A program made the position numbers and the translations under genes. 64,000 nt of DNA from Roseibium alexandrii DFL-11. Its GTDB lineage: Bacteria; Pseudomonadota; Alphaproteobacteria; Rhizobiales; Stappiaceae. The notes below the pieces were generated by a model that saw nothing but the letters and a program-made list of their open reading frames with translations, ran no database searches and was not told the origin of the DNA. The DNA is taken from contig NZ_CM011002.1 in assembly GCF_000158095.2 (NCBI RefSeq), positions 3,505,203 to 3,569,202 on the forward strand. Direction: 5' to 3'. Positions within the stretch are counted from its first letter, which is position 1. Each line of letters opens with the position of its first letter. Below are positions 1 through 64,000 of this stretch, one piece after another.

Positions 1-490
1 AGGAGACTGCAAGCGCGTCTTCCGAATTCGCAACGGCATAGTCAGCAAACCCACCGTCGAATTCAGAGCCGAAGGTCACCAGCAGGAGATGCGCATGCTC
101 AGGTTTTTTTGGCACCTGCATTGGCCGAACCAAGACACGTTCTCCGATGCGACCAGCATCTACGCCTTCACCAACGGCAACAATCTGCCCACAGCAATCA
201 GCACCTTGCACCAAGGGAAAGTTCAGCGCGCCCGACCAGCCACCATCTGTATTCGTAGCTCCACCAGATCCTTCCGACGCAGTCGCAGCCGTATCGCCGC
301 GGACGCTCTTTGAGTACCAGCCAATGCGCGTGTTGATGTCCGTGTTGTTAACGGCCGCCGCCCCGACCTTGATCAAGACCTGTCCCGGCTCCGGGACCGG
401 CACGACAAGATCCTCCCGCCATTGCAAGCACTCAAGACCACCATGGGCGGTGAGCACCATGCCGCTCATGCGGTTCGGTATTTCGGGCAT
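1..490 (-). CDS. Zinc-type alcohol dehydrogenase / quinone oxidoreductase-like protein (MDR superfamily), C-terminus off the left edge
   Basis: Reading the minus strand from the ATG at 490 gives an open frame to the edge of the window (about 163 residues). It begins MPEIPNRMSGMVLTAHGG. The N-terminal half of the medium-chain dehydrogenase/reductase fold is visible: a GroES-like segment with EPGQVLIKVGAAAVNNTDIN, then GADCCGQIVAVGEGV and GERVLVRP. These proteins reduce or oxidise alcohols, aldehydes or quinones with NAD(P)H. The nucleotide-binding half is not in the window, so substrate and cofactor cannot be judged. A GGAG lies 6-7 bases before the chosen start, which overlaps a small out-of-frame ATG. 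It is transcribed away from ubiB's 3' end, separated by about 100 bp. The family call is good; the exact enzyme is unknown. Confidence 0.75.
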   Translation of the reverse strand, partial: MPEIPNRMSGMVLTAHGGLECLQWREDLVVPVPEPGQVLIKVGAAAVNNTDINTRIGWYSKSVRGDTAATASEGSGGATNTDGGWSGALNFPLVQGADCCGQIVAVGEGVDAGRIGERVLVRPMQVPKKPEHAHLLLVTFGSEFDGGFADYAVANSEDALAVS

Positions 491-587
491 CAGAACTCCA
501 TGCTTGTGATTAGACTTCACCACACGGGTAGAATGATCTTTCTACCTCGTCAACAATACGGGTGCACTTCAAGAGCACTCACGAATT

Positions 588-2171
588 TTACATGAGAGCG
601 TCAACAGCAATCGCGGTCACCGCAAGAGCGATCACCCACAGGGCAATGCGGCCGGAGCGTGTATGCCGGGCTTCGGCCTTTCCGATGGTTTCGGCTGTTT
701 CTTCGCTAAATCGAAGGCCTTGTGTCGTCATCTTTTCTATTTCTTCCGACATCCGGCCAATCCGGTCTGCGAACAGCGGCATATCGGTTGCGATCCGGGC
801 CAGCGCTGTCAGCGCATCTCCTGCATCCCGCACCCGACCGACAGGTCCAAGATGCTCCTTGATCCAGGTGCCAACCACCGGCTCTGCGGTCCGCCACATA
901 TCCAAACGCGGGTTAAGGGAGCGGGCAACCCCTTCCACAACGACCATGGTCTTCTGAAGCATGATCAATTGGGTCTGGGTGCGCATTTCGAAAAGTTCGG
1001 TCACCTCGAACAGTTGCGTCAGCAATCGGGCCATCGATATTTCACTGGCATCGTGACCATGGATCGGTTCGCCAATGGCCCGGATCGCCTGCGCAAACAG
1101 ATCGACATCCTGGTCGGCTGGCACATAGCCAGCCTCAAAATGGACCTCTGCCACCCGCTTGTAGTTGCGCGTGATGAACCCAAACAGGATTTCAGCCAAG
1201 AACCTCCGTTCGCGCTTGCTTAGCCGTCCTGTAATTCCGAAATCAACGGCGACCAAGGTACCATCCGGCTCAACGAATAAGTTGCCTTGGTGCATATCTG
1301 CATGAAAGTACCCATCACGCAGCGTGTGGCGCAGGAAACTTTGGATGACAGCTGCACCAAGCGCTTCCAGATCCTGCCCGTCTTCTGTGAGGCCTTCGAC
1401 GTCCGACATCTTGCGGCCGTCGATCCACTCCATCGTCAAGACGCCCTTGGCAGTCCGGATCCAGTCAACCTGCGGCACGCGGAACCCCGGATCCTGCACG
1501 GTGTTCTCCGCCATCTCCGAGAGACCTGCGGCCTCCAGCCGGAAATCCATTTCCATGGTGACGGATTGCGCAAGAGTGTCGACGACCGCCACAGGACGGA
1601 GCCTGCGGGATGGCGCGTGAAAGCGCTCAGCCAACCGGGCGACCAAGTAGTAACTTTCGAGATCACGCTGGAACCGCCGCTGCACACCGGGCCGGAGAAC
1701 TTTCACCGCAACTTTACGGTCAGTACCGTCTTTATCGCGAACAATCGCCGGGTGGACCTGGGCTATAGAAGCTGCGGCAACAGCCTCGCCGAACTCCACG
1801 AAGACATCTTCAATCGGTTGAGCCAACTGCTCGGCGACCGCTGCCCGCGCTTCCTCGTGATCAAAAGGCGCCAACTGGTCCTGCAGCGCTGCCAGATCCT
1901 TTGCAGCCTCTTTGCCAACAACATCTTCGCGCGTTGCCAAGAATTGACCAAGCTTCACATAGGATGGGCCGAGGCGGTTCATTGCATCTGAAAGACGCAG
2001 TTCCGCGCTTTTATCCTTTACTGCCCGGCGCTCCAGCAGCCGCGCCATGCCAATCGCAAGTCGCGGCCCTGCCGGCAGGTCTGGCAGATGCGCAAGACCG
2101 AACACGCCTTCGCGTGCCATGACATAACCAGCTCGCACGAGGCGGAAGAAAGGCATCACCGCAAATGCCAT
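588..2171 (-). CDS. ubiB: Ubiquinone biosynthesis protein UbiB (ABC1/ADCK atypical kinase)
   Basis: UbiB supports ubiquinone synthesis at the inner membrane, probably as an ATPase that handles lipid intermediates rather than as a classical protein kinase. At 527 residues the length is normal. The family marks are present: KLGQ at 73-76 (the KxGQ signature), an alanine-rich loop AVAAASIAQVH at about 130-140 in place of a glycine-rich loop, the invariant lysine in AVKVLR (157), HADMHQGN at 290-297 and DFG at 310-312. A hydrophobic C-terminal helix (ALWVIALAVTAIAVDAL) fits the usual membrane anchor. It starts 3 bases after the ubiE stop codon, so the two are almost certainly co-transcribed and act in the same pathway. 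Confidence 0.95.
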   Translation of the reverse strand: MAFAVMPFFRLVRAGYVMAREGVFGLAHLPDLPAGPRLAIGMARLLERRAVKDKSAELRLSDAMNRLGPSYVKLGQFLATREDVVGKEAAKDLAALQDQLAPFDHEEARAAVAEQLAQPIEDVFVEFGEAVAAASIAQVHPAIVRDKDGTDRKVAVKVLRPGVQRRFQRDLESYYLVARLAERFHAPSRRLRPVAVVDTLAQSVTMEMDFRLEAAGLSEMAENTVQDPGFRVPQVDWIRTAKGVLTMEWIDGRKMSDVEGLTEDGQDLEALGAAVIQSFLRHTLRDGYFHADMHQGNLFVEPDGTLVAVDFGITGRLSKRERRFLAEILFGFITRNYKRVAEVHFEAGYVPADQDVDLFAQAIRAIGEPIHGHDASEISMARLLTQLFEVTELFEMRTQTQLIMLQKTMVVVEGVARSLNPRLDMWRTAEPVVGTWIKEHLGPVGRVRDAGDALTALARIATDMPLFADRIGRMSEEIEKMTTQGLRFSEETAETIGKAEARHTRSGRIALWVIALAVTAIAVDALM

Positions 2172-2174
2172 GGA

Positions 2175-2987
2175 TCAGAGTTTCCAACCAGAATGCAATG
2201 CGGCGATCCCGCCGGAATAGTTTCGATATGTGACCCGCGCAAGGCCCGCTTCGCGGATCATTTCGGCAAAGCGTTCCTGGCTCGGAAACTTGCGGATCGA
2301 TTCCACTAGATACTGATACGGTTCGCCGTCACCGGTCACCCATTTGCCCATGGCAGGGATCGCATTAAAGGAAAACGCGTCGTAGACCTTGTCGAGACCA
2401 GGAACGTCGACCTCCGAAAACTCTAGACACATAAAGCGGCCACCGCGTTTCAAGACCCGGTTTGCTTCCCGCAGTGCCTTGGGAATGTCCGGCACGTTCC
2501 GGATACCGAAGGCGATTGTATAGGCATCGAAACTCTTGTCCGGGAAGGGCAAATCTTCCGCGTTGCCCTGCGAAAACGTGATCAGATCGGAGAGACCTGC
2601 TTTTTCGGCCCGATCACGGCCAACGTTCAGCATGGAATTGTTGATGTCGCAGACAACGGCCTTCACTGACCGCTGTGACTTCTCTACCACCCGGGTTGAT
2701 ACATCGCCTGTACCACCTGCAACATCCAAAAGACGCCAACCGGACGCGCTGGACTTTGGCGGTGCCAGATAGGACACCATGGCATCTTTCCAAACCCGGT
2801 GCAGACCGCCGGACATCAGATCGTTCATCAGGTCATAGCGGGATGCGACCTTGTAGAAGACATCATCCACCAGGGCCTGCTTCTGCCCCTCGCCGACCTT
2901 TGTAAAGCCGAAACTGGTCGGCATATCTTCCGGTGTGCGGGTCTGGCTATTAGCCTGTTGCGTCATCTGCGCGGCTCCAAGCGTCAT
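2175..2987 (-). CDS. ubiE: Demethylmenaquinone/2-methoxy-6-polyprenyl-1,4-benzoquinol methyltransferase UbiE
   Basis: UbiE performs the SAM-dependent C-methylation step of ubiquinone (and menaquinone) synthesis. The glycine-rich SAM loop DVAGGTGD is at about 88-95, and the family signatures [18 protein letters not shown] and AFGIRNV are present. It ends [13 protein letters not shown], the classic UbiE C-terminus. The frame can start at 2987, but an internal ATG at 2966 (MTQQANSQ) has a GGAG 8 bases upstream and may be the true start. ubiB follows 3 bases after the stop. The gene is divergent from mutM with about 120 bp between them. Confidence 0.96.
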
Positions 2988-3109
2988 TCATTTCCAAAAT
3001 TTGGCCGGACCATAGTACAAGCGTTATCGGAGCGCTATGTTTCCCGGCCACGAAAACACCATATGCCGCAGGCCTATATCGCGCCGCCTTACCGGAGACC
3101 AGAGAATAA

Positions 3110-4003
3110 ATGCCTGAATTGCCCGAAGTGGAAACGGTCAAACGTGGATTGGCGCCGACAATGGAGGGAGCACTCCTGACCAAGGTCGATCAAAACCGGC
3201 CGGACTTGCGCTTTCCATTTCCCGACGATTTCGTGGAGAGACTGACCGGCCGGAGTGTCACAGCCCTGTCCCGGCGGTCCAAGTATCTGCTGGCGGACAT
3301 TGATAGCGGTGATGTCTTGATCATGCATTTGGGAATGTCGGGATCATTCCGGATCGAAAATGCCATCGATAAGTCAACACCGGGAGAGTTTGCTCATGAG
3401 CGGAACAAAGATCCGAAACATGACCATGTTGTCTTCCATTTAAGCCTTCCGAACGACGGCAGCGCGCGGATCATTTATAATGACCCGCGCCGTTTTGGCT
3501 TCATGGACCTTGTTCCACGAACAGACCTGTCAGCGCATCCATATTTCCGGGAACTTGGCCTGGAGCCACTCGGGAATGCACTAAGCGGAGAGGTCTTGGC
3601 GCGACTGTTTGCAGGCCGAAAATCCCCGTTGAAAGCAGCACTCTTGAACCAGAAACTGATTGCCGGCCTCGGCAATATATATGTGTGTGAATCCCTTTGG
3701 CGCAGCGGGCTCAGTCCCAAACGATTGGCGAGCACGCTGGTAACAAAGTCAGGCAAGCCGACGAAGAAAGCAGACCTGCTTGCCCAAAACGTCCGACTGA
3801 CACTTGAAGATGCCATCCTTGCTGGGGGCTCTTCTTTGCGGGACCACACCCAAGCGGACGGTACGCTCGGCTACTTTCAACACTCGTTTGCGGTCTATGA
3901 CCGGGAGGGCGCGCCTTGCCGGACACCCAACTGCACCGGCACTGTGCGCCGTGTCGTTCAGTCGAACAGATCGACATTCTATTGCCCTATTTGCCAAAGG
4001 TAG
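3110..4003 (+). CDS. mutM: Formamidopyrimidine-DNA glycosylase (Fpg/MutM)
   Basis: This bifunctional glycosylase/AP lyase removes 8-oxoguanine and other oxidised purines. The protein has 297 residues and starts [14 protein letters not shown]: after Met removal the N-terminal proline is the catalytic nucleophile, followed by the conserved glutamate. SRRSKYLL carries the conserved lysine, [14 protein letters not shown] is the helix-two-turn-helix region, and the C-terminal zinc finger is CRTPNC...CPICQR (two Cys pairs). Location next to rpsT and dnaA is common in alphaproteobacteria. An enoyl-CoA hydratase follows after 100 bases. Confidence 0.97.
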
Positions 4004-4103
4004 AACTCCATCTGAAACGGCAGTCATGCCTTGCCAGACACGGGCCCGGTCGGCTACCCATGGCGCACGCAATCGAGACATCCTGCCACGGGGAGCGGAC
4101 ACG

Positions 4104-4877
4104 ATGGGATACAAGAACATCCGGGTTGAAAAACGCGGCAAAGTCGGGTTGATCACCCTCGATCGACCCAAAGCACTGAACGCACTCAATTCGGAACTCA
4201 TCGCGGAACTCGGTTCCGCGCTGGATACCTACGACGCAGATGAAAAAATCGGCTGTGTTGTGATCACGGGATCTGAAAAGGCATTTGCAGCCGGCGCTGA
4301 CATTAAAGAGATGCAGCCGCACACCTTCTCAACGGCCTATCAGACAGACCTGATCACCCCGTTTGATCGGGTATCACAGAACCGCAAGCCGATCATTGCC
4401 GCCGTTGCCGGCTACGCCCTCGGCGGCGGCTGCGAACTCGCCATGCTGTGTGATTTCATCATTGCGGCCGACACAGCCAAGTTTGGCCAGCCGGAAATCA
4501 CGCTTGGCGTAATCCCGGGCGCAGGTGGCACCCAGCGTCTTACCCGCTTTGTTGGTAAGTCGAAGGCTATGGACATGGTGCTGACCGGGCGGATGATGGA
4601 TGCGGAAGAAGCAGAGCGCAGCGGACTTGTCAGCCGCATCGTGCCAGCCAATGACCTCCTGGAAGAAGCTTTGAAAGCCGCGGAAAAGATCGCAGACTTC
4701 TCCTTGCCGGTGGTAATGATGGCAAAAGAGAGTGTCGACCGGTCTTATGAAACAACCTTGTCAGAAGGGGTTCGCTTCGAACGCCGTGTTTTTCAGGCCA
4801 TGTTTGCCCTGGAAGACCAGAAAGAAGGAATGTCGGCCTTCACGGAAAAACGTTCGCCACAGTTCAACAACAAATAA
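4104..4877 (+). CDS. Enoyl-CoA hydratase (crotonase family)
   Basis: It hydrates trans-2-enoyl-CoA to 3-hydroxyacyl-CoA in beta-oxidation. The protein has 257 residues, typical for short-chain hydratases. It has the oxyanion-hole segments AGADIKEM and [10 protein letters not shown] and the catalytic-glutamate region [19 protein letters not shown] with both glutamates expected of an active hydratase. The chosen start [10 protein letters not shown] has GGGGAG about 9 bases upstream. The frame is open further upstream to 3804, but that part overlaps mutM and encodes no recognisable domain. A strong terminator follows the gene. The substrate range (short-chain versus phenylacetyl-type) cannot be read from sequence. 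Confidence 0.92.
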
Positions 4878-4942
4878 TCTTGGTTCACCAGCGACAAAGC
4901 CGTTGACGGCGGCCCAAGTCAGGATTATAAGCAGCGCCCAAT

Positions 4943-4976
4943 CGGTGGCGGTTTTCCGCCGCCGTTGTTTTTTGGT
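4943..4976 (+). terminator. Rho-independent terminator after the enoyl-CoA hydratase
   Basis: A nine-pair stem (CGGTGGCGG / CCGCCGCCG with one G-U pair) and a TTTT loop lie at 4943-4964. They are followed by TTGTTTTTT. This sits 65 bases after the hydratase stop codon. Confidence 0.8.
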
Positions 4977-5053
4977 CGGGTTCCATCGCTTAGGCGTTCA
5001 AGTCCCGATCGTCACCGGACAAAAGTCCCAATATACCGATCAGGATTGAGCCC

Positions 5054-5320
5054 ATGGCCAACACACCATCGGCCAAGAAGGCGGCCCGCAAGATTGCCCG
5101 CCGGACGGCCACGAACAAAGCTCGCCGGAGCCGGGTGCGCACTTACCTGCGCAAGGTTGAAGAAGCAATTGCTTCTGGTGACCAGGCTGCCGCAAACGAC
5201 GCCTTCAAAGCAGCACAGCCGGAAATCATGCGCGCTGCTTCCAAAGGCACCATGCACGCCAATACGGCGTCACGGAAAGTTTCCCGCCTCAATGCCCGGA
5301 TCAAGGCACTGAGCGCATAA
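5054..5320 (+). CDS. rpsT: 30S ribosomal protein S20
   Basis: S20 binds the 5' domain of 16S rRNA in the small subunit. The 88-residue basic protein begins [17 protein letters not shown] and has the family features [41 protein letters not shown]. The length is normal. It is a single-gene unit between the terminators at 4943 and 5349. Position immediately upstream of the dnaA region is a conserved alphaproteobacterial arrangement. Confidence 0.98.
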
Positions 5321-5348
5321 ATCCGTCCCAAATCGGACAATCCAAAGA

Positions 5349-5374
5349 ACCCGGCCATCGCGCCGGGTTTTTTT
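5349..5374 (+). terminator. Rho-independent terminator after rpsT
   Basis: ACCCGGC and GCCGGGT (5349-5355 and 5362-5368) form a stem with a 6-base loop, followed by a run of T at 5368-5374. It is 29 bases past the rpsT stop codon. Confidence 0.88.
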
Positions 5375-5966
5375 AGCCGCGCAATTTTGTGGATTGCCTA
5401 CATCAGCTGCGGCACCCGGACAGATTGTAAAAAATGCTTAACTTATCTATAGCAAAGAAACCCTATGTTTTTCAGCTCCTTAGAGATATGTAGGCTATCC
5501 AAATCCAGTTCAAACCGGATTCGATACGAGTCAAGGTATCAGTGCCGAAATTTTTTTTTACAAAGCCCAAACCCATCCAATCCGGGTGCGGAAATGGCAA
5601 AAAGTTATTGCAGTAAAAAGCGTTTGCAGCATCACCCACAGATAACACCCAATGTGGCATTTTGGGCTCATTGGACACCGGAATCGATAATCCTTCAGAA
5701 CGGCTGTTGAACCAAAAGGGTTGCCTGTATATTGTCTCATTGCTGGCAGAGAAAAGACCGGCGCGACACGATAAACAGTGCTTGGACCTAACAATGAAGA
5801 AGTCAAAATTCCACATCTCTGAGCACTTACCTGACCGGGCTTCAGGTGAATACATTGACGTATTCAGTATGCGTCATTTTTAGGTGCGTTCCGAACCTAC
5901 TTAAACTCTCATTTTACTGATAAAAACTTTAATTCAAAGGCCGTACGGTTTTTGGAAGGGGGCATT
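5375..5966 (+). promoter_or_regulatory. 592-bp gap between rpsT and the rhodanese gene; AT-richer, no credible gene
   Basis: No open frame here looks like a protein. The short ORFs have no recognisable motif and no good ribosome site. The stretch is AT-richer than its flanks and contains a 20-bp inverted repeat at 5847-5866 and a weaker one (TAGGT/ACCTA) at 5881-5899. I see only loose matches to a DnaA box (for example TGTGGATTG near 5389), not a cluster of good ones. It may hold promoters for the rhodanese–dnaA unit. Calling it the replication origin is not justified from sequence alone. Confidence 0.4.
5847..5866. promoter_or_regulatory. Perfect 20-bp inverted repeat, candidate operator
   Basis: TGAATAC (5847-5853), a 6-base spacer, then GTATTCA (5860-5866). 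The arms are perfect. It lies about 100 bases upstream of the rhodanese gene start, a position suited to a dimeric regulator. No regulator family was recognised. Confidence 0.4.
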
Positions 5967-6407
5967 GTGTTTAGCGAATTGGGGTATGCGGGAAACGTTG
6001 ACGTTCAAACTGCATTTACGGCTCTTACCGATAACACTCAGGCAGTCCTCGTCGATGTGCGCACTCAAGCGGAGTGGACGTTTGTTGGTGTGCCGGACCT
6101 GCGTACGTTGGGCAAGGAAACCATCTTTGCCGAATGGCAAAGCTTTCCGCCCAGCGGCCCTAATCCTGCGTTCGTTCAGGACCTTTCTGACCGCCTGAGC
6201 AAAAAAGAACTTGACCCGGAGACGCCAATCTATTTTCTGTGCCGCTCCGGCGCGCGCAGTCAGGCGGCTGCCCAGGCAATGACCCAAGCCGGCTACACAA
6301 ATTGCTACAATGTATCTGAAGGTTTCGAAGGTGGGCTTGATGCACATGCCCACCGCGGGACGCAGTCTGGTTGGAAGGCCGCCGGATTGCCTTGGGTACA
6401 GGGCTAA
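5967..6407 (+). CDS. Rhodanese-like sulfurtransferase domain protein
   Basis: A single-domain rhodanese of about 146 residues. These carry sulfane sulfur on an active-site cysteine. Visible marks are VLVDVRTQAEW near the N-terminus and the active-site loop CRSGARS in YFLCRSGARSQAAAQAM, followed by YNVSEGFEG and an ending GWKAAGLPWVQG typical of this alphaproteobacterial group. I chose the GTG at 5967 because GGAAGGGGG sits 4-5 bases upstream; an in-frame TTG at 5952 is the alternative. Three small hairpins follow before dnaA. The physiological sulfur acceptor is not indicated by context. Confidence 0.88.
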   Translation: MFSELGYAGNVDVQTAFTALTDNTQAVLVDVRTQAEWTFVGVPDLRTLGKETIFAEWQSFPPSGPNPAFVQDLSDRLSKKELDPETPIYFLCRSGARSQAAAQAMTQAGYTNCYNVSEGFEGGLDAHAHRGTQSGWKAAGLPWVQG

Positions 6408-6413
6408 GTAATT

Positions 6414-6481
6414 CCCCTGGCAATCAGGGGAGATAATCGGGCTATGCCCGGATTGTAATAAAATCGCCCCAAAAACGGGGC
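6414..6481 (+). repeat. Three tandem short hairpins between the rhodanese gene and dnaA
   Basis: Three perfect stem-loops follow one another: CCCCTG-5-CAGGGG (6414-6430), CGGGC-3-GCCCG (6438-6450) and GCCCC-6-GGGGC (6466-6481). None has a proper T-tract, so they are weak terminators at best. They lie 83-150 bases before the dnaA start and may shape the dnaA leader. Confidence 0.55.
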
Positions 6482-6563
6482 ACATAAGCTGCAGAAGCAG
6501 CAAGGCGTTAGGACGAAGAACGGCTGTGGCGGACTGTTCTTCCCATTACAGGAGGCAGATAAT

Positions 6564-8042
6564 ATGCAGGTTCAGGAGGCAGGCGGCTCCGAACAATGGA
6601 CGCGGGTCAAGAAGCAACTCCGTGCGGAACTGGGCGACGATGTGTTCACCAGCTGGTTCGCACGCGTTGATCTGGAAGAACATCAGGACGGCACTGTCCG
6701 CCTGTCTGTTCCGACACGGTTCCTCAAACAGTGGATCCAAAATAACTATAATGAGCGTCTCATGGGGCTTTGGCAGCGCGAATGTGACAATGTGCATCGG
6801 ATCGAATTGACTGTCCGTGGCGCCATTCGTCCGCGCCAGGTGACAGCTGTACAGCCCAGCCTGCCGGCAGGATCTGCCGGTGCGCAGAACGGGTCCATTG
6901 AGGCACGCTCGGAAAATCTTGGCGATGCGACACATGTGACCCGGGCGCAGGCTGCGACGGCTGCCGTAGGCCGGGGTGACAGCGCATCTGACAGTACCCG
7001 TGACGTTTTGCAAGGCGCTGCGCTCGATCCGAAATACACGTTCGAGACATTCGTTGAGGGCGACTCCAACAACCTTGCTCTTGCCGCAGCTCGTCAAGTC
7101 GCATCTGGCGGAGCGGTCACGTTCAACCCGCTCTACCTGCATGCGTCGGTTGGCCTGGGCAAAACCCATCTGATGCAGGCCGTAGCATCGAAAGTGCGCA
7201 ACAGCGGACGCAAAGTCCTCTACCTGACGGCCGAGCACTTCATGTACAAGTTCGTCGCCGCGCTGAAATCACAGTCCGCACTTGCTTTTAAAGACAACCT
7301 GCGGACCATCGACCTCCTCCTCATCGATGATATGCAGTTCCTTCATGGCAAGCAGGTGCAGCAGGAATTCTGCCACACCCTCAACGCTTTGATCGACGGC
7401 GCGCGCCAGGTGATTGTTGCTGCGGACCGGCCACCGTCCGACCTAGACACCCTCGACGACCGCGTCCGGTCGCGCCTTTCCGGGGGCCTTGTTGTTGGAA
7501 TCCAGGAGCCGGATTTTGTTCTGCGCAGGAGCATTTTGGTCTCCCGCGTTGAGGCTGCCCACAAGTCGTATCCGCAATTTGATGTACCGGACTCTGTGCT
7601 CGACTACATCGCCCGGCATGTCGCCTCTTCCGGCCGCGATCTTGAAGGCGCCCTAAACCGTCTGATCGCGCACAATCAGCTGACTAACCAGCCGATTACG
7701 CAGGAAATGGCGGAGATGACGTTGCGCGATCTGGTTCGCTCCAGCGAACCGCGCCGGGTAAAGATTGAAGACATTCAGCGCGTGGTCTCCAAGCACTACA
7801 ATGTGACAAAGGCAGATCTGCTGTCGGCCCGCCGCACGCGAACCATCGTGCGGCCGCGTCAGATCGCAATGTACCTGGCAAAGGTCATGACACCGCGCTC
7901 GCTGCCGGAAATCGGCCGCCGTTTCGGAAATCGTGATCACACGACAGTTTTGCACGCGGTACGCAAGATTGAAGAAATGGCCCGTGCCGACTATGCGCTC
8001 GCGCAGGAGATTGAACTCCTGAAGCGCATGCTGGACGCCTAA
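6564..8042 (+). CDS. dnaA: Chromosomal replication initiator protein DnaA
   Basis: DnaA binds DnaA boxes at the origin, melts DNA and loads the helicase. The 492-residue protein has domain I at about 1-90, a variable domain II linker, and an AAA+ domain with Walker A GLGKTH (about 197-202) and Walker [10 protein letters not shown] (251-259). Domain IV carries the DnaA signature [20 protein letters not shown] near the C-terminus. A strong Shine-Dalgarno (AGGAGG, ending 9 bases before the ATG) fixes the start. A strong terminator follows, so dnaA is not simply co-transcribed with dnaN. Confidence 0.98.
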
Positions 8043-8070
8043 GACGAATAGACTGTCTTTTCAGCCAAAA

Positions 8071-8107
8071 AAGGGGGGCGTTCCGAGTGAGCGCCCCCTT
8101 GCTTTTG
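8071..8107 (+). terminator. Rho-independent terminator after dnaA
   Basis: AAGGGGGGCG at 8071-8080 pairs with CGCCCCCTT at 8092-8100, and GCTTTTG follows. It lies about 30 bases past the dnaA stop codon. Confidence 0.82.
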
Positions 8108-8212
8108 CAGCCGGTAGAGGGCAGTGTCTTCCCCCCGCTCCCTTCCCGGAGCCCATAAGAATTCAGCCGACCGGACGTTCTGTCTGGTGTTTCACGAGTA
8201 CGGATGCAGCGT

Positions 8213-9331
8213 ATGAAAGCGACCCTCGAGCGGACCGACCTCCTCAAGTCCTTGACCCATGTGCACCGGGTGGTCGAACGCCGGAATACTATCCCGATCC
8301 TGTCCAACGTTTTGCTGCGCGCGGATGGTGGAGCCTTGAACCTGAAGGCCACTGACCTCGACCTTGAAATTGTCGAAACCGTGCCTGCCATGATCGAAAT
8401 GCCGGGTGCCACGACCGTACCTGCGCACATGTTCTTTGACATTGTCAGAAAGCTGCCGGAAGGTTCCCAGGTTGTTCTGGAAACAACAGGTGATGACACC
8501 ACACTGGAAATCCGCGCAGGCCGTTCGAAATTCACGCTGCAGATGCTGCCGGAAACCGATTTTCCGGATCTGACCGCCGGTGATTTCAGCCACGGCTTCA
8601 CCTTGAGCGCGTCGGACATCCGCAAACTGATCGACACCACGCAGTTTGCGATCTCCACCGAGGAAACTCGGTACTATCTTAACGGGATATATCTGCACAC
8701 TGTCGACGCGGCCAACGGCCAGCAATTCCGCGCTGTTGCCACCGACGGCCACCGTTTGGCGCAGGCAGAGGTCTCCGCACCCTCCGGTTCCTCCGGCATG
8801 CCGGGTATCATTGTGCCGCGCAAGACAGTCGGCGAAATCCAGAAGCTCTTGGAAAATCCGGAAGCTGACGTGCAAATCGAATTGTCGGACACCAAGATCC
8901 GCATCACAACAGATACGGTTGTTCTGACATCGAAACTCATCGACGGCACATTCCCGGATTATGGCCGCGTGATCCCGCAAGGCAACGATAAGGAAATGCG
9001 CGTTGACCGGGATGAATTCAAAGAAGCGGTTGATCGCGTCTCAACCATCTCATCCGAGCGCGGACGTGCTGTGAAGTTGGCACTTGGCGATGGACGCTTG
9101 GTTTTGACCGTCAACAACCCGGATTCTGGCAGCGCCACGGAAGAACTGGCCGTAGAGTACGAGTCTGATCCGTTGGAAATCGGCTTTAACTCCCGTTACC
9201 TGCTCGACATTGCAAACCAACTCAGCAGCGACACAGCCCTGTTCCGTCTGGCAGATTCCGGATCCCCGACCCTCATTCAGGACAATACAGTCGACGACTG
9301 TTTGTTTGTTCTGATGCCGATGCGGGTCTAA
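8213..9331 (+). CDS. dnaN: DNA polymerase III subunit beta (sliding clamp)
   Basis: DnaN is the ring-shaped processivity clamp for DNA polymerase III. From the ATG at 8213 (MKATLERTDLLKSL) the protein has 372 residues, the usual length, with three clamp domains in order and the typical C-terminus DDCLFVLMPMRV. An in-frame ATG at 8204 would add MQR; the family start favours 8213. recF starts 21 bases downstream, so the two are likely co-transcribed. Confidence 0.97.
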   Translation: MKATLERTDLLKSLTHVHRVVERRNTIPILSNVLLRADGGALNLKATDLDLEIVETVPAMIEMPGATTVPAHMFFDIVRKLPEGSQVVLETTGDDTTLEIRAGRSKFTLQMLPETDFPDLTAGDFSHGFTLSASDIRKLIDTTQFAISTEETRYYLNGIYLHTVDAANGQQFRAVATDGHRLAQAEVSAPSGSSGMPGIIVPRKTVGEIQKLLENPEADVQIELSDTKIRITTDTVVLTSKLIDGTFPDYGRVIPQGNDKEMRVDRDEFKEAVDRVSTISSERGRAVKLALGDGRLVLTVNNPDSGSATEELAVEYESDPLEIGFNSRYLLDIANQLSSDTALFRLADSGSPTLIQDNTVDDCLFVLMPMRV

Positions 9332-9352
9332 ACGCGCCAACGGAAACCGGTC

Positions 9353-10510
9353 ATGACTGCACCCCGGTCGGCACGGCTGACCCGCCTAACCCTGACCGGC
9401 TTCCGCAACTATGCCATCATGGGCATCGGCTTATCGGCTGGCATGGTGGCCTTTGTCGGCGCGAATGGTGCCGGCAAAACAAATATCTTGGAAGCGATCT
9501 CCTTTTTGACAGCCGGGCGTGGATTGCGCAGGGCAGCTTTGACGGATATTGCCCGCGTTGGCGGCGATGGGACCTGGAGTGTCTCCGCGAAGATCCACCT
9601 TGATGATATTGAGACAAGTCTTGGGACCGGAGCCACTGCAGGTGTTCCTGGGCGCAAGGTGCGGATTGATGGTGAGGACATGCGGTCCTCGGAGAGCCTG
9701 CTCGACTACATGCGGGTTCTTTGGCTTGTTCCGTCAATGGATGGGCTGTTTACAGGCCCCGGATCCGACCGACGCCGGTTTCTCGACCGCCTGACCCTCG
9801 CAATAGACCCGGCTCACGGGCGCCGTGTCAGCGACTTTGAAAACGCGCTCAGGCAGCGCAACAAGCTGCTGGATCAGGGCGGATCGGACGCTTACTTGAG
9901 CGCCCTCGAACTTCAGGTCGCGAGCCTCGGAACAGCTGTCTCCTTCGCCCGTCAGGAAACCGTCGGCCTGCTCAAGCAGATGATTGACGGCCGGCCTATT
10001 GAAAATACGACCTTTCCCCAAGCAATGCTCTCGCTCGAAGGCACGTTTGAAGCCGAGACGATCGGAATGAGCGCCTCTGATCAGGAAGATCATTACCGGC
10101 GCCTTCTGGAACAGGGACGGCATAGGGATCGCGCGGCCGGACGCACCCTGACCGGACCGCATTTGAGCGATCTGAAAGTCCGCCATGCCGCCAAGGACAT
10201 GCCCGCAGCCCAGTCCTCTACCGGAGAACAAAAAGCACTCCTGATTGGGCTCGTTCTGGCGCACGCTGAACTCACGGCAAAAGTCTCCGGAATGACACCG
10301 GTTTTGCTGCTTGATGAGGTCGCAGCCCATCTTGACCCGGACCGCCGGGCAGCACTTTTTGAGCGCCTGGACGCCCTCGGCGGTCAGGTGTTTATGACCG
10401 GCACCGATGCCTCGCTCTTCGATGCATTGCCGGTTCATTCCGAAGTGTTTGAAGTTGGCAACAACGAAGCCCGCCTGATCCAGGTCGCCGGAGCCCATAA
10501 ATCCGCCTGA
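9353..10510 (+). CDS. recF: DNA replication and repair protein RecF
   Basis: RecF helps load RecA at single-strand gaps. The 385-residue protein is an SMC-like ABC ATPase: it has LTLTGFRNY at the N-terminus, Walker A GANGAGKTN at 36-44, the ABC-type signature region STGEQKALLIGLVLAHA and Walker B VLLLDEVAAHLD. The D-loop/H-loop area ends VFMTGTD. It follows dnaN by 21 bases and precedes gyrB by about 110 bases, the classic dnaN-recF-gyrB order. Confidence 0.96.
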   Translation: MTAPRSARLTRLTLTGFRNYAIMGIGLSAGMVAFVGANGAGKTNILEAISFLTAGRGLRRAALTDIARVGGDGTWSVSAKIHLDDIETSLGTGATAGVPGRKVRIDGEDMRSSESLLDYMRVLWLVPSMDGLFTGPGSDRRRFLDRLTLAIDPAHGRRVSDFENALRQRNKLLDQGGSDAYLSALELQVASLGTAVSFARQETVGLLKQMIDGRPIENTTFPQAMLSLEGTFEAETIGMSASDQEDHYRRLLEQGRHRDRAAGRTLTGPHLSDLKVRHAAKDMPAAQSSTGEQKALLIGLVLAHAELTAKVSGMTPVLLLDEVAAHLDPDRRAALFERLDALGGQVFMTGTDASLFDALPVHSEVFEVGNNEARLIQVAGAHKSA

Positions 10511-10623
10511 TTCTTATGGTTTTCCACTATATTCAAGACCTGAACAGGCCTGCAGCCAGCGTGCAGTTGAACGCCTGTTGGAACACCGTATAACGTGGCT
10601 AAGAAACAAAAACCGATTGGTGA

Positions 10624-13086
<2,463 letters not shown>

Positions 13087-13103
13087 TCGGTCGCTTCAGA
13101 CTT

Positions 13104-13133
13104 CAAAAAAAGCGGCCTTGGCCGCTTTTTTTA
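13104..13133 (+). terminator. Bidirectional rho-independent terminator between gyrB and the GGDEF/EAL gene
   Basis: AAAAAAGCGGCC-TT-GGCCGCTTTTTT is a near-perfect palindrome with T-tracts in both directions. It serves gyrB (plus strand) and probably the convergent GGDEF/EAL gene (minus strand), whose stop codon is about 25 bases away. Confidence 0.9.
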
Positions 13134-13155
13134 ATACCTATTATCATCGCACACA

Positions 13156-15270
13156 TTAAGCGACTTCGGGCCACGGCTCCGGTCGGCCGAAGTAAAAGCC
13201 TTGTGCAGCTTCAATATCCAACATTCGGAGGAAGTCCGCTTCTGCTTTGGTCTCGACATGTTTTGCAATCGTCTTCAACCCCAGCTCCCGGGCCGCACCA
13301 ACCAGCGCCTTTAACAAACTCGCTTTTGCCGGGTTATCCAACGCTTCTTGTGCGACCCCGGCCGCCAGTTTCACCCAGTCGACCCGCAAGCCGGTCAACC
13401 GCGACAGCACCGGCCAATGACCGGCAAAATCATCGATCGCAGTCTGGCACCCCAGATCGGAAACAAAATTGATGAAATAGGAAATATCCGCCGGTTCGCG
13501 CAGAAAGTCCTTTTCCGAAATCTCAAGGCACAGGCGGCAGGCGAGCAATGGGTTGACTGAAAGCCGTTGATACAAGCTGTCCCGGAACCCTGTATCTCTT
13601 GCAGATTCAGCCGACACATTCATTGTCAGTGTCGTTCGGTTTGCAGACCGTTCCGCTGCGTCCAATACCTTGTCCAGGGTCCAACTGTCGACCTGGGCGA
13701 TAAAGCCGGACCGTTCCGCAGCGCTGATCCAAGCCTTTGACGACAAGCCCTGCGACCGGTCTCCCTGAAGACGCAACAAGATTTCTGCGCCGCACTTTTT
13801 GTTACGGCTCAAGCAGATTATTGGCATGGAGTACAACGCCAATTCTCCAGCTTGAAAGCTGCCTGGCTCCGGCATAACGCCAACGCCGTGCCCTGCTGCC
13901 GGCCAGTCTTGCGGCCGCACCGTGTGAACCTGTACCGAATGACCACCAAAACGTTTGCCGCGCAGACACGCCCGGTCCGCCAATCCAAGAAGCGCGGCGC
14001 CATCACAACCTTCAACCGCAAACCAATCCGCCGCATACGCTACGCCGACCGATCCACCAATGGTAAAGACACGGTCAGACACCTCCAGGCGGATCCTTGC
14101 AAAAGCGTCCAGTATTTCCCCGGCAACGGCGATCGCGGCCTCTTTGTTTACAGCAGGAAGCATGCCGGCGAATTCGTCTCCGCCAATCCGGGCGGCCGTC
14201 CCAAACTCGCCCAAGGTCAGTGCCAGACTTGACGCAACTCTTTGCAGCATGTCGTCACCGGCATCATGCCCCCCGAGATCGTTGACCTTCTTGAATTCAT
14301 CAAGGTCGATATAGAACACAGCCAAGCCGCTGCTTTCATCACGCGACAGTCGTTGCAGCTCGGTATCCAGCGCTCTGGTAAACGCCCGCCGGTTTGCCAG
14401 ACTGGTAAGCGGGTCCTGATAGGCTAGTCTTCGGTTTTCAGCGATTTCGTGGGGGCAATCCACGTTCCTGCGAATAATTGCCATCATACCGGCATCATCA
14501 CCGCTGGCATCAGCTGGCAGGGGAACAAGCCGAATCTCACACATTTTTCTATCCGCGTCGGTACCCGGCATGGGCCCGTTTTGCGGAATGTAGAGTGTCT
14601 GAACGACATCAACCGAACACTCGCTCAACTGAGCGGCAAGGTCTTCTGTGTTATAGCTGCCACCAATCGTCTCCAGTATCCGCGCAGCACGTCCCTCAGC
14701 CGTATCCACGGCATCAAAAATCAACACCTCGTCGGGGAAATGCTTCAATGCAACGCCATTGGGCAGGGAGCCCCGCGCCTCCAAACGCGCCAATGACGCC
14801 TTTACAGTTTTCAGGTTGTCCGGCTTTTCCCGCTCATCCGCCATATCCTGCTCGAATTGCATGAGCACTGCCGGTTGGTTGTTTGCGAAAGAGACGAAGG
14901 ATGTGCAGAGGAGCTGACGGCAAAGCACGGTTCCGCAGCGAAATTCCAATGTACCGTTGGACTGGATCGGCACCCCACTCAATGAGGTGGAAAGTGCGGC
15001 TTGAACCCGGCTCCATCCATCAGCGGACATCATATCTGTTAAATACTGATAAGGACCTGGATCTGCAGCGGCCCTGCAAAGGTCCAGCAACCGGCTATTT
15101 TGTAAAATTATACGGCCATCCAAGCAGACATAGGCGGCAGGGACCGGCATCACTTCGAGTAGATCAGCGTAGAGCGTTGTCTCGTCGAGCTTCTCTGAGG
15201 CAGTGGCTTGCATGTGCGAAGCACGCATTAATCCTTGTCTGATCTGCACCAGATCATCCCTCTCAAACAA
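13156..15270 (-). CDS. GGDEF–EAL domain protein (diguanylate cyclase with degenerate phosphodiesterase half)
   Basis: The 704-residue protein has a PAS-like N-terminal region (about 30-150), a second less clear sensor-like stretch, a GGDEF domain (about 285-440) and an EAL domain (about 455-700). The cyclase motif is intact: RIGGDEFAGM. The EAL half is altered: the EAL triplet reads EIL in CGAEILLRL, and the motif normally AEGVET reads AKHVET, so one metal/catalytic glutamate is replaced by lysine. The DDF motif (IDDFAGHW) and QGFYFGRP are kept. I infer that it makes cyclic di-GMP and that the EAL part binds rather than cleaves it, though residual activity is possible. No transmembrane helices are evident, so it is probably cytoplasmic. 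A control gene next to a polysaccharide locus is plausible but unproven. Confidence 0.88.
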   Translation of the reverse strand: MFERDDLVQIRQGLMRASHMQATASEKLDETTLYADLLEVMPVPAAYVCLDGRIILQNSRLLDLCRAAADPGPYQYLTDMMSADGWSRVQAALSTSLSGVPIQSNGTLEFRCGTVLCRQLLCTSFVSFANNQPAVLMQFEQDMADEREKPDNLKTVKASLARLEARGSLPNGVALKHFPDEVLIFDAVDTAEGRAARILETIGGSYNTEDLAAQLSECSVDVVQTLYIPQNGPMPGTDADRKMCEIRLVPLPADASGDDAGMMAIIRRNVDCPHEIAENRRLAYQDPLTSLANRRAFTRALDTELQRLSRDESSGLAVFYIDLDEFKKVNDLGGHDAGDDMLQRVASSLALTLGEFGTAARIGGDEFAGMLPAVNKEAAIAVAGEILDAFARIRLEVSDRVFTIGGSVGVAYAADWFAVEGCDGAALLGLADRACLRGKRFGGHSVQVHTVRPQDWPAAGHGVGVMPEPGSFQAGELALYSMPIICLSRNKKCGAEILLRLQGDRSQGLSSKAWISAAERSGFIAQVDSWTLDKVLDAAERSANRTTLTMNVSAESARDTGFRDSLYQRLSVNPLLACRLCLEISEKDFLREPADISYFINFVSDLGCQTAIDDFAGHWPVLSRLTGLRVDWVKLAAGVAQEALDNPAKASLLKALVGAARELGLKTIAKHVETKAEADFLRMLDIEAAQGFYFGRPEPWPEVA

Positions 15271-15553
15271 ACAACTGAGGACGCTGAAACTGAAATACTT
15301 AGGCGTCGGCTTCGTTAGCCTTAACTAGCATAAGTCTCTGGAGGATTTTCTCGCACTTTCGTTACCCACAGGACTTCGCATTAATATAGTTAATTTGATT
15401 TTACTATTTTGATATATATTTTTATTAAAATTTTACTCAATTACCTGTCCAAGTCGTATTTGCCACAGTTTCATCATGCCTTAGCGTTAAGAGTGGCGCC
15501 CATGTCGAAACGCGGCGGTACAGACCCGCCTGTTGATTGTGCGGGATCAGTTC

Positions 15554-15970
15554 ATGACTCAACCAACCTTCCTCAAAGCCTGGAGTTCCATTCTTGCAAC
15601 GCTTGTCCTCAGCAGTGTCGTCTGGGCTGCTCCGGCAAAGGCAGAGGAATCGTTCGTTCAATGCGGCAAGGCCTCTTGGTACAACCTACGGGGCACCACA
15701 GCCAGCGGAGAGCAGGCGGACCCGAACAAGCTGGCAGCCGCGCATCCAAGCCTCCCTTTCGGAACACTCGCAACGGTTACCAATCTGAGGAATGGCAAGT
15801 CGGTTGTGGTTCGCATCAACGACCGAGGTCCGTTTGTGAAACGCCGCATCATCGACGTGACGCAGGCGGCCGCTCAAAAACTTGGTTTTGTACAACAGGG
15901 GATTGCAAAGGTGAAAGTGACCAGCGCCGCACCTTTAGCTGGAAAAAACACTCCGGATAATTGCCAATAA
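15554..15970 (+). CDS. Small secreted RlpA-like double-psi beta-barrel protein
   Basis: RlpA-family proteins act on or bind peptidoglycan (lytic transglycosylases acting on denuded glycan in some species). From the ATG at 15554 the product has 138 residues with a clear signal peptide (LKAWSSILATLVLSSVVWA, cleavage near APAKA/EE). The domain shows GKASWYNLRGTTASGE, HPSLPFGTLATVTNL and NDRGPFVKRRIIDVTQAAAQKLGF. There is no SPOR domain and no lipobox cysteine, so it is a minimal periplasmic form. An upstream in-frame TTG at 15533 and GTG at 15539 are alternatives. It is divergent from the GGDEF/EAL gene across about 280 AT-rich bases. Confidence 0.87.
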   Translation: MTQPTFLKAWSSILATLVLSSVVWAAPAKAEESFVQCGKASWYNLRGTTASGEQADPNKLAAAHPSLPFGTLATVTNLRNGKSVVVRINDRGPFVKRRIIDVTQAAAQKLGFVQQGIAKVKVTSAAPLAGKNTPDNCQ

Positions 15971-16143
15971 TAACTGCGAAATAGCGCGTATTGGCTAATC
16001 TAATGACACCTCATTCACGTTTTCGGTGAGCTACAAGGCTTTCATATATTTACATTTTTTTGACTGTTAGATACCATCCATAACGATCAAGAATGAATAA
16101 CGATCAGTCGCATCTCGGTAAATCAAAAAATAAAATATTTTAC

Positions 16144-16158
16144 GGTAATGACATTACC
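16144..16158. promoter_or_regulatory. Perfect 15-bp palindrome, candidate operator
   Basis: GGTAATG-A-CATTACC has seven-base arms around a single central base. It sits about 75 bases before a strong plus-strand terminator with no gene between. The binding protein was not recognised. Confidence 0.4.
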
Positions 16159-16218
16159 CCGGTATGCCGCTAGAGTTGCGCCCGTGGTCGATGGGGCCAC
16201 GTGCACAGTAACTTTTTT

Positions 16219-16250
16219 CGCGCAGTCTTTAATGGCTGCGCGTTTTTTTT
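16219..16250 (+). terminator. Strong rho-independent terminator in a gene-free stretch
   Basis: CGCGCAG (16219-16225) and CTGCGCG (16236-16242) pair around a 10-base loop and are followed by eight Ts. The T-tract is on the plus strand only, so it does not serve the minus-strand photolyase gene. Confidence 0.85.
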
Positions 16251-16330
16251 GTTCACGGAAACCGTCCGAGAAATAGCATCTGCGATCAGAGAATTTTTTT
16301 ACTTAATATTTACCATGTAATTTTTGCGCA

Positions 16331-17884
16331 TTACACCCTTTCTCCAGCATCAAGCTTTGCCAAAAAAGCCTTCGCACTGTCCAAGTATTCCTGCTTCGTA
16401 TCATCCGGCATCCGCCGCCAGGTCGCATAAGGCTGGCCAAGCCGCGGGTTGGTTCCAAGCTCGTCTGCATGCCGATCAAGGAAGTCCCAGTAGAGTGCGT
16501 TAAACGGACAAGCCCCTTCCCCGGTCTTTTTCCGCACGTTGTAGTCACAGTTCTCGCAATAATCGGACATCTTGTTGATGTAATTGCCGCTGGAAATATA
16601 GGGCTTTGAGGCGAGCAATCCGCCATCTGCAAACTGGCTCATGCCAAGCGTGTTTGGAAGTTCGACCCACTCATAGGCATCTGCGTAAACGGCCAGATAC
16701 CACTCGTGGACCTCGACTGGATCGACACCAGCAAGAAGCGCAAAATTACCTGTCACCATCAGCCTTTGAATGTGATGGGCATATGCCTCTTCCAACGTCT
16801 GTCCTACGGCTTCTTGAACACATTTCATGGACGTTTCTCCTGTCCAATAAAATGCTGGTAGTGGGCGGCTTCCTTTCAATGCGTTTTCGCGCGCGTAGCC
16901 GGGCATTTTCAACCAGTAGATCCCGCGGACATACTCACGCCACCCGAGGATCTGGCGAATGAAGCCTTCAGCTGCGTTCAAAGGGCAATTGTCTGCGTAA
17001 TATGCCTCTACAACCTTCTCACAAACATTTTTCGGGCTGAGCAACCCGGCATTCAGGTAGGCAGAGATGACTGCGTGATAAAGAAACTTTTCACCTCGCA
17101 ACATGGCGTCCTGGTAAGTACCGAAGTTCTCCAGGGCTTCATCGAGAAAATGATGAAAGGCGGCTTCTGCCTGTGCGCGGGTAACCGCGAACCAGAAGGG
17201 TTCCAGCTGGCCGATGTGGCTCTCAAAGCGCTGTTCGACGAGGTTGAGAACGTCCTGGGTTATCGCATCCGGCTCAAACTGAAGAGGCTCCGGCATGAAG
17301 AGATCTTGCTTGGCAGGTTTTCTGTTTTCCGCATCATAGTTCCACTTGCCACCCGCCGGTTTGTCCCCCTCCATCAATAGTCCGGTTGACTTACGCATCT
17401 CACGGTAGAAGTTTTCCATGCGCAGCTGCTTGCGGCCGTCCGCCCAGCCTCGAAAGGTACTGGCATCGCAGAAAAAGCGGCTATCAGTTCTTATCTCGAC
17501 CGGCAGCCCCAGATCGTCTTGCCAATGTCTCATGTTCTCAAGAACGCGCCATTCCCCGGGCTCTGTGACCACAACACGTTCCGGCGTAAGGCGCCTGACC
17601 GCCCGTCTCACCTCTCCTTCAAAGGACCCTGAATTGTCGGTATCATCCAATTGTACGTAATTGACTGTCCAACCGGCATCGCGCAGCTCCTGTGCGAAGT
17701 GGCGCATGGCGGAGAACAGAAACACAATCTTCTTCTTGTGATGCGGCACATAAGTGGCCTCGGCCATAACCTCTGCCATGAGAATAACATCCGCCTCCGG
17801 ATCCGCCTGACGCAGACTTGAGATATCGGCGGAGAGCTGATCCCCGAGGATCAGGATAAGGTTGCGGCATGCCTTGGCGCTCAT
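16331..17884 (-). CDS. phrB: Iron-sulfur bacterial (6-4) photolyase / cryptochrome (PhrB/CryPro type)
   Basis: This family repairs UV-induced (6-4) photoproducts with blue light. It carries FAD, a ribolumazine antenna and a [4Fe-4S] cluster. The 517-residue length matches Agrobacterium PhrB. The N-terminal Rossmann-like domain begins ILILGDQLSADISSL, and the FAD domain carries QILGWREYVRGIYW, HHIQRLMVTGNFALL and EWVELPNTLGMSQFADGG. Four cysteines match the known cluster ligands: KCVQEA, then YCENCDY and ACPFNAL. I infer repair rather than pure signalling because the histidine in HHIQRLMV is kept. The gene has its own unit upstream of tRNA-Arg. Confidence 0.93.
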   Translation of the reverse strand: MSAKACRNLILILGDQLSADISSLRQADPEADVILMAEVMAEATYVPHHKKKIVFLFSAMRHFAQELRDAGWTVNYVQLDDTDNSGSFEGEVRRAVRRLTPERVVVTEPGEWRVLENMRHWQDDLGLPVEIRTDSRFFCDASTFRGWADGRKQLRMENFYREMRKSTGLLMEGDKPAGGKWNYDAENRKPAKQDLFMPEPLQFEPDAITQDVLNLVEQRFESHIGQLEPFWFAVTRAQAEAAFHHFLDEALENFGTYQDAMLRGEKFLYHAVISAYLNAGLLSPKNVCEKVVEAYYADNCPLNAAEGFIRQILGWREYVRGIYWLKMPGYARENALKGSRPLPAFYWTGETSMKCVQEAVGQTLEEAYAHHIQRLMVTGNFALLAGVDPVEVHEWYLAVYADAYEWVELPNTLGMSQFADGGLLASKPYISSGNYINKMSDYCENCDYNVRKKTGEGACPFNALYWDFLDRHADELGTNPRLGQPYATWRRMPDDTKQEYLDSAKAFLAKLDAGERV

Positions 17885-18100
17885 GTGGACTCGCGTCGCT
17901 TGTTGATGGTCCCTACCATACGCAGCAAACGCTTGAGCCTATCACCTCGGTCAGGTTTTTCTGCGCAAGGAGACCTGTGCAGCTTTGGGATTGGAGCAGG
18001 GAGTGAAGCTGTTGCTTTTTATCAAAAACCCGTTGCCTCTTTTCGCGGTCTCTTGTATCAGAACCTTCTATCCGCCGCGCGTCATACGCGCGCCTGACAA

Positions 18101-18177
<77 letters not shown>

Positions 18178-18298
18178 TCTTTACCGTTCTCATTACTTTG
18201 TTAACTTCGGATTCCGGTCGTCATTTTTAAACGATCGTCGGTCATCTAATCCGCTATGGCAATTGAACGTATTCCTTCCGGTAAACAGAGACATAGCC

Positions 18299-19525
18299 CT
18301 AGTTCTCGGAGCTGTCAGCGTCTCGTTCTGTGCGTGCCCAACCGGTCCGTTTTGGTCTGAACACAGCCGCTGGATACTTGGCAATCCGCACAAGCACATG
18401 CGCCACAAGTCCCAAGAGGCTTCGTGCGGGGATGACATCCCGGCCATACCCCCACCAAGCCACCAGTGTCGCGATCAAAAAAACCACCATTGTCCCAAAA
18501 GCCATTCCAAGGGGAAGAAAAGGCAGTTTCAAAAGGGCCGTCAGGATCAAAGAGCTCACGACCGCAACACCTTGCAGGATGATGAGGATCGTTAAGGGGG
18601 GAACAAGAACGCTCACTACCAGCGCAGCGGCAGACCACTTGCGTTGAGCAAGGTGTTTCGGCAAACGCAACAGAGCCACCCACATGAGCGAAAGATGCCC
18701 GCGAACCCACCTTGATCGCTGCGTCGCAGCGCCATCAACCGATTGTGGCAGCGGGCTGAGGATGATCGCATCATCGCAGAAAATCGGAGAAACGCCCTGC
18801 AATGCCATATCCAGCCCCAGTTTCATGTCTTCCACCAGATGCCCATGCGCCAGATCAGCCTTTGCAAGAACGTCCCAGGGAAACGCCATGCCACTGCCGG
18901 TCAGGAGCGATGGACCGCCCAAATTGAAGACGCCGAGCAGACGGACCCAATTTTTAAGACGGAAGGTAAAGACCGAGACTTTCTGCGCAATCGTGTCTTC
19001 AGACTGCGTCATCAGATACCGCGCCTGGACAGGACGCCCCAAATGGCCCGCCACCTGCCGGGTCCTGTCCAACGCCGAGGCTTCGGGTACGCAGTCGGCA
19101 TCCAAAATCACCACGCAGCCGGGCGGGTTTTGCTCAAGATGGCGAACACCAAAATCAAGTGCGTATCCCTTTCCCCGGTGATCCGGATCATTTCGCTCGA
19201 TCACATCGGCCCCGTTCCGGCGCGCAACCGAAGCGGTGTTGTCGGTGCAGTTGTCGGCAACAACCAGGATCCGATCAAACGGATAAAGCCCCTTCTGGCT
19301 TGCTTTCAAGGTCTCCGCCAACCCCGCTTCCTCATTGTGTGCCGGTATGAGGACAACCATCGGGACGCGCTCTTCTGAACACTGTATTTGCCGTTTTGGC
19401 AAAAAAGCGGCTGCAAGAACTTCAATGCAGTAGACAACTGTCAAGACAAGGGTGATCGACACCCAAACCAAAAGCCCGGTGTAGGTGGCTGCTTCCAACA
19501 GAGCTATTGTATCGGTTGCCGGCAT
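18299..19525 (-). CDS. Membrane glycosyltransferase family 2
   Basis: A processive-type GT2 of 408 residues anchored in the inner membrane. A helix at about 15-40 precedes the catalytic domain, which shows PMVVLIPAHNEEAGLAETL, the DxD site VILDADCVP, the acid HLVEDMKLG and the acceptor-side motif QRSRWVRGH (QxxRW). Two or three hydrophobic segments follow (AALVVSVLVPPLTILIIL and LPLGMAFGTMVVFLIATLVA). This layout is that of cellulose/hyaluronan-synthase-like enzymes that build or transfer sugars at the membrane. It lies at the edge of the polysaccharide locus, upstream-facing from the GH9 genes. The sugar is unknown. Confidence 0.88.
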   Translation of the reverse strand: MPATDTIALLEAATYTGLLVWVSITLVLTVVYCIEVLAAAFLPKRQIQCSEERVPMVVLIPAHNEEAGLAETLKASQKGLYPFDRILVVADNCTDNTASVARRNGADVIERNDPDHRGKGYALDFGVRHLEQNPPGCVVILDADCVPEASALDRTRQVAGHLGRPVQARYLMTQSEDTIAQKVSVFTFRLKNWVRLLGVFNLGGPSLLTGSGMAFPWDVLAKADLAHGHLVEDMKLGLDMALQGVSPIFCDDAIILSPLPQSVDGAATQRSRWVRGHLSLMWVALLRLPKHLAQRKWSAAALVVSVLVPPLTILIILQGVAVVSSLILTALLKLPFLPLGMAFGTMVVFLIATLVAWWGYGRDVIPARSLLGLVAHVLVRIAKYPAAVFRPKRTGWARTERDADSSEN

Positions 19526-19654
19526 TCAGCAGGCTCCTGCAAAATTAGCGGATGAAAAGATGTAAACTCCAGTGACTGGAAGTCACCACAAGGCATCTGC
19601 ACTGTCATAAGCGCTGGCAGTCATCCTGTCTTGCCTTTGATCGGGCCGATTTGC

Positions 19655-21544
19655 CTAATCTGCATCGACGTGCCCATCGAGATAGATAGCCAGTGCAGCG
19701 ACCGGACCGATCGTCTGATGCACTGTGTATTCCTGCTGAATGATCACATCTGGAAACTCGATCAGGTTCTCAAAATACGGAATTGCAAACCGCGACGGCT
19801 CAACCTTTGTGTTTTGGGACTGAGACGTCAGTCCAACCTCCGCAAGCGGAGACCACGGTGGCCCGAAGATCCACCCATAGGCAAAAGCATTTGCCGGAGC
19901 CCAGCCGTAGATAATGATCCCCAGTGGGGCTTGAACGCCCATCGCACGATGGTCTTCATGAAGTGGATGCAGTATTTGCCGTGCCCCCACTCCGGTCATA
20001 AGGCTCATCCCAGTCTGATTGGCACCAAGCAGACCATTCAGAGTATCGAGCACAAGCCCAATTATGGCGTTGTCACCTGTCAACATGTGCGTTCGCATAG
20101 CCAACTGCGCTATTCCAGAATCTGGCGGACCGCCTTGTCCCCAGCCCGCGGGGGCGTAGGGGTGTTTCATGCTGGGATAGGTGTTCGTCTCCTGGGCTTC
20201 GAGCAGAAGCGCCGTTTCTGATTTGAAGAGACTTTCCAGAGTTTTGCGAATGCCTGAGTCTGTTTTCGAACTGGTGATGTAATCCCATGCGGCATCGCTC
20301 TTTTCCAGATACAAGTCCCAATTTTCCCTCAGCCGTTCTTCTGCGGCTGTTCGAAATCTCAGCTCTCCAGTTGTGCGGTAGAGGGAACTGGCAGCAACAA
20401 CGCGGAGCGTTTCTGCCTCCTCCTTCAGCTTCAAGCGTATTTCGGGCCAGCCTTCAGAGTTTGAATAGCCCCCTGCAACCAAACCTGCGACCGCATCAGT
20501 GTAAAAGGCATCAATGTCGGACAACCCAGCCTCGGCCGCGTCCCAGGCCCTAAAAGCACTGCCAAGATAGACAGCCGCGAGATCTGGTTTTCCGTATGTT
20601 TCCAAATGCCGTGCAAGGCTTCCTGCGATTGCCGCGTAAGTGTAGGTGCTGCTGATGTCAGGTGCATATGTGAAAACAGGAAGGGTCTCCAGGAAACTTG
20701 CGGTGCCCAACATTGGATGCCCAGCGCTTTCAATGCCGCCCCGGACTGTTCCATCAGGGCCTTGCAGTCTTCGGAAGAAGTCGATCGTCCAAATGGCTTC
20801 ATGGAGGAGGTCCGGTAGATCATCGGTGCCGGCATAAAGCTCTGGATCCAAAAACTCTGAGGATTTCGGAATGCCATAGGATGTCCTCAGACGGTCCGCA
20901 GGCAGATAGTCGAGAAGATCAAGAAACAGGCGGGACACTCGAAGATGCGCGATATGGCGATCCCAATCACCGGCATCCATGTAGCCGCCCCAATAGTCGG
21001 CCCCGGCCGATTTTCCATTGTGCCAAGTGCTGGTGACCGCATGCTCAAACGGCACAAGCCCCAATTGGCCATGGCTGGAGAACGACAGGGGCAAGATGCT
21101 TTCGGCGATTTCCACATTGAGACCTGGAACGAAGGCAGCCGGTCGCTCAAATCCAAACCGCCCATCCAGCACGATCCCGCTGCGATGATTGTAAAGCCCT
21201 CCAAGTGCTGATCTGCCAATGTCTTTCCAGTGATCTGAAGACACTTGGAACACATCGGACACGCCGAGCCCGTCCACACGAATCCGGTAGCTCCCGTCCC
21301 GCTTCGGGACCCAGTCGCTGTAATCCATCTCAAAGACGTATGTGCCGGCCCGATTAGCCGAAAAAGCGCGCCGTGCGGTAGCACCTGGGGCCACTGTTGC
21401 TGGCAGCGCAGACTGACTGTCGAGAATTTCGATCGTCTCCAAGGAAACCGCACCGACTGTGGCGAACACTGCGGCAGCATCTTCGGCGCCGGACAGCCTC
21501 TGAAGCACGATACGCTCGCCAGTTTGAAATTGATGTCCTGGCAC
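19655..21544 (-). CDS. Glycoside hydrolase family 9 (endoglucanase-like), catalytic part downstream of a frameshift
   Basis: 629 residues from a GTG at 21544, though coding similarity clearly begins earlier, just after a stop at about 21605 in this frame. The first about 120 residues form an Ig-like CelD_N-type domain (SYRIRVDGLGVSDVFQVSSDHW). The GH9 (alpha/alpha)6 barrel follows, with the nucleophile/base motif YMDAGDWDRHI and, at the C-terminus, QQEYTVHQTIGPVAAL, whose glutamate aligns with the GH9 general acid. GH9 enzymes cut beta-1,4-glucans, so a polysaccharide-trimming role is expected beside an export locus. The signal peptide and first domain are encoded in another frame at 21354-22400, so the gene is probably broken by a single-base indel near 21584-21586, or the sequence has an error there. 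Confidence 0.8.
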   Translation of the reverse strand: MPGHQFQTGERIVLQRLSGAEDAAAVFATVGAVSLETIEILDSQSALPATVAPGATARRAFSANRAGTYVFEMDYSDWVPKRDGSYRIRVDGLGVSDVFQVSSDHWKDIGRSALGGLYNHRSGIVLDGRFGFERPAAFVPGLNVEIAESILPLSFSSHGQLGLVPFEHAVTSTWHNGKSAGADYWGGYMDAGDWDRHIAHLRVSRLFLDLLDYLPADRLRTSYGIPKSSEFLDPELYAGTDDLPDLLHEAIWTIDFFRRLQGPDGTVRGGIESAGHPMLGTASFLETLPVFTYAPDISSTYTYAAIAGSLARHLETYGKPDLAAVYLGSAFRAWDAAEAGLSDIDAFYTDAVAGLVAGGYSNSEGWPEIRLKLKEEAETLRVVAASSLYRTTGELRFRTAAEERLRENWDLYLEKSDAAWDYITSSKTDSGIRKTLESLFKSETALLLEAQETNTYPSMKHPYAPAGWGQGGPPDSGIAQLAMRTHMLTGDNAIIGLVLDTLNGLLGANQTGMSLMTGVGARQILHPLHEDHRAMGVQAPLGIIIYGWAPANAFAYGWIFGPPWSPLAEVGLTSQSQNTKVEPSRFAIPYFENLIEFPDVIIQQEYTVHQTIGPVAALAIYLDGHVDAD

Positions 21545-22400
21545 AGTGATTGACGCAGCCCCGGATGTCTCGATCCCGGTTACGGGTACTGGAGTAATCG
21601 ATCAGCGATGACCCCAGTCCATTCCACGGTTCTTTCGCGTCCGGCAACGACTTGAGTGTTGTTTCGGCGGAATACACAACGGAGCCGGCATCATCCAGAA
21701 TTGAGAACCGGTCCAGACCGTAACTACGGAAATCAATCGCGCCGCCATTCGGACCTCCTGGACCCCACAGAGCAAGATACGCTTTTTTTGAGTGATCTTC
21801 CGGCGCGTGTCCTGCCTGTGTGGACCGGATACCAAGTGCACGTGTTTTTGATGGGTCATAGGTGAACGTGGTCTCGGGAAACAGGTCACCGGGCCAGCTG
21901 AGGCTGTGTAACCCTGGCTCCAAAGAACGGTTCAACTTCAGAAACACCTGGTGTTTCATCGCTGCTGCGGTCTGGCTGCGACCGGAGGATGACCGATAGA
22001 AGCCGGAATCGTACGGGAAAGATTTCCGATAGACAGACCTGATAGCTTGTCGGCCGTTCAATAGGTACTCGTCAGCACGATCTACAACTTCTCGGTCGAG
22101 CAACTCCGCCGGAGGCGCGTCGGCCAACCTGAGATGGCGCCGCTCGGGACCAATCACCATCCCCCACGTGTCGCCATACGCAATCCAGGTCCCGACCGGT
22201 TGGGGGAGCGAACCGTCAAGCTCAATGATTTCACCACGTCTGAAATTGGGGTCTTTGATCTCAACACTGATCATGTCGGGCGTTGCAATCGTGACTTCCG
22301 CGATACGTAGATCTTTCGCAGAAGTAGATTCTACGGCCAGTAGAAGCCAGACAATTCCCAGCCATAGTCTCAGACGAAAAACCGGGAGCACATCATCCAT
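21354..22400 (-). pseudogene. N-terminal part of the frameshifted GH9 gene (signal peptide and carbohydrate-enzyme N-domain)
   Basis: This frame begins with a signal peptide (LRLWLGIVWLLLAVESTSA) and a beta-rich region (DLRIAEVTIATPDMISVEIKD). It stays protein-like up to about SSLIDYSST, then degenerates into arginine- and cysteine-rich sequence (RAYRASEAVRRRRCCRSV). At the same place the neighbouring frame becomes protein-like (VTGIETSGAAS, then PGHQFQTGERIVLQ). Joining the two at the CCC run (plus-strand 21584-21586) yields DYSSTPVTGIETSG and one secreted GH9 of roughly 920 residues. The last about 75 residues of this frame are therefore not real protein. Confidence 0.72.
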
Positions 22401-22486
22401 TAACAGAATCTCGTTATTTCAAAGCGGGGTTCAGATAGTATCAGCTAAAATGACAAAAAAAGCCTGAATTAGGGTCGGTACGAATA

Positions 22487-23854
22487 GTGAAGATTGCATT
22501 CGTTCTTATCGTTTTATGCTGCACGCTGCCGCTTGCGCTCCTGGTGCGGCGGTACGAGACCCTTACGCGCATCTTCTGGATTTCCTTTGGCGCTGCAGCC
22601 TTTTTCATGACCAGCATACCGCTACTTGACATCGGCGTTGTTAACGCTCCCGATGGTTGGGTAGGTTTTGTCTACGGCATCGAGATATCTATCGTCGATT
22701 ATCTTGCTGTAGTGGCGTTCTTCATCCTGCCACGCCACAGAACCTCTTGGCTGCTGTTCTTACCATTCGTTGTCTTCACGGCCGTCGCAGCCACATCAAT
22801 CCCAAACGCCGCAAACCCGACAGTTGCGTCCTTCGGGGTCTGGCAGTTTGCCAAAATGGCATTTGTTGCAGCAATCGTTGCCCGTGCCTGCGCGTTTGAA
22901 GAGGTGCCCTACCTGCTCCTACGCGGCATGGCCCTCGGCATTATGGCCCAATTGGTTGCGTCCCTGTGGCAACGGTTTGGCTTGGGCTACGCCCAGGCTC
23001 CGGGCTTGTTCCTGCACCAAAATACCCTTGGCATGATCGCTCATTTTGTCCTTTACCCGTTTCTATTCATGCTCCTCACCCAAAGTCGGGGAACGATCTG
23101 GAACGGCCTGGTTATTCTCACCGTCTTGTGCTGCATGCTGCTCACCGCTTCCCGCGGAGCAGTCGGGTTCACGGTGATCGGCATAGGCCTCACTTTTGTG
23201 CTCGTTGCGCTTACAGGTCTCACCAACCGTATCATGGCGGCCGCCGCCCTCGCAGGGATCGCGGCTCTGGCGCTTGCACCGGCGACCTATCTTGTTTTCG
23301 AAAAGAGATTTGAACAATCTGCTCTCAGTGAAGATGTTTATGACGAGCGCGCAGCGTTCAACAGGGCCGCAGACCTCATCAGAGACGATTTCCCTACAGG
23401 CGTCGGCTTCAATCACTATACCCATACGCTAAAGCGGTATAACTATTCCCAGCTTGCCGGCGTTCATCAAAACGAAGGCAACATCAACAACATCGTCCAT
23501 GACGTTTACAGGTTGATCGGTGTAGAAACCGGTCGGGCGGGCCTGATTTCCTTTTACGCTTTGCTTGCAGTGCCATTGGTTTCCGCATTTTTTGTTGGTT
23601 GGCGCCGCCGCTCGATGCCCGATGGCGGATTACTTCTGGGGTTCGGAACGGCAATGCTCATCGCCTACCTCCATTCTCTGTTTGAATGGATTTTCCTGAT
23701 CAAGCAGGTACAGATCGTGTTTGCCATCGTGGTTGGAATGACGTTTGGCATTGCAAGCCGTCGATACGCTGATGAGCCGTCTATTCATCACAGTGTTGCA
23801 AGCGAAAATACAGTCGGCACCCTCACGTTCAAAGCGGGGGCTTTGAGCAAATAG
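22487..23854 (+). CDS. O-antigen ligase / polysaccharide polymerase-like membrane protein
   Basis: A 455-residue inner-membrane protein with about ten to twelve hydrophobic helices, starting with MKIAFVLIVLCCTLPLALLV. A larger periplasmic loop between the last helices contains RAAFNRAADLIRDDFPTGVGFNHYTH and HQNEGNINNIVHDVYRLIGVETG. This resembles the catalytic loop of Wzy/WaaL (Wzy_C) proteins. These proteins polymerise undecaprenol-linked repeats or transfer them to an acceptor. Divergent from the GH9 gene (86 bp between) and upstream of the export genes, it is the best polymerase candidate of this locus. Confidence 0.8.
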   Translation: MKIAFVLIVLCCTLPLALLVRRYETLTRIFWISFGAAAFFMTSIPLLDIGVVNAPDGWVGFVYGIEISIVDYLAVVAFFILPRHRTSWLLFLPFVVFTAVAATSIPNAANPTVASFGVWQFAKMAFVAAIVARACAFEEVPYLLLRGMALGIMAQLVASLWQRFGLGYAQAPGLFLHQNTLGMIAHFVLYPFLFMLLTQSRGTIWNGLVILTVLCCMLLTASRGAVGFTVIGIGLTFVLVALTGLTNRIMAAAALAGIAALALAPATYLVFEKRFEQSALSEDVYDERAAFNRAADLIRDDFPTGVGFNHYTHTLKRYNYSQLAGVHQNEGNINNIVHDVYRLIGVETGRAGLISFYALLAVPLVSAFFVGWRRRSMPDGGLLLGFGTAMLIAYLHSLFEWIFLIKQVQIVFAIVVGMTFGIASRRYADEPSIHHSVASENTVGTLTFKAGALSK

Positions 23855-23892
23855 GCGCGGCCACAATTGGTACTGGGTTGGGCGAACGGGTG

Positions 23893-23923
23893 TATAGGTT
23901 TCCGTAACCATAGAAACCGATAT
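23893..23923. promoter_or_regulatory. Inverted repeat upstream of the export gene, candidate operator
   Basis: TATA-GGTTTC, a 10-base spacer, then GAAACC-GATA. The inner arms GGTTTC (23897-23902) and GAAACC (23913-23918) are perfect. It lies about 120 bases before the Wza/ExoF-like gene start, in a 183-bp gap that otherwise shows no gene. Confidence 0.35.
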
Positions 23924-24037
23924 ACTGTCACAATTTTCAATGGTCAGATTTCATTTGGCCCGTTTTTACAAATTTGAACTAAATCTGTCACTCAGAGTGC
24001 TACGATCATACCAAAAGTACATGTGGTGGAGTAGGAA

Positions 24038-25339
24038 TTGGGGTTTAATCCGGACACAACAGCACGGCGATATCCGTTGAGGATAATCGGTCTTCTATTA
24101 GTGCTGTTTATGGCGCTACCGATGTTCATCCTGGGCGGATCGATCCCGACTAAGGCTGACGAATACCGCCTCGGTATCCAAGACCGTCTGCGCATCTATG
24201 TGGCGGAATGGCCAGCTCTCTCCAATGAATTTGAGGTTGGCGCGTCCGGTAGCGTGGTGCTTCCCATTGTGGGTGAGGTAAACGCTGCAGGCCTTGCTCC
24301 CAGGGAGTTGGCACTCGAAATCGCCGAGCGCCTCCAAGAGCAAGCCAAACTTCGGTCACTCCCAAATGTGGCCGTCGACATTTCCGCCTACCGGCCGTTT
24401 TATATTCTTGGAGCGGTCACATCGCCGGGCGAGTACGCGTATCGGCCTGGAATGCTGGTGCTCAACGCTTTGAGCATTGCCGGTGGCGTATATCGTCCGC
24501 CCAGCCAGTCGGAGTGGGGCCTCGAAAGCTCTGCCATCAATACACTAGGTGAACTGCGAACCCTTAGAAGCGAGGCGGCCGATCTGGAAGCGGAAAGGGT
24601 CCGTTACGAGGCTCAGGCAAAAGGCGAAACCGTGTTTCCGCCACTGCCAGAAGACGCGCCGCCAAATCTTACTCGGGCGCTCGCCGAGCAAGCTCAGCTG
24701 TTTAGAGCTTCCCTGCAGCGTTTTAAGAATGAAAAGAAATCACTGACAGCGGCAATTACCCTCTTTGAAGGCCAGATCACCCTGTTAAATCAGCAGCTGG
24801 AAGATGCCAAACTTAAACTGGATTCCTTTCAGACTGAGCTGGAAAAAATCCAGGATCTGATCAAACAGGGCTACGGTTCACCCCGTTTGCTGCCGCTCAA
24901 TCGCGAAATAGCAGACGGTCAGCTGGAGAGAAAGCGGCTTGAAGTAGAGCTCCTTCGCGCAGAACAAGAACTCGAAGCCGCGCGCATCGAGCTTCGGGAT
25001 CATGAAGCGAACTATCTCGACGACGCGGAAACGCAACTTGTCCGGATAAGGTCCGAGTTGCGCGCCAATCAAGAGCGGATCAAGACACGGGAAAGCCTGG
25101 TGAATTCCGCGAGCGGCTTCACAGACCGCCAGCGGCCAAGTAGTGAGATCAGTTTGCCCCAAAGCCTCACTTTCACGATCATTCGGACGGTCGACGGTGA
25201 GGTTCAAACACGGAACGCTGAGGAAACGACAAGCGTCAACCCCGGCGACATCGTGAAGGTCGCACGCTTTGGAGACGACGACCTGTCCGGAGCCATACCT
25301 CAGAGAGTGTCATCTGGCAGCCTTCGGCTTGGAGAATAA
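24038..25339 (+). CDS. Polysaccharide export protein (Wza/ExoF-like, Poly_export and SLBB domains)
   Basis: Export-channel component of 433 residues. An N-terminal hydrophobic segment (IIGLLLVLFMALPMFILGG) is followed by the Poly_export domain (YRLGIQDRLRIYVAEWP, GSVVLPIVGEVNAAGL) and an SLBB-like stretch (PFYILGAVTSPGEYAYRPGMLVLNALSIAGGVY). A long predicted coiled coil (about 170-350) and a second soluble-ligand-binding-like end follow. There is no lipobox cysteine, so it resembles ExoF of succinoglycan systems more than the lipoprotein Wza. The TTG start is supported by GGAGTAGGA just upstream; an ATG at 24110 is the alternative. The chain-length gene starts 6 bases after the stop. Confidence 0.86.
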   Translation: MGFNPDTTARRYPLRIIGLLLVLFMALPMFILGGSIPTKADEYRLGIQDRLRIYVAEWPALSNEFEVGASGSVVLPIVGEVNAAGLAPRELALEIAERLQEQAKLRSLPNVAVDISAYRPFYILGAVTSPGEYAYRPGMLVLNALSIAGGVYRPPSQSEWGLESSAINTLGELRTLRSEAADLEAERVRYEAQAKGETVFPPLPEDAPPNLTRALAEQAQLFRASLQRFKNEKKSLTAAITLFEGQITLLNQQLEDAKLKLDSFQTELEKIQDLIKQGYGSPRLLPLNREIADGQLERKRLEVELLRAEQELEAARIELRDHEANYLDDAETQLVRIRSELRANQERIKTRESLVNSASGFTDRQRPSSEISLPQSLTFTIIRTVDGEVQTRNAEETTSVNPGDIVKVARFGDDDLSGAIPQRVSSGSLRLGE

Positions 25340-25345
25340 GACAAA

Positions 25346-26917
25346 GTGGACGTTTCTTCTCTTCCAAAAACAGCCGTCAGTTCGCTGCCAGTGTCAAACG
25401 GGTCGACGTATGACTGGCAGTGGATGGCACGCGCTTTGATCGAGCGTTTATGGGTTGTCTTTCTCATCCCGGCAATTTTCGGCGTGCTGGCAGTCACTTA
25501 TGTGCTTGTCAGGCCTGCAACGTTTCAAGCAACCGCGACACTTGATGTCGTGAACTTGCGCCTTCTACCCGGCGGTGGTTCCGGGGTGTTTCTGCCCGAA
25601 GCGCAAGCCTTGCCGACGTTTCTCGATACCCAGCAACAGATCATCGGGTCCACCTCGATCATCATAGCTGCAATCGAGACGCTGGAAGGTACAGCGGCAG
25701 ACAATGAAGCCGACGACGTGAAAACCGTCTCGGATATTGAGGAACTGGAAGCCTTCCGGCAAAGGCTGATTGTTTCCCGCATCGGGCAAAGCAACCTCAT
25801 AAACATCAGCTTCCTGGCCGACGATCCGCAAACGTCAGCAAACACTGTAAATGCAGTCGTTGATGCGTATCTGGCAAAACTGGAGCGGGACCGATTGGAA
25901 ACCGCGGAAGCGGCAAGCGGCTGGCTTCAGGGACAACTTCGCTCTGTCGGACCAAGGGCGACGGTAGTGTCGGCGGCCTACCCGCCCATTCACAAGAGCA
26001 ACACCCGAGGACTGCTCATCATTGCCGTCGCTGGTGTAATTGGTGGATTCATCGGTCTGTTTGCCGCCCTGATCTTGTCTTTGTTCGACACGCGCATCCG
26101 AAACCCGGAGCAACTCACCAACGTCATTGGACAGCCTTGCCTTGGAGTAGGCAAAACCAATTACCGCGCGAAAAAGAAGGCTGGAACTGCGGACACTAAA
26201 AAGGAACTCCCATCGACGTCTGCCAAAGTGGCGGTTGATGACTCAGCCTTGTTTAATGTTGCGTCGTTGATACAAAGTTCGACCTCTGAAACTGGCAGCC
26301 GAATGCGCTACGTCGGGGTGACCTCACTGCAAAAAGAAAACTGCAGCGCTTTAGTCTCCGAACAATTGGCTCGCCTCATTTCAACACCCGATCACAAAGT
26401 GCTTCTGGTCGACGCAAACGCATATGGCAGTGCCGCCTTGTCCGAAAACCGTGTCACCGATGGCGAACGTGGTCTGATCGATATCATTATGGACGAAGGC
26501 GAGTTGTCCGAAAAAGCCGTGAAACGGGAACCTGACACTGGTCTCTCGACCATTTCCATTGGCACAGTTAAAAACTCTCAACGGGCTGGGCAGTTGATCT
26601 GGTCAGACAAGTTGCGGGAATTGAAGCCTTCATTCCGGCAATATGATTTAGTGATTTTCAATTTGCCACCACTGTTTGCATCAACGGATGTAGGCGCAGC
26701 GTCGAAGTACCTTGATTCAATCATTTTCGTCGCAGAATGGGCAAAGACATCACAAACGGATCTGGCGACCGCGCTTGCACTGAACCCTTCAATTCATAAG
26801 AAAATCATTGGCTCCGTACTGATAAATGCGAAAGAGAACCCATTGATCTTTTTGTTTTCTCCGGTCGCTAACTTCTTACGGAAACAAAGGACTTTTCTAT
26901 CCGGTGCCACCAAGTGA
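25346..26917 (+). CDS. Polysaccharide chain-length/co-polymerase protein with degenerate BY-kinase domain
   Basis: 523 residues: an N-terminal Wzz domain with a first membrane helix (LWVVFLIPAIFGVLAVTYVLV), a periplasmic part, a second helix (GLLIIAVAGVIGGFIGLFAALILSLF), then a cytoplasmic tyrosine-kinase-like P-loop domain. In active bacterial tyrosine kinases the P-loop is GxxGKS/T; here the site reads VTSLQKENCSALVSEQLA, with no GK[ST]. The Walker A'-like HKVLLVDANAY and Walker B-like LVIFNLPP are recognisable. There is no C-terminal tyrosine cluster. I infer a structural co-polymerase that no longer hydrolyses ATP. The GTG start lies 6 bases after the export gene; the stop overlaps the next gene's start (GTGA). 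Confidence 0.84.
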   Translation: MDVSSLPKTAVSSLPVSNGSTYDWQWMARALIERLWVVFLIPAIFGVLAVTYVLVRPATFQATATLDVVNLRLLPGGGSGVFLPEAQALPTFLDTQQQIIGSTSIIIAAIETLEGTAADNEADDVKTVSDIEELEAFRQRLIVSRIGQSNLINISFLADDPQTSANTVNAVVDAYLAKLERDRLETAEAASGWLQGQLRSVGPRATVVSAAYPPIHKSNTRGLLIIAVAGVIGGFIGLFAALILSLFDTRIRNPEQLTNVIGQPCLGVGKTNYRAKKKAGTADTKKELPSTSAKVAVDDSALFNVASLIQSSTSETGSRMRYVGVTSLQKENCSALVSEQLARLISTPDHKVLLVDANAYGSAALSENRVTDGERGLIDIIMDEGELSEKAVKREPDTGLSTISIGTVKNSQRAGQLIWSDKLRELKPSFRQYDLVIFNLPPLFASTDVGAASKYLDSIIFVAEWAKTSQTDLATALALNPSIHKKIIGSVLINAKENPLIFLFSPVANFLRKQRTFLSGATK

Positions 26918-28245
26918 CAGCGCAATCGACGCATTCCCCCATGCCGGACAACGGTGCCATCGGTTACATCCTAAACACATATCCGGTTCCAAGTGCGACA
27001 TTCATCCGGCGGGAGATACACGCACTTGAAGATATTGGGTTCAAGGTTACACCGTTTGCCTGCCGGCGATTTGCCGGTGACCTTGTTGATCCGAAGGACC
27101 GGATCGAGGCTGCAAGAACTGAGTATTTGCTGGACGGAAAACTTGCAGACCTACTTCTGGCATCCATCCGCGAGCTTTTGACAAACATCACTGGCGTTTG
27201 GCGTACCCTGCCAATTTGGAAACAGCTGCTCTCGAATGCCGGCGGCGGCTTCGTCCGGCATGTCGCTTACTTGATGCAAGCCGCGAGCCTTCGCCAAAAG
27301 GCGAGCCGGGCAGGAATCCGGCATCTTCATGCACATTTCGGGACCAACGCCACCGCAATTGCGATGCTGGCGCATTCCCTGGGAGGACCAAACTACAGCT
27401 TCACAGCGCATGGCCCGAATGAGTTTGAAAACCCGGCAGCTCAGAGTTTCGCGTTGAAGATCCAGAATGCGACCTTCGTGTTGGCCATATCGGATTACTG
27501 CAAGAACCTGCTTACCAGCTTCACCCAAGGGGCTGAGGACATTGAAAAGATTCACATCGCGCGCTGCGGGATAGAACTGGCCGATTATAGCCCGCAGCCG
27601 CCCGTCAGCGCCACAAACAACACGTTTGTCTGTGTTGGACGGCTGTGTCCGGAGAAGGGCCAAGTCCATATTCCGGCCGCCGTTTCTGCTCTGAAAGCGG
27701 ACTTTCCCGATATCAAAGTCATCCTGGTTGGCGACGGAGAAAGCCGCGCGGATGTGGAGGCTGCGATCAAAAAACATGCAGTCGAGGACTATGTAATCCT
27801 GCACGGATGGGGTTCAAATTCGGAAGTCCAGGACTTCATAAAGTCGTCACGCGCCCTTGTTCTCCCGAGCTATGCAGAAGGACTTCCAATCGTCCTGATG
27901 GAATCCCTCGCCCTGGCGCGGCCCGTGATTACCACAACCATTGCCGGCATCCCTGAGCTGGTCGATGTTTCATGCGGCTGGCTCGTTCCACCGGGCGATG
28001 TGGGCGCTTTGACCGAGGCACTTCGAAGCGCACTTTCAAAGCAACCGGCAGAACTCAAAAGGATGGGTGAGGCTGGGCGCGAGCGGGTCGCGGCCATGCA
28101 TGACATTCGAAACCTCGCACGCGCCTTCGATGATCAAATTGCCAGAACAACGAGCCAAGGAAGTCGCCAGCAGCAAGCCGATGCCGAAACTGTCAGCTCT
28201 CATAGAGGCGCAGATCCCGCGTTCGATACCCGGCGCGTTGAATAG
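26914..28245 (+). CDS. Glycosyltransferase family 4
   Basis: 443 residues with the two-domain GT-B fold. The acceptor half carries YILNTYPVPSATFIRREIHAL and HLHAHFGTNATAIAMLA; the donor half carries FVCVGRLCPEKGQ, ILVGDGESRADVE and the E-x7-E motif in YAEGLPIVLMESLALARPV. It adds a sugar from a nucleotide donor to the growing lipid-linked repeat. The GTG start overlaps the chain-length gene's stop by GTGA, so translation is coupled; ATG at 26941 is an alternative. The C-terminal about 30 residues (after FDDQIARTT) look disordered. Confidence 0.9.
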   Translation: MTAQSTHSPMPDNGAIGYILNTYPVPSATFIRREIHALEDIGFKVTPFACRRFAGDLVDPKDRIEAARTEYLLDGKLADLLLASIRELLTNITGVWRTLPIWKQLLSNAGGGFVRHVAYLMQAASLRQKASRAGIRHLHAHFGTNATAIAMLAHSLGGPNYSFTAHGPNEFENPAAQSFALKIQNATFVLAISDYCKNLLTSFTQGAEDIEKIHIARCGIELADYSPQPPVSATNNTFVCVGRLCPEKGQVHIPAAVSALKADFPDIKVILVGDGESRADVEAAIKKHAVEDYVILHGWGSNSEVQDFIKSSRALVLPSYAEGLPIVLMESLALARPVITTTIAGIPELVDVSCGWLVPPGDVGALTEALRSALSKQPAELKRMGEAGRERVAAMHDIRNLARAFDDQIARTTSQGSRQQQADAETVSSHRGADPAFDTRRVE

Positions 28246-28289
28246 GCCATACCGCAATCAACACGCAGCAAGTTTTGAAGGAGACACAA

Positions 28290-29219
28290 TTGTACGCAAA
28301 CATTGCAGCATGCGCCGATACAAAGGTCCTTCCAGGCTTGGCCGTTACTATTCGCTCGTCGTTGGAGCACTCAAGTATACCTTGCCGTATCCATGTTTTA
28401 GCTGATCGGCTCTCAGAACAAGATAAACATAAGTTATCTAATTCCTGGAAACCTCATCCGATGTGCCAGGACGTAGTATTTTATGACATAGATTATCAGA
28501 ATATCTCTAAGTTCCGCTCAACTATGTATCTAAAGTCAAAATCCGCCTATTCGCGTTATTTTATTTCTGACTTTTTGGGAGAAGAATCAAAATGCATCTA
28601 TCTTGATTGTGATCTATTGGTGCTCCGCGATTTAGCTGAATTAAACACAGCCAAAATGCACGGAAAAACAATAGGTTCTGTTCGTGATATTTCCGTAAGG
28701 ACTGCTGATCCTCACCTCTTTATTGGTGAACGGCTTCAGCTCACTAACCCATACGACTACTTTAACAGCGGTGTTTTAATAATCGATCTTGATCGCTGGC
28801 GGAAACTCGATGCTAGAAACCATTTGATCGATCTGACGCTGGAACGTGCTGACACTTTTCATTCGCAAGATCAGGACGCTTTAAACGTTTTTTTCGACGG
28901 CGATACAGAATTTCTGGATCCTGTCTGGAACACGTCACAATACGAACGGCCGGATACCGCGGAGAACCGCATCATACACTTGATTGGAACGGTGAAGCCT
29001 TGGCACGCGAGATACAAAGAAAAATTGAGCGACTCTTATCATCGAACCGAGATCTGGGACCGCTTTTATGGTGTGTTGGATCGCACAGCCTACGCTGGCA
29101 ATCGGCCCTGGGATCCAGCCGGATTGGGTGTTGTAAAGGAAACTATTGAAAGCAAAATTCCGAAAATGGATATGGTTACTGGCAAGATCAGACGGACACT
29201 CCAGAAGTTTCTGAACTGA
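28290..29219 (+). CDS. Glycosyltransferase family 8, AT-rich
   Basis: About 309 residues, GT-A fold. It begins YANIAACADTKVLPGLAVTIRSSL and has the DxD metal site in YLDCDLLVLRDL, NSGVLIIDLDRW, HSQDQDALNV and a C-terminal HLIGTVKPWH, all typical of GT8 galactosyl/glucosyltransferases. I place the start at the TTG at 28290 because AAGGAG lies 6 bases upstream; the longer frame from TTG 28275 would run through that ribosome site. Base composition stands out: 69 of 180 bases (about 38%) are G or C in 28381-28560, far below the neighbours. It was probably acquired separately from the rest of the locus. Confidence 0.87.
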   Translation: MYANIAACADTKVLPGLAVTIRSSLEHSSIPCRIHVLADRLSEQDKHKLSNSWKPHPMCQDVVFYDIDYQNISKFRSTMYLKSKSAYSRYFISDFLGEESKCIYLDCDLLVLRDLAELNTAKMHGKTIGSVRDISVRTADPHLFIGERLQLTNPYDYFNSGVLIIDLDRWRKLDARNHLIDLTLERADTFHSQDQDALNVFFDGDTEFLDPVWNTSQYERPDTAENRIIHLIGTVKPWHARYKEKLSDSYHRTEIWDRFYGVLDRTAYAGNRPWDPAGLGVVKETIESKIPKMDMVTGKIRRTLQKFLN

Positions 29220-29307
29220 TCAGATTAAAGGGTTAAGCGCCTCGGCAATTGTCAAAGAGGTCTCAGCACGACCAGCATCAATGAACCATTTCGTTTGTTA
29301 TGGACCG

Positions 29308-29955
29308 TCATGGCGCTAAACTACGAAACGCACTGTAGCTTTTGATGAACCCAAATTTCCGCTCAGTCCATATCGCAGAATCTGGGAAGAGTGCTAGCAT
29401 CTCCCCCCGCAAAACAACCGTGGTGCCCAACATCATATTCGTCCAGGCCGGCAAGCTTTTGCGCCAACGATTCATGAAAAAACGGCGTACGGCTTCAGGG
29501 TAAAACCACCAAAAGAACATGTGACAATGCGCTTCCATAGGAAACCAGATTGAAGGTGTCTGCACCCAATACCTGGGCGCCAGGCGCCGGATTTCTCTGG
29601 CCATCTCGGAACGTCTTGTCTTGTCTCCGACATGTTCAATAACGCTATTGGAAAAAACGATATCGAAGCTGTTGTCTGCAGCAAATTCGACGTTGCATGC
29701 ATCCCCCTCAACCAGAGTGATGCGATGATGGGACTGTGGCACGGTGCGCGGATTATATCCTGGGAGGTTTAAGATCGTTATGTCCAACGGTATAGGGCAA
29801 TTCTCCCAAAACTCAGGCACACCGCCTAAATCCAGTACGCGTTCTCCATTTCGTATTCCCAAGTGACCGATAAAAGCCTGCATCCGGTAATTGCGCGTCT
29901 GTTTTGTGAACTTTTTTTTCAATGGTTCGGTAATGCGCGACGTCACAAAATGCAT
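29308..29955 (-). CDS. SAM-dependent methyltransferase (class I)
   Basis: 215 residues with the class I methyltransferase fold. The glycine-rich motif is ERVLDLGGVPEFW, motif II/III includes VEGDACNVEFA, and DIVFSNSVIEHVGD matches the Methyltransf_11 signature. There is no signal peptide. The substrate is unknown; modification of a sugar or of a lipid-linked intermediate is a guess from the locus. It is convergent with the GT8 gene and followed upstream by a GT2 gene on the same strand, 130 bp away. Confidence 0.78.
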   Translation of the reverse strand: MHFVTSRITEPLKKKFTKQTRNYRMQAFIGHLGIRNGERVLDLGGVPEFWENCPIPLDITILNLPGYNPRTVPQSHHRITLVEGDACNVEFAADNSFDIVFSNSVIEHVGDKTRRSEMAREIRRLAPRYWVQTPSIWFPMEAHCHMFFWWFYPEAVRRFFMNRWRKSLPAWTNMMLGTTVVLRGEMLALFPDSAIWTERKFGFIKSYSAFRSLAP

Positions 29956-30087
29956 ATCCCAATACCTCTACAGACCAACATTTGCATGAAAACCAAAAGA
30001 CAAATTTCGCCGTTAGATTAACCCCAGCCGCGCTCTTTCAATTTTTGTCGCTGAAAATGGCAAACAACTACGATCTGCACACAAGTA

Positions 30088-31053
30088 CTACTTATATTCA
30101 ATTATCTTGCTGTTGCGCATCAGAAATCTGTTCCAATAATGTTTTAGGACACCTTGAAACTCGGCAAACTTTCCGATCAGTTCATAAAACCCAATAGCCG
30201 CAGGACGGCCCGCCCGAAATGACCGGAGCATCAGCCGAACAAGCTGCAACGGATAGAGCAAAAACAACAGTAAGAACGCTGGATGGATCATCCCGGCAAC
30301 AACGGTAACACTTGGCAACGCGCCTCCCCAAAGAACCGCCCGGAAAACGTTGCGTTGCCAGATCCTCTTCGGCGAGTTCCGGTGCCGCCAAGAAACTTCA
30401 GCGAATGCGTGCCCTGCCCGAACCGAGCGTTTCCACCATTGGGAAAAACGCTGCAAGTCGGCATCGTGGAGGGTCATTTCGGCATCAAGCCGCCAGATCC
30501 TCCAGCCGTTCTCCCGCAACCGCAGGCACATCTCCGGCTCTTCACCCGCGATCAAGTCATCACGGTATCCGCCAGCTTCGTCGAAAGCCGCCCTGCGGAC
30601 CAGGCAGTCCCCACCGCACTCCTGCCGCTCCCCAATCGGAGTATTCCACTCTAAGTCGCACATAGCGTTGTAGATGGTGGCGTCGGGAAATTGTTCCCGC
30701 CGACGACCAAAAGTAACTGCGACACCGGGGTGATTTTCCAAATAGTCCAAACCGGCTTTGAGCCAACCAGCATCCAATTGGCAGTCCCCATCCATGAACT
30801 GGATGAAAGTGGTATCTGGGAACTTTTGAACAAGCCTACGGTAGCCAGCATTTCGGGCACGGGCTGCCGTGAACGGGCGGTCTGCTGGCAGAGTTTCAAC
30901 TTGAAAACCTGCGTCCTTAGCCCAGCTGACACTATCGTCTGTTGATCCGGAATCGACGTACACGACACGATCAGACATCCCCTGAAGGGACCTTATGCAG
31001 TTCTGGAACCGCGCCCCTTCGTTGCGGCCAATGATCACGATCCCAATGGTCAT
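30088..31053 (-). CDS. Glycosyltransferase family 2 (GT-A) with C-terminal membrane segment
   Basis: From the ATG at 31053 (MTIGIVIIGRNEG) the product has about 321 residues. The frame is open further upstream, but that part overlaps the flippase gene and lacks similarity. Visible features are VVYVDSGSTDDS, the DxD-like FMDGDCQLDAGWL, the acid region AGEEPEMCLRLRENGW, and a hydrophobic stretch (ALPSVTVVAGMIHPAFLLLFLLYPLQLV). It presumably transfers one sugar of the repeat unit. It begins 19 bases after the flippase stop, so the two form one minus-strand operon. Confidence 0.87.
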   Translation of the reverse strand: MTIGIVIIGRNEGARFQNCIRSLQGMSDRVVYVDSGSTDDSVSWAKDAGFQVETLPADRPFTAARARNAGYRRLVQKFPDTTFIQFMDGDCQLDAGWLKAGLDYLENHPGVAVTFGRRREQFPDATIYNAMCDLEWNTPIGERQECGGDCLVRRAAFDEAGGYRDDLIAGEEPEMCLRLRENGWRIWRLDAEMTLHDADLQRFSQWWKRSVRAGHAFAEVSWRHRNSPKRIWQRNVFRAVLWGGALPSVTVVAGMIHPAFLLLFLLYPLQLVRLMLRSFRAGRPAAIGFYELIGKFAEFQGVLKHYWNRFLMRNSKIIEYK

Positions 31054-31072
31054 CTGCGCTGGCCCATTTCCA

Positions 31073-32428
31073 TTACACGCCGCCAGCGGAAAGGAGCGGT
31101 AGTACGGCGTCGAGCGAGGTGCCATAACCTGCCGCACTCCTGCCCCACATCAAACCTGCAGTCGCTGCGACAACAATCGCGGTCATCGCCAGGTCATGCA
31201 AAAGAAAGGATGTCTTTTCCCGAACAGACCCGATCGCAAGCGGCAAATACCGAACGATCTCACCAACCGCCAAGCCGATCAATGCCCCAGGAAGTCCCAT
31301 CCATTGATACCCAATCGGAAGCAAAAGAAGTATTCCAGCCAGTTTCAAAGCGTTCGCCACAACACCGTAGCCCGGCTTGCTGAGGCCTAAGAGCGTAAAC
31401 TCTGAAAAAGCGGACAGAATGGCGCCCCAGGTTCCGATGAGCAGCATGGCCAGGATCCAGCCTGCATCGAAATAGCGTGGATCATAAATAATCCACACGG
31501 CGACATCTGAAAACGCTATGCCACAAGCAACCCCGAGAGCCGCGAGCGTCAATAGTTTTGTTCTAAGTGCCAAAAGGCCCGATCTTATCTCGAAACGTGT
31601 TGCTGCATGCTGGGAGGAGACCATGGGGAAGATAAGCGAATACCCCAGCCTTCCAGCCAGAAATGCCGGCAGGTCCGCGATTGTTCGTGCGATGGCATAG
31701 ATGCCGACAGTCGCCAACGGAATGGTCTTTGCCAAATACAGTTTGTCGAAGTTCATGCAAAGAAATGACAACAGGGACGATAAAAACATCCATTTCCCGA
31801 AGGAAAAGATTTCGCGGACATGCACCCGGTTCCATTCAAACCAGTTTCGCGCTCTCGGTAAGAGATAGCTAAGCCCGACCCGAAACACAGCCGCAAAAAG
31901 GCCCGAAATCAGGATCGACCATATTGTCGGGCTCATATAGGCGAAAAAGATGATCAAAACCGCCGTCACAAAATCACATGACAGCTCGAACATATTCGCA
32001 CGTCCAAACTGCAGATTCCGCTGCAGATAAAATATAGACGTCGAAGACACACCAAGAAAAATGATCGTTACCGCACTCAGCTGAATAGCGGTTGCCGGTA
32101 TCTCATACAGATTTGCCAACGGGTAGGCCGCGATCGACAGTATCGAACACAGAATGAGAGACCTGACAAATTGCAATGTCCAGGCAGAGTTTTGGAAAGA
32201 CTGATCATCGGCATTCCGGCTGCGGACGACATTCTGTGCAATGCCCACATCGGTCAGCAGTTCGATGCCTGATCTGAACGTTGAAAGCACCATAGCAATG
32301 CCGAAGATTTCCGGCGTGATAAGGCGCGACAACACCACGTTGGAGACGAAACGTATTCCTGTCGTTCCACCAAAGGAAGCGATTGTCCAAATTGCACCGG
32401 TCATCGCTTTTTTCTGCGTAATCGCCAC
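31073..32428 (-). CDS. Polysaccharide flippase (Wzx/MOP superfamily)
   Basis: 451 residues and about 12 hydrophobic segments. The N-terminus KKAMTGAIWTIASFGGTTGIRFVSNVVLSRLITPEIFG matches the Polysacc_synt/Wzx start, in which a short cytoplasmic tail leads into the first helix. These proteins move undecaprenol-linked sugar repeats across the inner membrane before polymerisation. It is co-directional with the downstream GT2 gene and divergent from the WecG-like gene across about 295 bp. With the ligase/polymerase, chain-length and export genes it makes this locus look Wzx/Wzy-dependent. Confidence 0.87.
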   Translation of the reverse strand: MAITQKKAMTGAIWTIASFGGTTGIRFVSNVVLSRLITPEIFGIAMVLSTFRSGIELLTDVGIAQNVVRSRNADDQSFQNSAWTLQFVRSLILCSILSIAAYPLANLYEIPATAIQLSAVTIIFLGVSSTSIFYLQRNLQFGRANMFELSCDFVTAVLIIFFAYMSPTIWSILISGLFAAVFRVGLSYLLPRARNWFEWNRVHVREIFSFGKWMFLSSLLSFLCMNFDKLYLAKTIPLATVGIYAIARTIADLPAFLAGRLGYSLIFPMVSSQHAATRFEIRSGLLALRTKLLTLAALGVACGIAFSDVAVWIIYDPRYFDAGWILAMLLIGTWGAILSAFSEFTLLGLSKPGYGVVANALKLAGILLLLPIGYQWMGLPGALIGLAVGEIVRYLPLAIGSVREKTSFLLHDLAMTAIVVAATAGLMWGRSAAGYGTSLDAVLPLLSAGGV

Positions 32429-32723
32429 TTGGGCTAGGCCCCTCGAAAAACGGTTGAGATCGCCTCATAGATCGAACGAGAAGCTACGTCACACATACGC
32501 ATGCATTTTCCCACTCGTTACTTCATGGAACTGTGCTTTTCGGTTCTAGAACCGGGGTAGCAAGTTATTAAGAATTCAATCGCGATCTGATTGAAGATGG
32601 CTCGAAGACTGTATATCTTTCAGCAGGTTAAAAAATTGATCTTTTTTGATCAAAAAGCAGACCCGCCTGCAGTTTGTTAATCTCGATCACATATACGCAA
32701 CATATTGAGATTTCTGAGATTTC
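32429..32723. promoter_or_regulatory. 295-bp divergent promoter region between flippase and WecG-like genes
   Basis: No gene is visible. The stretch is AT-rich and contains a 14-bp palindrome TTTTTGATCAAAAA at 32643-32656, about 70 bases before the WecG-like start. It must carry promoters for both divergent units. Confidence 0.45.
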
Positions 32724-33560
32724 ATGATCGCAGGCTTCAACCGACATCCGACGAGCCACATGCCGAACCGTTCTGAGCAAAAACCTGAGGATTCGCTGAC
32801 CGCAGCATCTGCCTCGCCGTTCTCCAAACTCCAGTTCATTGGACTTGACTTCGATATTGGCAATCAGGCCGACTGGTTGTCACTCATCTTGAACTCGAAG
32901 CCTCAAACGTTCGAATATTTTGTCACTCCAAACGTCTATCATGTAATCCTTCTGGAACGCGATGATGAGGTGGCATCGGCTTATGACGATGCGTGCTGGA
33001 AGGTCTGCGACAGCAAGATCTTAAGCCGACTGGCGTATTCCCAAAAACTGAATCTCAGGGTCTATCCCGGGGCCGACATCGTGCAGGATCTTCTGGCGGA
33101 TCCCAAAGCTCAAGATTTGCGTTTCGCCGTCATAGGTCCCGATCTCTCCCAAATTGAGATGCTGCGAAACAGGTATCCGGGTGTGGACTTGCAGTACATC
33201 CCGTCTGGCTTCATGGACCGAGGCGCACTGGATTGGGAGAAAACTCTGACAGCTACTGAGGCCAGCGATGCGGACATCTTCCTGATTTGCCTCTCTTTTC
33301 CGAAGCAAGAGTTTTTTGCCCAGGATCTGAAACGCCGGGGCAGCGCTGCAGGTATCGGCCTGTGTGTCGGTGCTAGTATTGATTTTTTGACCGACCGGCA
33401 AAAGCGAGCACCGGAATGGGTTCGCGCCTGCGGAATGGAATGGGCTTTCCGTTTGTTGGCAAACCCGAAACGGATGTGGCGGCGCTATCTTTGGGATGGC
33501 CCCAAAATCATTTGGATGTTTTTGAAATGGCGGCACAAATCCGCCGGTACGATGAAGTAA
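32724..33560 (+). CDS. WecG/TagA/CpsF family glycosyltransferase (GT26)
   Basis: 278 residues. GT26 enzymes add N-acetylmannosamine-type, glucosyl or related residues to undecaprenyl-linked acceptors. Family marks in order: YFVTPNVYHVILLERDDEV, PGADIVQDLLAD, FAVIGPDLSQIEMLRNRYPG, the QxxF-type segment CLSFPKQEFFA, GLCVGASIDFLTDRQKRAP and the C-terminal EWAFRLLANPKRMWRRYLW. The start may be the ATG at 32724 or the one at 32760; the first 35 residues are not conserved. A GT4 gene follows after 84 bases on the same strand. Confidence 0.9.
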   Translation: MIAGFNRHPTSHMPNRSEQKPEDSLTAASASPFSKLQFIGLDFDIGNQADWLSLILNSKPQTFEYFVTPNVYHVILLERDDEVASAYDDACWKVCDSKILSRLAYSQKLNLRVYPGADIVQDLLADPKAQDLRFAVIGPDLSQIEMLRNRYPGVDLQYIPSGFMDRGALDWEKTLTATEASDADIFLICLSFPKQEFFAQDLKRRGSAAGIGLCVGASIDFLTDRQKRAPEWVRACGMEWAFRLLANPKRMWRRYLWDGPKIIWMFLKWRHKSAGTMK

Positions 33561-33644
33561 TTGGTTTTGGTTCGAAACCGATCAGAAACAGCGTGTTAGC
33601 AGGATTACAGCTAAGTGACTAAGTGTCCGTCCCAGGAGTTATAA

Positions 33645-34937
33645 TTGAAGAAACCCCGTGTTCTGATCCTTGCTGATGATTGCAATCCGGATTGGCCATC
33701 GCTTCCGGTTGTTGGATACAAGTATGCACTTTCCTTAGCAAAATTCTGTGATGTGACCATCGCCACTCATGTCAGAAACCGGGAAAACATCGAAAAGGAT
33801 CCGCGCTCAAAAGGCGCCGACTTCCGCTATGTCGATAATGAATACGTGGCAAAACCAATCCATCGCTTCTCAACCTGGATCAGAGGCGGCGGGAAGGTGG
33901 CGTGGTCGCTCGGAACGATTTTTCACTATCCGACATACCTCGCATTTGAGTGGGAGGTTTGGAAAACCTTCAAGAGCGCGCTGCAATCCGGCGAATTTGA
34001 TCTGGTGCACCGGATCACACCCATGTCGCCCACAATGCCCAGCTATATCGCGGGCAAATCGCCGGTTCCGTTTGTGATCGGTCCCTTGAATGGCAACTTG
34101 GACTGGCCAAAAGAGTTCCGCTCCGAACAGACACGGGAAAAAGAACGGGCCCGGGCACTCCGGGACTTCTACAAATACCTGCCCTATTCTTCTGCAACGT
34201 ACAGAAATGCCGAACTGATCCTGGCTGCCTTTGATCATACAGCAAAGGATTTGCCGGAAGGCGCGGCCTCAAAGGTTGTGAGCTTTCCTGAAGTTGGTTT
34301 CGACCCTGAGTGGTTTGACGGAACGGACCGGAAGCCTGCCTTTTCCGGAGATGGACCGTACAACTTCGCATTCATCGGGCGGCTGGTACCCTACAAAGTT
34401 CCGGAGGTGGCTGTTCGGGCCTTTTGTGAAAGCGAAATACTGGCAGAGCACAAACTTCACATCGTCGGTGACGGTCCTGAAAGGGAACGGCTTGAAGCGA
34501 TCGTCGAGCAAACAGGGCGGAGCGATAGCGTCATTTTTCATGGTTGGATTGAGCAGAGGGATGTCGGTCAGTTCCTACAGTCCGTAGACGGGTTCGTTTT
34601 TCCTTCAATCCGAGAACTTGGCGCGGGCGTGGTGGTCGAAGCGATGGCATCGGGCTGCGTGAATTTCGTTACCAATTATGGCGCGCCCGGCGATCTGGTA
34701 TCGGAGGGTCGCGGCTTTCGTATTGAACTAAACACTCTAGATGCGATGGTCGCAGGCTATCAGCACGCGATGGAAGAGGCTGTAACCAAACCAGCCGACC
34801 AGATTTCAAAGGCCAATTCAGCTGTAGAGTACGCCACTGACTGCTTTACCTGGGATCGCAAGGCAGCGCTGACTGTTCCATATTACGAAGACCTGATGGC
34901 CGGCCGACCAATCACAGACCGCCGAGATTACTCCTGA
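33645..34937 (+). CDS. Glycosyltransferase family 4
   Basis: 430 residues, GT-B fold. The N-terminal half has VLILADDCNPDWPSLPVVGYKYA and VIGPLNGNLDWPKEFR; the C-terminal half has FAFIGRLVPYKVPEVAVRAF, HIVGDGPERERLEAIVE and FPSIRELGAGVVVEAMASG (E-x7-E). The start is the TTG at 33645 because AGGAG lies 6 bases upstream and no ATG is near. It is convergent with the PKS gene, 43 bases away. It likely adds a sugar of the repeat unit or, given the neighbour, of the polyketide product; both are guesses. Confidence 0.87.
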   Translation: MKKPRVLILADDCNPDWPSLPVVGYKYALSLAKFCDVTIATHVRNRENIEKDPRSKGADFRYVDNEYVAKPIHRFSTWIRGGGKVAWSLGTIFHYPTYLAFEWEVWKTFKSALQSGEFDLVHRITPMSPTMPSYIAGKSPVPFVIGPLNGNLDWPKEFRSEQTREKERARALRDFYKYLPYSSATYRNAELILAAFDHTAKDLPEGAASKVVSFPEVGFDPEWFDGTDRKPAFSGDGPYNFAFIGRLVPYKVPEVAVRAFCESEILAEHKLHIVGDGPERERLEAIVEQTGRSDSVIFHGWIEQRDVGQFLQSVDGFVFPSIRELGAGVVVEAMASGCVNFVTNYGAPGDLVSEGRGFRIELNTLDAMVAGYQHAMEEAVTKPADQISKANSAVEYATDCFTWDRKAALTVPYYEDLMAGRPITDRRDYS

Positions 34938-34980
34938 TCTGCGACAGGACCGGTTTTCATTAGCACCACCTGATCTGGCA

Positions 34981-37900
34981 TCACTCAGCCGCAATCCCGG
35001 TCTTGTCAGAGCCAATTGCCGCCGCTGCCCTTGCTTCCAAAGAATTTCTCATTCTGCTTGCCAGCACCTGAATATTCGGATTGAGCACCATGGAGTCATG
35101 GTCTCCAGGCACCTCGACAATCGACAATTCTGAAACAAACGGGGACCAGCCGTTGTCTTCACGAAGAATGTTCAGACCATCCTGAAGACGGCGGCCACCG
35201 GATATCCTATAGAGCACATTAGCCTTTGGCCGGTACAGGACAACCGGCCCGCTATATGGCCGAACCTCATAAGCATCATGCGCCCGCATGAAGGCAAGAC
35301 GGATTCGTTCGTTGTTAAAGCTGTCTGCGGTTGCTTGATCCCCAGCCGCATTCTGTTGAGCTTCTGTTCGAGCGCGCCACTCTCTCCGGTTGCGCAACCA
35401 AACACTGAAAAACTTGGTTTTATTCTTTTGAAGATCCTGCCACTTGATCATCACGCGATCGACGAGCGACAGGTGAACCTGTTCGGGTACAGGCGTGTCC
35501 AGCAAAATGACTTCGGCAACCTCTTCACCTTGTGCAGCAAGCTGTTGGGCCATTTCATAAGCAACGATCCCACCACCTGAGAACCCGCCAAGCATGTACG
35601 GCCCGTGTGGCTGGACCTGGCGGATTTCGGCGAGATAATCCCGCGCCATCTCTTCGAAGGTTTCGTGGGGCTCTTGATTTCCGAAAAGGCCGCGGGCTTG
35701 TAACCCGTACACCGGCCGGTCGCGCCCAACGAGCACGGCCAGCTGACGCAGGTTCAGGATGTTGCCGAACATGCCAGCACAGATGAACAAGGGCGTAGCT
35801 TCAGTTCCCGGACCTTTGCTCATTGTGACCAGATGCACCGCTTCATCGGGTTTCGCAGTTTGTTCGGGTTGTTCTTCCGCAGAGGCATCCCCGTCACTGG
35901 CAACACCATGCGAGGCTAGCAATTCTGCGCATTCGGCAATTGTCGGAGCGTCGAACAGGACGGACATGGGCAGGTCGACGCCGTAAGTCTGGCGGATCAT
36001 CCGGAACAGGCGGACCGCGATGAGAGAATGCCCACCGATATCAAAGAAATCATCGTGAATACCGACCTTCTCAATTCCGAGCAGGTCAGACCAGAATTCG
36101 GCCAGTTTGATCTCAAGCGGGTTTCGAGGTGCCTCGTAGGCGCTGTCAAGGTCCGGACGCTTAAAGAGCTGCCCGTCCTGAGCATCTCGCGATTGCGCTT
36201 CAGCCTCGGCATTTTTTATGAGCAGATCCAAAGGAATCGTCGAGATGATCGGTTGTGTTTCGCCGGTCGCCAAAGCCCTTTGCAGGGTCTCAAATCCTTG
36301 CTCGGGTGGAATGCCCTGCTTGACTTGCGCCGCCAGTTTATAGAGCGCGGCAGCATCCTGGCTTGCCCCGGTTTTCACATCCTTTGCAAACCCGGTGTCA
36401 TTTGACAGGCGTTTTACCGTCAAACGATCAGCTTCAAGTACAACCGTTCCATCCGGCCGCATGACGGTAATGTCAAAACTGCCGAAACCGTCGCCGTAAG
36501 CATTCTCATCGACAAATCGGACATGGGCGATCACATCGGATGGCAGCGGTTCATGTAGGCGTATCGCTGAGTAGGAAACGGGCGCCCAAAGAACGCCTGA
36601 ACTCTTGAAGCCTTCGATAAGTTCCATGGCACAGCCGGTCGCAATATCAAGAAGACCGGGGTGGGCAAGAGTTGTTTCCGTGTAATCTGTCTTGAAGCCA
36701 GCCGGGGACGTCAGGCGTGCCAGCGCTTCACCGCGCCCAAGCGACAGACTGCGCAACACATCCCACCGCGGTCCGAACTTGATATGATGAGCCTGAGCTG
36801 ACGGCATCGTGCCGCCGTCTGGTGCTTGTCGGATATCGGTCCCGCGCAGCTGAGCTTGAAGGTCTTCAAGTTGCACAGGCAGTGGAACGGATTTGAGCGG
36901 ACAAACCAGAGCTTCGGCGTAGACTTCTACCGATGCGGACGGGTCCTCTGTTTCAGTTGCCGCGACAATGGCTTTCAAGGTGCCATGCGCCTGAGCCTCT
37001 AAACGGACCCGTATATTGCGAGGCTGACCGTCGTCCAAGCCAAGCGGCTTAAAGAACACAAGATCGCGGATATCCGGGCGCTGGTCCAAATCCAGTTCCG
37101 AATAGGCTTGCGCGATCAACTCGATGTACCCGGTGCCCGGCAGGATCGCATCGCCTGAAACGAGCCTGTGTTCATTCCACATCCAGTGCTTTTGCGTGCT
37201 GGCCGTGAATTCCAGCCAGCGCGTGTTGGAAGCATCGGTAATCCAGCGCTCGAACAAGGGTCCCTTGGCCGCGCCAACCGTTGTTGCCGTCTTTGAGACT
37301 GCCGCCTCACCCGAAACCGCGCGCGCGGCCAGACCAATATCGCTCCAGATACCCCAGTGAACCGCGACCGTCCTGGGGCTGTTCTCAGCGCTCTTGCTCT
37401 CGGCATAGGCGTTCAGAAACGCATTGGCAGCGACGTAATCAATCTGGCCAATGGGCGCAGTGTCCGTGCTGGTTGACGAGAATAGCACCATCAGATCCAA
37501 TGGCTCGTCGGCAAACGCCATGTCCAGAACGCGCGTGCCCTGAACCTTGGGCGCCAGAACATGCTGGGTATTTTCAAGGGTCTTCAGTTGCACGAGATCA
37601 TCATCAACAATGCCGGCTGTATGAAGCACACCGTTGATTGACCCAAACCGGGCCTTTGCTGCGGCAACAGCTGCACGAACCTCTTCCGGGTTTGTCACAT
37701 CCGCCGGCACGTAAAGCATCTTCGCATCCAGCGCCTCCAGTTCTGCAAGGCGGGACAGTGCCTGGACACCCGGATCCTCACCGGAATGCGTCCGCAGATA
37801 GGTTTCCCAATCCTGCTTCTCCGGCAGGCTGCGGCGTCCGACCAAAACGATGTTGGCTTCGTAATCCTCAACAAGCCCTTTTGCGAAAATCATCGCCAGA

Positions 37901-40900
37901 TCGCCAAGACCGCCAGTGATGAAATATGTGCCGCCTTTTTGGAACTGACCTTCGAGTTGGCCGTCCTTCAGAGGCAAACGCTTGTAGGTCCGCTGCCACC
38001 TGCGGCCGCGCCGATGGGCCACAATCTCATTGGATGGGTTTGCGAAAAGCTCGTCCCACAAATCGTCGATCGTGCTTCCTGCTGTTTGTATGTTCGCAGT
38101 CCTTGCGATATCCAAGTCGATCAAGCGAGCCGAATGGCCAGAGAGCTCTTTTGGCAAGACCTGAACCGGACCGAGCAGCGTCGCCTTTGCCGGATACACA
38201 ACAGGCTCGTCCCCAACGCGCATCATTCCGTTTGTCAAAACGGTAAGGTGCGCCTCTTCGACGGCAGATTGCTCATCGAGCGCCTGGGCAAGATAGAGCA
38301 GACTGTAGAAGCCGTCTTCCTGCATTCTTTCAAAGAAGTTGGAACCGGGCCGGTGGCTCTCATCCTGTGTCAGCAGCCAGCCGTGAACGATGTTTCGAGG
38401 AAAAGGACCATCCTCGAGGATCCCCGTCACCAAGGCGTCGTAGCCCGGTCTGCCTTCCTCGCTGCACAGGATGTACGTGTGCGGGTCAACCTTGGCGAAC
38501 ACATCGCCGCGCTGAACGGTGGTCACCTGATGACCGGCGTTCTTCAACTTGCCGGCAAGCTGTTCTCCGGTGCCTGTATCGTCGAGAAAAACCAGCCAGG
38601 ACCGAGGTTCCTTGTCAGCGCCCGTGACAAGATCTGGAACCGACCGTTTCCAGGCTGGACGGTATCCCCAGTCCCGCATGTCCTTTTGGCGCAAGAGAGG
38701 AATATCGGGCCCTGCCTGACCCTCCCGCGAAACACTGCGCTCGACAAAATAATACTGCCTCTGAAACGCATAAGGTGGCAGCGAAACGCGCCTGGGGCTG
38801 AAATCCCGCCAGCAACGCGTAACATCCGCCTTCAAGCCTGTGGCCCAGCACCGGCCGATTGCGGTCAGGAAAGACAAACGGTCATCCGCATCATCGTCGG
38901 CATGCGGCAGCGAGTTGAACACCTGATTGGCGGTTACGTCCGCTTGTAGCTTGGCCAGCGAAGACAGGGTCTTTCCTGGACCAACCTCGATATAGACCCG
39001 GTGCGGATCTGCGCTTAGACGAGCAATGCCAGAGCCGAATTGAACGGTCGAACGCAGATGCCGGACCCAATACGACGGATCACCGGCCTCCGCATCGCTG
39101 AGCCAGTCCCCGGTGAGATTGGACATGATCGGGATTTGCGGCCGATTGAGCGCAATGCTTCGCAGGTACTGTTCAAACTCGGACAGGATCCCCCCAAGCA
39201 TCCGCGAATGAGCCGCTATATCAATGGCGATCCGGGTTGCATCGATGTCTTTTTCAAGGAGCGCCTTCTGGAAGTCTTCCAGGTCCTCGTCACGCCCGGA
39301 AACAACGCAAAGCTCAGGCGCGTTGACGGAAGCCATATCGAGAGATTCCGGCATCAGCGCCCGGACTTCGGTGTCACTCAATGGAATACTGAGCATTCCG
39401 CCAGGGTCGACTGTATCAAAGAGCTTGCCCCGGAGATGAACAAGGCCAACAGCGTCGCGATAACTGAGGACACCCGAGATACAGGCAGCTGTATTCTCGC
39501 CCATCGAATGGCCGATCAATGCGGTCGGCTGAACGCCCCAGCTCATCCACAAGCGAGCCAGCGAAACTTCCAGGATCAAGATGGCCGGCAATTGCAGGGA
39601 CGGCGTCAGGAACCCCTCGGCTGCATACCCAAGATCAGAGCCCTCTTGCGGGAACCAAAGCTCCCGGATCCGGGCGGCCGTTTCGGGGGGAAGGAAAGCC
39701 AATCCTTCATCGACAGTCTGGCGGAATGAATTGTCTTCCTGATAGAGCCGCCGGGCCATGCCGGGATGTTGCGCCCCGCCCCCCGGAAAGAGGAACGTTG
39801 CGGTGCCGGGATGATCCCCTGCCTTATGATGGGCGAGCCTCTTGGGCTGTTCACCGCGCAAGACGGCAATCGCATCAGCGCGGCCACGCACAGCTGCGAT
39901 CTGGCGATACTCGAAGGGCTTTCGGCCATAGAAGAGCGTTTCGGCCATGCTGGCCAAAGGTAATGCCGGATCATTTTCGAGGGCATCCGCAAGCCGGGCG
40001 GAGGTGTCTGACACCCCCTTCCGGGCCTTTGCAGACAAGAGAATGAGCTGGGGCTCATCGTCAAACTGCACGCTGTCATCGGCGATCATCGGCGCCTTTT
40101 CCAGAATGACGTGAGCGTTTGTTCCGCCAACACCAAGGGAGTTGACCGCAGCCCGCTGAGGACCGGCGCTCACCGGCCAGGGGGTCAGCCTATCATTGAC
40201 GACAAACGGGCTGTTCGCAAAATCGATTGATGGATTGGGCTTCTCGTATCCAAGGCTTGGCGGTATTTCGCCGTTTTTCAGCGCCAAAGAGGTCTTTATC
40301 AGGCTGACAACACCGGCAGCCGTGTCCAGATGGCCAATGTTGGATTTCACTGATCCGACACGGCAAAAGCCGGTTCGGCTGGTGCTTTGACGAAACGCCT
40401 GGGTCAGGGCTTCGATTTCAATCGGATCGCCGAGGTAGGTGCCTGTTCCATGGCATTCGACATATTGAATGGTGTCGGCTTCGATCTCGCCGAGCGCCTG
40501 CGCCTCGATGATCGCTTCTGCTTGTCCGGTCACGCTCGGGGCAAGATAGCCTGCCTTGCTGTGACCGTCGTTGTTGATGGCCGACGCCTTGATCACCGCA
40601 TGAATGTTGTCGCCATCGGCAACCGCATCCTCGAGACGTCGCAGGACGACAACCCCAACGCCACTGCCAAATATAGTGCCACCTGCTCTATGGTCGAACG
40701 GTCGACAATGCCCGTCCGGCGAGAGGATTTCACCATCCTGAAAAACATACCCGCGGCGATGCGGCAGATCGATGGTCACACCGCCGGCCAGAGCCATATC
40801 GGTTTCGCCGTTCAACAGGCTTTGACAAGCGTAGTGGACCGCAACAAGCGAGGTTGAGCAGGCCGTCTGGACGTTGACACTCGGGCCTTTGAGATCGAAA

Positions 40901-41409
40901 GCGTAGGAGGCCCGGGTCGCCAGAAAGTCCTTGTCGTTACCGGTATGACGAAGCAGGAACATGCCCACCTGATCCATCAGCTGCCGGTCACTGCAGACGT
41001 TGAAATAGAAATAGCTGCCCATGCCGCAGCCGGCATAAACACCAACAGGACCTTCGATGGTTTCCGGCGGACGCCCGGCATCTTCGATGGCTTCCCAGGT
41101 ACACTCGAGAAAGTGCCGATGCTGCGGATCCATGATCGCGGCTTCTTTGGGGCTAAGCCCGAAGAATTCCGGATCGAACAATTCCATATCCGGAATATCC
41201 GCTGTCCTGGGGATGTAATTCGGCTGCGCCGCCTTCACCGGATCTTCGCCCGATGCTTCGAGTTCCGCATCGCTGAGCGTGCGCACTGATTCAACACCGC
41301 TTCTGAGATTTTCCCAGAATTCGCCGGTGTTCCGTGCGCCTGGAACACGAAGTGCCATCCCGACGATTGCAACATCGTTCAGGCCGGCATCGGTTGATCC
41401 TATTGTCAT
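34981..41409 (-). CDS. Type I polyketide synthase module KS-AT-KR-DH-ACP-TE
   Basis: 2142 residues. Domains in order: ketosynthase (about 10-440) with Cys184 in QTACSTS, His320 in ECHGTGT and His360 in SNIGHLDT; acyltransferase (about 535-850) with Ser635 in GHSMGE; a structural half and a ketoreductase (about 1155-1390) with YFITGGLGDLA, GIVDDDL (B-type-like) and the catalytic Tyr in DYVAANAFLNAY; a dehydratase (about 1400-1690) with His in NEHRLVSGDAILPG and Asp in HPGLLDIA; ACP with Ser near 1795 in GGHSLIAVRL; and a terminal thioesterase with GFSGGG and the histidine in GDHDSM. All catalytic residues are present. KR lies before DH, opposite to the usual order. Extender choice cannot be read safely (the AT site reads AAHS, neither HAFH nor YASH). 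The TE marks it as the last enzyme. It is divergent from the NRPS. Confidence 0.94.
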   Translation of the reverse strand: MTIGSTDAGLNDVAIVGMALRVPGARNTGEFWENLRSGVESVRTLSDAELEASGEDPVKAAQPNYIPRTADIPDMELFDPEFFGLSPKEAAIMDPQHRHFLECTWEAIEDAGRPPETIEGPVGVYAGCGMGSYFYFNVCSDRQLMDQVGMFLLRHTGNDKDFLATRASYAFDLKGPSVNVQTACSTSLVAVHYACQSLLNGETDMALAGGVTIDLPHRRGYVFQDGEILSPDGHCRPFDHRAGGTIFGSGVGVVVLRRLEDAVADGDNIHAVIKASAINNDGHSKAGYLAPSVTGQAEAIIEAQALGEIEADTIQYVECHGTGTYLGDPIEIEALTQAFRQSTSRTGFCRVGSVKSNIGHLDTAAGVVSLIKTSLALKNGEIPPSLGYEKPNPSIDFANSPFVVNDRLTPWPVSAGPQRAAVNSLGVGGTNAHVILEKAPMIADDSVQFDDEPQLILLSAKARKGVSDTSARLADALENDPALPLASMAETLFYGRKPFEYRQIAAVRGRADAIAVLRGEQPKRLAHHKAGDHPGTATFLFPGGGAQHPGMARRLYQEDNSFRQTVDEGLAFLPPETAARIRELWFPQEGSDLGYAAEGFLTPSLQLPAILILEVSLARLWMSWGVQPTALIGHSMGENTAACISGVLSYRDAVGLVHLRGKLFDTVDPGGMLSIPLSDTEVRALMPESLDMASVNAPELCVVSGRDEDLEDFQKALLEKDIDATRIAIDIAAHSRMLGGILSEFEQYLRSIALNRPQIPIMSNLTGDWLSDAEAGDPSYWVRHLRSTVQFGSGIARLSADPHRVYIEVGPGKTLSSLAKLQADVTANQVFNSLPHADDDADDRLSFLTAIGRCWATGLKADVTRCWRDFSPRRVSLPPYAFQRQYYFVERSVSREGQAGPDIPLLRQKDMRDWGYRPAWKRSVPDLVTGADKEPRSWLVFLDDTGTGEQLAGKLKNAGHQVTTVQRGDVFAKVDPHTYILCSEEGRPGYDALVTGILEDGPFPRNIVHGWLLTQDESHRPGSNFFERMQEDGFYSLLYLAQALDEQSAVEEAHLTVLTNGMMRVGDEPVVYPAKATLLGPVQVLPKELSGHSARLIDLDIARTANIQTAGSTIDDLWDELFANPSNEIVAHRRGRRWQRTYKRLPLKDGQLEGQFQKGGTYFITGGLGDLAMIFAKGLVEDYEANIVLVGRRSLPEKQDWETYLRTHSGEDPGVQALSRLAELEALDAKMLYVPADVTNPEEVRAAVAAAKARFGSINGVLHTAGIVDDDLVQLKTLENTQHVLAPKVQGTRVLDMAFADEPLDLMVLFSSTSTDTAPIGQIDYVAANAFLNAYAESKSAENSPRTVAVHWGIWSDIGLAARAVSGEAAVSKTATTVGAAKGPLFERWITDASNTRWLEFTASTQKHWMWNEHRLVSGDAILPGTGYIELIAQAYSELDLDQRPDIRDLVFFKPLGLDDGQPRNIRVRLEAQAHGTLKAIVAATETEDPSASVEVYAEALVCPLKSVPLPVQLEDLQAQLRGTDIRQAPDGGTMPSAQAHHIKFGPRWDVLRSLSLGRGEALARLTSPAGFKTDYTETTLAHPGLLDIATGCAMELIEGFKSSGVLWAPVSYSAIRLHEPLPSDVIAHVRFVDENAYGDGFGSFDITVMRPDGTVVLEADRLTVKRLSNDTGFAKDVKTGASQDAAALYKLAAQVKQGIPPEQGFETLQRALATGETQPIISTIPLDLLIKNAEAEAQSRDAQDGQLFKRPDLDSAYEAPRNPLEIKLAEFWSDLLGIEKVGIHDDFFDIGGHSLIAVRLFRMIRQTYGVDLPMSVLFDAPTIAECAELLASHGVASDGDASAEEQPEQTAKPDEAVHLVTMSKGPGTEATPLFICAGMFGNILNLRQLAVLVGRDRPVYGLQARGLFGNQEPHETFEEMARDYLAEIRQVQPHGPYMLGGFSGGGIVAYEMAQQLAAQGEEVAEVILLDTPVPEQVHLSLVDRVMIKWQDLQKNKTKFFSVWLRNRREWRARTEAQQNAAGDQATADSFNNERIRLAFMRAHDAYEVRPYSGPVVLYRPKANVLYRISGGRRLQDGLNILREDNGWSPFVSELSIVEVPGDHDSMVLNPNIQVLASRMRNSLEARAAAAIGSDKTGIAAE

Positions 41410-41747
41410 TTCAAGTATCCGGAAATGGGACTTCGCCTCAAATTTTTAAGCGAACCATACCTGTAAATATTTAGCATAGTGTTAGGCCGATTGAGAGAGG
41501 CAAACGGAAAGCTGGTTTTCACGTGACTCAAGCTTGATCACCAAAATAAACGTAAACTCCGGGCTCAAATCTTAATATATTTTAATAAATGGACCTTCTC
41601 ACGCGTGTATTATGGAACATCAGACAATCATCCGTAAATTCTCGGATAAATTAACGGGTTCTTCGAGGGTATATGCATACTAGTCTACGTGCTCTTTTTG
41701 CAAAGAATTTGCTACTGCCCAGTTATGCGTCATCCAAGGGAACCTAA
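41410..41747. promoter_or_regulatory. 338-bp divergent promoter region between PKS and NRPS genes
   Basis: No gene is visible. The region is AT-rich (for example 41571-41590) and has a short inverted repeat ATCCG-8-CGGAT at about 41630-41647. AAGGGA lies 9-14 bases before the NRPS start. Divergent transcription from one region suggests that PKS and NRPS are regulated together. I see no known operator sequence. Confidence 0.5.
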
Positions 41748-44700
41748 ATGCTCGATTGTCTCCTGATAGGCGATGAATCCCTTCTAGTTCAGTGTGGCGA
41801 ACACCTGAAAGATCGCGGTCACCGCATCGTTGCGGTCATATCCTCCAACCCGGCAATTCGGAATTGGGCGACATCACATGGTATTCAAGCGGCCGAGTGG
41901 GGCAACTCTCTTGAGGAAACCACGGCAGAGTTCCAGTTCGACTGGCTGTTCAGCATTGCCAATCTGAGAATGCTTCCCGACACCGTTTGGCAACGGGCGC
42001 GTGTCGGTGCGGTCAATTTCCACGACGGACCTCTGCCACGGTACGCCGGTCTCAATGCGCCAGCATGGGCGATCCTTGAAGGCGAACAGCGTTTTGGTGT
42101 CACTTGGCATGAAATTGTGTCTGGTGCGGACAAGGGCAAGATCTACACCCAAGCTGAATTTGACATCAGCCCCGACGAGACCAGCCTCACCTTGAATGCC
42201 AAATGCTTTGAGGCCGGTTATGCGAGTTTTGTCGATCTCATCGCCAAAGTGGACAGCAATACACTTAACGGAATTTCGCAGGATTTTTCAAAGCGCAGCT
42301 ACTTCGGAAAAAACAAGCGCCCGACGCTTTCCGGAACACTCGACCTGTCCCGGACATCACAAGAGCTTTCGCACCTCTTCCGGGCCCTGAGCTTCGGGGA
42401 GGGGTACGCGAACCCTCTGGTCGCGCCAAAAGTGCGAACCGATCGCGGTCTTTTCAAGATTACCAAGCTCGATTTAGCGCCGCCCGGCACTCCAAATGGG
42501 CCTGCCGGGACTGTTTTGAAGGCCGGTCCAGACGGCGTTCTGATTGCCACCGGCAATCAACCGGTTTTGCTGGACGGCATTGCGATTGGCTCGGACGCCC
42601 CTTTGGGACCGTCCGTTACGCTCAATGAGCAACTGCCTCTCTATTCAGCGGACGAAGCGGCAGCGCTCGATGCTGAAGTCCTAATTGCTGCCCGTCATGA
42701 AGAAGCAGATATTGCCACGATCAAATCGCTCGAGATACCGAGCCTTTTCGGGATCAAGGACGATGCTGAACGTGTGGCCGCGCCAGAACTTCTGCCGTTA
42801 TCACTTCCCTCCTCAATCGCGCCGCAGGACACCATTGCGGCAATCGCCCTGTTTATCGGAAGGTTCTCGGGCCAAGACCATTTTGGTCTCGCTTATCTCG
42901 GACCAAAGAGCGCGTCGCTCGCGGACAAGTTTCCTGGCCATTTTTCGGAAAGCCTTCCATTTCCGATCAATATCGATTGGCAGCGGCCCTTAAGCGCCCT
43001 TTGTGACGACACCAATGCCAAGTTGGTGCAATTGCGGGACCGGCCCGCCCCCCTGTCGGATCTCATCTCCCGGGTGCCTGGGATGGCGCGGCCGGCATAT
43101 ACAATCGGAATTGTTGAAACCGAAGCAGCGAACACGCGGCCGGAGCTTCTGGCCGACTGCGCGCTGACATTTAACGTTTCTGCCCAGGGCAAGGCTACGC
43201 TGATCTTCGATCCATCGCGGGTCTCCGCTGATACAGCAAAACAATATGCCAAGCGCGTTGAACTCGTTGCCGCTGTCCTGTCTGACAAGGAACAAGTGGC
43301 CGCCGATGTCGCTATGATGTCCGCCGACGAGCGCGACCTTGTACTCAATCGCTGGAACGCGTCTGCTACAGATGTGGATCTGGAGATCTGCGTTCATCAG
43401 ATGATCGAACGTCAGGCGGAGGCAACGCCGGATGCTCCGGCAGTTGCCCTGCACGATCAGTCCATCAGCTACCGGGAGCTTAACGGGCGCGCAGATCGCA
43501 TTGCCACGGAACTGCAAACACTCGGCGCAGGACCGGACAAGCTTGTCGGGTTAAACATTCCCCGGTCCATCGAGATGGTCTGCGGCGCCCTTGGCATATT
43601 GAAATCAGGTGCAGCTTACGTTCCGCTCGATCCCGACTTCCCGAATGATCGCCTGACCTACATGGTCGAAGACAGCGGTGCATCGGTCATTCTATCCAGT
43701 CGCGCACTTCCAGAGCCGCTTGCTGCGCCCGGAGTACAGACCGTGTTCATCGAGGATGTTCTGGCGCGCGCTGCCTCAGCAGAACAGCCGCCGACCGGCG
43801 TTCGAGCAGACAATCTCGCTTATGTTATCTACACATCAGGGTCGACCGGCCGGCCGAAGGGCGTGATGGTCGAGCACCGGAATGTTGTCAATTTCTTTGC
43901 CGGAATGGACGATCGCATTAAAATCGATCAGCAAGACCAACCGGTCTGGCTTGCTGTCACAAGTCTTTCCTTCGACATCTCTGTTCTTGAACTTTTCTGG
44001 ACCCTGACACGTGGCTTCAAGGTCGTCATTCATTCCTCTGAAACGACAACCTCACAGGTCAGTACATCACGTGCAGCGGATGACTCCAGTACGGCAGCGA
44101 GCGTCGATTTCGGGCTGTTTTTCTGGGGCTACAATGAAGGCGCCGGCCGCGACCTTTACAAGCTGCTTCTAGAAGGCGCCAAATTTGCCGACGAAAACGG
44201 CTTCACTTCGGTCTGGACGCCGGAACGTCATTTTCATTCCTTCGGTGGACTTTATCCAAACCCGTCGGTTTCAGGTGCAGCGGTTGCCGCCGTCACGAAG
44301 AACCTGTCGATCCGCGCCGGCAGCTGCGTGCTTCCCCTTCACCACCCGGCACGGGTTGCCGAGGAGTGGTCGGTGATTGACAACCTTAGCAATGGCCGGG
44401 TTGCCCTTGCCTTTGCATCCGGCTGGATGCCGGAGGACTTTGTTCTGCGCCCGGAAAACAGGCCGCCGAACAACAAGGCAGCCATGTACCGGGACATTGA
44501 GACCGTCCGGAAACTCTGGCGCGGAGACGCGGTGGACTTTGAAGCCGGCGACAAGACCGTCAGCGTCGTCACGCAACCAAGACCCGTTCAAAACGAGCTG
44601 CCGGTCTGGCTGACAACAGCCGGAAACCCGGAGACTTATCGGGATGCAGCCCGCAACGGCGCCAATGTTCTGACCCACCTTCTCGGGCAATCCATCGACG

Positions 44701-46391
44701 AGCTGGCTGGCAAAATCAAAATCTATCGGGACACCCTGATTGAATGCGGCCGCAATCCGGATGACTACAAGGTTACCCTGATGCTGCATACGCTCCTCGG
44801 AGAGGACCGGGATGAGGTGATGGACCGGGCACGTGGCCCGATGAAGGAGTATCTGCGCAGCGCGGCAGCGTTGATCAAGCAATACGCTTGGGCGTTTCCA
44901 GCTTTCAAGAAGCCGGAAGGTGCGAGCAATCCAATGGATATCGACCTGCAAACGCTTTTAGAAGACGAGCTGGACGCGATCCTGGAGTTTGCTTTCCTGC
45001 GCTACTTTGAAGACAGTGGGCTGTTCGGTACGGTCTCCGATGCGCTCAAACGTGTGGAGCAAATCAGTGCCATTGGTGTCAACGAGGTCGCCTGCCTGAT
45101 CGATTTTGGCGTGCCTCAGGACATCGCCCTTGACCGGTTGAAGCCCTTGGCCGAAGTCATCCGACGTGTCAACGCGGGCGAAGTTCAAATGCCCGCCGAG
45201 CAGACACCGCCCGCCGGCGCGGGCCTCGCCGCAGACCTTGCCCGCCACAACGTAACGCACATGCAGTGCACTCCGTCCATGGCGCGGATGTTCCTCACCC
45301 GGGAGGAAGATCGGGCAGCCTTTTCCAGCATTCGTCATCTTTATATCGGCGGGGAACCGTTCCCGGGGTCGCTGTTGAAAGACATTCGGACGTGCACTTC
45401 GGCCACGATCACCAACATGTATGGTCCGACCGAAACAACCATCTGGTCGTCGACTGCGGATGTTGGCGCTGCTGACCAGCCCATTCCGCTCGGCACACCC
45501 ATCGTCAATACCCAGCTTTATGTACTTGACGCCAGAAACCGGCCTGCCGCTCCGGGCCAGCCCGGTGAACTGTTCATCGGCGGCGAAGGTGTCACACGCG
45601 GGTACTTCAAACGTCGGGAACTTACTGAAGACCGTTTCTTAGAAAACCCGTTTGCGCCCGGCCGCATGTACCGCACCGGAGATCTCGTATGCAGGCTCGA
45701 AGATGGCAGACTGCAATTCCTGGGGCGAACGGACCACCAGGTCAAGGTGCGGGGATACCGGATCGAACTTGGTGAAATCGAATCCCGGATTGCCACTCAT
45801 CCCGGCGTGATCGAAACTGTGGTCACTGCACGCGAAGACAGGGCTGATGATGTCCGGTTGGTCGCCTATGTCCGGACCCGATCCGGATCGCTGGACGAAT
45901 ACGTGTTGCGCTCGGAGCTGCAGGACGCACTGCCGGAATACATGGTTCCCGCTCATTTCGTCGTGTTGGAGGCTTTCCCGCTCACACCAAATGCAAAGAT
46001 TGACCGGAAGGCTCTGCCGGCACCTGATGCAGCGGTTCGCGAGACGGCCCAAAGCGCTTTTGTTGCGCCAGAGAGCGACATGCAGAAATCCGTCGCGGAT
46101 GCGTATCAGCGGATCCTCGGGCTGAGCCAAGTGGGGCAGAACGACAACTTCTTCAACCTTGGCGGACATTCCCTGCTTGCGGTCCAGCTCCACCGGGACC
46201 TGAAAGCGAGCGTGGCTCCAAATCTGACAATCACCGACATCTTCCGATTTCCGACCGTTGGTGGCCTTGCCGGACACCTGACGGACGGTGGACGCGCAGA
46301 CGATCGACTTGGCGAAGTTGCAAGCCGCGCGGCCAAGCGTCGGGCGGCGCTGAGCGCACGGCGGCAGGCGCTCTCTGGGAACCGGGGGTGA
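41748..46391 (+). CDS. Hybrid NRPS: formyltransferase – partial condensation – adenylation interrupted by luciferase-like monooxygenase – carrier
   Basis: 1547 residues. The formyltransferase domain (about 1-285) keeps the catalytic set Asn90/His92 in NFHDGPLPRYAG and Asp128 in SGADKG, with the same 36-residue His–Asp spacing as methionyl-tRNA formyltransferase. Residues about 330-535 look like the C-terminal half of a condensation domain, with no HHxxxDG. Adenylation starts near 545: A3 YTSGSTGRPKG (695-705), A4 FDISVLELF (742-750). A luciferase-like FMN monooxygenase of the MupA/Atu3671 type (about 786-1140) follows. The A domain then resumes with A5 MYGPTETTIW (about 1224-1233), A7 and A8, and ends NAKIDRKALP. 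The carrier serine is Ser1475 in GGHSLLAVQL. There is no thioesterase. The substrate code reads D-I-L-Q-Y-G-M-I-W-K, close to the glycine code. The inferred role is to load, formylate and oxidise a glycine-like unit for the PKS. AAGGGA supports the ATG. Confidence 0.93.
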   Translation: MLDCLLIGDESLLVQCGEHLKDRGHRIVAVISSNPAIRNWATSHGIQAAEWGNSLEETTAEFQFDWLFSIANLRMLPDTVWQRARVGAVNFHDGPLPRYAGLNAPAWAILEGEQRFGVTWHEIVSGADKGKIYTQAEFDISPDETSLTLNAKCFEAGYASFVDLIAKVDSNTLNGISQDFSKRSYFGKNKRPTLSGTLDLSRTSQELSHLFRALSFGEGYANPLVAPKVRTDRGLFKITKLDLAPPGTPNGPAGTVLKAGPDGVLIATGNQPVLLDGIAIGSDAPLGPSVTLNEQLPLYSADEAAALDAEVLIAARHEEADIATIKSLEIPSLFGIKDDAERVAAPELLPLSLPSSIAPQDTIAAIALFIGRFSGQDHFGLAYLGPKSASLADKFPGHFSESLPFPINIDWQRPLSALCDDTNAKLVQLRDRPAPLSDLISRVPGMARPAYTIGIVETEAANTRPELLADCALTFNVSAQGKATLIFDPSRVSADTAKQYAKRVELVAAVLSDKEQVAADVAMMSADERDLVLNRWNASATDVDLEICVHQMIERQAEATPDAPAVALHDQSISYRELNGRADRIATELQTLGAGPDKLVGLNIPRSIEMVCGALGILKSGAAYVPLDPDFPNDRLTYMVEDSGASVILSSRALPEPLAAPGVQTVFIEDVLARAASAEQPPTGVRADNLAYVIYTSGSTGRPKGVMVEHRNVVNFFAGMDDRIKIDQQDQPVWLAVTSLSFDISVLELFWTLTRGFKVVIHSSETTTSQVSTSRAADDSSTAASVDFGLFFWGYNEGAGRDLYKLLLEGAKFADENGFTSVWTPERHFHSFGGLYPNPSVSGAAVAAVTKNLSIRAGSCVLPLHHPARVAEEWSVIDNLSNGRVALAFASGWMPEDFVLRPENRPPNNKAAMYRDIETVRKLWRGDAVDFEAGDKTVSVVTQPRPVQNELPVWLTTAGNPETYRDAARNGANVLTHLLGQSIDELAGKIKIYRDTLIECGRNPDDYKVTLMLHTLLGEDRDEVMDRARGPMKEYLRSAAALIKQYAWAFPAFKKPEGASNPMDIDLQTLLEDELDAILEFAFLRYFEDSGLFGTVSDALKRVEQISAIGVNEVACLIDFGVPQDIALDRLKPLAEVIRRVNAGEVQMPAEQTPPAGAGLAADLARHNVTHMQCTPSMARMFLTREEDRAAFSSIRHLYIGGEPFPGSLLKDIRTCTSATITNMYGPTETTIWSSTADVGAADQPIPLGTPIVNTQLYVLDARNRPAAPGQPGELFIGGEGVTRGYFKRRELTEDRFLENPFAPGRMYRTGDLVCRLEDGRLQFLGRTDHQVKVRGYRIELGEIESRIATHPGVIETVVTAREDRADDVRLVAYVRTRSGSLDEYVLRSELQDALPEYMVPAHFVVLEAFPLTPNAKIDRKALPAPDAAVRETAQSAFVAPESDMQKSVADAYQRILGLSQVGQNDNFFNLGGHSLLAVQLHRDLKASVAPNLTITDIFRFPTVGGLAGHLTDGGRADDRLGEVASRAAKRRAALSARRQALSGNRG

Positions 46392-46401
46392 CTGCACAGC
46401 C

Positions 46402-47073
46402 ATGCTTTGGGATCTTTTTCCAGACGGGGTTCAGATCGCCGTGGGAGATCCGCGGGCCGGAGAACCGACCGGCTATCCGGATGAGGAAGCCCATGTGTCC
46501 AGCGCGGTTCCCTCACGCCGATCGGAGTTTTTCGCTGGACGAGAATGCGCTCGCAAGGCCATCGCAGACCTCGGCTTTCAGCCGACCGTCATTGGCGTGC
46601 ACCCCGATCGCAGCCCGATCTGGCCCAACGGTTTGATTGGCACCATCAGCCACAGCAGCACACTGTGTCTTGCGGCAGTTGCCCGGCAGAAAGACGATGC
46701 CCTCTCAATCGGGCTCGATATTGAGCCCGATTCACCTCTCCCCGAAGGCATGTGGGATACCATCTGTACATCGAACGAACGTACATGGCTTGACGGGCTG
46801 CCTAGTGGCCAAAGTGCTCGGCAGGCACTCCGAATATTCACGGCCAAGGAAAGTGCTTACAAGGCGCAGTACCCGCTCACACAGGAGTTTTTCGAGTTTG
46901 AAGATCTGGAGATCTCATTTGACGGCCATGACTTCTTCGCGATGCTCCAGCGCAGTGTCCCGGGCTTTTCGAGGGGGACAAAACTGCGGGGCCGTCAGGT
47001 GATTTACAACGGGCATGTCGTGTCAGCGGTCTGTGTCAACTCTGAACAATTCAAGAAAGGCGCTGGGTCATGA
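46402..47073 (+). CDS. 4'-phosphopantetheinyl transferase (Sfp/EntD type)
   Basis: 223 residues. It transfers the phosphopantetheine arm of CoA to carrier domains, here presumably those of the neighbouring PKS and NRPS. The metal-binding signature is SIGLDIEPDSPL (about 112-123) and the second motif is FTAKESAYKAQYP; the N-terminal arginine region RECARKAIADLGF and WPNGLIGTISHS match the EntD branch. It starts 10 bases after the NRPS stop and overlaps the next start by ATGA, so it is clearly part of the cluster operon. A private PPTase suggests that the cluster can function as a unit after transfer. Confidence 0.92.
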   Translation: MLWDLFPDGVQIAVGDPRAGEPTGYPDEEAHVSSAVPSRRSEFFAGRECARKAIADLGFQPTVIGVHPDRSPIWPNGLIGTISHSSTLCLAAVARQKDDALSIGLDIEPDSPLPEGMWDTICTSNERTWLDGLPSGQSARQALRIFTAKESAYKAQYPLTQEFFEFEDLEISFDGHDFFAMLQRSVPGFSRGTKLRGRQVIYNGHVVSAVCVNSEQFKKGAGS

Positions 47074-48314
47074 GCGGAAGCGCAGACCAGCGCGGAGGAC
47101 ATGTGCTTTTCGTCACGGCTGTCCGGTTGCGAAAAGGACCCAGGGGATTGCAGCTGGATGACCAGACCTGCGCCGGGCTCTCCCGTTGGGCCGAGAGCTT
47201 TGGCCATGTCACCTATATGGGCATCGAGCAGCCCGCCGGACTGGAAGACGATACCACGGTCACATGGGTCGATATTGCCGACCTTGACTGCCGTGACCAG
47301 CTCACGGTGGTTGCGCTCCCGTTCGCCTATAAAATCGGACGATTTTTCAAGGACTACAAATCAACCCGGCAGATAATTGCCGAAAAGATCGCCAAGGCAG
47401 ATCACTTGTGTTTTACGCTCGGATATTTGTTTGGTGACTGGGCCGCCGTGGCCGCTCTTGAAGCGATCAGGCAAAACCGGGACTACGCCGTTTGGTTTGA
47501 CCGGGTCGAGCACGATGTCATTCGCAGAACGCTTCCCGCCATACCGCTCAAGCGGCGGATCAAGGAGGTCGTGACGCTGCCCATGATGGTCCGGTATCAT
47601 CATCATCTAATCCGGCACAGCAAACTGGGTTTGTTTCAGGGGCAAGATACGCTGAAGGCCTATGCGGACTATTCAGACAACCCCCATTGTGTTTATGACG
47701 TTCATACGCAGTCCAGCGATTTGATCAATGCGGCAGCGTTGGAAGAAAAAACCGAACGCGTGCAGTCCGGTGCGCCGCTCAAAATCCTTTATGTGGGGCG
47801 CGCCTCGGAGATGAAGGGCCCGCTCGATTGGGTCGAGGCCATCGCAAAGCCGATGCAATCGGGCGTCCCGCTTCAAGCAAAATGGATCGGCGACGGCCCT
47901 CTACTGGCAGATATGAAGCAGAAGATTTCAGCGCTAGAGCTGGAAGATCAAATCGAATTGCCGGGGTTTTCGTCTGACCGTGAGGCCATCCTCGCGGAAA
48001 TGCGCGATGCCGATCTTTTCGTCTATTGCCATAAGACTCAGGAGTCGCCCCGCTGTCTGATTGAAGCGCTCGTCTCAGGGGCTCCGATCGTCGGTTACCA
48101 ATCGTCTTATTCCGATGACCTTGTGAGCCACAACGGCGGCGGAGCAGGCACGCCGCTCAATGATCCGGTTACATTAAGTGCGACAATCCAAGATCTACAT
48201 GAAAACCGGGGCAAGCTGGTACAGCTGATCAGGGCTGCTGCTGCAGATGGACCCCGGTTCGACGAACAAACCCTTTATGCCCACAGAGCGGGCCTTATTC
48301 GAGAGTATGCGTGA
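47070..48314 (+). CDS. Glycosyltransferase family 4 in the NRPS operon
   Basis: 414 residues, GT-B fold. The donor half shows LKILYVGRASEMKGPLDWVEA, WIGDGPLLADMKQKI, ELPGFSSDREAILAEMRDADLFVY and the E-x7-E-type segment QESPRCLIEALVSGAPIV. The N-terminal half (HVLFVTAVRLRKGPRGL) is less typical. The ATG overlaps the PPTase stop codon (ATGA) and the stop overlaps the next start (TGATG), so it is translationally coupled to the cluster genes. The likely role is glycosylating the peptide–polyketide product or attaching it to the polysaccharide; the sequence cannot separate these. Confidence 0.88.
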   Translation: MSGSADQRGGHVLFVTAVRLRKGPRGLQLDDQTCAGLSRWAESFGHVTYMGIEQPAGLEDDTTVTWVDIADLDCRDQLTVVALPFAYKIGRFFKDYKSTRQIIAEKIAKADHLCFTLGYLFGDWAAVAALEAIRQNRDYAVWFDRVEHDVIRRTLPAIPLKRRIKEVVTLPMMVRYHHHLIRHSKLGLFQGQDTLKAYADYSDNPHCVYDVHTQSSDLINAAALEEKTERVQSGAPLKILYVGRASEMKGPLDWVEAIAKPMQSGVPLQAKWIGDGPLLADMKQKISALELEDQIELPGFSSDREAILAEMRDADLFVYCHKTQESPRCLIEALVSGAPIVGYQSSYSDDLVSHNGGGAGTPLNDPVTLSATIQDLHENRGKLVQLIRAAAADGPRFDEQTLYAHRAGLIREYA

Positions 48315-49438
48315 TGACATGGGGTCGACTACTCGCGATTTTGGGCTGCGGCCTGTTTCTAACCATCGCCCTTGCCGTTTCGGTCGTCTTTCTGTCCAGT
48401 GGACCGGCGTTGACGACAACCGGCTTTCCATCCCTGCCTCAAGACGGTGAGACACCTGCCGTGCAAAAGATCTTCATTTCCGGTCACAGCCTGACCGATC
48501 GTCCAATGCCGGAAATGCTGGCGGCGATCGCCGAAGATACAGGGCAACCAATCTTTTGGAACATGCAGCATATTGGCGGTTCTTCAATCAAACAGCGGAG
48601 CTACGGTGCAGGCGACCAATCACCTTGGTCCGGATACGGTGGCGGTACGGATAGGGAGGGAGCTCCGATCGATGTTCAAGACGAGCTTGCTGCCAGCGCT
48701 TCGGAGGATACCCGGCTGTATGATGTGTTGCTGATAACCGAGCAGCATCGTCTACTGGATTCACTCTTGTGGCAAGACACTCCTCGGTTTCTCCGTGCGT
48801 ATCAGGATGTGTTTCACGCGCACAATCCCGACGGACAGAGTTATTTCTACGCGCCCTGGCTGGATGTTGCGAACCTTGAGGATCCATCTTCATGGATCGC
48901 TTATGAACGCGATGCCTGGCCGGTCTGGCAATGTGCTGTGGCGGGTGTGAACGCTGGCCTCGCAGAGGACGGCCGGGAGGACCGGATCATGCTTGTCCCG
49001 GCTTCGCTGGCATTGGCCGACTTGGTTGAGCATCTGGTCTCAACACCCGGTGGACTACCGGGTTTCAAGGACATGACAGCTGCGGAAATCCTTGCTGCAT
49101 TGTTCAGCGACAGTGTCCACCTGACACCGCTGGGCAATTCCTACATGGCCGCCATAGTTTATGCCACGCTGACGGGAAACCCTTTTCCCGCGACTGTATT
49201 TGCAAACTTTTCAGGCGCGCAGGTTGCGACGCTTCAAAACATCGCAAATGAATTCATGGAAACTTACCGGCGCGAGATGTCAACGTTTGGCGACGGGTGC
49301 GCTGCAAAGGTCGCCCCCTCCTTTAAGATCGCTTACCCTGCCTACACGGAACAACTGTCCCGCAATCACGGCACTGGTTTTTTGAGCGCTCGGCTCCAGC
49401 GCCTGAAGGAAACACTGAGTTATTTGAGGAAGCTCTAG
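48314..49438 (+). CDS. Membrane-anchored SGNH/GDSL-type hydrolase-like protein
   Basis: About 374 residues. One N-terminal membrane helix (LLAILGCGLFLTIALAVSVVFL) holds a periplasmic domain. SGNH block I appears as FISGHSLTDRPMP (serine in GHS rather than GDS) and block V as DSVHLTPLGNSYM (Asp and His of the triad). An Asn/Gly region between (QHIGGSSIKQ) may be block II. Such proteins act as O-acetyl esterases or acyltransferases on surface glycans, in the manner of AlgX-type proteins. I chose the ATG at 48314 (TGATG overlap with the upstream stop); GTG at 48311 is in frame too. It is the last gene of the NRPS operon. Confidence 0.72.
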   Translation: MTWGRLLAILGCGLFLTIALAVSVVFLSSGPALTTTGFPSLPQDGETPAVQKIFISGHSLTDRPMPEMLAAIAEDTGQPIFWNMQHIGGSSIKQRSYGAGDQSPWSGYGGGTDREGAPIDVQDELAASASEDTRLYDVLLITEQHRLLDSLLWQDTPRFLRAYQDVFHAHNPDGQSYFYAPWLDVANLEDPSSWIAYERDAWPVWQCAVAGVNAGLAEDGREDRIMLVPASLALADLVEHLVSTPGGLPGFKDMTAAEILAALFSDSVHLTPLGNSYMAAIVYATLTGNPFPATVFANFSGAQVATLQNIANEFMETYRREMSTFGDGCAAKVAPSFKIAYPAYTEQLSRNHGTGFLSARLQRLKETLSYLRKL

Positions 49439-49464
49439 ACCGAGCCTATGCAAGTAAGGAAGTG

Positions 49465-50307
49465 TCAGTCCGCAATGACTGCTTGCCGCTGGGAGCCGAG
49501 GCCCTCGATGCCGAGCTCCACAACGTCTCCTGCCATTAGATAGCGCGGCGGCTTCATGCCCATGCCGACACCCGGAGGGGTCCCTGTGGAAATGATGTCG
49601 CCCGGATGCAGCGACATGAACCGGCTGAGATAGGAGACGAGATACGCCACAGAATAGACCATTGTGCGGGTGGAGCCGTCCTGAAGCTTTTCGCCATTTA
49701 CTGTCAGCCACATGTTCAAATCTTGCGGGTCAGCGACCTCGTCACGGGTGACCAGCCATGGCCCGACCGGACCAAAACTGTCGCAGGACTTGCCTTTGGT
49801 CCACTGGCCTGACCGCTCAATCTGATAGCTGCGTTCCGAGATATCATTGGCCACCGCATATCCGGCCACATGGTCCATGGCGTCCGCATCATTGACGTAT
49901 TTCGCGGTCTTGCCGATCACGACAGCCAGTTCAGCTTCCCAGTCCGTCTTTTCGCTGCCGCGCGGCAATAAAGTGGGATCGTTCGGACCACAGATCGCAC
50001 TGGTTGCCTTCATGAAAATGATCGGTTCCGGCGGCACATCCATGCCGGCCTCTTCCGCGTGGTCTGCGTAATTCAGACCGATACAGATGAACTTGCCTGT
50101 TCCGGCAACACAGGGGCCAAGTCGCGTTCCAGGCGTGACTTCCGGAAGCTTTTCAACGTCAATGCCGCGAAGGGCCGAAAGACCGGCATCTGACAAAACC
50201 GCACCCGCGATATCCGGAACAATGCCCGTGAGATCGCGGATCTTGCCGTCCTTGTCCAGAAGGCCCGGTTTTTCGGCGCCTGGGGCCCCATGCCGCAACA
50301 ACTTCAT
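49465..50307 (-). CDS. Fumarylacetoacetate hydrolase family protein
   Basis: About 280 residues. FAH-family enzymes cleave or isomerise C-C bonds of 2-keto acids (for example fumarylpyruvate hydrolysis, ureidoglycolate lyase-annotated relatives). The catalytic core shows FICIGLNYADHAEEAGM, the metal ligands in DWEAELAVVIGK (E-x-E), GYAVANDISERSYQ, KGKSCDSFGPVGPWLVT and DIISTGTPPGVGMG, ending GDVVELGIEGLG. I use the ATG at 50307 (MKLLRHGAPG), which has GGGAG upstream; the open frame extends six codons further. It is convergent with the NRPS operon. A terminator lies between it and the GST gene, so it has its own promoter. Confidence 0.88.
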   Translation of the reverse strand: MKLLRHGAPGAEKPGLLDKDGKIRDLTGIVPDIAGAVLSDAGLSALRGIDVEKLPEVTPGTRLGPCVAGTGKFICIGLNYADHAEEAGMDVPPEPIIFMKATSAICGPNDPTLLPRGSEKTDWEAELAVVIGKTAKYVNDADAMDHVAGYAVANDISERSYQIERSGQWTKGKSCDSFGPVGPWLVTRDEVADPQDLNMWLTVNGEKLQDGSTRTMVYSVAYLVSYLSRFMSLHPGDIISTGTPPGVGMGMKPPRYLMAGDVVELGIEGLGSQRQAVIAD

Positions 50308-50416
50308 TCCTGTATCTCCCGTCACCCAACAGCCTATTTGGTTTTACCCAAGTGATTGCATGTTCAAACGCAGCCGAAAAGTGTAGTTGTGCCAAAAAGG
50401 ACCTGCATCCGGCACA

Positions 50417-50446
50417 CAAAAAAGGCTCCAGGTTCCCCTGAAGCCT
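50417..50446 (-). terminator. Rho-independent terminator of the creatinase–GST unit
   Basis: On the minus strand AGGCTTCAGG-GGAA-CCTGGAGCCT (10-bp arms, one mismatch) is followed by a T-tract. It lies 26 bases after the GST stop codon. Confidence 0.85.
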
Positions 50447-50471
50447 CGTTGAGTTTAAGCGCATTAGGAAC

Positions 50472-51104
50472 TCAAGCGCCAGGAACCTTCATCGCGGAAA
50501 AGTCGATCATGATGTTCTCCTGATAGGCTTTCCGCTCACACAGCCGATCATAGTAGGCTTTCAGTTGCGGGAGATCCGCACGATCGAAATCCAGCTCGTA
50601 GTACCGGTACAAAAGGCCGCCAACCTGGTAGTCGACGAGATTAAGTGCGTCACCGCCGAAAAACGGACCTTTGATGTTTGCCTCGAAGATAGCCATCGCC
50701 TGCTTCAGAGCAGCTTCTGCCTGGGCGACCGCTGCTCCGTTGCGGTCTTCCGCAGTCACCCGGACCATCTGGATAAAGATCGTTGGGATCAACGGCACAT
50801 AGATGTGCTGACGGGACATGTCGGCCCATTTTTCGATCTGCGCGGCCGCCATCGGGTCACTCGGATGTCCGCCAAAGCGTCTCATCAGATAACGCAGGAT
50901 GGTGACGGCTTCCGAAATCGCCTGACCATCTTCTTCCAGAACCGGCACAAGACCCAACGGGTTCATGCCCAAGAACTCTGGGGTGTCCGTGCCGCCAAAC
51001 GGGCCCCCGACATCAAGGCGTTCGTAGTCGACACCCAGCTCGTCCAGGCACCAGATCACGGGCTGCACATTGGCCGAGGTCTTGCGGCCATGGATCTTGA
51101 TCAT
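50472..51104 (-). CDS. Glutathione S-transferase family protein
   Basis: 210 residues from the ATG at 51104 (MIKIHGRKTSANVQPVIWCLDELG), which has GGGAGA upstream; the frame extends 45 codons further without similarity. The N-terminal thioredoxin-like domain has the glutathione-site residues RKTSANVQ and FLGMNPLGLVPVLEEDG with the Glu-Ala-Val-Thr turn SEAVTILRYL. The alpha-helical C-domain has FFGGDALNLVDYQVGGLLYRY. The biological substrate is unknown. It lies between creatinase and a terminator on the same strand, suggesting co-transcription with creatinase (155 bp gap). Confidence 0.88.
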   Translation of the reverse strand: MIKIHGRKTSANVQPVIWCLDELGVDYERLDVGGPFGGTDTPEFLGMNPLGLVPVLEEDGQAISEAVTILRYLMRRFGGHPSDPMAAAQIEKWADMSRQHIYVPLIPTIFIQMVRVTAEDRNGAAVAQAEAALKQAMAIFEANIKGPFFGGDALNLVDYQVGGLLYRYYELDFDRADLPQLKAYYDRLCERKAYQENIMIDFSAMKVPGA

Positions 51105-51259
51105 TTTCAACTGTCTCCCAAACTGGATGTCGCTTTTTGTTGCGGCTGGATAATGCCCGGTCATGCGCGTTGAGCCAATGGCTTCAAAATTCGAATTGCA
51201 GCACAATTCGTCCTGCATGGCCGCCGCCGGACCCCACAATGTCCCAGCGGCTACCGCAA

Positions 51260-52489
51260 CTATCGTTTCGGGATGATGTTGTGCTCCGGACCAAACGGGA
51301 AGCCAGTGATGTTCTCCGCACCATCTTCCGTTACGATCAGGATGTCATGTTCGCGATATCCGCCCGCACCCGGCTCTCCTTCCGGGATCATGATCATCGG
51401 CTCCATGGAAACAACCATGCCCGGTTCCAGGACGGTATCGACATCTTCCCGCAACTCAACCGAAGCCTCACGGCCATAGTAGTGGCTCAACACCCCGAAT
51501 GAGTGGCCATATCCAAAACTGCGATATTTCAGAAGATCGTGGCTTCGGTAGATGTCGTTCAGCTCCGCCGCGATGTCACGGCAGCGCGCACCCGGCTTGA
51601 TGAGCCTCAGGCCTTCACGGTGGACGTGACAGTTCACTTCCCAAAGCTTCAAATGGTCATCGGAAGCATGCTCGCAGAACAGAGTACGCTCCAACGCCGC
51701 GTAGTAGCCAAAAATCATAGGGAAACAGTTCAGGCTCAAGATGTCGCCGGCTTCCACCACCTTGTTGGTCACCGGGTTATGTGCGCCGTCCGTGTTGATA
51801 CCGGACTGGAACCAGGTCCACGTATCCATCAGCTCGACAAACGGGAAGGATTTTGCGATTTCGCGGATCATGGCATTGGTGGATGCGATCGCGACTTCGT
51901 GCTCGGTAACGCCCGCTTGAACGGCATCAACGAGCGCCGCCCCGCCGACGTCGCAGATGCGGGCGCCCTCACGGATCAAGACATGCTCTTCCGCGCTTTT
52001 AATGGTCCGCTGGCTCATGGCATCCGCTGCAATGTCGACCAGCTCGACCCCAGGTAGTGCTGCCTCAAGCTGCTTCAATAGATCGAGAGAGACGTGATCG
52101 AACTCGATGCCGACACGCCGCACAGAGGCATTGGGCAAGCCGAGCAACGACTGGATGGCGTGGAAATAATTGTCCCGGCGCCAGTCTGTGTAAATCACGG
52201 TGTCACCATGGGTCCGGCGCCACGGCTGGCCTCCGTCGATCCCGGCGGCAATCGTGGTTGCCTTGTCCTGAGTGACCAGGAGCCCGTATTTCCGGCCGAA
52301 GTAGCAATACAGGAAGCCCGAATAATAGCAGATGTTGTGATACGAGGTGAACAGACAGGCGTCGATTTCCCGGTCTTCCATCAAGGTCCTGAGCTGAGCC
52401 TGCCGGCGGTCCATCTCCTGCGGCGAAAATGGCGAGAATGCCTTTTCGCCATTGTTCATTTCATAAATCCGGATCATGTCGTCGTTCAT
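51260..52489 (-). CDS. Creatinase (creatine amidinohydrolase), M24 family
   Basis: It hydrolyses creatine to sarcosine and urea. The 409 residues are close to the family's usual about 400. Unlike generic M24 peptidases it carries creatinase-specific text such as FTSYHNICYYSGFLYCYFG, IDGGQPWRRTHGDTVIYTDW and DTWTWFQSGINTDGAHNPV, with the general-base His at 237. GYYAALERTLF and SMEPMIMIPEG hold the substrate-binding glutamates. It ends ENITGFPFGPEHNIIPK, also typical. Metal ligands of true peptidases are absent, as expected. It is close downstream of a polyamine-type ABC operon on the same strand, with a terminator between, which suggests uptake and use of creatine or related guanidino compounds. 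Confidence 0.93.
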   Translation of the reverse strand: MNDDMIRIYEMNNGEKAFSPFSPQEMDRRQAQLRTLMEDREIDACLFTSYHNICYYSGFLYCYFGRKYGLLVTQDKATTIAAGIDGGQPWRRTHGDTVIYTDWRRDNYFHAIQSLLGLPNASVRRVGIEFDHVSLDLLKQLEAALPGVELVDIAADAMSQRTIKSAEEHVLIREGARICDVGGAALVDAVQAGVTEHEVAIASTNAMIREIAKSFPFVELMDTWTWFQSGINTDGAHNPVTNKVVEAGDILSLNCFPMIFGYYAALERTLFCEHASDDHLKLWEVNCHVHREGLRLIKPGARCRDIAAELNDIYRSHDLLKYRSFGYGHSFGVLSHYYGREASVELREDVDTVLEPGMVVSMEPMIMIPEGEPGAGGYREHDILIVTEDGAENITGFPFGPEHNIIPKR

Positions 52490-52526
52490 AGCGTCCTCCT
52501 GTGCGTCACCACCAAAAAGAGCCCTT

Positions 52527-52567
52527 CAAAAAAGAAAACGGGCCGGCTTCTGAAAAGAAGCCGGCCC
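52527..52567 (-). terminator. Rho-independent terminator of the ABC transporter operon
   Basis: Perfect 12-bp stem GGGCCGGCTTCT/AGAAGCCGGCCC (52540-52551 and 52556-52567) with a 4-base loop. On the minus strand it is followed by TTTTCTTTTTT. It lies about 180 bases past the last permease stop and about 50 bases before the creatinase start. Confidence 0.92.
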
Positions 52568-52745
52568 GCCAGGCCCAAACCCAAATTGTCTTGCTGCCGG
52601 GACGGGTGTCCGTCCACCCGGTGACTGGCGTTCCGCCACCGGTCTTTTGGAAACAGCTCGGTTATTTCCTACTGCGCAAGCGTGCGCATGGCATGTTCAA
52701 AACCGTCACGTCCTGCGCAAATCCGGACAGATGGCGCAAGGTCTC

Positions 52746-53600
52746 TTATCCCGGTGTTAGGCCTCTCAGGCGTTCCGACCGGCGCCGCAACAGTTCCAGC
52801 ACTGTTAGAAGCGCAATCGAAATCGCCACCATGAGCGAGGCGACCGCCAAAATCGTCGGTGAGATCTGTTCGCGTAGACCGGTGAACATTTGCCATGGCA
52901 GTGTCTTCTGGCCAGCTGATCCCAAGAACAGAACAACAACCACTTCGTCAAAGGACGTGATGAAAGCGAACAATGCGCCGGAAACAACACCTGGAACGAT
53001 CAACGGCATCTGCACCTTGAAGAAGGTGGTAACCGGATTGGCGCCCATGCTTGCTGCCGCGCGAACCAAACTGCGATCAAAACCGACCAATGTTGCTGTC
53101 ACCGTGATGATGACAAACGGTGTGCCAAGCGCTGCGTGCGCCATCACGACGCCCCAATATGTTCCCTGCAGGCCGATCCGGGAATAGAAGAAGTACATGC
53201 CGGCCGCGGAAATGATCAGCGGCACGATCATTGGAGAGATCAGGATCGCCATGATCGCAGACTTGTAGGGCACATGGCTTTGAGACAACCCGATGGCAGC
53301 CAGTGTGCCGAAACCCGTTGCCAGAATGGTCGCCACGGGGGCAATCAGGACCGAGTTGGTCAATGCCTGTTGCCAATCGGGATTGGTGAAGAAGTCGTTG
53401 TAATGTTTGAAGGAGTAACCTTCCGGACTGAGGGCGAGCATCTCCTTCGTAAAGGTGAAGAAATCCTGCGCATTGAAGCTCAGTGGCAGGATCACCAGTA
53501 TCGGAAAGATCAGAAAAAAGAAGATCAAGCCACAAAAGATACGGAAAGTATAAAACCACGTCCGCTGCAATGGGGACGCATAAGGGGGTAAAGCGCTCAT
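52746..53600 (-). CDS. ABC transporter permease, spermidine/putrescine (PotC) type
   Basis: 284 residues and six predicted membrane helices, the first in FYTFRIFCGLIFFFLIFPILVILPL. The EAA-type coupling loop is RAAASMGANPVTTFFKVQMPLIVPGV. The C-terminus ends AISIALLTVLELLRRRSERL. It pairs with the upstream permease to form the channel. It starts 9 bases after the stop of that gene and is the last gene of the operon, before a strong terminator. Confidence 0.9.
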   Translation of the reverse strand: MSALPPYASPLQRTWFYTFRIFCGLIFFFLIFPILVILPLSFNAQDFFTFTKEMLALSPEGYSFKHYNDFFTNPDWQQALTNSVLIAPVATILATGFGTLAAIGLSQSHVPYKSAIMAILISPMIVPLIISAAGMYFFYSRIGLQGTYWGVVMAHAALGTPFVIITVTATLVGFDRSLVRAAASMGANPVTTFFKVQMPLIVPGVVSGALFAFITSFDEVVVVLFLGSAGQKTLPWQMFTGLREQISPTILAVASLMVAISIALLTVLELLRRRSERLRGLTPG

Positions 53601-53609
53601 ATCCGTCTC

Positions 53610-54875
53610 CTATCCAAGTTTCACGTTATCAATGCCTACTATCCGGTCGTAAACCACGAACAGCACCATAACGGCGACCAGCAGCAACGTTCCAAGAGCA
53701 GCAGCCAAACCCCAGTTGAGGGATGAGGAGATGTGATAGGCAATCCGGTTGGAGATAAAGATACCCGAAGTGCCGCCCACAAGTTCTGGCGTGATGTAGT
53801 AGCCGATCGACAGAATGAAGACGAGAACCGCGCCCGCACCAATTCCGGGCACGGATTGCGGGAAGTAGACCCTCCAGAACGCCGTCCAATCGTTGGCGCC
53901 GAGGCTTTTGGCCGCCCGCACGTAGGTCGGTGATATTGTCTTCATCACCGAGAAGAGCGGCAGGATCATAAAGGGCAGCAGGATATGTGTCATGGCGATG
54001 ATCGTGCCGGTCTGGTTGTTAATCATCACCAGCCGGTTGGCATCCCCGATTATTCCAATCCAGACAAGGAAGTCATTGATCACCCCTTGTTGCTGAAGAA
54101 GCACTTTCCAGGCCGATGTGCGCACCAGCAGACTGGTCCAAAACGGCAAGAGCACAAGAATCATCAACAAATTGGACGTTCGAAGCGGCAGCGAGGCCAG
54201 CAAAAAGGCTATTGGATAGCCAAGCAACAAGCAGGACAGTGTAATGACGATGGACAGAAACAGGGTCCGCGCGAACAGGAACATATAGATCCGCTCGTCC
54301 GCTGGTTTCAGCTCAATACCATCAACGGTGCGGTGGGCGTCCACCGAGTTCAGGAAATATCCGTCGGTGTAGCGCGGAGAGAACTGCTGAAGAACCTGCC
54401 AGGTTTCGACCTGACCCCACTTTTTGTCGGCATCGATGAATTGAGCTTGAAAGGCGCTGTCTTCATCCATGCGCTTGATGCGCCGGCCGGTCTTTCTGAA
54501 GAGGCTGGAAATCCCGCTTTCTTCATAATTCAGGCGGGACCCGAGCCGTGTGTGTGTTTTCTTATCGACTGCGACGAGCAAGTCGCCGTAGAGCGCGGCA
54601 AATACCGTTTCGTCCGGGATCTGACCAGAATTCGGGTCCCACTCCTGCAAAGCGATCACAGTGCGCGGCAGCGTATCGGCGACGATGCCGTTTTCGACAG
54701 ACCGGAACAGCATGTCGACGATCGGCGCTACAAAGGTGATCAAAATGAAAACCAGCAGCGGCGCGATCAGCGCCAGAGACCTTAGCTTTTCCCGGCGCAA
54801 CGCTTTTGCGAGCGCGGCCTTCAGCGGTTTGCCGTCCTGTGTCGTTAGAACTTCACCGGCAGTGGTATCGCTCAT
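53610..54875 (-). CDS. ABC transporter permease, PotB type, with extended periplasmic loop
   Basis: 421 residues, longer than the usual about 290 because about 130-140 extra residues (about 65-200) lie between the first helix (LALIAPLLVFILITFVAPIVDMLF) and the rest. That region is hydrophilic and probably periplasmic. The remainder has the standard helices (LFARTLFLSIVITLSCLLLGYPIAFLLA, LMILVLLPFWTSLLVRTSAW) and the coupling loop RAAKSLGANDWTAFWRVYFPQSVPGI. Similar long versions occur in some alphaproteobacterial transporters. Position between binding protein and second permease is standard. Confidence 0.9.
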   Translation of the reverse strand: MSDTTAGEVLTTQDGKPLKAALAKALRREKLRSLALIAPLLVFILITFVAPIVDMLFRSVENGIVADTLPRTVIALQEWDPNSGQIPDETVFAALYGDLLVAVDKKTHTRLGSRLNYEESGISSLFRKTGRRIKRMDEDSAFQAQFIDADKKWGQVETWQVLQQFSPRYTDGYFLNSVDAHRTVDGIELKPADERIYMFLFARTLFLSIVITLSCLLLGYPIAFLLASLPLRTSNLLMILVLLPFWTSLLVRTSAWKVLLQQQGVINDFLVWIGIIGDANRLVMINNQTGTIIAMTHILLPFMILPLFSVMKTISPTYVRAAKSLGANDWTAFWRVYFPQSVPGIGAGAVLVFILSIGYYITPELVGGTSGIFISNRIAYHISSSLNWGLAAALGTLLLVAVMVLFVVYDRIVGIDNVKLG

Positions 54876-54945
54876 GAAATAATCTTCCGCATGTCAAATG
54901 AATATCCCGGGTGAGCAATGCCCACCCGGAACAAGGCGTTACGGC

Positions 54946-56046
54946 TTACTGAGCCAGCCAAGCCTGGAATTTCGCGTCGATGTCGTCGCGATAATCCGCC
55001 CACCATTCATAATTATAGAGGAAGGTGTTCTTGGCGTTCTCCGGATCTGTCGGCATGTGCGGAGCCATGTCGATACCCAGTGATGCGTGCTGACCAACAA
55101 GCGGAGCGGACGACTTACGAGCCGGACCGTAGGAGATATATTTGGCCTGGTCTGCAAGACGCTGAGTGTCCGTTGCGAACATGATGTAGTCCTTGACGCG
55201 CGCCAAACGCTCATCGGAAAGACCAGTCGGGATGATCCAGCCATCAAGGTCGAACACCTGGGCGTCCCACAACATCTTGACCGGCTGCTTCTGCTCTTCA
55301 ATCAGAGCAAAGAGACGACCGTTGTAGGTCGAACCAATGACAACTTCTTTGTCAGCCAGCAGCTGCGGAGTTTCCGCACCAGCAGACCACCAGATCACGT
55401 CGTCCTTGATCGTGCCGAGCTTTGCGAGTGCCCGGTCCAGCCCTTCTTCGGTCTCCAGAACGTCATAGACGTCTTCCTTGGCAACGCCATCACAAAGTAG
55501 CGCCCATTCGACGTTGTTGATCGGACGCTTTTCAAGCGACCGCTTGCCCGGGAACGTTTCAGTATCGAATACCGCGCAGATGTCTGTCGGCTCTTTACCA
55601 CCCCATTCTTCAACGTCAGAGCGGTAACCGAAGGTGGTGGAATAAACGATCTGCGGGATGAAGCACTCCGAAACGAGCAGGTCGCCGAAATCTTCAGAAG
55701 CCGGCGTTCCATCCGGAGCAGCAGCCAAATCCGAGTCCGCATCGATTTCCATCGCGAGACCTTCGTCACACAGACGGATCGCATCGGAGGCAACCACGTC
55801 CACGAGATCCCAGGTGATGTTGCCCGCCTCGTTCATTGCGCGCAGCTTGGCAACAGCTTCAGCAGACGACTCATCATTGATGATGTTTACGCCCGGGTTC
55901 TTTTCCATGTACGGCTTGTGGTAGGCGTTGTTCTGCGAAGCAGAATATGCACCACCCCAAGACACAATCGTCATGTCTTGTGCGAGCGCAGCACTGCCCG
56001 CAAAAGCCATGGCGGTACCGGCAAGGATCAAAGTCTTGAGCTTCAT
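54946..56046 (-). CDS. ABC transporter periplasmic substrate-binding protein (PotD/F-like)
   Basis: 366 residues with a clean signal peptide (LKTLILAGTAMAFAGSAALA, cleavage before QDM). The mature domain begins MTIVSWGGAYSASQNNAYHKP, typical of family-1 spermidine/putrescine-type binding proteins, with YSTTFGYRSDVEEWGG and WSAGAETPQLLADKEV later on. The ligand is not settled by sequence. The neighbouring creatinase makes creatine or another guanidino compound a candidate, along with polyamines. It is followed 70 bases later by the first permease. Confidence 0.9.
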   Translation of the reverse strand: MKLKTLILAGTAMAFAGSAALAQDMTIVSWGGAYSASQNNAYHKPYMEKNPGVNIINDESSAEAVAKLRAMNEAGNITWDLVDVVASDAIRLCDEGLAMEIDADSDLAAAPDGTPASEDFGDLLVSECFIPQIVYSTTFGYRSDVEEWGGKEPTDICAVFDTETFPGKRSLEKRPINNVEWALLCDGVAKEDVYDVLETEEGLDRALAKLGTIKDDVIWWSAGAETPQLLADKEVVIGSTYNGRLFALIEEQKQPVKMLWDAQVFDLDGWIIPTGLSDERLARVKDYIMFATDTQRLADQAKYISYGPARKSSAPLVGQHASLGIDMAPHMPTDPENAKNTFLYNYEWWADYRDDIDAKFQAWLAQ

Positions 56047-56128
56047 GTTTGGTAGCTCCCTCTTTTAGGATTGAACGGTTTTCTTCCGTCGATCTCGCTG
56101 GCGGCCAAACCGCGGCCGCCTTGCGACT

Positions 56129-57223
56129 TTAGACAACAGCGTCGAGCGCTTTACAGTCATTCAACGACCAGCCCACAGGGACTGTTTCGCCGACATGAAG
56201 CTTGCGCTTCTCTCCGCGGTTGCGAACTTTTACAATGAACTCATCATTGCCAGCCACGTTCATGCGAACGCGGATGTGGTCACCCAGATAAATGAGTTCT
56301 TCGATCCGACCATCGACAATATTGTCCATGCTGTCGTGGGTATCGAATTCGACGCGCTCGGGACGGAGCGACAACGTGGTCTTGTCGCCAACAGAGCTGA
56401 CGTTCACACGGTCGGCTTTGAGTTGCGTTCCGTCACCAAGCTCCACACGGCACTCCTCGCCCTGGATCTCAACAACCTTTCCATTGAGCTTGTTGTTCTC
56501 GCCGATGAACTGCGCCACAAACGAATTTTGCGGATCTTCGTACAGATCATCCGGCGTGGACAGTTGCTGGATCACGCCATCATTGAACACGGCGACGCGG
56601 TCCGACATGGTCAACGCTTCGGTCTGGTCGTGCGTCACGTAAACTACGGTTACGCCGAGATTTTCGTGGATGTGCTTGATCTCGTACTGCATCTGCTCAC
56701 GCAGCTGCTTGTCGAGCGCACCGAGCGGCTCATCCATCAAAACGAGTTCGGGGTCGAACACCAGAGCACGTGCAACGGCCACACGTTGCTGCTGACCACC
56801 GGAGAGCTGGGCCGGGCGCCGGTTTCCGAAACTCCCAAGCTCCACCATATCGAGCGCGCGATGAACCTTTTCTTCCTGCTCCGCTTTACTGACGTTGCGG
56901 ACCTGAAGCGGAAAAGCGAGGTTTTCTGACACTGTCATATGCGGGAACAAGGCGTAGTTCTGAAAGACCATACCAATCCCGCGTTTGTGTGGCGGGACAT
57001 TGTTGATCGGCCGATCGTTGAGGTAGATTTCGCCGTGCGTTGCCGGTTCGAACCCTGCCAGCATCATCAGGCAGGTGGTTTTGCCAGACCCGGACGGACC
57101 AAGCATGGTCAGAAATTCGCCCGGCGGGATATCCAGATTGAGATTTTTTACGACAAGGCTTTCGCCGTCATAGCTTTTTTGAACGCTGTCATACTTAACA
57201 GCAGCGCCCCGATTATTCGCCAT
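56129..57223 (-). CDS. ABC transporter ATP-binding protein (PotA type)
   Basis: 364 residues from the ATG at 57223 (MANNRGAAVKYDSVQKSY); the frame is open 19 codons upstream but lacks similarity there. Walker A is LGPSGSGKTTCL, the Q-loop MVFQNYALFPHMTV, the signature LSGGQQQRVAVARAL, Walker B LVLMDEPLGALD and the H-loop YVTHDQTEALTM. A TOBE_2 domain occupies the C-terminal about 80 residues. It energises the permease pair downstream. It is first in the operon, with a 516-bp gap to the divergent regulator. Confidence 0.94.
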   Translation of the reverse strand: MANNRGAAVKYDSVQKSYDGESLVVKNLNLDIPPGEFLTMLGPSGSGKTTCLMMLAGFEPATHGEIYLNDRPINNVPPHKRGIGMVFQNYALFPHMTVSENLAFPLQVRNVSKAEQEEKVHRALDMVELGSFGNRRPAQLSGGQQQRVAVARALVFDPELVLMDEPLGALDKQLREQMQYEIKHIHENLGVTVVYVTHDQTEALTMSDRVAVFNDGVIQQLSTPDDLYEDPQNSFVAQFIGENNKLNGKVVEIQGEECRVELGDGTQLKADRVNVSSVGDKTTLSLRPERVEFDTHDSMDNIVDGRIEELIYLGDHIRVRMNVAGNDEFIVKVRNRGEKRKLHVGETVPVGWSLNDCKALDAVV

Positions 57224-57739
57224 TTTGTCCCCAAGTCTGGTTTGTTTGTTTTTATCAGCCTTCGCGATTTCTGACTGCACCCCTCCGTGCCGTCTGTCTT
57301 CATTTCAGCTGTGGGCGGTAGAAAAACAAAAATCAAAGCCCTTTGAAAGGGGGGGCATCAAAAAAAACTAATATTTTTTAATCACATGCTGATTGAATAT
57401 TTTGCAGCGCGAAACAACTTCGGCAGAATTGCTGAGCCAAGCAATGATCAAAAAACGCCTATTGTCCAACTGCATTTCCGGCGAACTAGAACGCTCTAAG
57501 GATCCATTAGCGGCAAAAAGACCAAACGTTTATGAGCGTGTTCAAAACAAACTAGATGGATTTAGATTTGCCGCGATGCACAACAACACTGCCCGCCGCT
57601 GTTTCGCCTTTCCGATTGTTGTCAACTTAGGTGATCTGGTGTTTGGCATGGTAAACTCAGCTGATCTCTGCCGCATGTCTTTCGGCCGCTGACACCCCTG
57701 TGCAAGTCTTTGAAACTCCGCTAAGTTCAGCGTCCATTC
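57224..57739. promoter_or_regulatory. 516-bp divergent region between the ABC operon and the regulator gene
   Basis: I see no convincing gene; a TTG-started frame at 57393-57692 has no recognisable motif or ribosome site. The half nearest the transporter is AT-rich (57357-57400), which suits promoters. There is no obvious operator palindrome. The divergent layout suggests that the regulator downstream controls the transporter. Confidence 0.5.
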
Positions 57740-58630
57740 ATGGGGATTGAAGTGCCACAAAGCGCCAGACAGCAACCTGACTATCTGACGACCCGCGAGG
57801 TCGCCGACCTGTTGCGGGTCAAAGAGCGCAAGGTCTATGACCTCGCAGCAACCAATGAGATCCCGCACCGGCGCATCACCGGCAAACTCCTGTTCCCGGC
57901 TTCTGAAATCCGCGCATGGATCGAGGGCTCCGGATCTCTTGTATCGGAAGACCGGCCTGCCGTGATCACCGGCTCGCATGACCCCCTGCTGGACTGGGCA
58001 ATCAGGGACTCAGCTTGCGGCCTTGCCACGCTGTTCAACGGCAGCCGGGAAGGTCTTGACTGTTTTGCCCGCCACCGGGCCGCTTTGTCAGGGCTGCATA
58101 TCCCCGAACAAACCGGCTGGAATGTTGCTTCTGTTTCCGAACTCGGGGTTACGGATGCGGTGCTCATCGGCTGGGCCAGCCGAAAACGCGGTCTTTTGGT
58201 CTCAAGCGATGCAGCCAATGACATTCATTCGGTTACCGGTCTCAAAGGCAAGCGCGTTGTGCGCCGTCAACCGGGTGCTGGCGCAGCCGCCCTCTTCTCA
58301 AGGCTTTTGGGAGAGGCGGGGCTGAATGAAGAGGATCTTCAGTCTTCAAGCGGATTTGCCCATACAGAAAGTGAGGCTGCCGGGGCCGTTGCCAGCGGCG
58401 AGGCGGACGCAGCGCTCGGCGTTCAAGCCATGGCCAAACAGTATAAACTCGGGTTTGTCCCGCTGACCGATGAACACTTTGATCTCCTGATTGACCGGAA
58501 GGCCTATTTCACCGATCCGGTCCAGCTGCTTTTGAACTTCACCCGGACGCAGCAGTTTCAGGACAAGGCTGCCAGTATGGGCGGCTATGACCTGACCCCG
58601 CTGGGCCGCGTCCGCTGGCTCTCTCCTTGA
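57740..58630 (+). CDS. Transcriptional regulator: helix-turn-helix (excisionase-type) fused to a periplasmic-binding-like domain
   Basis: 296 residues. An N-terminal winged-helix/MerR-like DNA-binding segment is plain: DYLTTREVADLLRVKERKVYD followed by PHRRITGKLLFPASEIRAWI. The rest (about 75-290) resembles a solute-binding domain of the molybdate/tungstate-regulator type: GSHDPLLDWAIRD, LNGLHIP-like turns, KGKRVVRRQPGAGAAALFSRLL, ASGEADAALGVQAMAKQYKLGFVPLTDEHFDLLID. There is no signal peptide, so it is a cytoplasmic one-component sensor. It is divergent from the ABC operon, its likely target. The ATG at 57740 is used; a GTG at 57752 has a GGGGA ribosome site just upstream. Confidence 0.85.
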   Translation: MGIEVPQSARQQPDYLTTREVADLLRVKERKVYDLAATNEIPHRRITGKLLFPASEIRAWIEGSGSLVSEDRPAVITGSHDPLLDWAIRDSACGLATLFNGSREGLDCFARHRAALSGLHIPEQTGWNVASVSELGVTDAVLIGWASRKRGLLVSSDAANDIHSVTGLKGKRVVRRQPGAGAAALFSRLLGEAGLNEEDLQSSSGFAHTESEAAGAVASGEADAALGVQAMAKQYKLGFVPLTDEHFDLLIDRKAYFTDPVQLLLNFTRTQQFQDKAASMGGYDLTPLGRVRWLSP

Positions 58631-58649
58631 ACCAAATTGACAGATCTTC

Positions 58650-59117
58650 ATGACCGACATGCGCCCACACGAAGTTTTCGTCCCGACCACACCGCCCGAA
58701 GATGCCCAGCTGCGCTACATCGGACGCATCCATACACCCTGGCTCGACCGCAAGGAGTGCCCACGGCGCGGCGATCCTGAAAACGGGCCGGATTGCCGGA
58801 TCGAGGTGTTCGAACCCTGGGTCCCGGCCCTTAAAAACATCGAGACCTTCGACAGCATCGAGGTGCTGTACTGGCTCGACCGTGCGCGGCGGGATCTGGT
58901 CATCCAGAACCCGGCGCATACCGGGGATGTCCGCGGGACATTTGCGCTGCGCTCGCCCAACCGGCCCAACCCCATTGGCACCTCTTTGGTCAAGCTGATC
59001 TCCGTCAACGGTCCGCTGCTGACCGTGCGCGGGCTCGACTGCCTCAATGGCACCCCTCTGATCGATCTGAAACCTGACCGGTGCGCTTTCACGGACAAGC
59101 CACGGTCCGGCGAATAG
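58650..59117 (+). CDS. TrmO/TsaA-domain protein (tRNA t6A37 N6-methyltransferase-like)
   Basis: 155 residues. The single-domain TsaA/VirR beta-barrel fold is seen in RYIGRIHTPWLDRKECPRRGD, IEVFEPWVPALKNIETFDSI, LRSPNRPNPIGTSLVKLI and PLIDLKPD. In the characterised TrmO the family methylates N6 of t6A37 in tRNA-Thr. This one lacks the extra C-terminal domain of E. coli TrmO, so the tRNA target is unproven. Twenty bases separate it from the regulator stop, so the two may be co-transcribed; that pairing hints at another small-molecule-linked role. Confidence 0.82.
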   Translation: MTDMRPHEVFVPTTPPEDAQLRYIGRIHTPWLDRKECPRRGDPENGPDCRIEVFEPWVPALKNIETFDSIEVLYWLDRARRDLVIQNPAHTGDVRGTFALRSPNRPNPIGTSLVKLISVNGPLLTVRGLDCLNGTPLIDLKPDRCAFTDKPRSGE

Positions 59118-59204
59118 CGCGAACAGGCTTACGCCTCTGGACGGGTTGACAGACACTCCGTCAAATTGCCAATCCTCGGAAAACTAACGAATGGGAGAGC
59201 TTCA

Positions 59205-61316
59205 ATGGATACGCCAGTGCAGTCTGCAGCCAGCAAGGTGAACGATGTGGTTTCTGTCGAAAGACAGGGGAGTATGGCACTTGTCGCACTCAACAACCCG
59301 CCGGTCAATGCGGCCTCTCAGGCGCTGCGTCAGGGTATCCACCAGGCTGTTTCAGACCTTCAGAAAGATCCCGGCATCAAGGCCATCGGTCTTTATGGCG
59401 AAGGCCGCACCTTCATTGCAGGCGCGGATATCCGCGAATTCGGCAAGCCACCACAGGACCCGTGGTTGCCGGACCTATGCAATTTCCTTGAAAACTCGGA
59501 AACACCAATCGTGTGCATTATTCATGGCACGGCTCTCGGTGGCGGCCTGGAAGTCGCCCTGAGCTGCCATGCGCGCATTGCCGTCCCAAGCGCCAAGGTC
59601 GGGCTGCCGGAAGTGACACTTGGCATTCTGCCCGGTGCAGGCGGCACCCAGCGCGCACCGCGGCTTGCCGGCGTTGCTGCTTCTTTAGACATGATTACCA
59701 GCGGCAAGCCGGTTTCGGCGCAAAAGGCGCTGGAGTCCGGGCTGGTCGATGCGGTCGAAGAGGGCGCGCCACGTGACCTTGCGCTCAAAGCAGCGCAGGC
59801 GCTTGCAGACGGCACCTTGAGCCATCGCAAGACGGGCGAACTTGATACAGACGCCGACCAGCAAGCCATTGAGGCCTATCGGAAGAAACTGCAAAAAACA
59901 CAACCGTTGTTGTTCTCGCCGCACAGGTGCGTGGACGCGGTTGAAGCCAGCACACTGCCGCTGGCCGACGGCCTAAAAAAAGAGCGCAGCCTGTTCCAGG
60001 ACTGCATGGAAAGTCCGCAGCGCGCCGGACTGATCCACGCCTTCTTTGCCGAGCGGGCCGTGTCAAAAATCCCGGAAGCCAAGGAAACACCCCGCCAGAT
60101 TGCCAAGATCGGTGTGATCGGTGGCGGCACGATGGGCTCCGGCATTGCGACCGCGTGCCTCTTGGCCGGGTTTGACGTCACCTTGACCGAACGCGACCAG
60201 GGCGGGCTCGACCGGGGCCTGGCGACGATTGCCAAGAACCTGGACGGGGCCGTCAAACGCGGCAAGCTTGCCGCCGACAAGCGCGATCAGATCCTCTCCA
60301 ACAATCTGTCCTCCGCGGTCGAATTGGGTGCCTTGTCAGAAGCCGATCTCATCATTGAGGCCGTATTCGAAGAGATGGATGTGAAGCGCAGCATCTTCAC
60401 CGAGCTCGACAAGGTGGCCAAGCAGGGCGCCGTGCTCGCCTCCAACACCTCTTATCTCGACATCAACGAGATCGCCGCTGTCACCAGCCGTCCGCAGGAC
60501 GTCATTGGCCTGCATTTCTTCTCGCCAGCCCATGTCATGCGGCTTCTGGAAGTGGTCGTTGCCGACAAGACAGCACCGGACGCGGTGGCGACCGGCTTTG
60601 CCCTTGCAAAAAAGCTGAAGAAAGTCGCTGTCCGGGCCGGGGTCTGCGACGGCTTCATCGGCAATCGCATCCTCTCCTTTTACAAGAAGGCAGCGGATTA
60701 CATGATGATGGACGGTGCTTCTCCGGAAGAGGTCGATACGGCCATGACCAATTTCGGGTTCGCCATGGGCCCTTATCAGGTTTACGACCTCGCCGGTCTC
60801 GATATCAGCTGGGCCACCAACAAGCGCCGCGCGGCCACCCGGCCAGCGGAAGAGCGCTATAGTCCGATCCTCGACCGGATCTGCGAAGAGGGCTGGTTCG
60901 GCCGCAAGACCGGCCGAGGCTTTTACATCTACGACGAGACTGGTGCCCGCCCGAACCCGGATGCCCTAAAAATCATTGATGAAGAACGGGCCAAGGCCGG
61001 GATCACACCGCGCAAGTTCACGGCAGAAGAGATCGTCAGCCGGTTTATGACAGCGATGATTTCCGAGGCAATCCGCGTTCTTGAGGACGGCATCGCGCTC
61101 CGGCCAATCGACATTGATGCGGTGTATCTCTTCGGCTACGGCTTCCCGCGGTTCCGCGGCGGGCCGATGCACACAGCGGACCAGATAGGCGCAGCGGAAC
61201 TCGTCAAGCGCATCGAAGCCTTCGCAGAAGAAGATAGTTATTATTGGCAGGTCCCAGCTCTCCTGCGCCAAATGGCCGAGACCGGCGGCACATTCGCCGA
61301 GAAAAACAAAGGCTGA
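59205..61316 (+). CDS. FadB-type bifunctional enoyl-CoA hydratase / 3-hydroxyacyl-CoA dehydrogenase
   Basis: 703 residues from the ATG at 59205, which has GGGAG 7 bases upstream; the frame is open to 59166 without similarity. The N-terminal crotonase domain (about 15-200) has FIAGADIREFG, HGTALGGGLEVALS and [20 protein letters not shown] with both catalytic glutamates. The NAD-binding domain begins near 300 (IGVIGGGTMGSGIATACLLAGFDV), followed by two HAD C-domains (CDGFIGNRILSFYKKA and the region VSRFMTAMISEAI). It catalyses two successive beta-oxidation steps. No thiolase is visible next to it. The beta-oxidation-like genes at the right end fit the same metabolism. Confidence 0.94.
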   Translation: MDTPVQSAASKVNDVVSVERQGSMALVALNNPPVNAASQALRQGIHQAVSDLQKDPGIKAIGLYGEGRTFIAGADIREFGKPPQDPWLPDLCNFLENSETPIVCIIHGTALGGGLEVALSCHARIAVPSAKVGLPEVTLGILPGAGGTQRAPRLAGVAASLDMITSGKPVSAQKALESGLVDAVEEGAPRDLALKAAQALADGTLSHRKTGELDTDADQQAIEAYRKKLQKTQPLLFSPHRCVDAVEASTLPLADGLKKERSLFQDCMESPQRAGLIHAFFAERAVSKIPEAKETPRQIAKIGVIGGGTMGSGIATACLLAGFDVTLTERDQGGLDRGLATIAKNLDGAVKRGKLAADKRDQILSNNLSSAVELGALSEADLIIEAVFEEMDVKRSIFTELDKVAKQGAVLASNTSYLDINEIAAVTSRPQDVIGLHFFSPAHVMRLLEVVVADKTAPDAVATGFALAKKLKKVAVRAGVCDGFIGNRILSFYKKAADYMMMDGASPEEVDTAMTNFGFAMGPYQVYDLAGLDISWATNKRRAATRPAEERYSPILDRICEEGWFGRKTGRGFYIYDETGARPNPDALKIIDEERAKAGITPRKFTAEEIVSRFMTAMISEAIRVLEDGIALRPIDIDAVYLFGYGFPRFRGGPMHTADQIGAAELVKRIEAFAEEDSYYWQVPALLRQMAETGGTFAEKNKG

Positions 61317-61680
61317 CGCTATTTGTTTGAATCTTCTAGAACTGGCCTGCCATCACAATCATGTGTCATCCTGGGCGAAGCGCAAGCTGAGACCCGGGAC
61401 CCAATCGTTCGCAACGCCGCCGGAAAACTGCTCGACACCTGCGGCAAACTGAAATGAAAGTGTCATCCCGGATCACGTCCGGGATGACACTTGAGGCAAG
61501 GCCGGTCGTGAACATCACACAGCGGTTGGGCTACCGTCGACCGGGATGGTTTTCCACGAAATGCTTGGGGAACGGGTTTCATAAACCTAAGTTATTGTAA
61601 ATTTTAACCATCTTTCTTGAACCATCGTTAGTCTGGAGACGTCTACACAATCAGAGTTTTCTGACGTGTGAGGTCTGCAA
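61317..61680. repeat. 364-bp gap with dispersed-type palindromic repeat
   Basis: No gene is visible. A perfect 15-bp inverted repeat (AAGTGTCATCCCGGA and its complement, 61458-61472 and 61478-61492, 5-base loop) is preceded by a related half-copy at about 61362-61402 (GTGTCATCCTGGGCGAAGCG, then GACCCGGGACCCA). This pattern is the kind of dispersed intergenic repeat I recall from rhizobial genomes. The rest, towards the DUF805 gene, is AT-rich and may hold its promoter. Confidence 0.75.
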
Positions 61681-62085
61681 GTGATTAGAAGCATTAAACA
61701 GACGTTTGCCGAAACGCTGAATTACAACGGACGGTCAAAACGAAGTGATTATTGGTTTTACTTTCTTTTTGTTCTTTTTCTTTCGTTTTTCCAGATAACC
61801 ATTCTACTGATTTTGGGTTTTTCTTTAGAAGGCCCGGTGTTTGCGCTAGTCGGTTGGGTATTAGGCATTCTAACGACAATCCCGAATATAGCACTTTCTG
61901 TCCGCAGAACTCATGATTTTGGAGTTACGGGATGGATTGTTCTTCCAGTATGGAGCTTAAGTTTTGCTGATTTGTGGTCGGACGCTATTGGTACGCTGGT
62001 TCTAGTCGGTTTTTTTCTCTTAGTAGTTATCGGTCTGCTTCCCGGGCACAAGGGACCAAACAAATACGGTGCCGCTCCCGCCTAG
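61681..62085 (+). CDS. DUF805 family small membrane protein
   Basis: 134 residues with four hydrophobic segments, the family pattern: FNYNGRSKRSDYW-like start (here LNYNGRSKRSDYWFYFLFVLF), ALSVRRTHDFGVTGW and the ending GHKGPNKYG. The function of DUF805 is unknown. The GTG start is used. Composition is unusual: 45 of 120 bases (about 38%) are G or C at 61741-61860, much lower than around it. This, with the adjacent repeat, suggests acquisition or mobility. Confidence 0.85.
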   Translation: MIRSIKQTFAETLNYNGRSKRSDYWFYFLFVLFLSFFQITILLILGFSLEGPVFALVGWVLGILTTIPNIALSVRRTHDFGVTGWIVLPVWSLSFADLWSDAIGTLVLVGFFLLVVIGLLPGHKGPNKYGAAPA

Positions 62086-62134
62086 ACACATGACTTAGGT
62101 GCCAGAATTCTTTCCAAGGCAAAAACTAGGCACA

Positions 62135-62923
62135 TCACACAGCGGTCAGGCCACCGTCTACCGGAATGGCCTGACCGTGGACGGCCGTGTTGTGCGGGTC
62201 AGCCAACCAGAGCACCGCCGAGATGACTTCGTCAGAGCGGATGACACGGCCCATTGGGCTGCGTTTTGTGAAGGCTGCGTCGATCTCGCTGGCCGGCCTA
62301 TTCTGGCTTTCCGCCAAGGCTTCGGAAAAGTTCTGGTACATCGCGGTTTGCGCAAAGGATGGGCAGACCGCGTTGATGCGCACACCGATGCGGCCTGTCT
62401 CGTCGGCAGCCGAGCGGGTCAGGCCGACAACCGCATGTTTTGAGGCCGCATAAGCCGACAACATCCCGGCCCCAACAAGCCCTGCTGCCGAAGCCATGTT
62501 GATGATGGCACCGCGCCCAGCCTTGGCCATCACCGGGATCTGATATTTCATTCCTAAAAAGACACCACGCACATTCACCGCAAACATTCGATCCAGATCA
62601 TCAACTGCGAGCTGCGTCAGAGGTTTGAGATCGTGACAAATGCCCGCGTTGTTGAGCGCAATATCAAGGGAGCCGAAGCGCTCCAGAATTTGGTCGACAT
62701 GCGCTTTGGTCTCGTTTTCGTTGCCGACGTCATAGGCCTCAACCCAGACATCCGCGCCGATATCCTGCAGCTCGGTACGGATCTGCTCCAGCCCGCTCTC
62801 ATCCCGGTCCGACAAGGCCAACCGCGCACCGAGCGCTGCAAATTTGCGGGCAGCTTCGGCACCAAAGCCGCCGGCGGCCCCAGTGATCATGACCGTTTGG
62901 CCTGAAAAACGCTGATCAGCCAT
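62135..62923 (-). CDS. Short-chain dehydrogenase/reductase (SDR)
   Basis: About 262 residues from the ATG at 62923, which has GGAGG upstream. Classical SDR marks: GAAGGFGAEAA (NAD(P) loop TGxxxGxG), NNAG in LNNAGICHD, the catalytic Ser region INMASAAGLVG, Tyr-Lys in YAASKHAVVGLTRS and the end IPVDGGLTAV. The aspartate in LALSDRDE suggests NAD rather than NADP. Its start overlaps the phosphotransferase stop codon by 8 bases, so the two are translationally coupled. The substrate is probably a 3-hydroxyacyl or alcohol group; not shown. Confidence 0.9.
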   Translation of the reverse strand: MADQRFSGQTVMITGAAGGFGAEAARKFAALGARLALSDRDESGLEQIRTELQDIGADVWVEAYDVGNENETKAHVDQILERFGSLDIALNNAGICHDLKPLTQLAVDDLDRMFAVNVRGVFLGMKYQIPVMAKAGRGAIINMASAAGLVGAGMLSAYAASKHAVVGLTRSAADETGRIGVRINAVCPSFAQTAMYQNFSEALAESQNRPASEIDAAFTKRSPMGRVIRSDEVISAVLWLADPHNTAVHGQAIPVDGGLTAV

Positions 62924-63941
62924 GTTGGATAGCCTCCAGGCCGCCCTTGGCAAAACCCGGTACCGCCTTGCCGAGCCTCAGCCCCTGCTCAGGATTGGAG
63001 GCGTTGCCGTCAAGCGCACGTTTTTTTACACCTTGCAGGATCGCGCCCATGCGAAAGAAGCAGAACGCCAGATAAAAGCCGAAATCCGGAATGCCGGAGA
63101 TCCCCATACGCATACAATAGGCTTCCACAAAAGCCTGGTCGTCAGGAATACCGAGCGTTTTGCGATCAACACCAGCAAGTCCCCGGCCTTCGGTTCCCGG
63201 CGGGCAGCACCATTGCATGACAAGGGCTGCGAGATCTGCAAAAGGATGACCGAGTGTCGACAGCTCCCAGTCGAGTACGGCCACACACTCGGGACTGTCT
63301 TTTGCAAACAGCATGTTGTCGATCCGGTAATCGCCATGCACCAGCGTGCGGCGGCCGTCATCGTCCGGAATGTTCTGATCGAGCCATTCAATCAGCGCGT
63401 CCATCTCCGCGATCGTTCCGGTTTCGCTCGCCCGATACTGTTTGGTCCAGCGGTCGATCTGGCGGCGGTAGTAGTTCCCGGCCGGGCCATAATCGGCCAG
63501 GCCAGCCGCCTCCAGATCCACGGAATGGATGGCGGCGAGCACCCGGTTCATCTCGTCGTAGATTGCCAACCGGGTGGCCGTATCGACGTCCTGGATCCGG
63601 GGATCATCGAAGTTCCGCCCGTCGACCAGGTCCATGATGTAAAAGGCCGAGCCAATCACATCATCGTCTTCACAAAGCACATGCATCCGGGCGACCGGAA
63701 CATCCGTCGCTGCGAGGGCCTTTTGAACCCGGAACTCCCGGTCAACGGCGTGGGCGGATTTCAAAAGCACACCTGGCGGCTTTCGCCGCAACACATAAGC
63801 GCCGGAGGGCGCGGAGAGCCGGAACGTCGGGTTCGATTGACCGCGGTTGAACTTTTCTGCAGTCAACGGCCCTTTGAACCCCGGCAGGTTTTGCTCCAGC
63901 CAAGACGCCAGTCCCTCAAGATCCAGTGCCGCAGTGGTCAT
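62916..63941 (-). CDS. APH-like phosphotransferase (ACAD10/11-associated type)
   Basis: 341 residues from the ATG at 63941, which has GAGG upstream; GTG at 63950 is also in frame. The kinase-like fold has YVLRRKPPGVLL (the lysine region), TLVHGDYRIDNMLF (catalytic HGDxxxxN) and VLDWELSTLGHPFADLA (DxE metal site). Homologous domains are linked to acyl-CoA dehydrogenases in ACAD10/11, which act on 4-hydroxy-acyl-CoA substrates through a phosphorylated intermediate. Here the phosphotransferase lies immediately after what looks like the end of an acyl-CoA dehydrogenase gene, which fits that scheme. This is not an antibiotic-resistance gene by context. Confidence 0.88.
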   Translation of the reverse strand: MTTAALDLEGLASWLEQNLPGFKGPLTAEKFNRGQSNPTFRLSAPSGAYVLRRKPPGVLLKSAHAVDREFRVQKALAATDVPVARMHVLCEDDDVIGSAFYIMDLVDGRNFDDPRIQDVDTATRLAIYDEMNRVLAAIHSVDLEAAGLADYGPAGNYYRRQIDRWTKQYRASETGTIAEMDALIEWLDQNIPDDDGRRTLVHGDYRIDNMLFAKDSPECVAVLDWELSTLGHPFADLAALVMQWCCPPGTEGRGLAGVDRKTLGIPDDQAFVEAYCMRMGISGIPDFGFYLAFCFFRMGAILQGVKKRALDGNASNPEQGLRLGKAVPGFAKGGLEAIQHG

Positions 63942-63951
63942 GGCGCACACC

Positions 63952-64000
63952 TCACCCGGCGTTGGTGTATTTGCGCAGCTCGACCCGGGCGACCTGACGC
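63952..64000 (-). CDS. C-terminus of a gene, probably acyl-CoA dehydrogenase (cut by the window edge)
   Basis: Only about 15 residues are visible (QVARVELRKYTNAG, then a TGA stop). This ending and the position just upstream of the APH-like gene fit an acyl-CoA dehydrogenase of the ACAD10/11 type, but the sequence is too short to prove it. The downstream phosphotransferase starts within 10 bases of this stop codon. Confidence 0.4.
   Translation of the reverse strand, partial: RQVARVELRKYTNAG

Follow-up and report, generated by a model that had tools for sequence, protein, structure and literature searches.

The initiation module LgrA of linear gramicidin carries, like the protein described here, a formyltransferase (FT) domain followed by an adenylation (A) domain and a peptidyl carrier domain (PCP); it differs from our protein in having no luciferase-like monooxygenase (LLM) insert, and it delivers to a peptide assembly line instead of a PKS. 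Flavin monooxygenases inserted into a glycine A domain between motifs A4 and A5 occur in modules of the myxothiazol and melithiazol pathways, which we take to be those named MtaG and MelG. These modules act late in their pathways and contain a condensation domain, and their specificity code is of the same type as the one reported below. The oxazolomycin and conglobatin pathways provide known cases of PKSs that start from N-formylglycine, as treated in parts of PMC4979870 and PMC4504003. There OzmO and CongA likewise join FT, glycine A domain and PCP to load a PKS, to which N-formylglycine is delivered, and a partner for oxazole formation, OzmP or CongE, is a feature of those pathways; in contrast to our protein, a monooxygenase in the A domain is not mentioned in those parts. 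The OX domain of PuwE (puwainaphycin) is proposed in PMC4219810 to take part in the formation of a 2-hydroxy acyl chain. In PuwE it sits between PKS and NRPS modules and is proposed to work on the fatty acyl chain, unlike the LLM described below. Each part of our protein is known, and it is the order of glycine loading, formyl cap, alpha-oxidation and PKS extension that would predict an unusual starter unit.

Architecture and possible origin of the proposed starter module

The NRPS gene (41748..46391, plus strand) lies in a 64,000-nucleotide stretch of Roseibium alexandrii DFL-11, hereafter the window. It is a single uninterrupted open reading frame of 1547 codons, and its product (1547 aa) has the order FT, condensation remnant (C'), A domain first part, LLM, A domain second part and PCP. 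Pfam and NCBIfam place Formyl_trans_N at residues 50-163, AMP-binding from 554, Bac_luciferase at 804-1049, the second part of the A domain at 1147-1359, AMP-binding_C at 1343-1417 and PP-binding at 1449-1511. These matches on one frame bear out the first-pass annotation, which had read an FT, a condensation-like stretch, an A domain split by an LLM and a carrier. The sequence evidence also agrees with its comparison to the FT start of LgrA, which is the best PDB sequence match (761.6 bits), and with a monooxygenase inside the A domain.

According to precomputed Pfam domains, FT, LLM and AMP-binding are combined in all of the best 120 of 1427 NRPS homologues (51-98% identity to the window NRPS); one of them is a partial protein without carrier, and another has no AMP-binding_C. 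A protein ascribed to Roseibium alexandrii is among them, with 98% identity along its full length. A genome scan for relatives, of which the best 80 of 586 were kept, contains 54 loci with both FT and LLM (FT+LLM loci). In all 54 the two domains lie on one open frame, which argues against an assembly join, and the gene is intact in four genomes of the genus. An assembly join of two genes, considered in the first-pass annotation, is thus excluded together with a chance fusion. The same homologue list and scan exclude a rare oddity: with at least 54 FT+LLM loci from several phyla among the best 80 of 586 relatives, the architecture cannot be called unusual in the sense of rare, as it had been at first.

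Motifs were compared in an alignment of 50 rows, one for the window protein and one each for 49 of the 54 FT+LLM loci (absent are L007, L021 and L028, on short contigs, and L042 and L043, for which an antisense ORF was called). The FT domain with its C-terminal subdomain spans residues 1 to about 300 (41748..42647, plus strand), as delimited by Pfam, AlphaFold and fold matches. Its triad Asn90/His92/Asp128, already reported as intact in the window protein, is kept as N-H-D in 49 of the 50 rows, the Asp being missing in one, and an inactive FT as a feature of the family is thereby ruled out. AlphaFold modelled residues 1-546 from a 47-row alignment with a mean pLDDT of 93.9 and a pTM of 0.90. 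Residues 1-298 have fold matches in methionyl-tRNA formyltransferase, ArnA and the hydrolase domain of formyl-THF dehydrogenase, and the sugar formyltransferases ArnA, WbkC and QdtF are among the closest folds. A fold search with residues 1-546 returned nearly exclusively FT folds and is uninformative for C'. The second half, modelled from a 34-row alignment with a mean pLDDT of 84.9, matches NRPS modules, and the pTM of 0.54 leaves the domain placement uncertain. On the Paracoccus marcusii replicon pCP157_02 (L140, 10925-15516) the annotation gives the FT a gene of its own, which overlaps the start of the A-LLM-PCP gene, and the matches in three Paracoccus records begin at residue 372.

The first part of the A domain, with motifs A3 and A4 (43389..44102; Pfam/NCBIfam and alignment), the monooxygenase insert (44112..45158; NCBIfam), the second part with A5 to A10 (45186..46016; alignment) and the PCP with LGGHSLLA and Ser1475 (46092..46280; Pfam and alignment) follow each other on the plus strand. 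The insert matches the FMN-type family TIGR04020 at residues 789-1137 with 469.7 bits, against a curated cutoff of 244.45, and lies between A4 and A5 as in MtaG/MelG-type modules. Its closest solved structure is the PuwE OX domain (6ket; 47% identity, TM 0.91 on target), with which it keeps conserved stretches; FMN binding and an oxygenase function are predicted.

The specificity positions were mapped by eye, using the GrsA position numbering, to D743, I744 and L747 in the first part and Q1173, Y1199, G1201, M1224, I1232, W1233 and K1417 in the second. The resulting code DILQYGMIWK, with the same reservation of a mapping by eye, is the glycine type of MtaG/MelG modules and one residue off the published MOX-Gly code DILQLGMIWK. 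All 50 rows start with DILQ, and seven of the 49 rows with complete data have exactly DILQLGMIWK. Section 10 of PMC12283262 gives DILQLGMIWK for all four glycine-activating domains with a MOX, and states that the MOX cleaves the glycine backbone. The substrate of the window A domain is hence probably glycine. As to the initial proposal that one substrate is loaded, formylated and oxidised on a single carrier, the conserved loading, formylation and carrier motifs stand behind it; formylation and oxidation as such are something that we infer.

The stretch between FT and A domain (residues 335-546; 42750..43385, plus strand; hhalign), noted earlier as condensation-like and lacking HHxxxDG, is real and represents the C-terminal lobe of a condensation domain. 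Its 50-row profile aligns with condensation domains at 99.3% hhalign probability (E 3.8e-19), where the latter profile derives from 23 HHxxxDG-bearing stretches out of 15 chosen proteins. The alignment covers template columns 214-471 of 499, and HHxxxDG is found at about column 136 (of a 484-column consensus). The protein shares an N-terminal FT with its Asn-His-Asp triad, and an A-PCP without a functional condensation domain upstream, with the FT-initiated modules of the LgrA/OzmO/CongA type. The complete condensation domain of the MtaG/MelG type, in contrast, is absent, and only its C-terminal lobe remains behind the FT.

Three proteins with a related LLM and no FT (L040, L050 and L056) possess a complete condensation domain ahead of the A domain. 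In an LLM tree of 81 rows, in which two genomes are represented twice (L089/L136 and L090/L137), the 66 FT rows fall inside a supported group of 68 (98/92). The other two members are L038, truncated at the N-terminus by the edge of its contig, and L050, a C-A-LLM protein paired with the FT-bearing L029. The FT label requires three changes on this tree versus 14.0 in shuffles. The simplest reading would be a single swap of an FT for the condensation lobe, followed by a reversal or replacement. The FT occupies the position of the missing catalytic lobe, as though a C-A-MOx-PCP module of the MtaG kind had become a starter, which would imply that an elongation-type module may turn into an initiating one via the swap of half a condensation domain.

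Partner PKS and distribution of the pair

A type I PKS of 2142 aa with the order KS-AT-KR-DH-ACP-TE (Pfam and alignment) is encoded at 34981..41409 on the minus strand, divergent from the NRPS gene. Among the best 80 of 586 relatives, a PKS lies beside the NRPS in 50 of the 54 FT+LLM loci: in 34 it is upstream on the same strand, in 13 the NRPS is upstream on the same strand, and in three the genes are on opposite strands. The 34 loci with the PKS upstream indicate that gene order is not always collinear. Three of the four loci without PKS end at a contig boundary (L007, L021, L063). The fourth, L026 from a Myxococcota MAG, is a genuine exception: it encodes an FT-A-LLM-PCP protein, and the 10 kb flanking this to the left and to the right contain no PKS; polysaccharide-type genes occur near its NRPS.

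Among 385 alphaproteobacterial genomes (drawn evenly, own genome included), seven contain the full-length NRPS. A PKS match is present in 18, with coverage of the whole PKS in exactly the seven NRPS-bearing genomes, where it adjoins the NRPS each time (E 1e-150 limit in both searches). The conserved PKS neighbour implies that the NRPS is no single stand-alone module, as initially described, and forms one half of a conserved NRPS-PKS pair. Distances of LLM and KS are correlated over 55 loci (r 0.91; 0 of 2000 permutations), a result that shared ancestry alone could also give, and those of FT and KS likewise (r 0.81); L136 and L137 were omitted from both.

Of 48 aligned PKS rows, 44 retain the KS Cys and both His (four gaps) and 45 the AT Ser (three gaps); the KR Ser and Tyr and the DH His are present in all 48, the DH Asp in 47 (one gap), the carrier Ser in 47 (one gap), the TE Ser in 44 (two Cys, two gaps) and the TE His in 46 (one Glu, one gap). 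The canonical patterns HxxxGxxxxP of DH and GGxGxxG of KR and the AT specificity motifs have no match in the window PKS, and its DH contains one extra residue between His and Gly. Full reduction and dehydration are consequently not assured.

Relevant to the direction of the line is an Acidimicrobiales locus (L031), in which the PKS has no TE and the next gene encodes a C-A-PCP protein starting with a condensation domain. This layout would be expected if the chain passes from the NRPS to the PKS and on to a further module. The lack of a catalytic lobe in C' likewise suggests an initiating role of the NRPS, and gene order varies in other loci. An extra domain, considered for the 6.6-kb matches in Rhodobacteraceae, was rejected, as the longer span consists of the PKS carrier domain plus a GT2 gene between PKS and NRPS.

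The pair is patchily distributed, as evident from the seven of 385 genomes in the class and from four of 37 genomes searched in the genus (same E-value limit). Beyond alphaproteobacteria, pair loci among the best 80 of 586 relatives are found in Comamonadaceae, Planctomycetota, Chloroflexota, Acidimicrobiales, Acanthopleuribacter, Salinivenus and a Deltaproteobacterium MAG. Twelve PLSDB records, including some very large replicons, cover at least 80% of the NRPS protein. Nine of 686 matching plasmid records were sampled, two of which list no features and were excluded. In all seven others the PKS adjoins the NRPS with glycosyl- or sugar-transferase genes nearby, and a PPTase is listed in five of the seven. 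In particular, plasmid paAMD1 of Aminobacter niigataensis is annotated with PKS, NRPS, PPTase, a glycosyltransferase (GT), GH9, O-antigen ligase, an export protein, a flippase and further GTs, by annotation a gene set nearly equal to that of the window.

The PKS Inhi_1972 and the NRPS Inhi_1974 of P. inhibens are, we presume, possibly the same pair. Both are named in the relevant part of PMC4062626. A hybrid cluster is reported in a part of PMC8273931 for P. marcusii pCP157_02, the L140 replicon. For Roseibaca, a section of PMC10584327 assigns an NRPS-like/T1PKS hybrid, with a product not known and low similarity to known clusters (printed as '>8%'), to each of the four cultivated members and to 18 of 37 species; it gives the cluster label, and no architecture, mechanism or product. 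Roseibaca domitiana V10, a strain of that study, carries the same NRPS-PKS pair (L034), so that the cluster described there is presumably this pair. The corresponding parts of PMC4062626 and PMC8273931 likewise contain no mechanism or product of the pair, and the part of PMC554113 that counts luciferase-like domains per genome contains no description of an FT-A-LLM architecture. No paper describing the FT-C'-A-LLM-PCP architecture or its product was found in the open-licence PMC literature. Of the initial alternative, an architecture well characterised in many species, the wide occurrence stands (best 120 of 1427 homologues) and the characterisation does not: the family is widespread yet uncharacterised in searchable papers.

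Polysaccharide genes around the pair

Downstream of the NRPS, on the same plus strand, follow a 4'-phosphopantetheinyl transferase (PPTase; 46402..47073, Pfam), ten bases past the NRPS, a GT4-type glycosyltransferase (47070..48314, Pfam) and a probably exported protein (48311..49438), each of the latter two overlapping its predecessor by four bases. The last has no Pfam or NCBIfam match. It is read as SGNH-hydrolase-like from blocks recognised by eye, and its GHSL and DxxH blocks are common to Agrobacterium sp. AGB01 and 11 Rhodobacteraceae loci. On the other side of the pair, an exopolysaccharide block (22487..34937) comprises, by Pfam/NCBIfam, Wzy-like (22487-23854), export (Wza; 24038-25339), Wzz-like (25346-26917) and GT genes (26914-29219), a methyltransferase (29308-29955), a GT2 (30088-31137) and a Wzx-type flippase (31073-32428), these three on the minus strand, and WecG-type (32724-33560) and EpsH-like GTs (33645-34937).

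At least one gene resembling these is present in 34 of 38 alphaproteobacterial pair loci, and at least two in 30 (best 80 of 586 relatives). The 38 loci, of 20-27 kb each, are those of 40 that remain without L028 and L030, which are on short contigs. None of 38 control stretches (20 kb, from six genomes) contains such a gene. We interpret the contrast between 34 of 38 and 0 of 38 as suggesting polysaccharide decoration. Among eight further stretches, cut around the NRPS, six contain window-type polysaccharide genes. Outside alphaproteobacteria the polysaccharide link is weak, with such genes in two of 11 pair loci and none by probe in nine. The probes were eleven of the window's own genes and miss some glycosyltransferases that Pfam detects (L019, L067); L019, one of the probe-negative loci outside the class, has by Pfam a GT2 gene between NRPS and PKS. 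A GT2 gene occupies this position in at least 23 loci (best 80 of 586), and the PPTase family is present in 24 of 51 clustered loci.

Proposed pathway, alternatives and other genes of the window

Taking domain order, motifs, code and neighbourhood together, the NRPS would be the initiating partner in a hybrid assembly line of two proteins, whose carriers would be armed by the PPTase. The A domain would load glycine on the PCP, and the FT would cap it to N-formyl-glycyl-S-PCP, as proposed for OzmO and CongA. The flavin monooxygenase may then hydroxylate the alpha carbon to N-formyl-alpha-hydroxyglycyl-S-PCP, or, on collapse of the carbinolamide, glyoxylyl-S-PCP and formamide would arise. In the PKS, condensation with an extender unit, reduction and dehydration would follow in one or more cycles, and the TE would release or transfer the product. 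In alphaproteobacteria this product would most likely be an acyl or amide decoration, or a partner, of the exopolysaccharide from the surrounding genes. The module itself may be derived from an MtaG-like C-A-MOx-PCP module in which the FT replaced the catalytic condensation lobe.

The known N-formylglycine PKS starters, the proposal for the PuwE OX domain and the glycine-MOX code suggest the succession from Gly-PCP through its N-formyl and alpha-hydroxy forms to the PKS. N-acylation makes carbinolamines more stable than free alpha-hydroxyglycine, which would provide a purpose for the formyl group. We consider this reading, a line of two proteins with N-formylation, alpha-oxidation and PKS extension of Gly-PCP, a product tied to exopolysaccharide in alphaproteobacteria and an MtaG-like origin, to have slightly better than an even chance. 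A wider reading is put forward tentatively as a possibility well short of even. In it, a pair shared across phyla, with the FT replacing the condensation lobe of an MtaG-like module, would use formyl in place of the acyl chain, so that glycine can be alpha-oxidised at the start of a chain to a carbinolamide or glyoxylyl starter; in alphaproteobacteria the short reactive acyl unit would become a nonribosomal/polyketide decoration of an exopolysaccharide, encoded partly on plasmids. The recurrent position beside exopolysaccharide genes in Hyphomicrobiales and Rhodobacteraceae would imply that some cryptic 'NRPS-like/T1PKS' clusters described from marine bacteria modify surface polymers and do not yield antibiotics.

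Alternatively, the pair could make a free diffusible small molecule (a signal, antibiotic or metallophore), its proximity to polysaccharide genes reflecting co-shuffling on accessory replicons. The nine of 11 loci outside alphaproteobacteria without a match to the window's polysaccharide genes, the PLSDB records with some very large replicons and the terminal TE of the PKS are consistent with this, as a TE usually releases a free acid or lactone. We nevertheless regard it as unlikely, if deserving some weight, given that polysaccharide genes recur beside the pair in both Rhizobiales and Rhodobacteraceae, that glycosyltransferase genes overlap or abut it (46402-49438, and the GT2 between PKS and NRPS), and that the Aminobacter plasmid is annotated with nearly the same gene set.

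Still less probable appears a variant in which the monooxygenase cleaves the glycine, so that glyoxylyl-S-PCP is the true PKS starter and the formyl group a sacrificial cap lost as formamide. The FT indeed occupies the place of the glycine-N-acylating domain of a C-A-LLM module; the sequence, on the other hand, does not separate hydroxylation from cleavage, and a formyl group spent to discard nitrogen would be costly. The FT might also be decorative or formylate a target other than glycyl-PCP, such as an amino sugar of the polysaccharide, in line with the sugar formyltransferases among its closest folds, the adjoining polysaccharide genes and the separately annotated FT in Paracoccus marcusii. 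This we find very doubtful in view of the single frame of FT and LLM in all 54 loci (best 80 of 586), even where polysaccharide genes were not found, and of the correlated FT and KS distances.

A siderophore cluster, which might be suggested by analogy with Atu3671 and fabrubactin, is not supported: none of the chosen non-overlapping ORFs from 0.6 to 61 kb of the window belongs to a Pfam family of siderophore uptake or chelators. An ABC transporter operon (52746-57280) has no substrate assigned, and a regulator with HTH_17 and PBP_like domains (57740-58630) stands beside it, with no tie to the NRPS-PKS pair seen. A GH9-type hydrolase gene (19655-22400) appears split, with minus-strand ORFs at 21354-22400 and 19655-21544 that overlap and differ in frame. 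In relatives it is one ORF (790 aa in L001, at the locus edge; 2643 bp on the Aminobacter plasmid), and the split may reflect a real frameshift, a divided gene or a sequence error. Finally, dnaA, dnaN, a recF-like gene and gyrB stand in a row at 6564-13086, which suggests that the window possibly lies near the chromosome replication origin.
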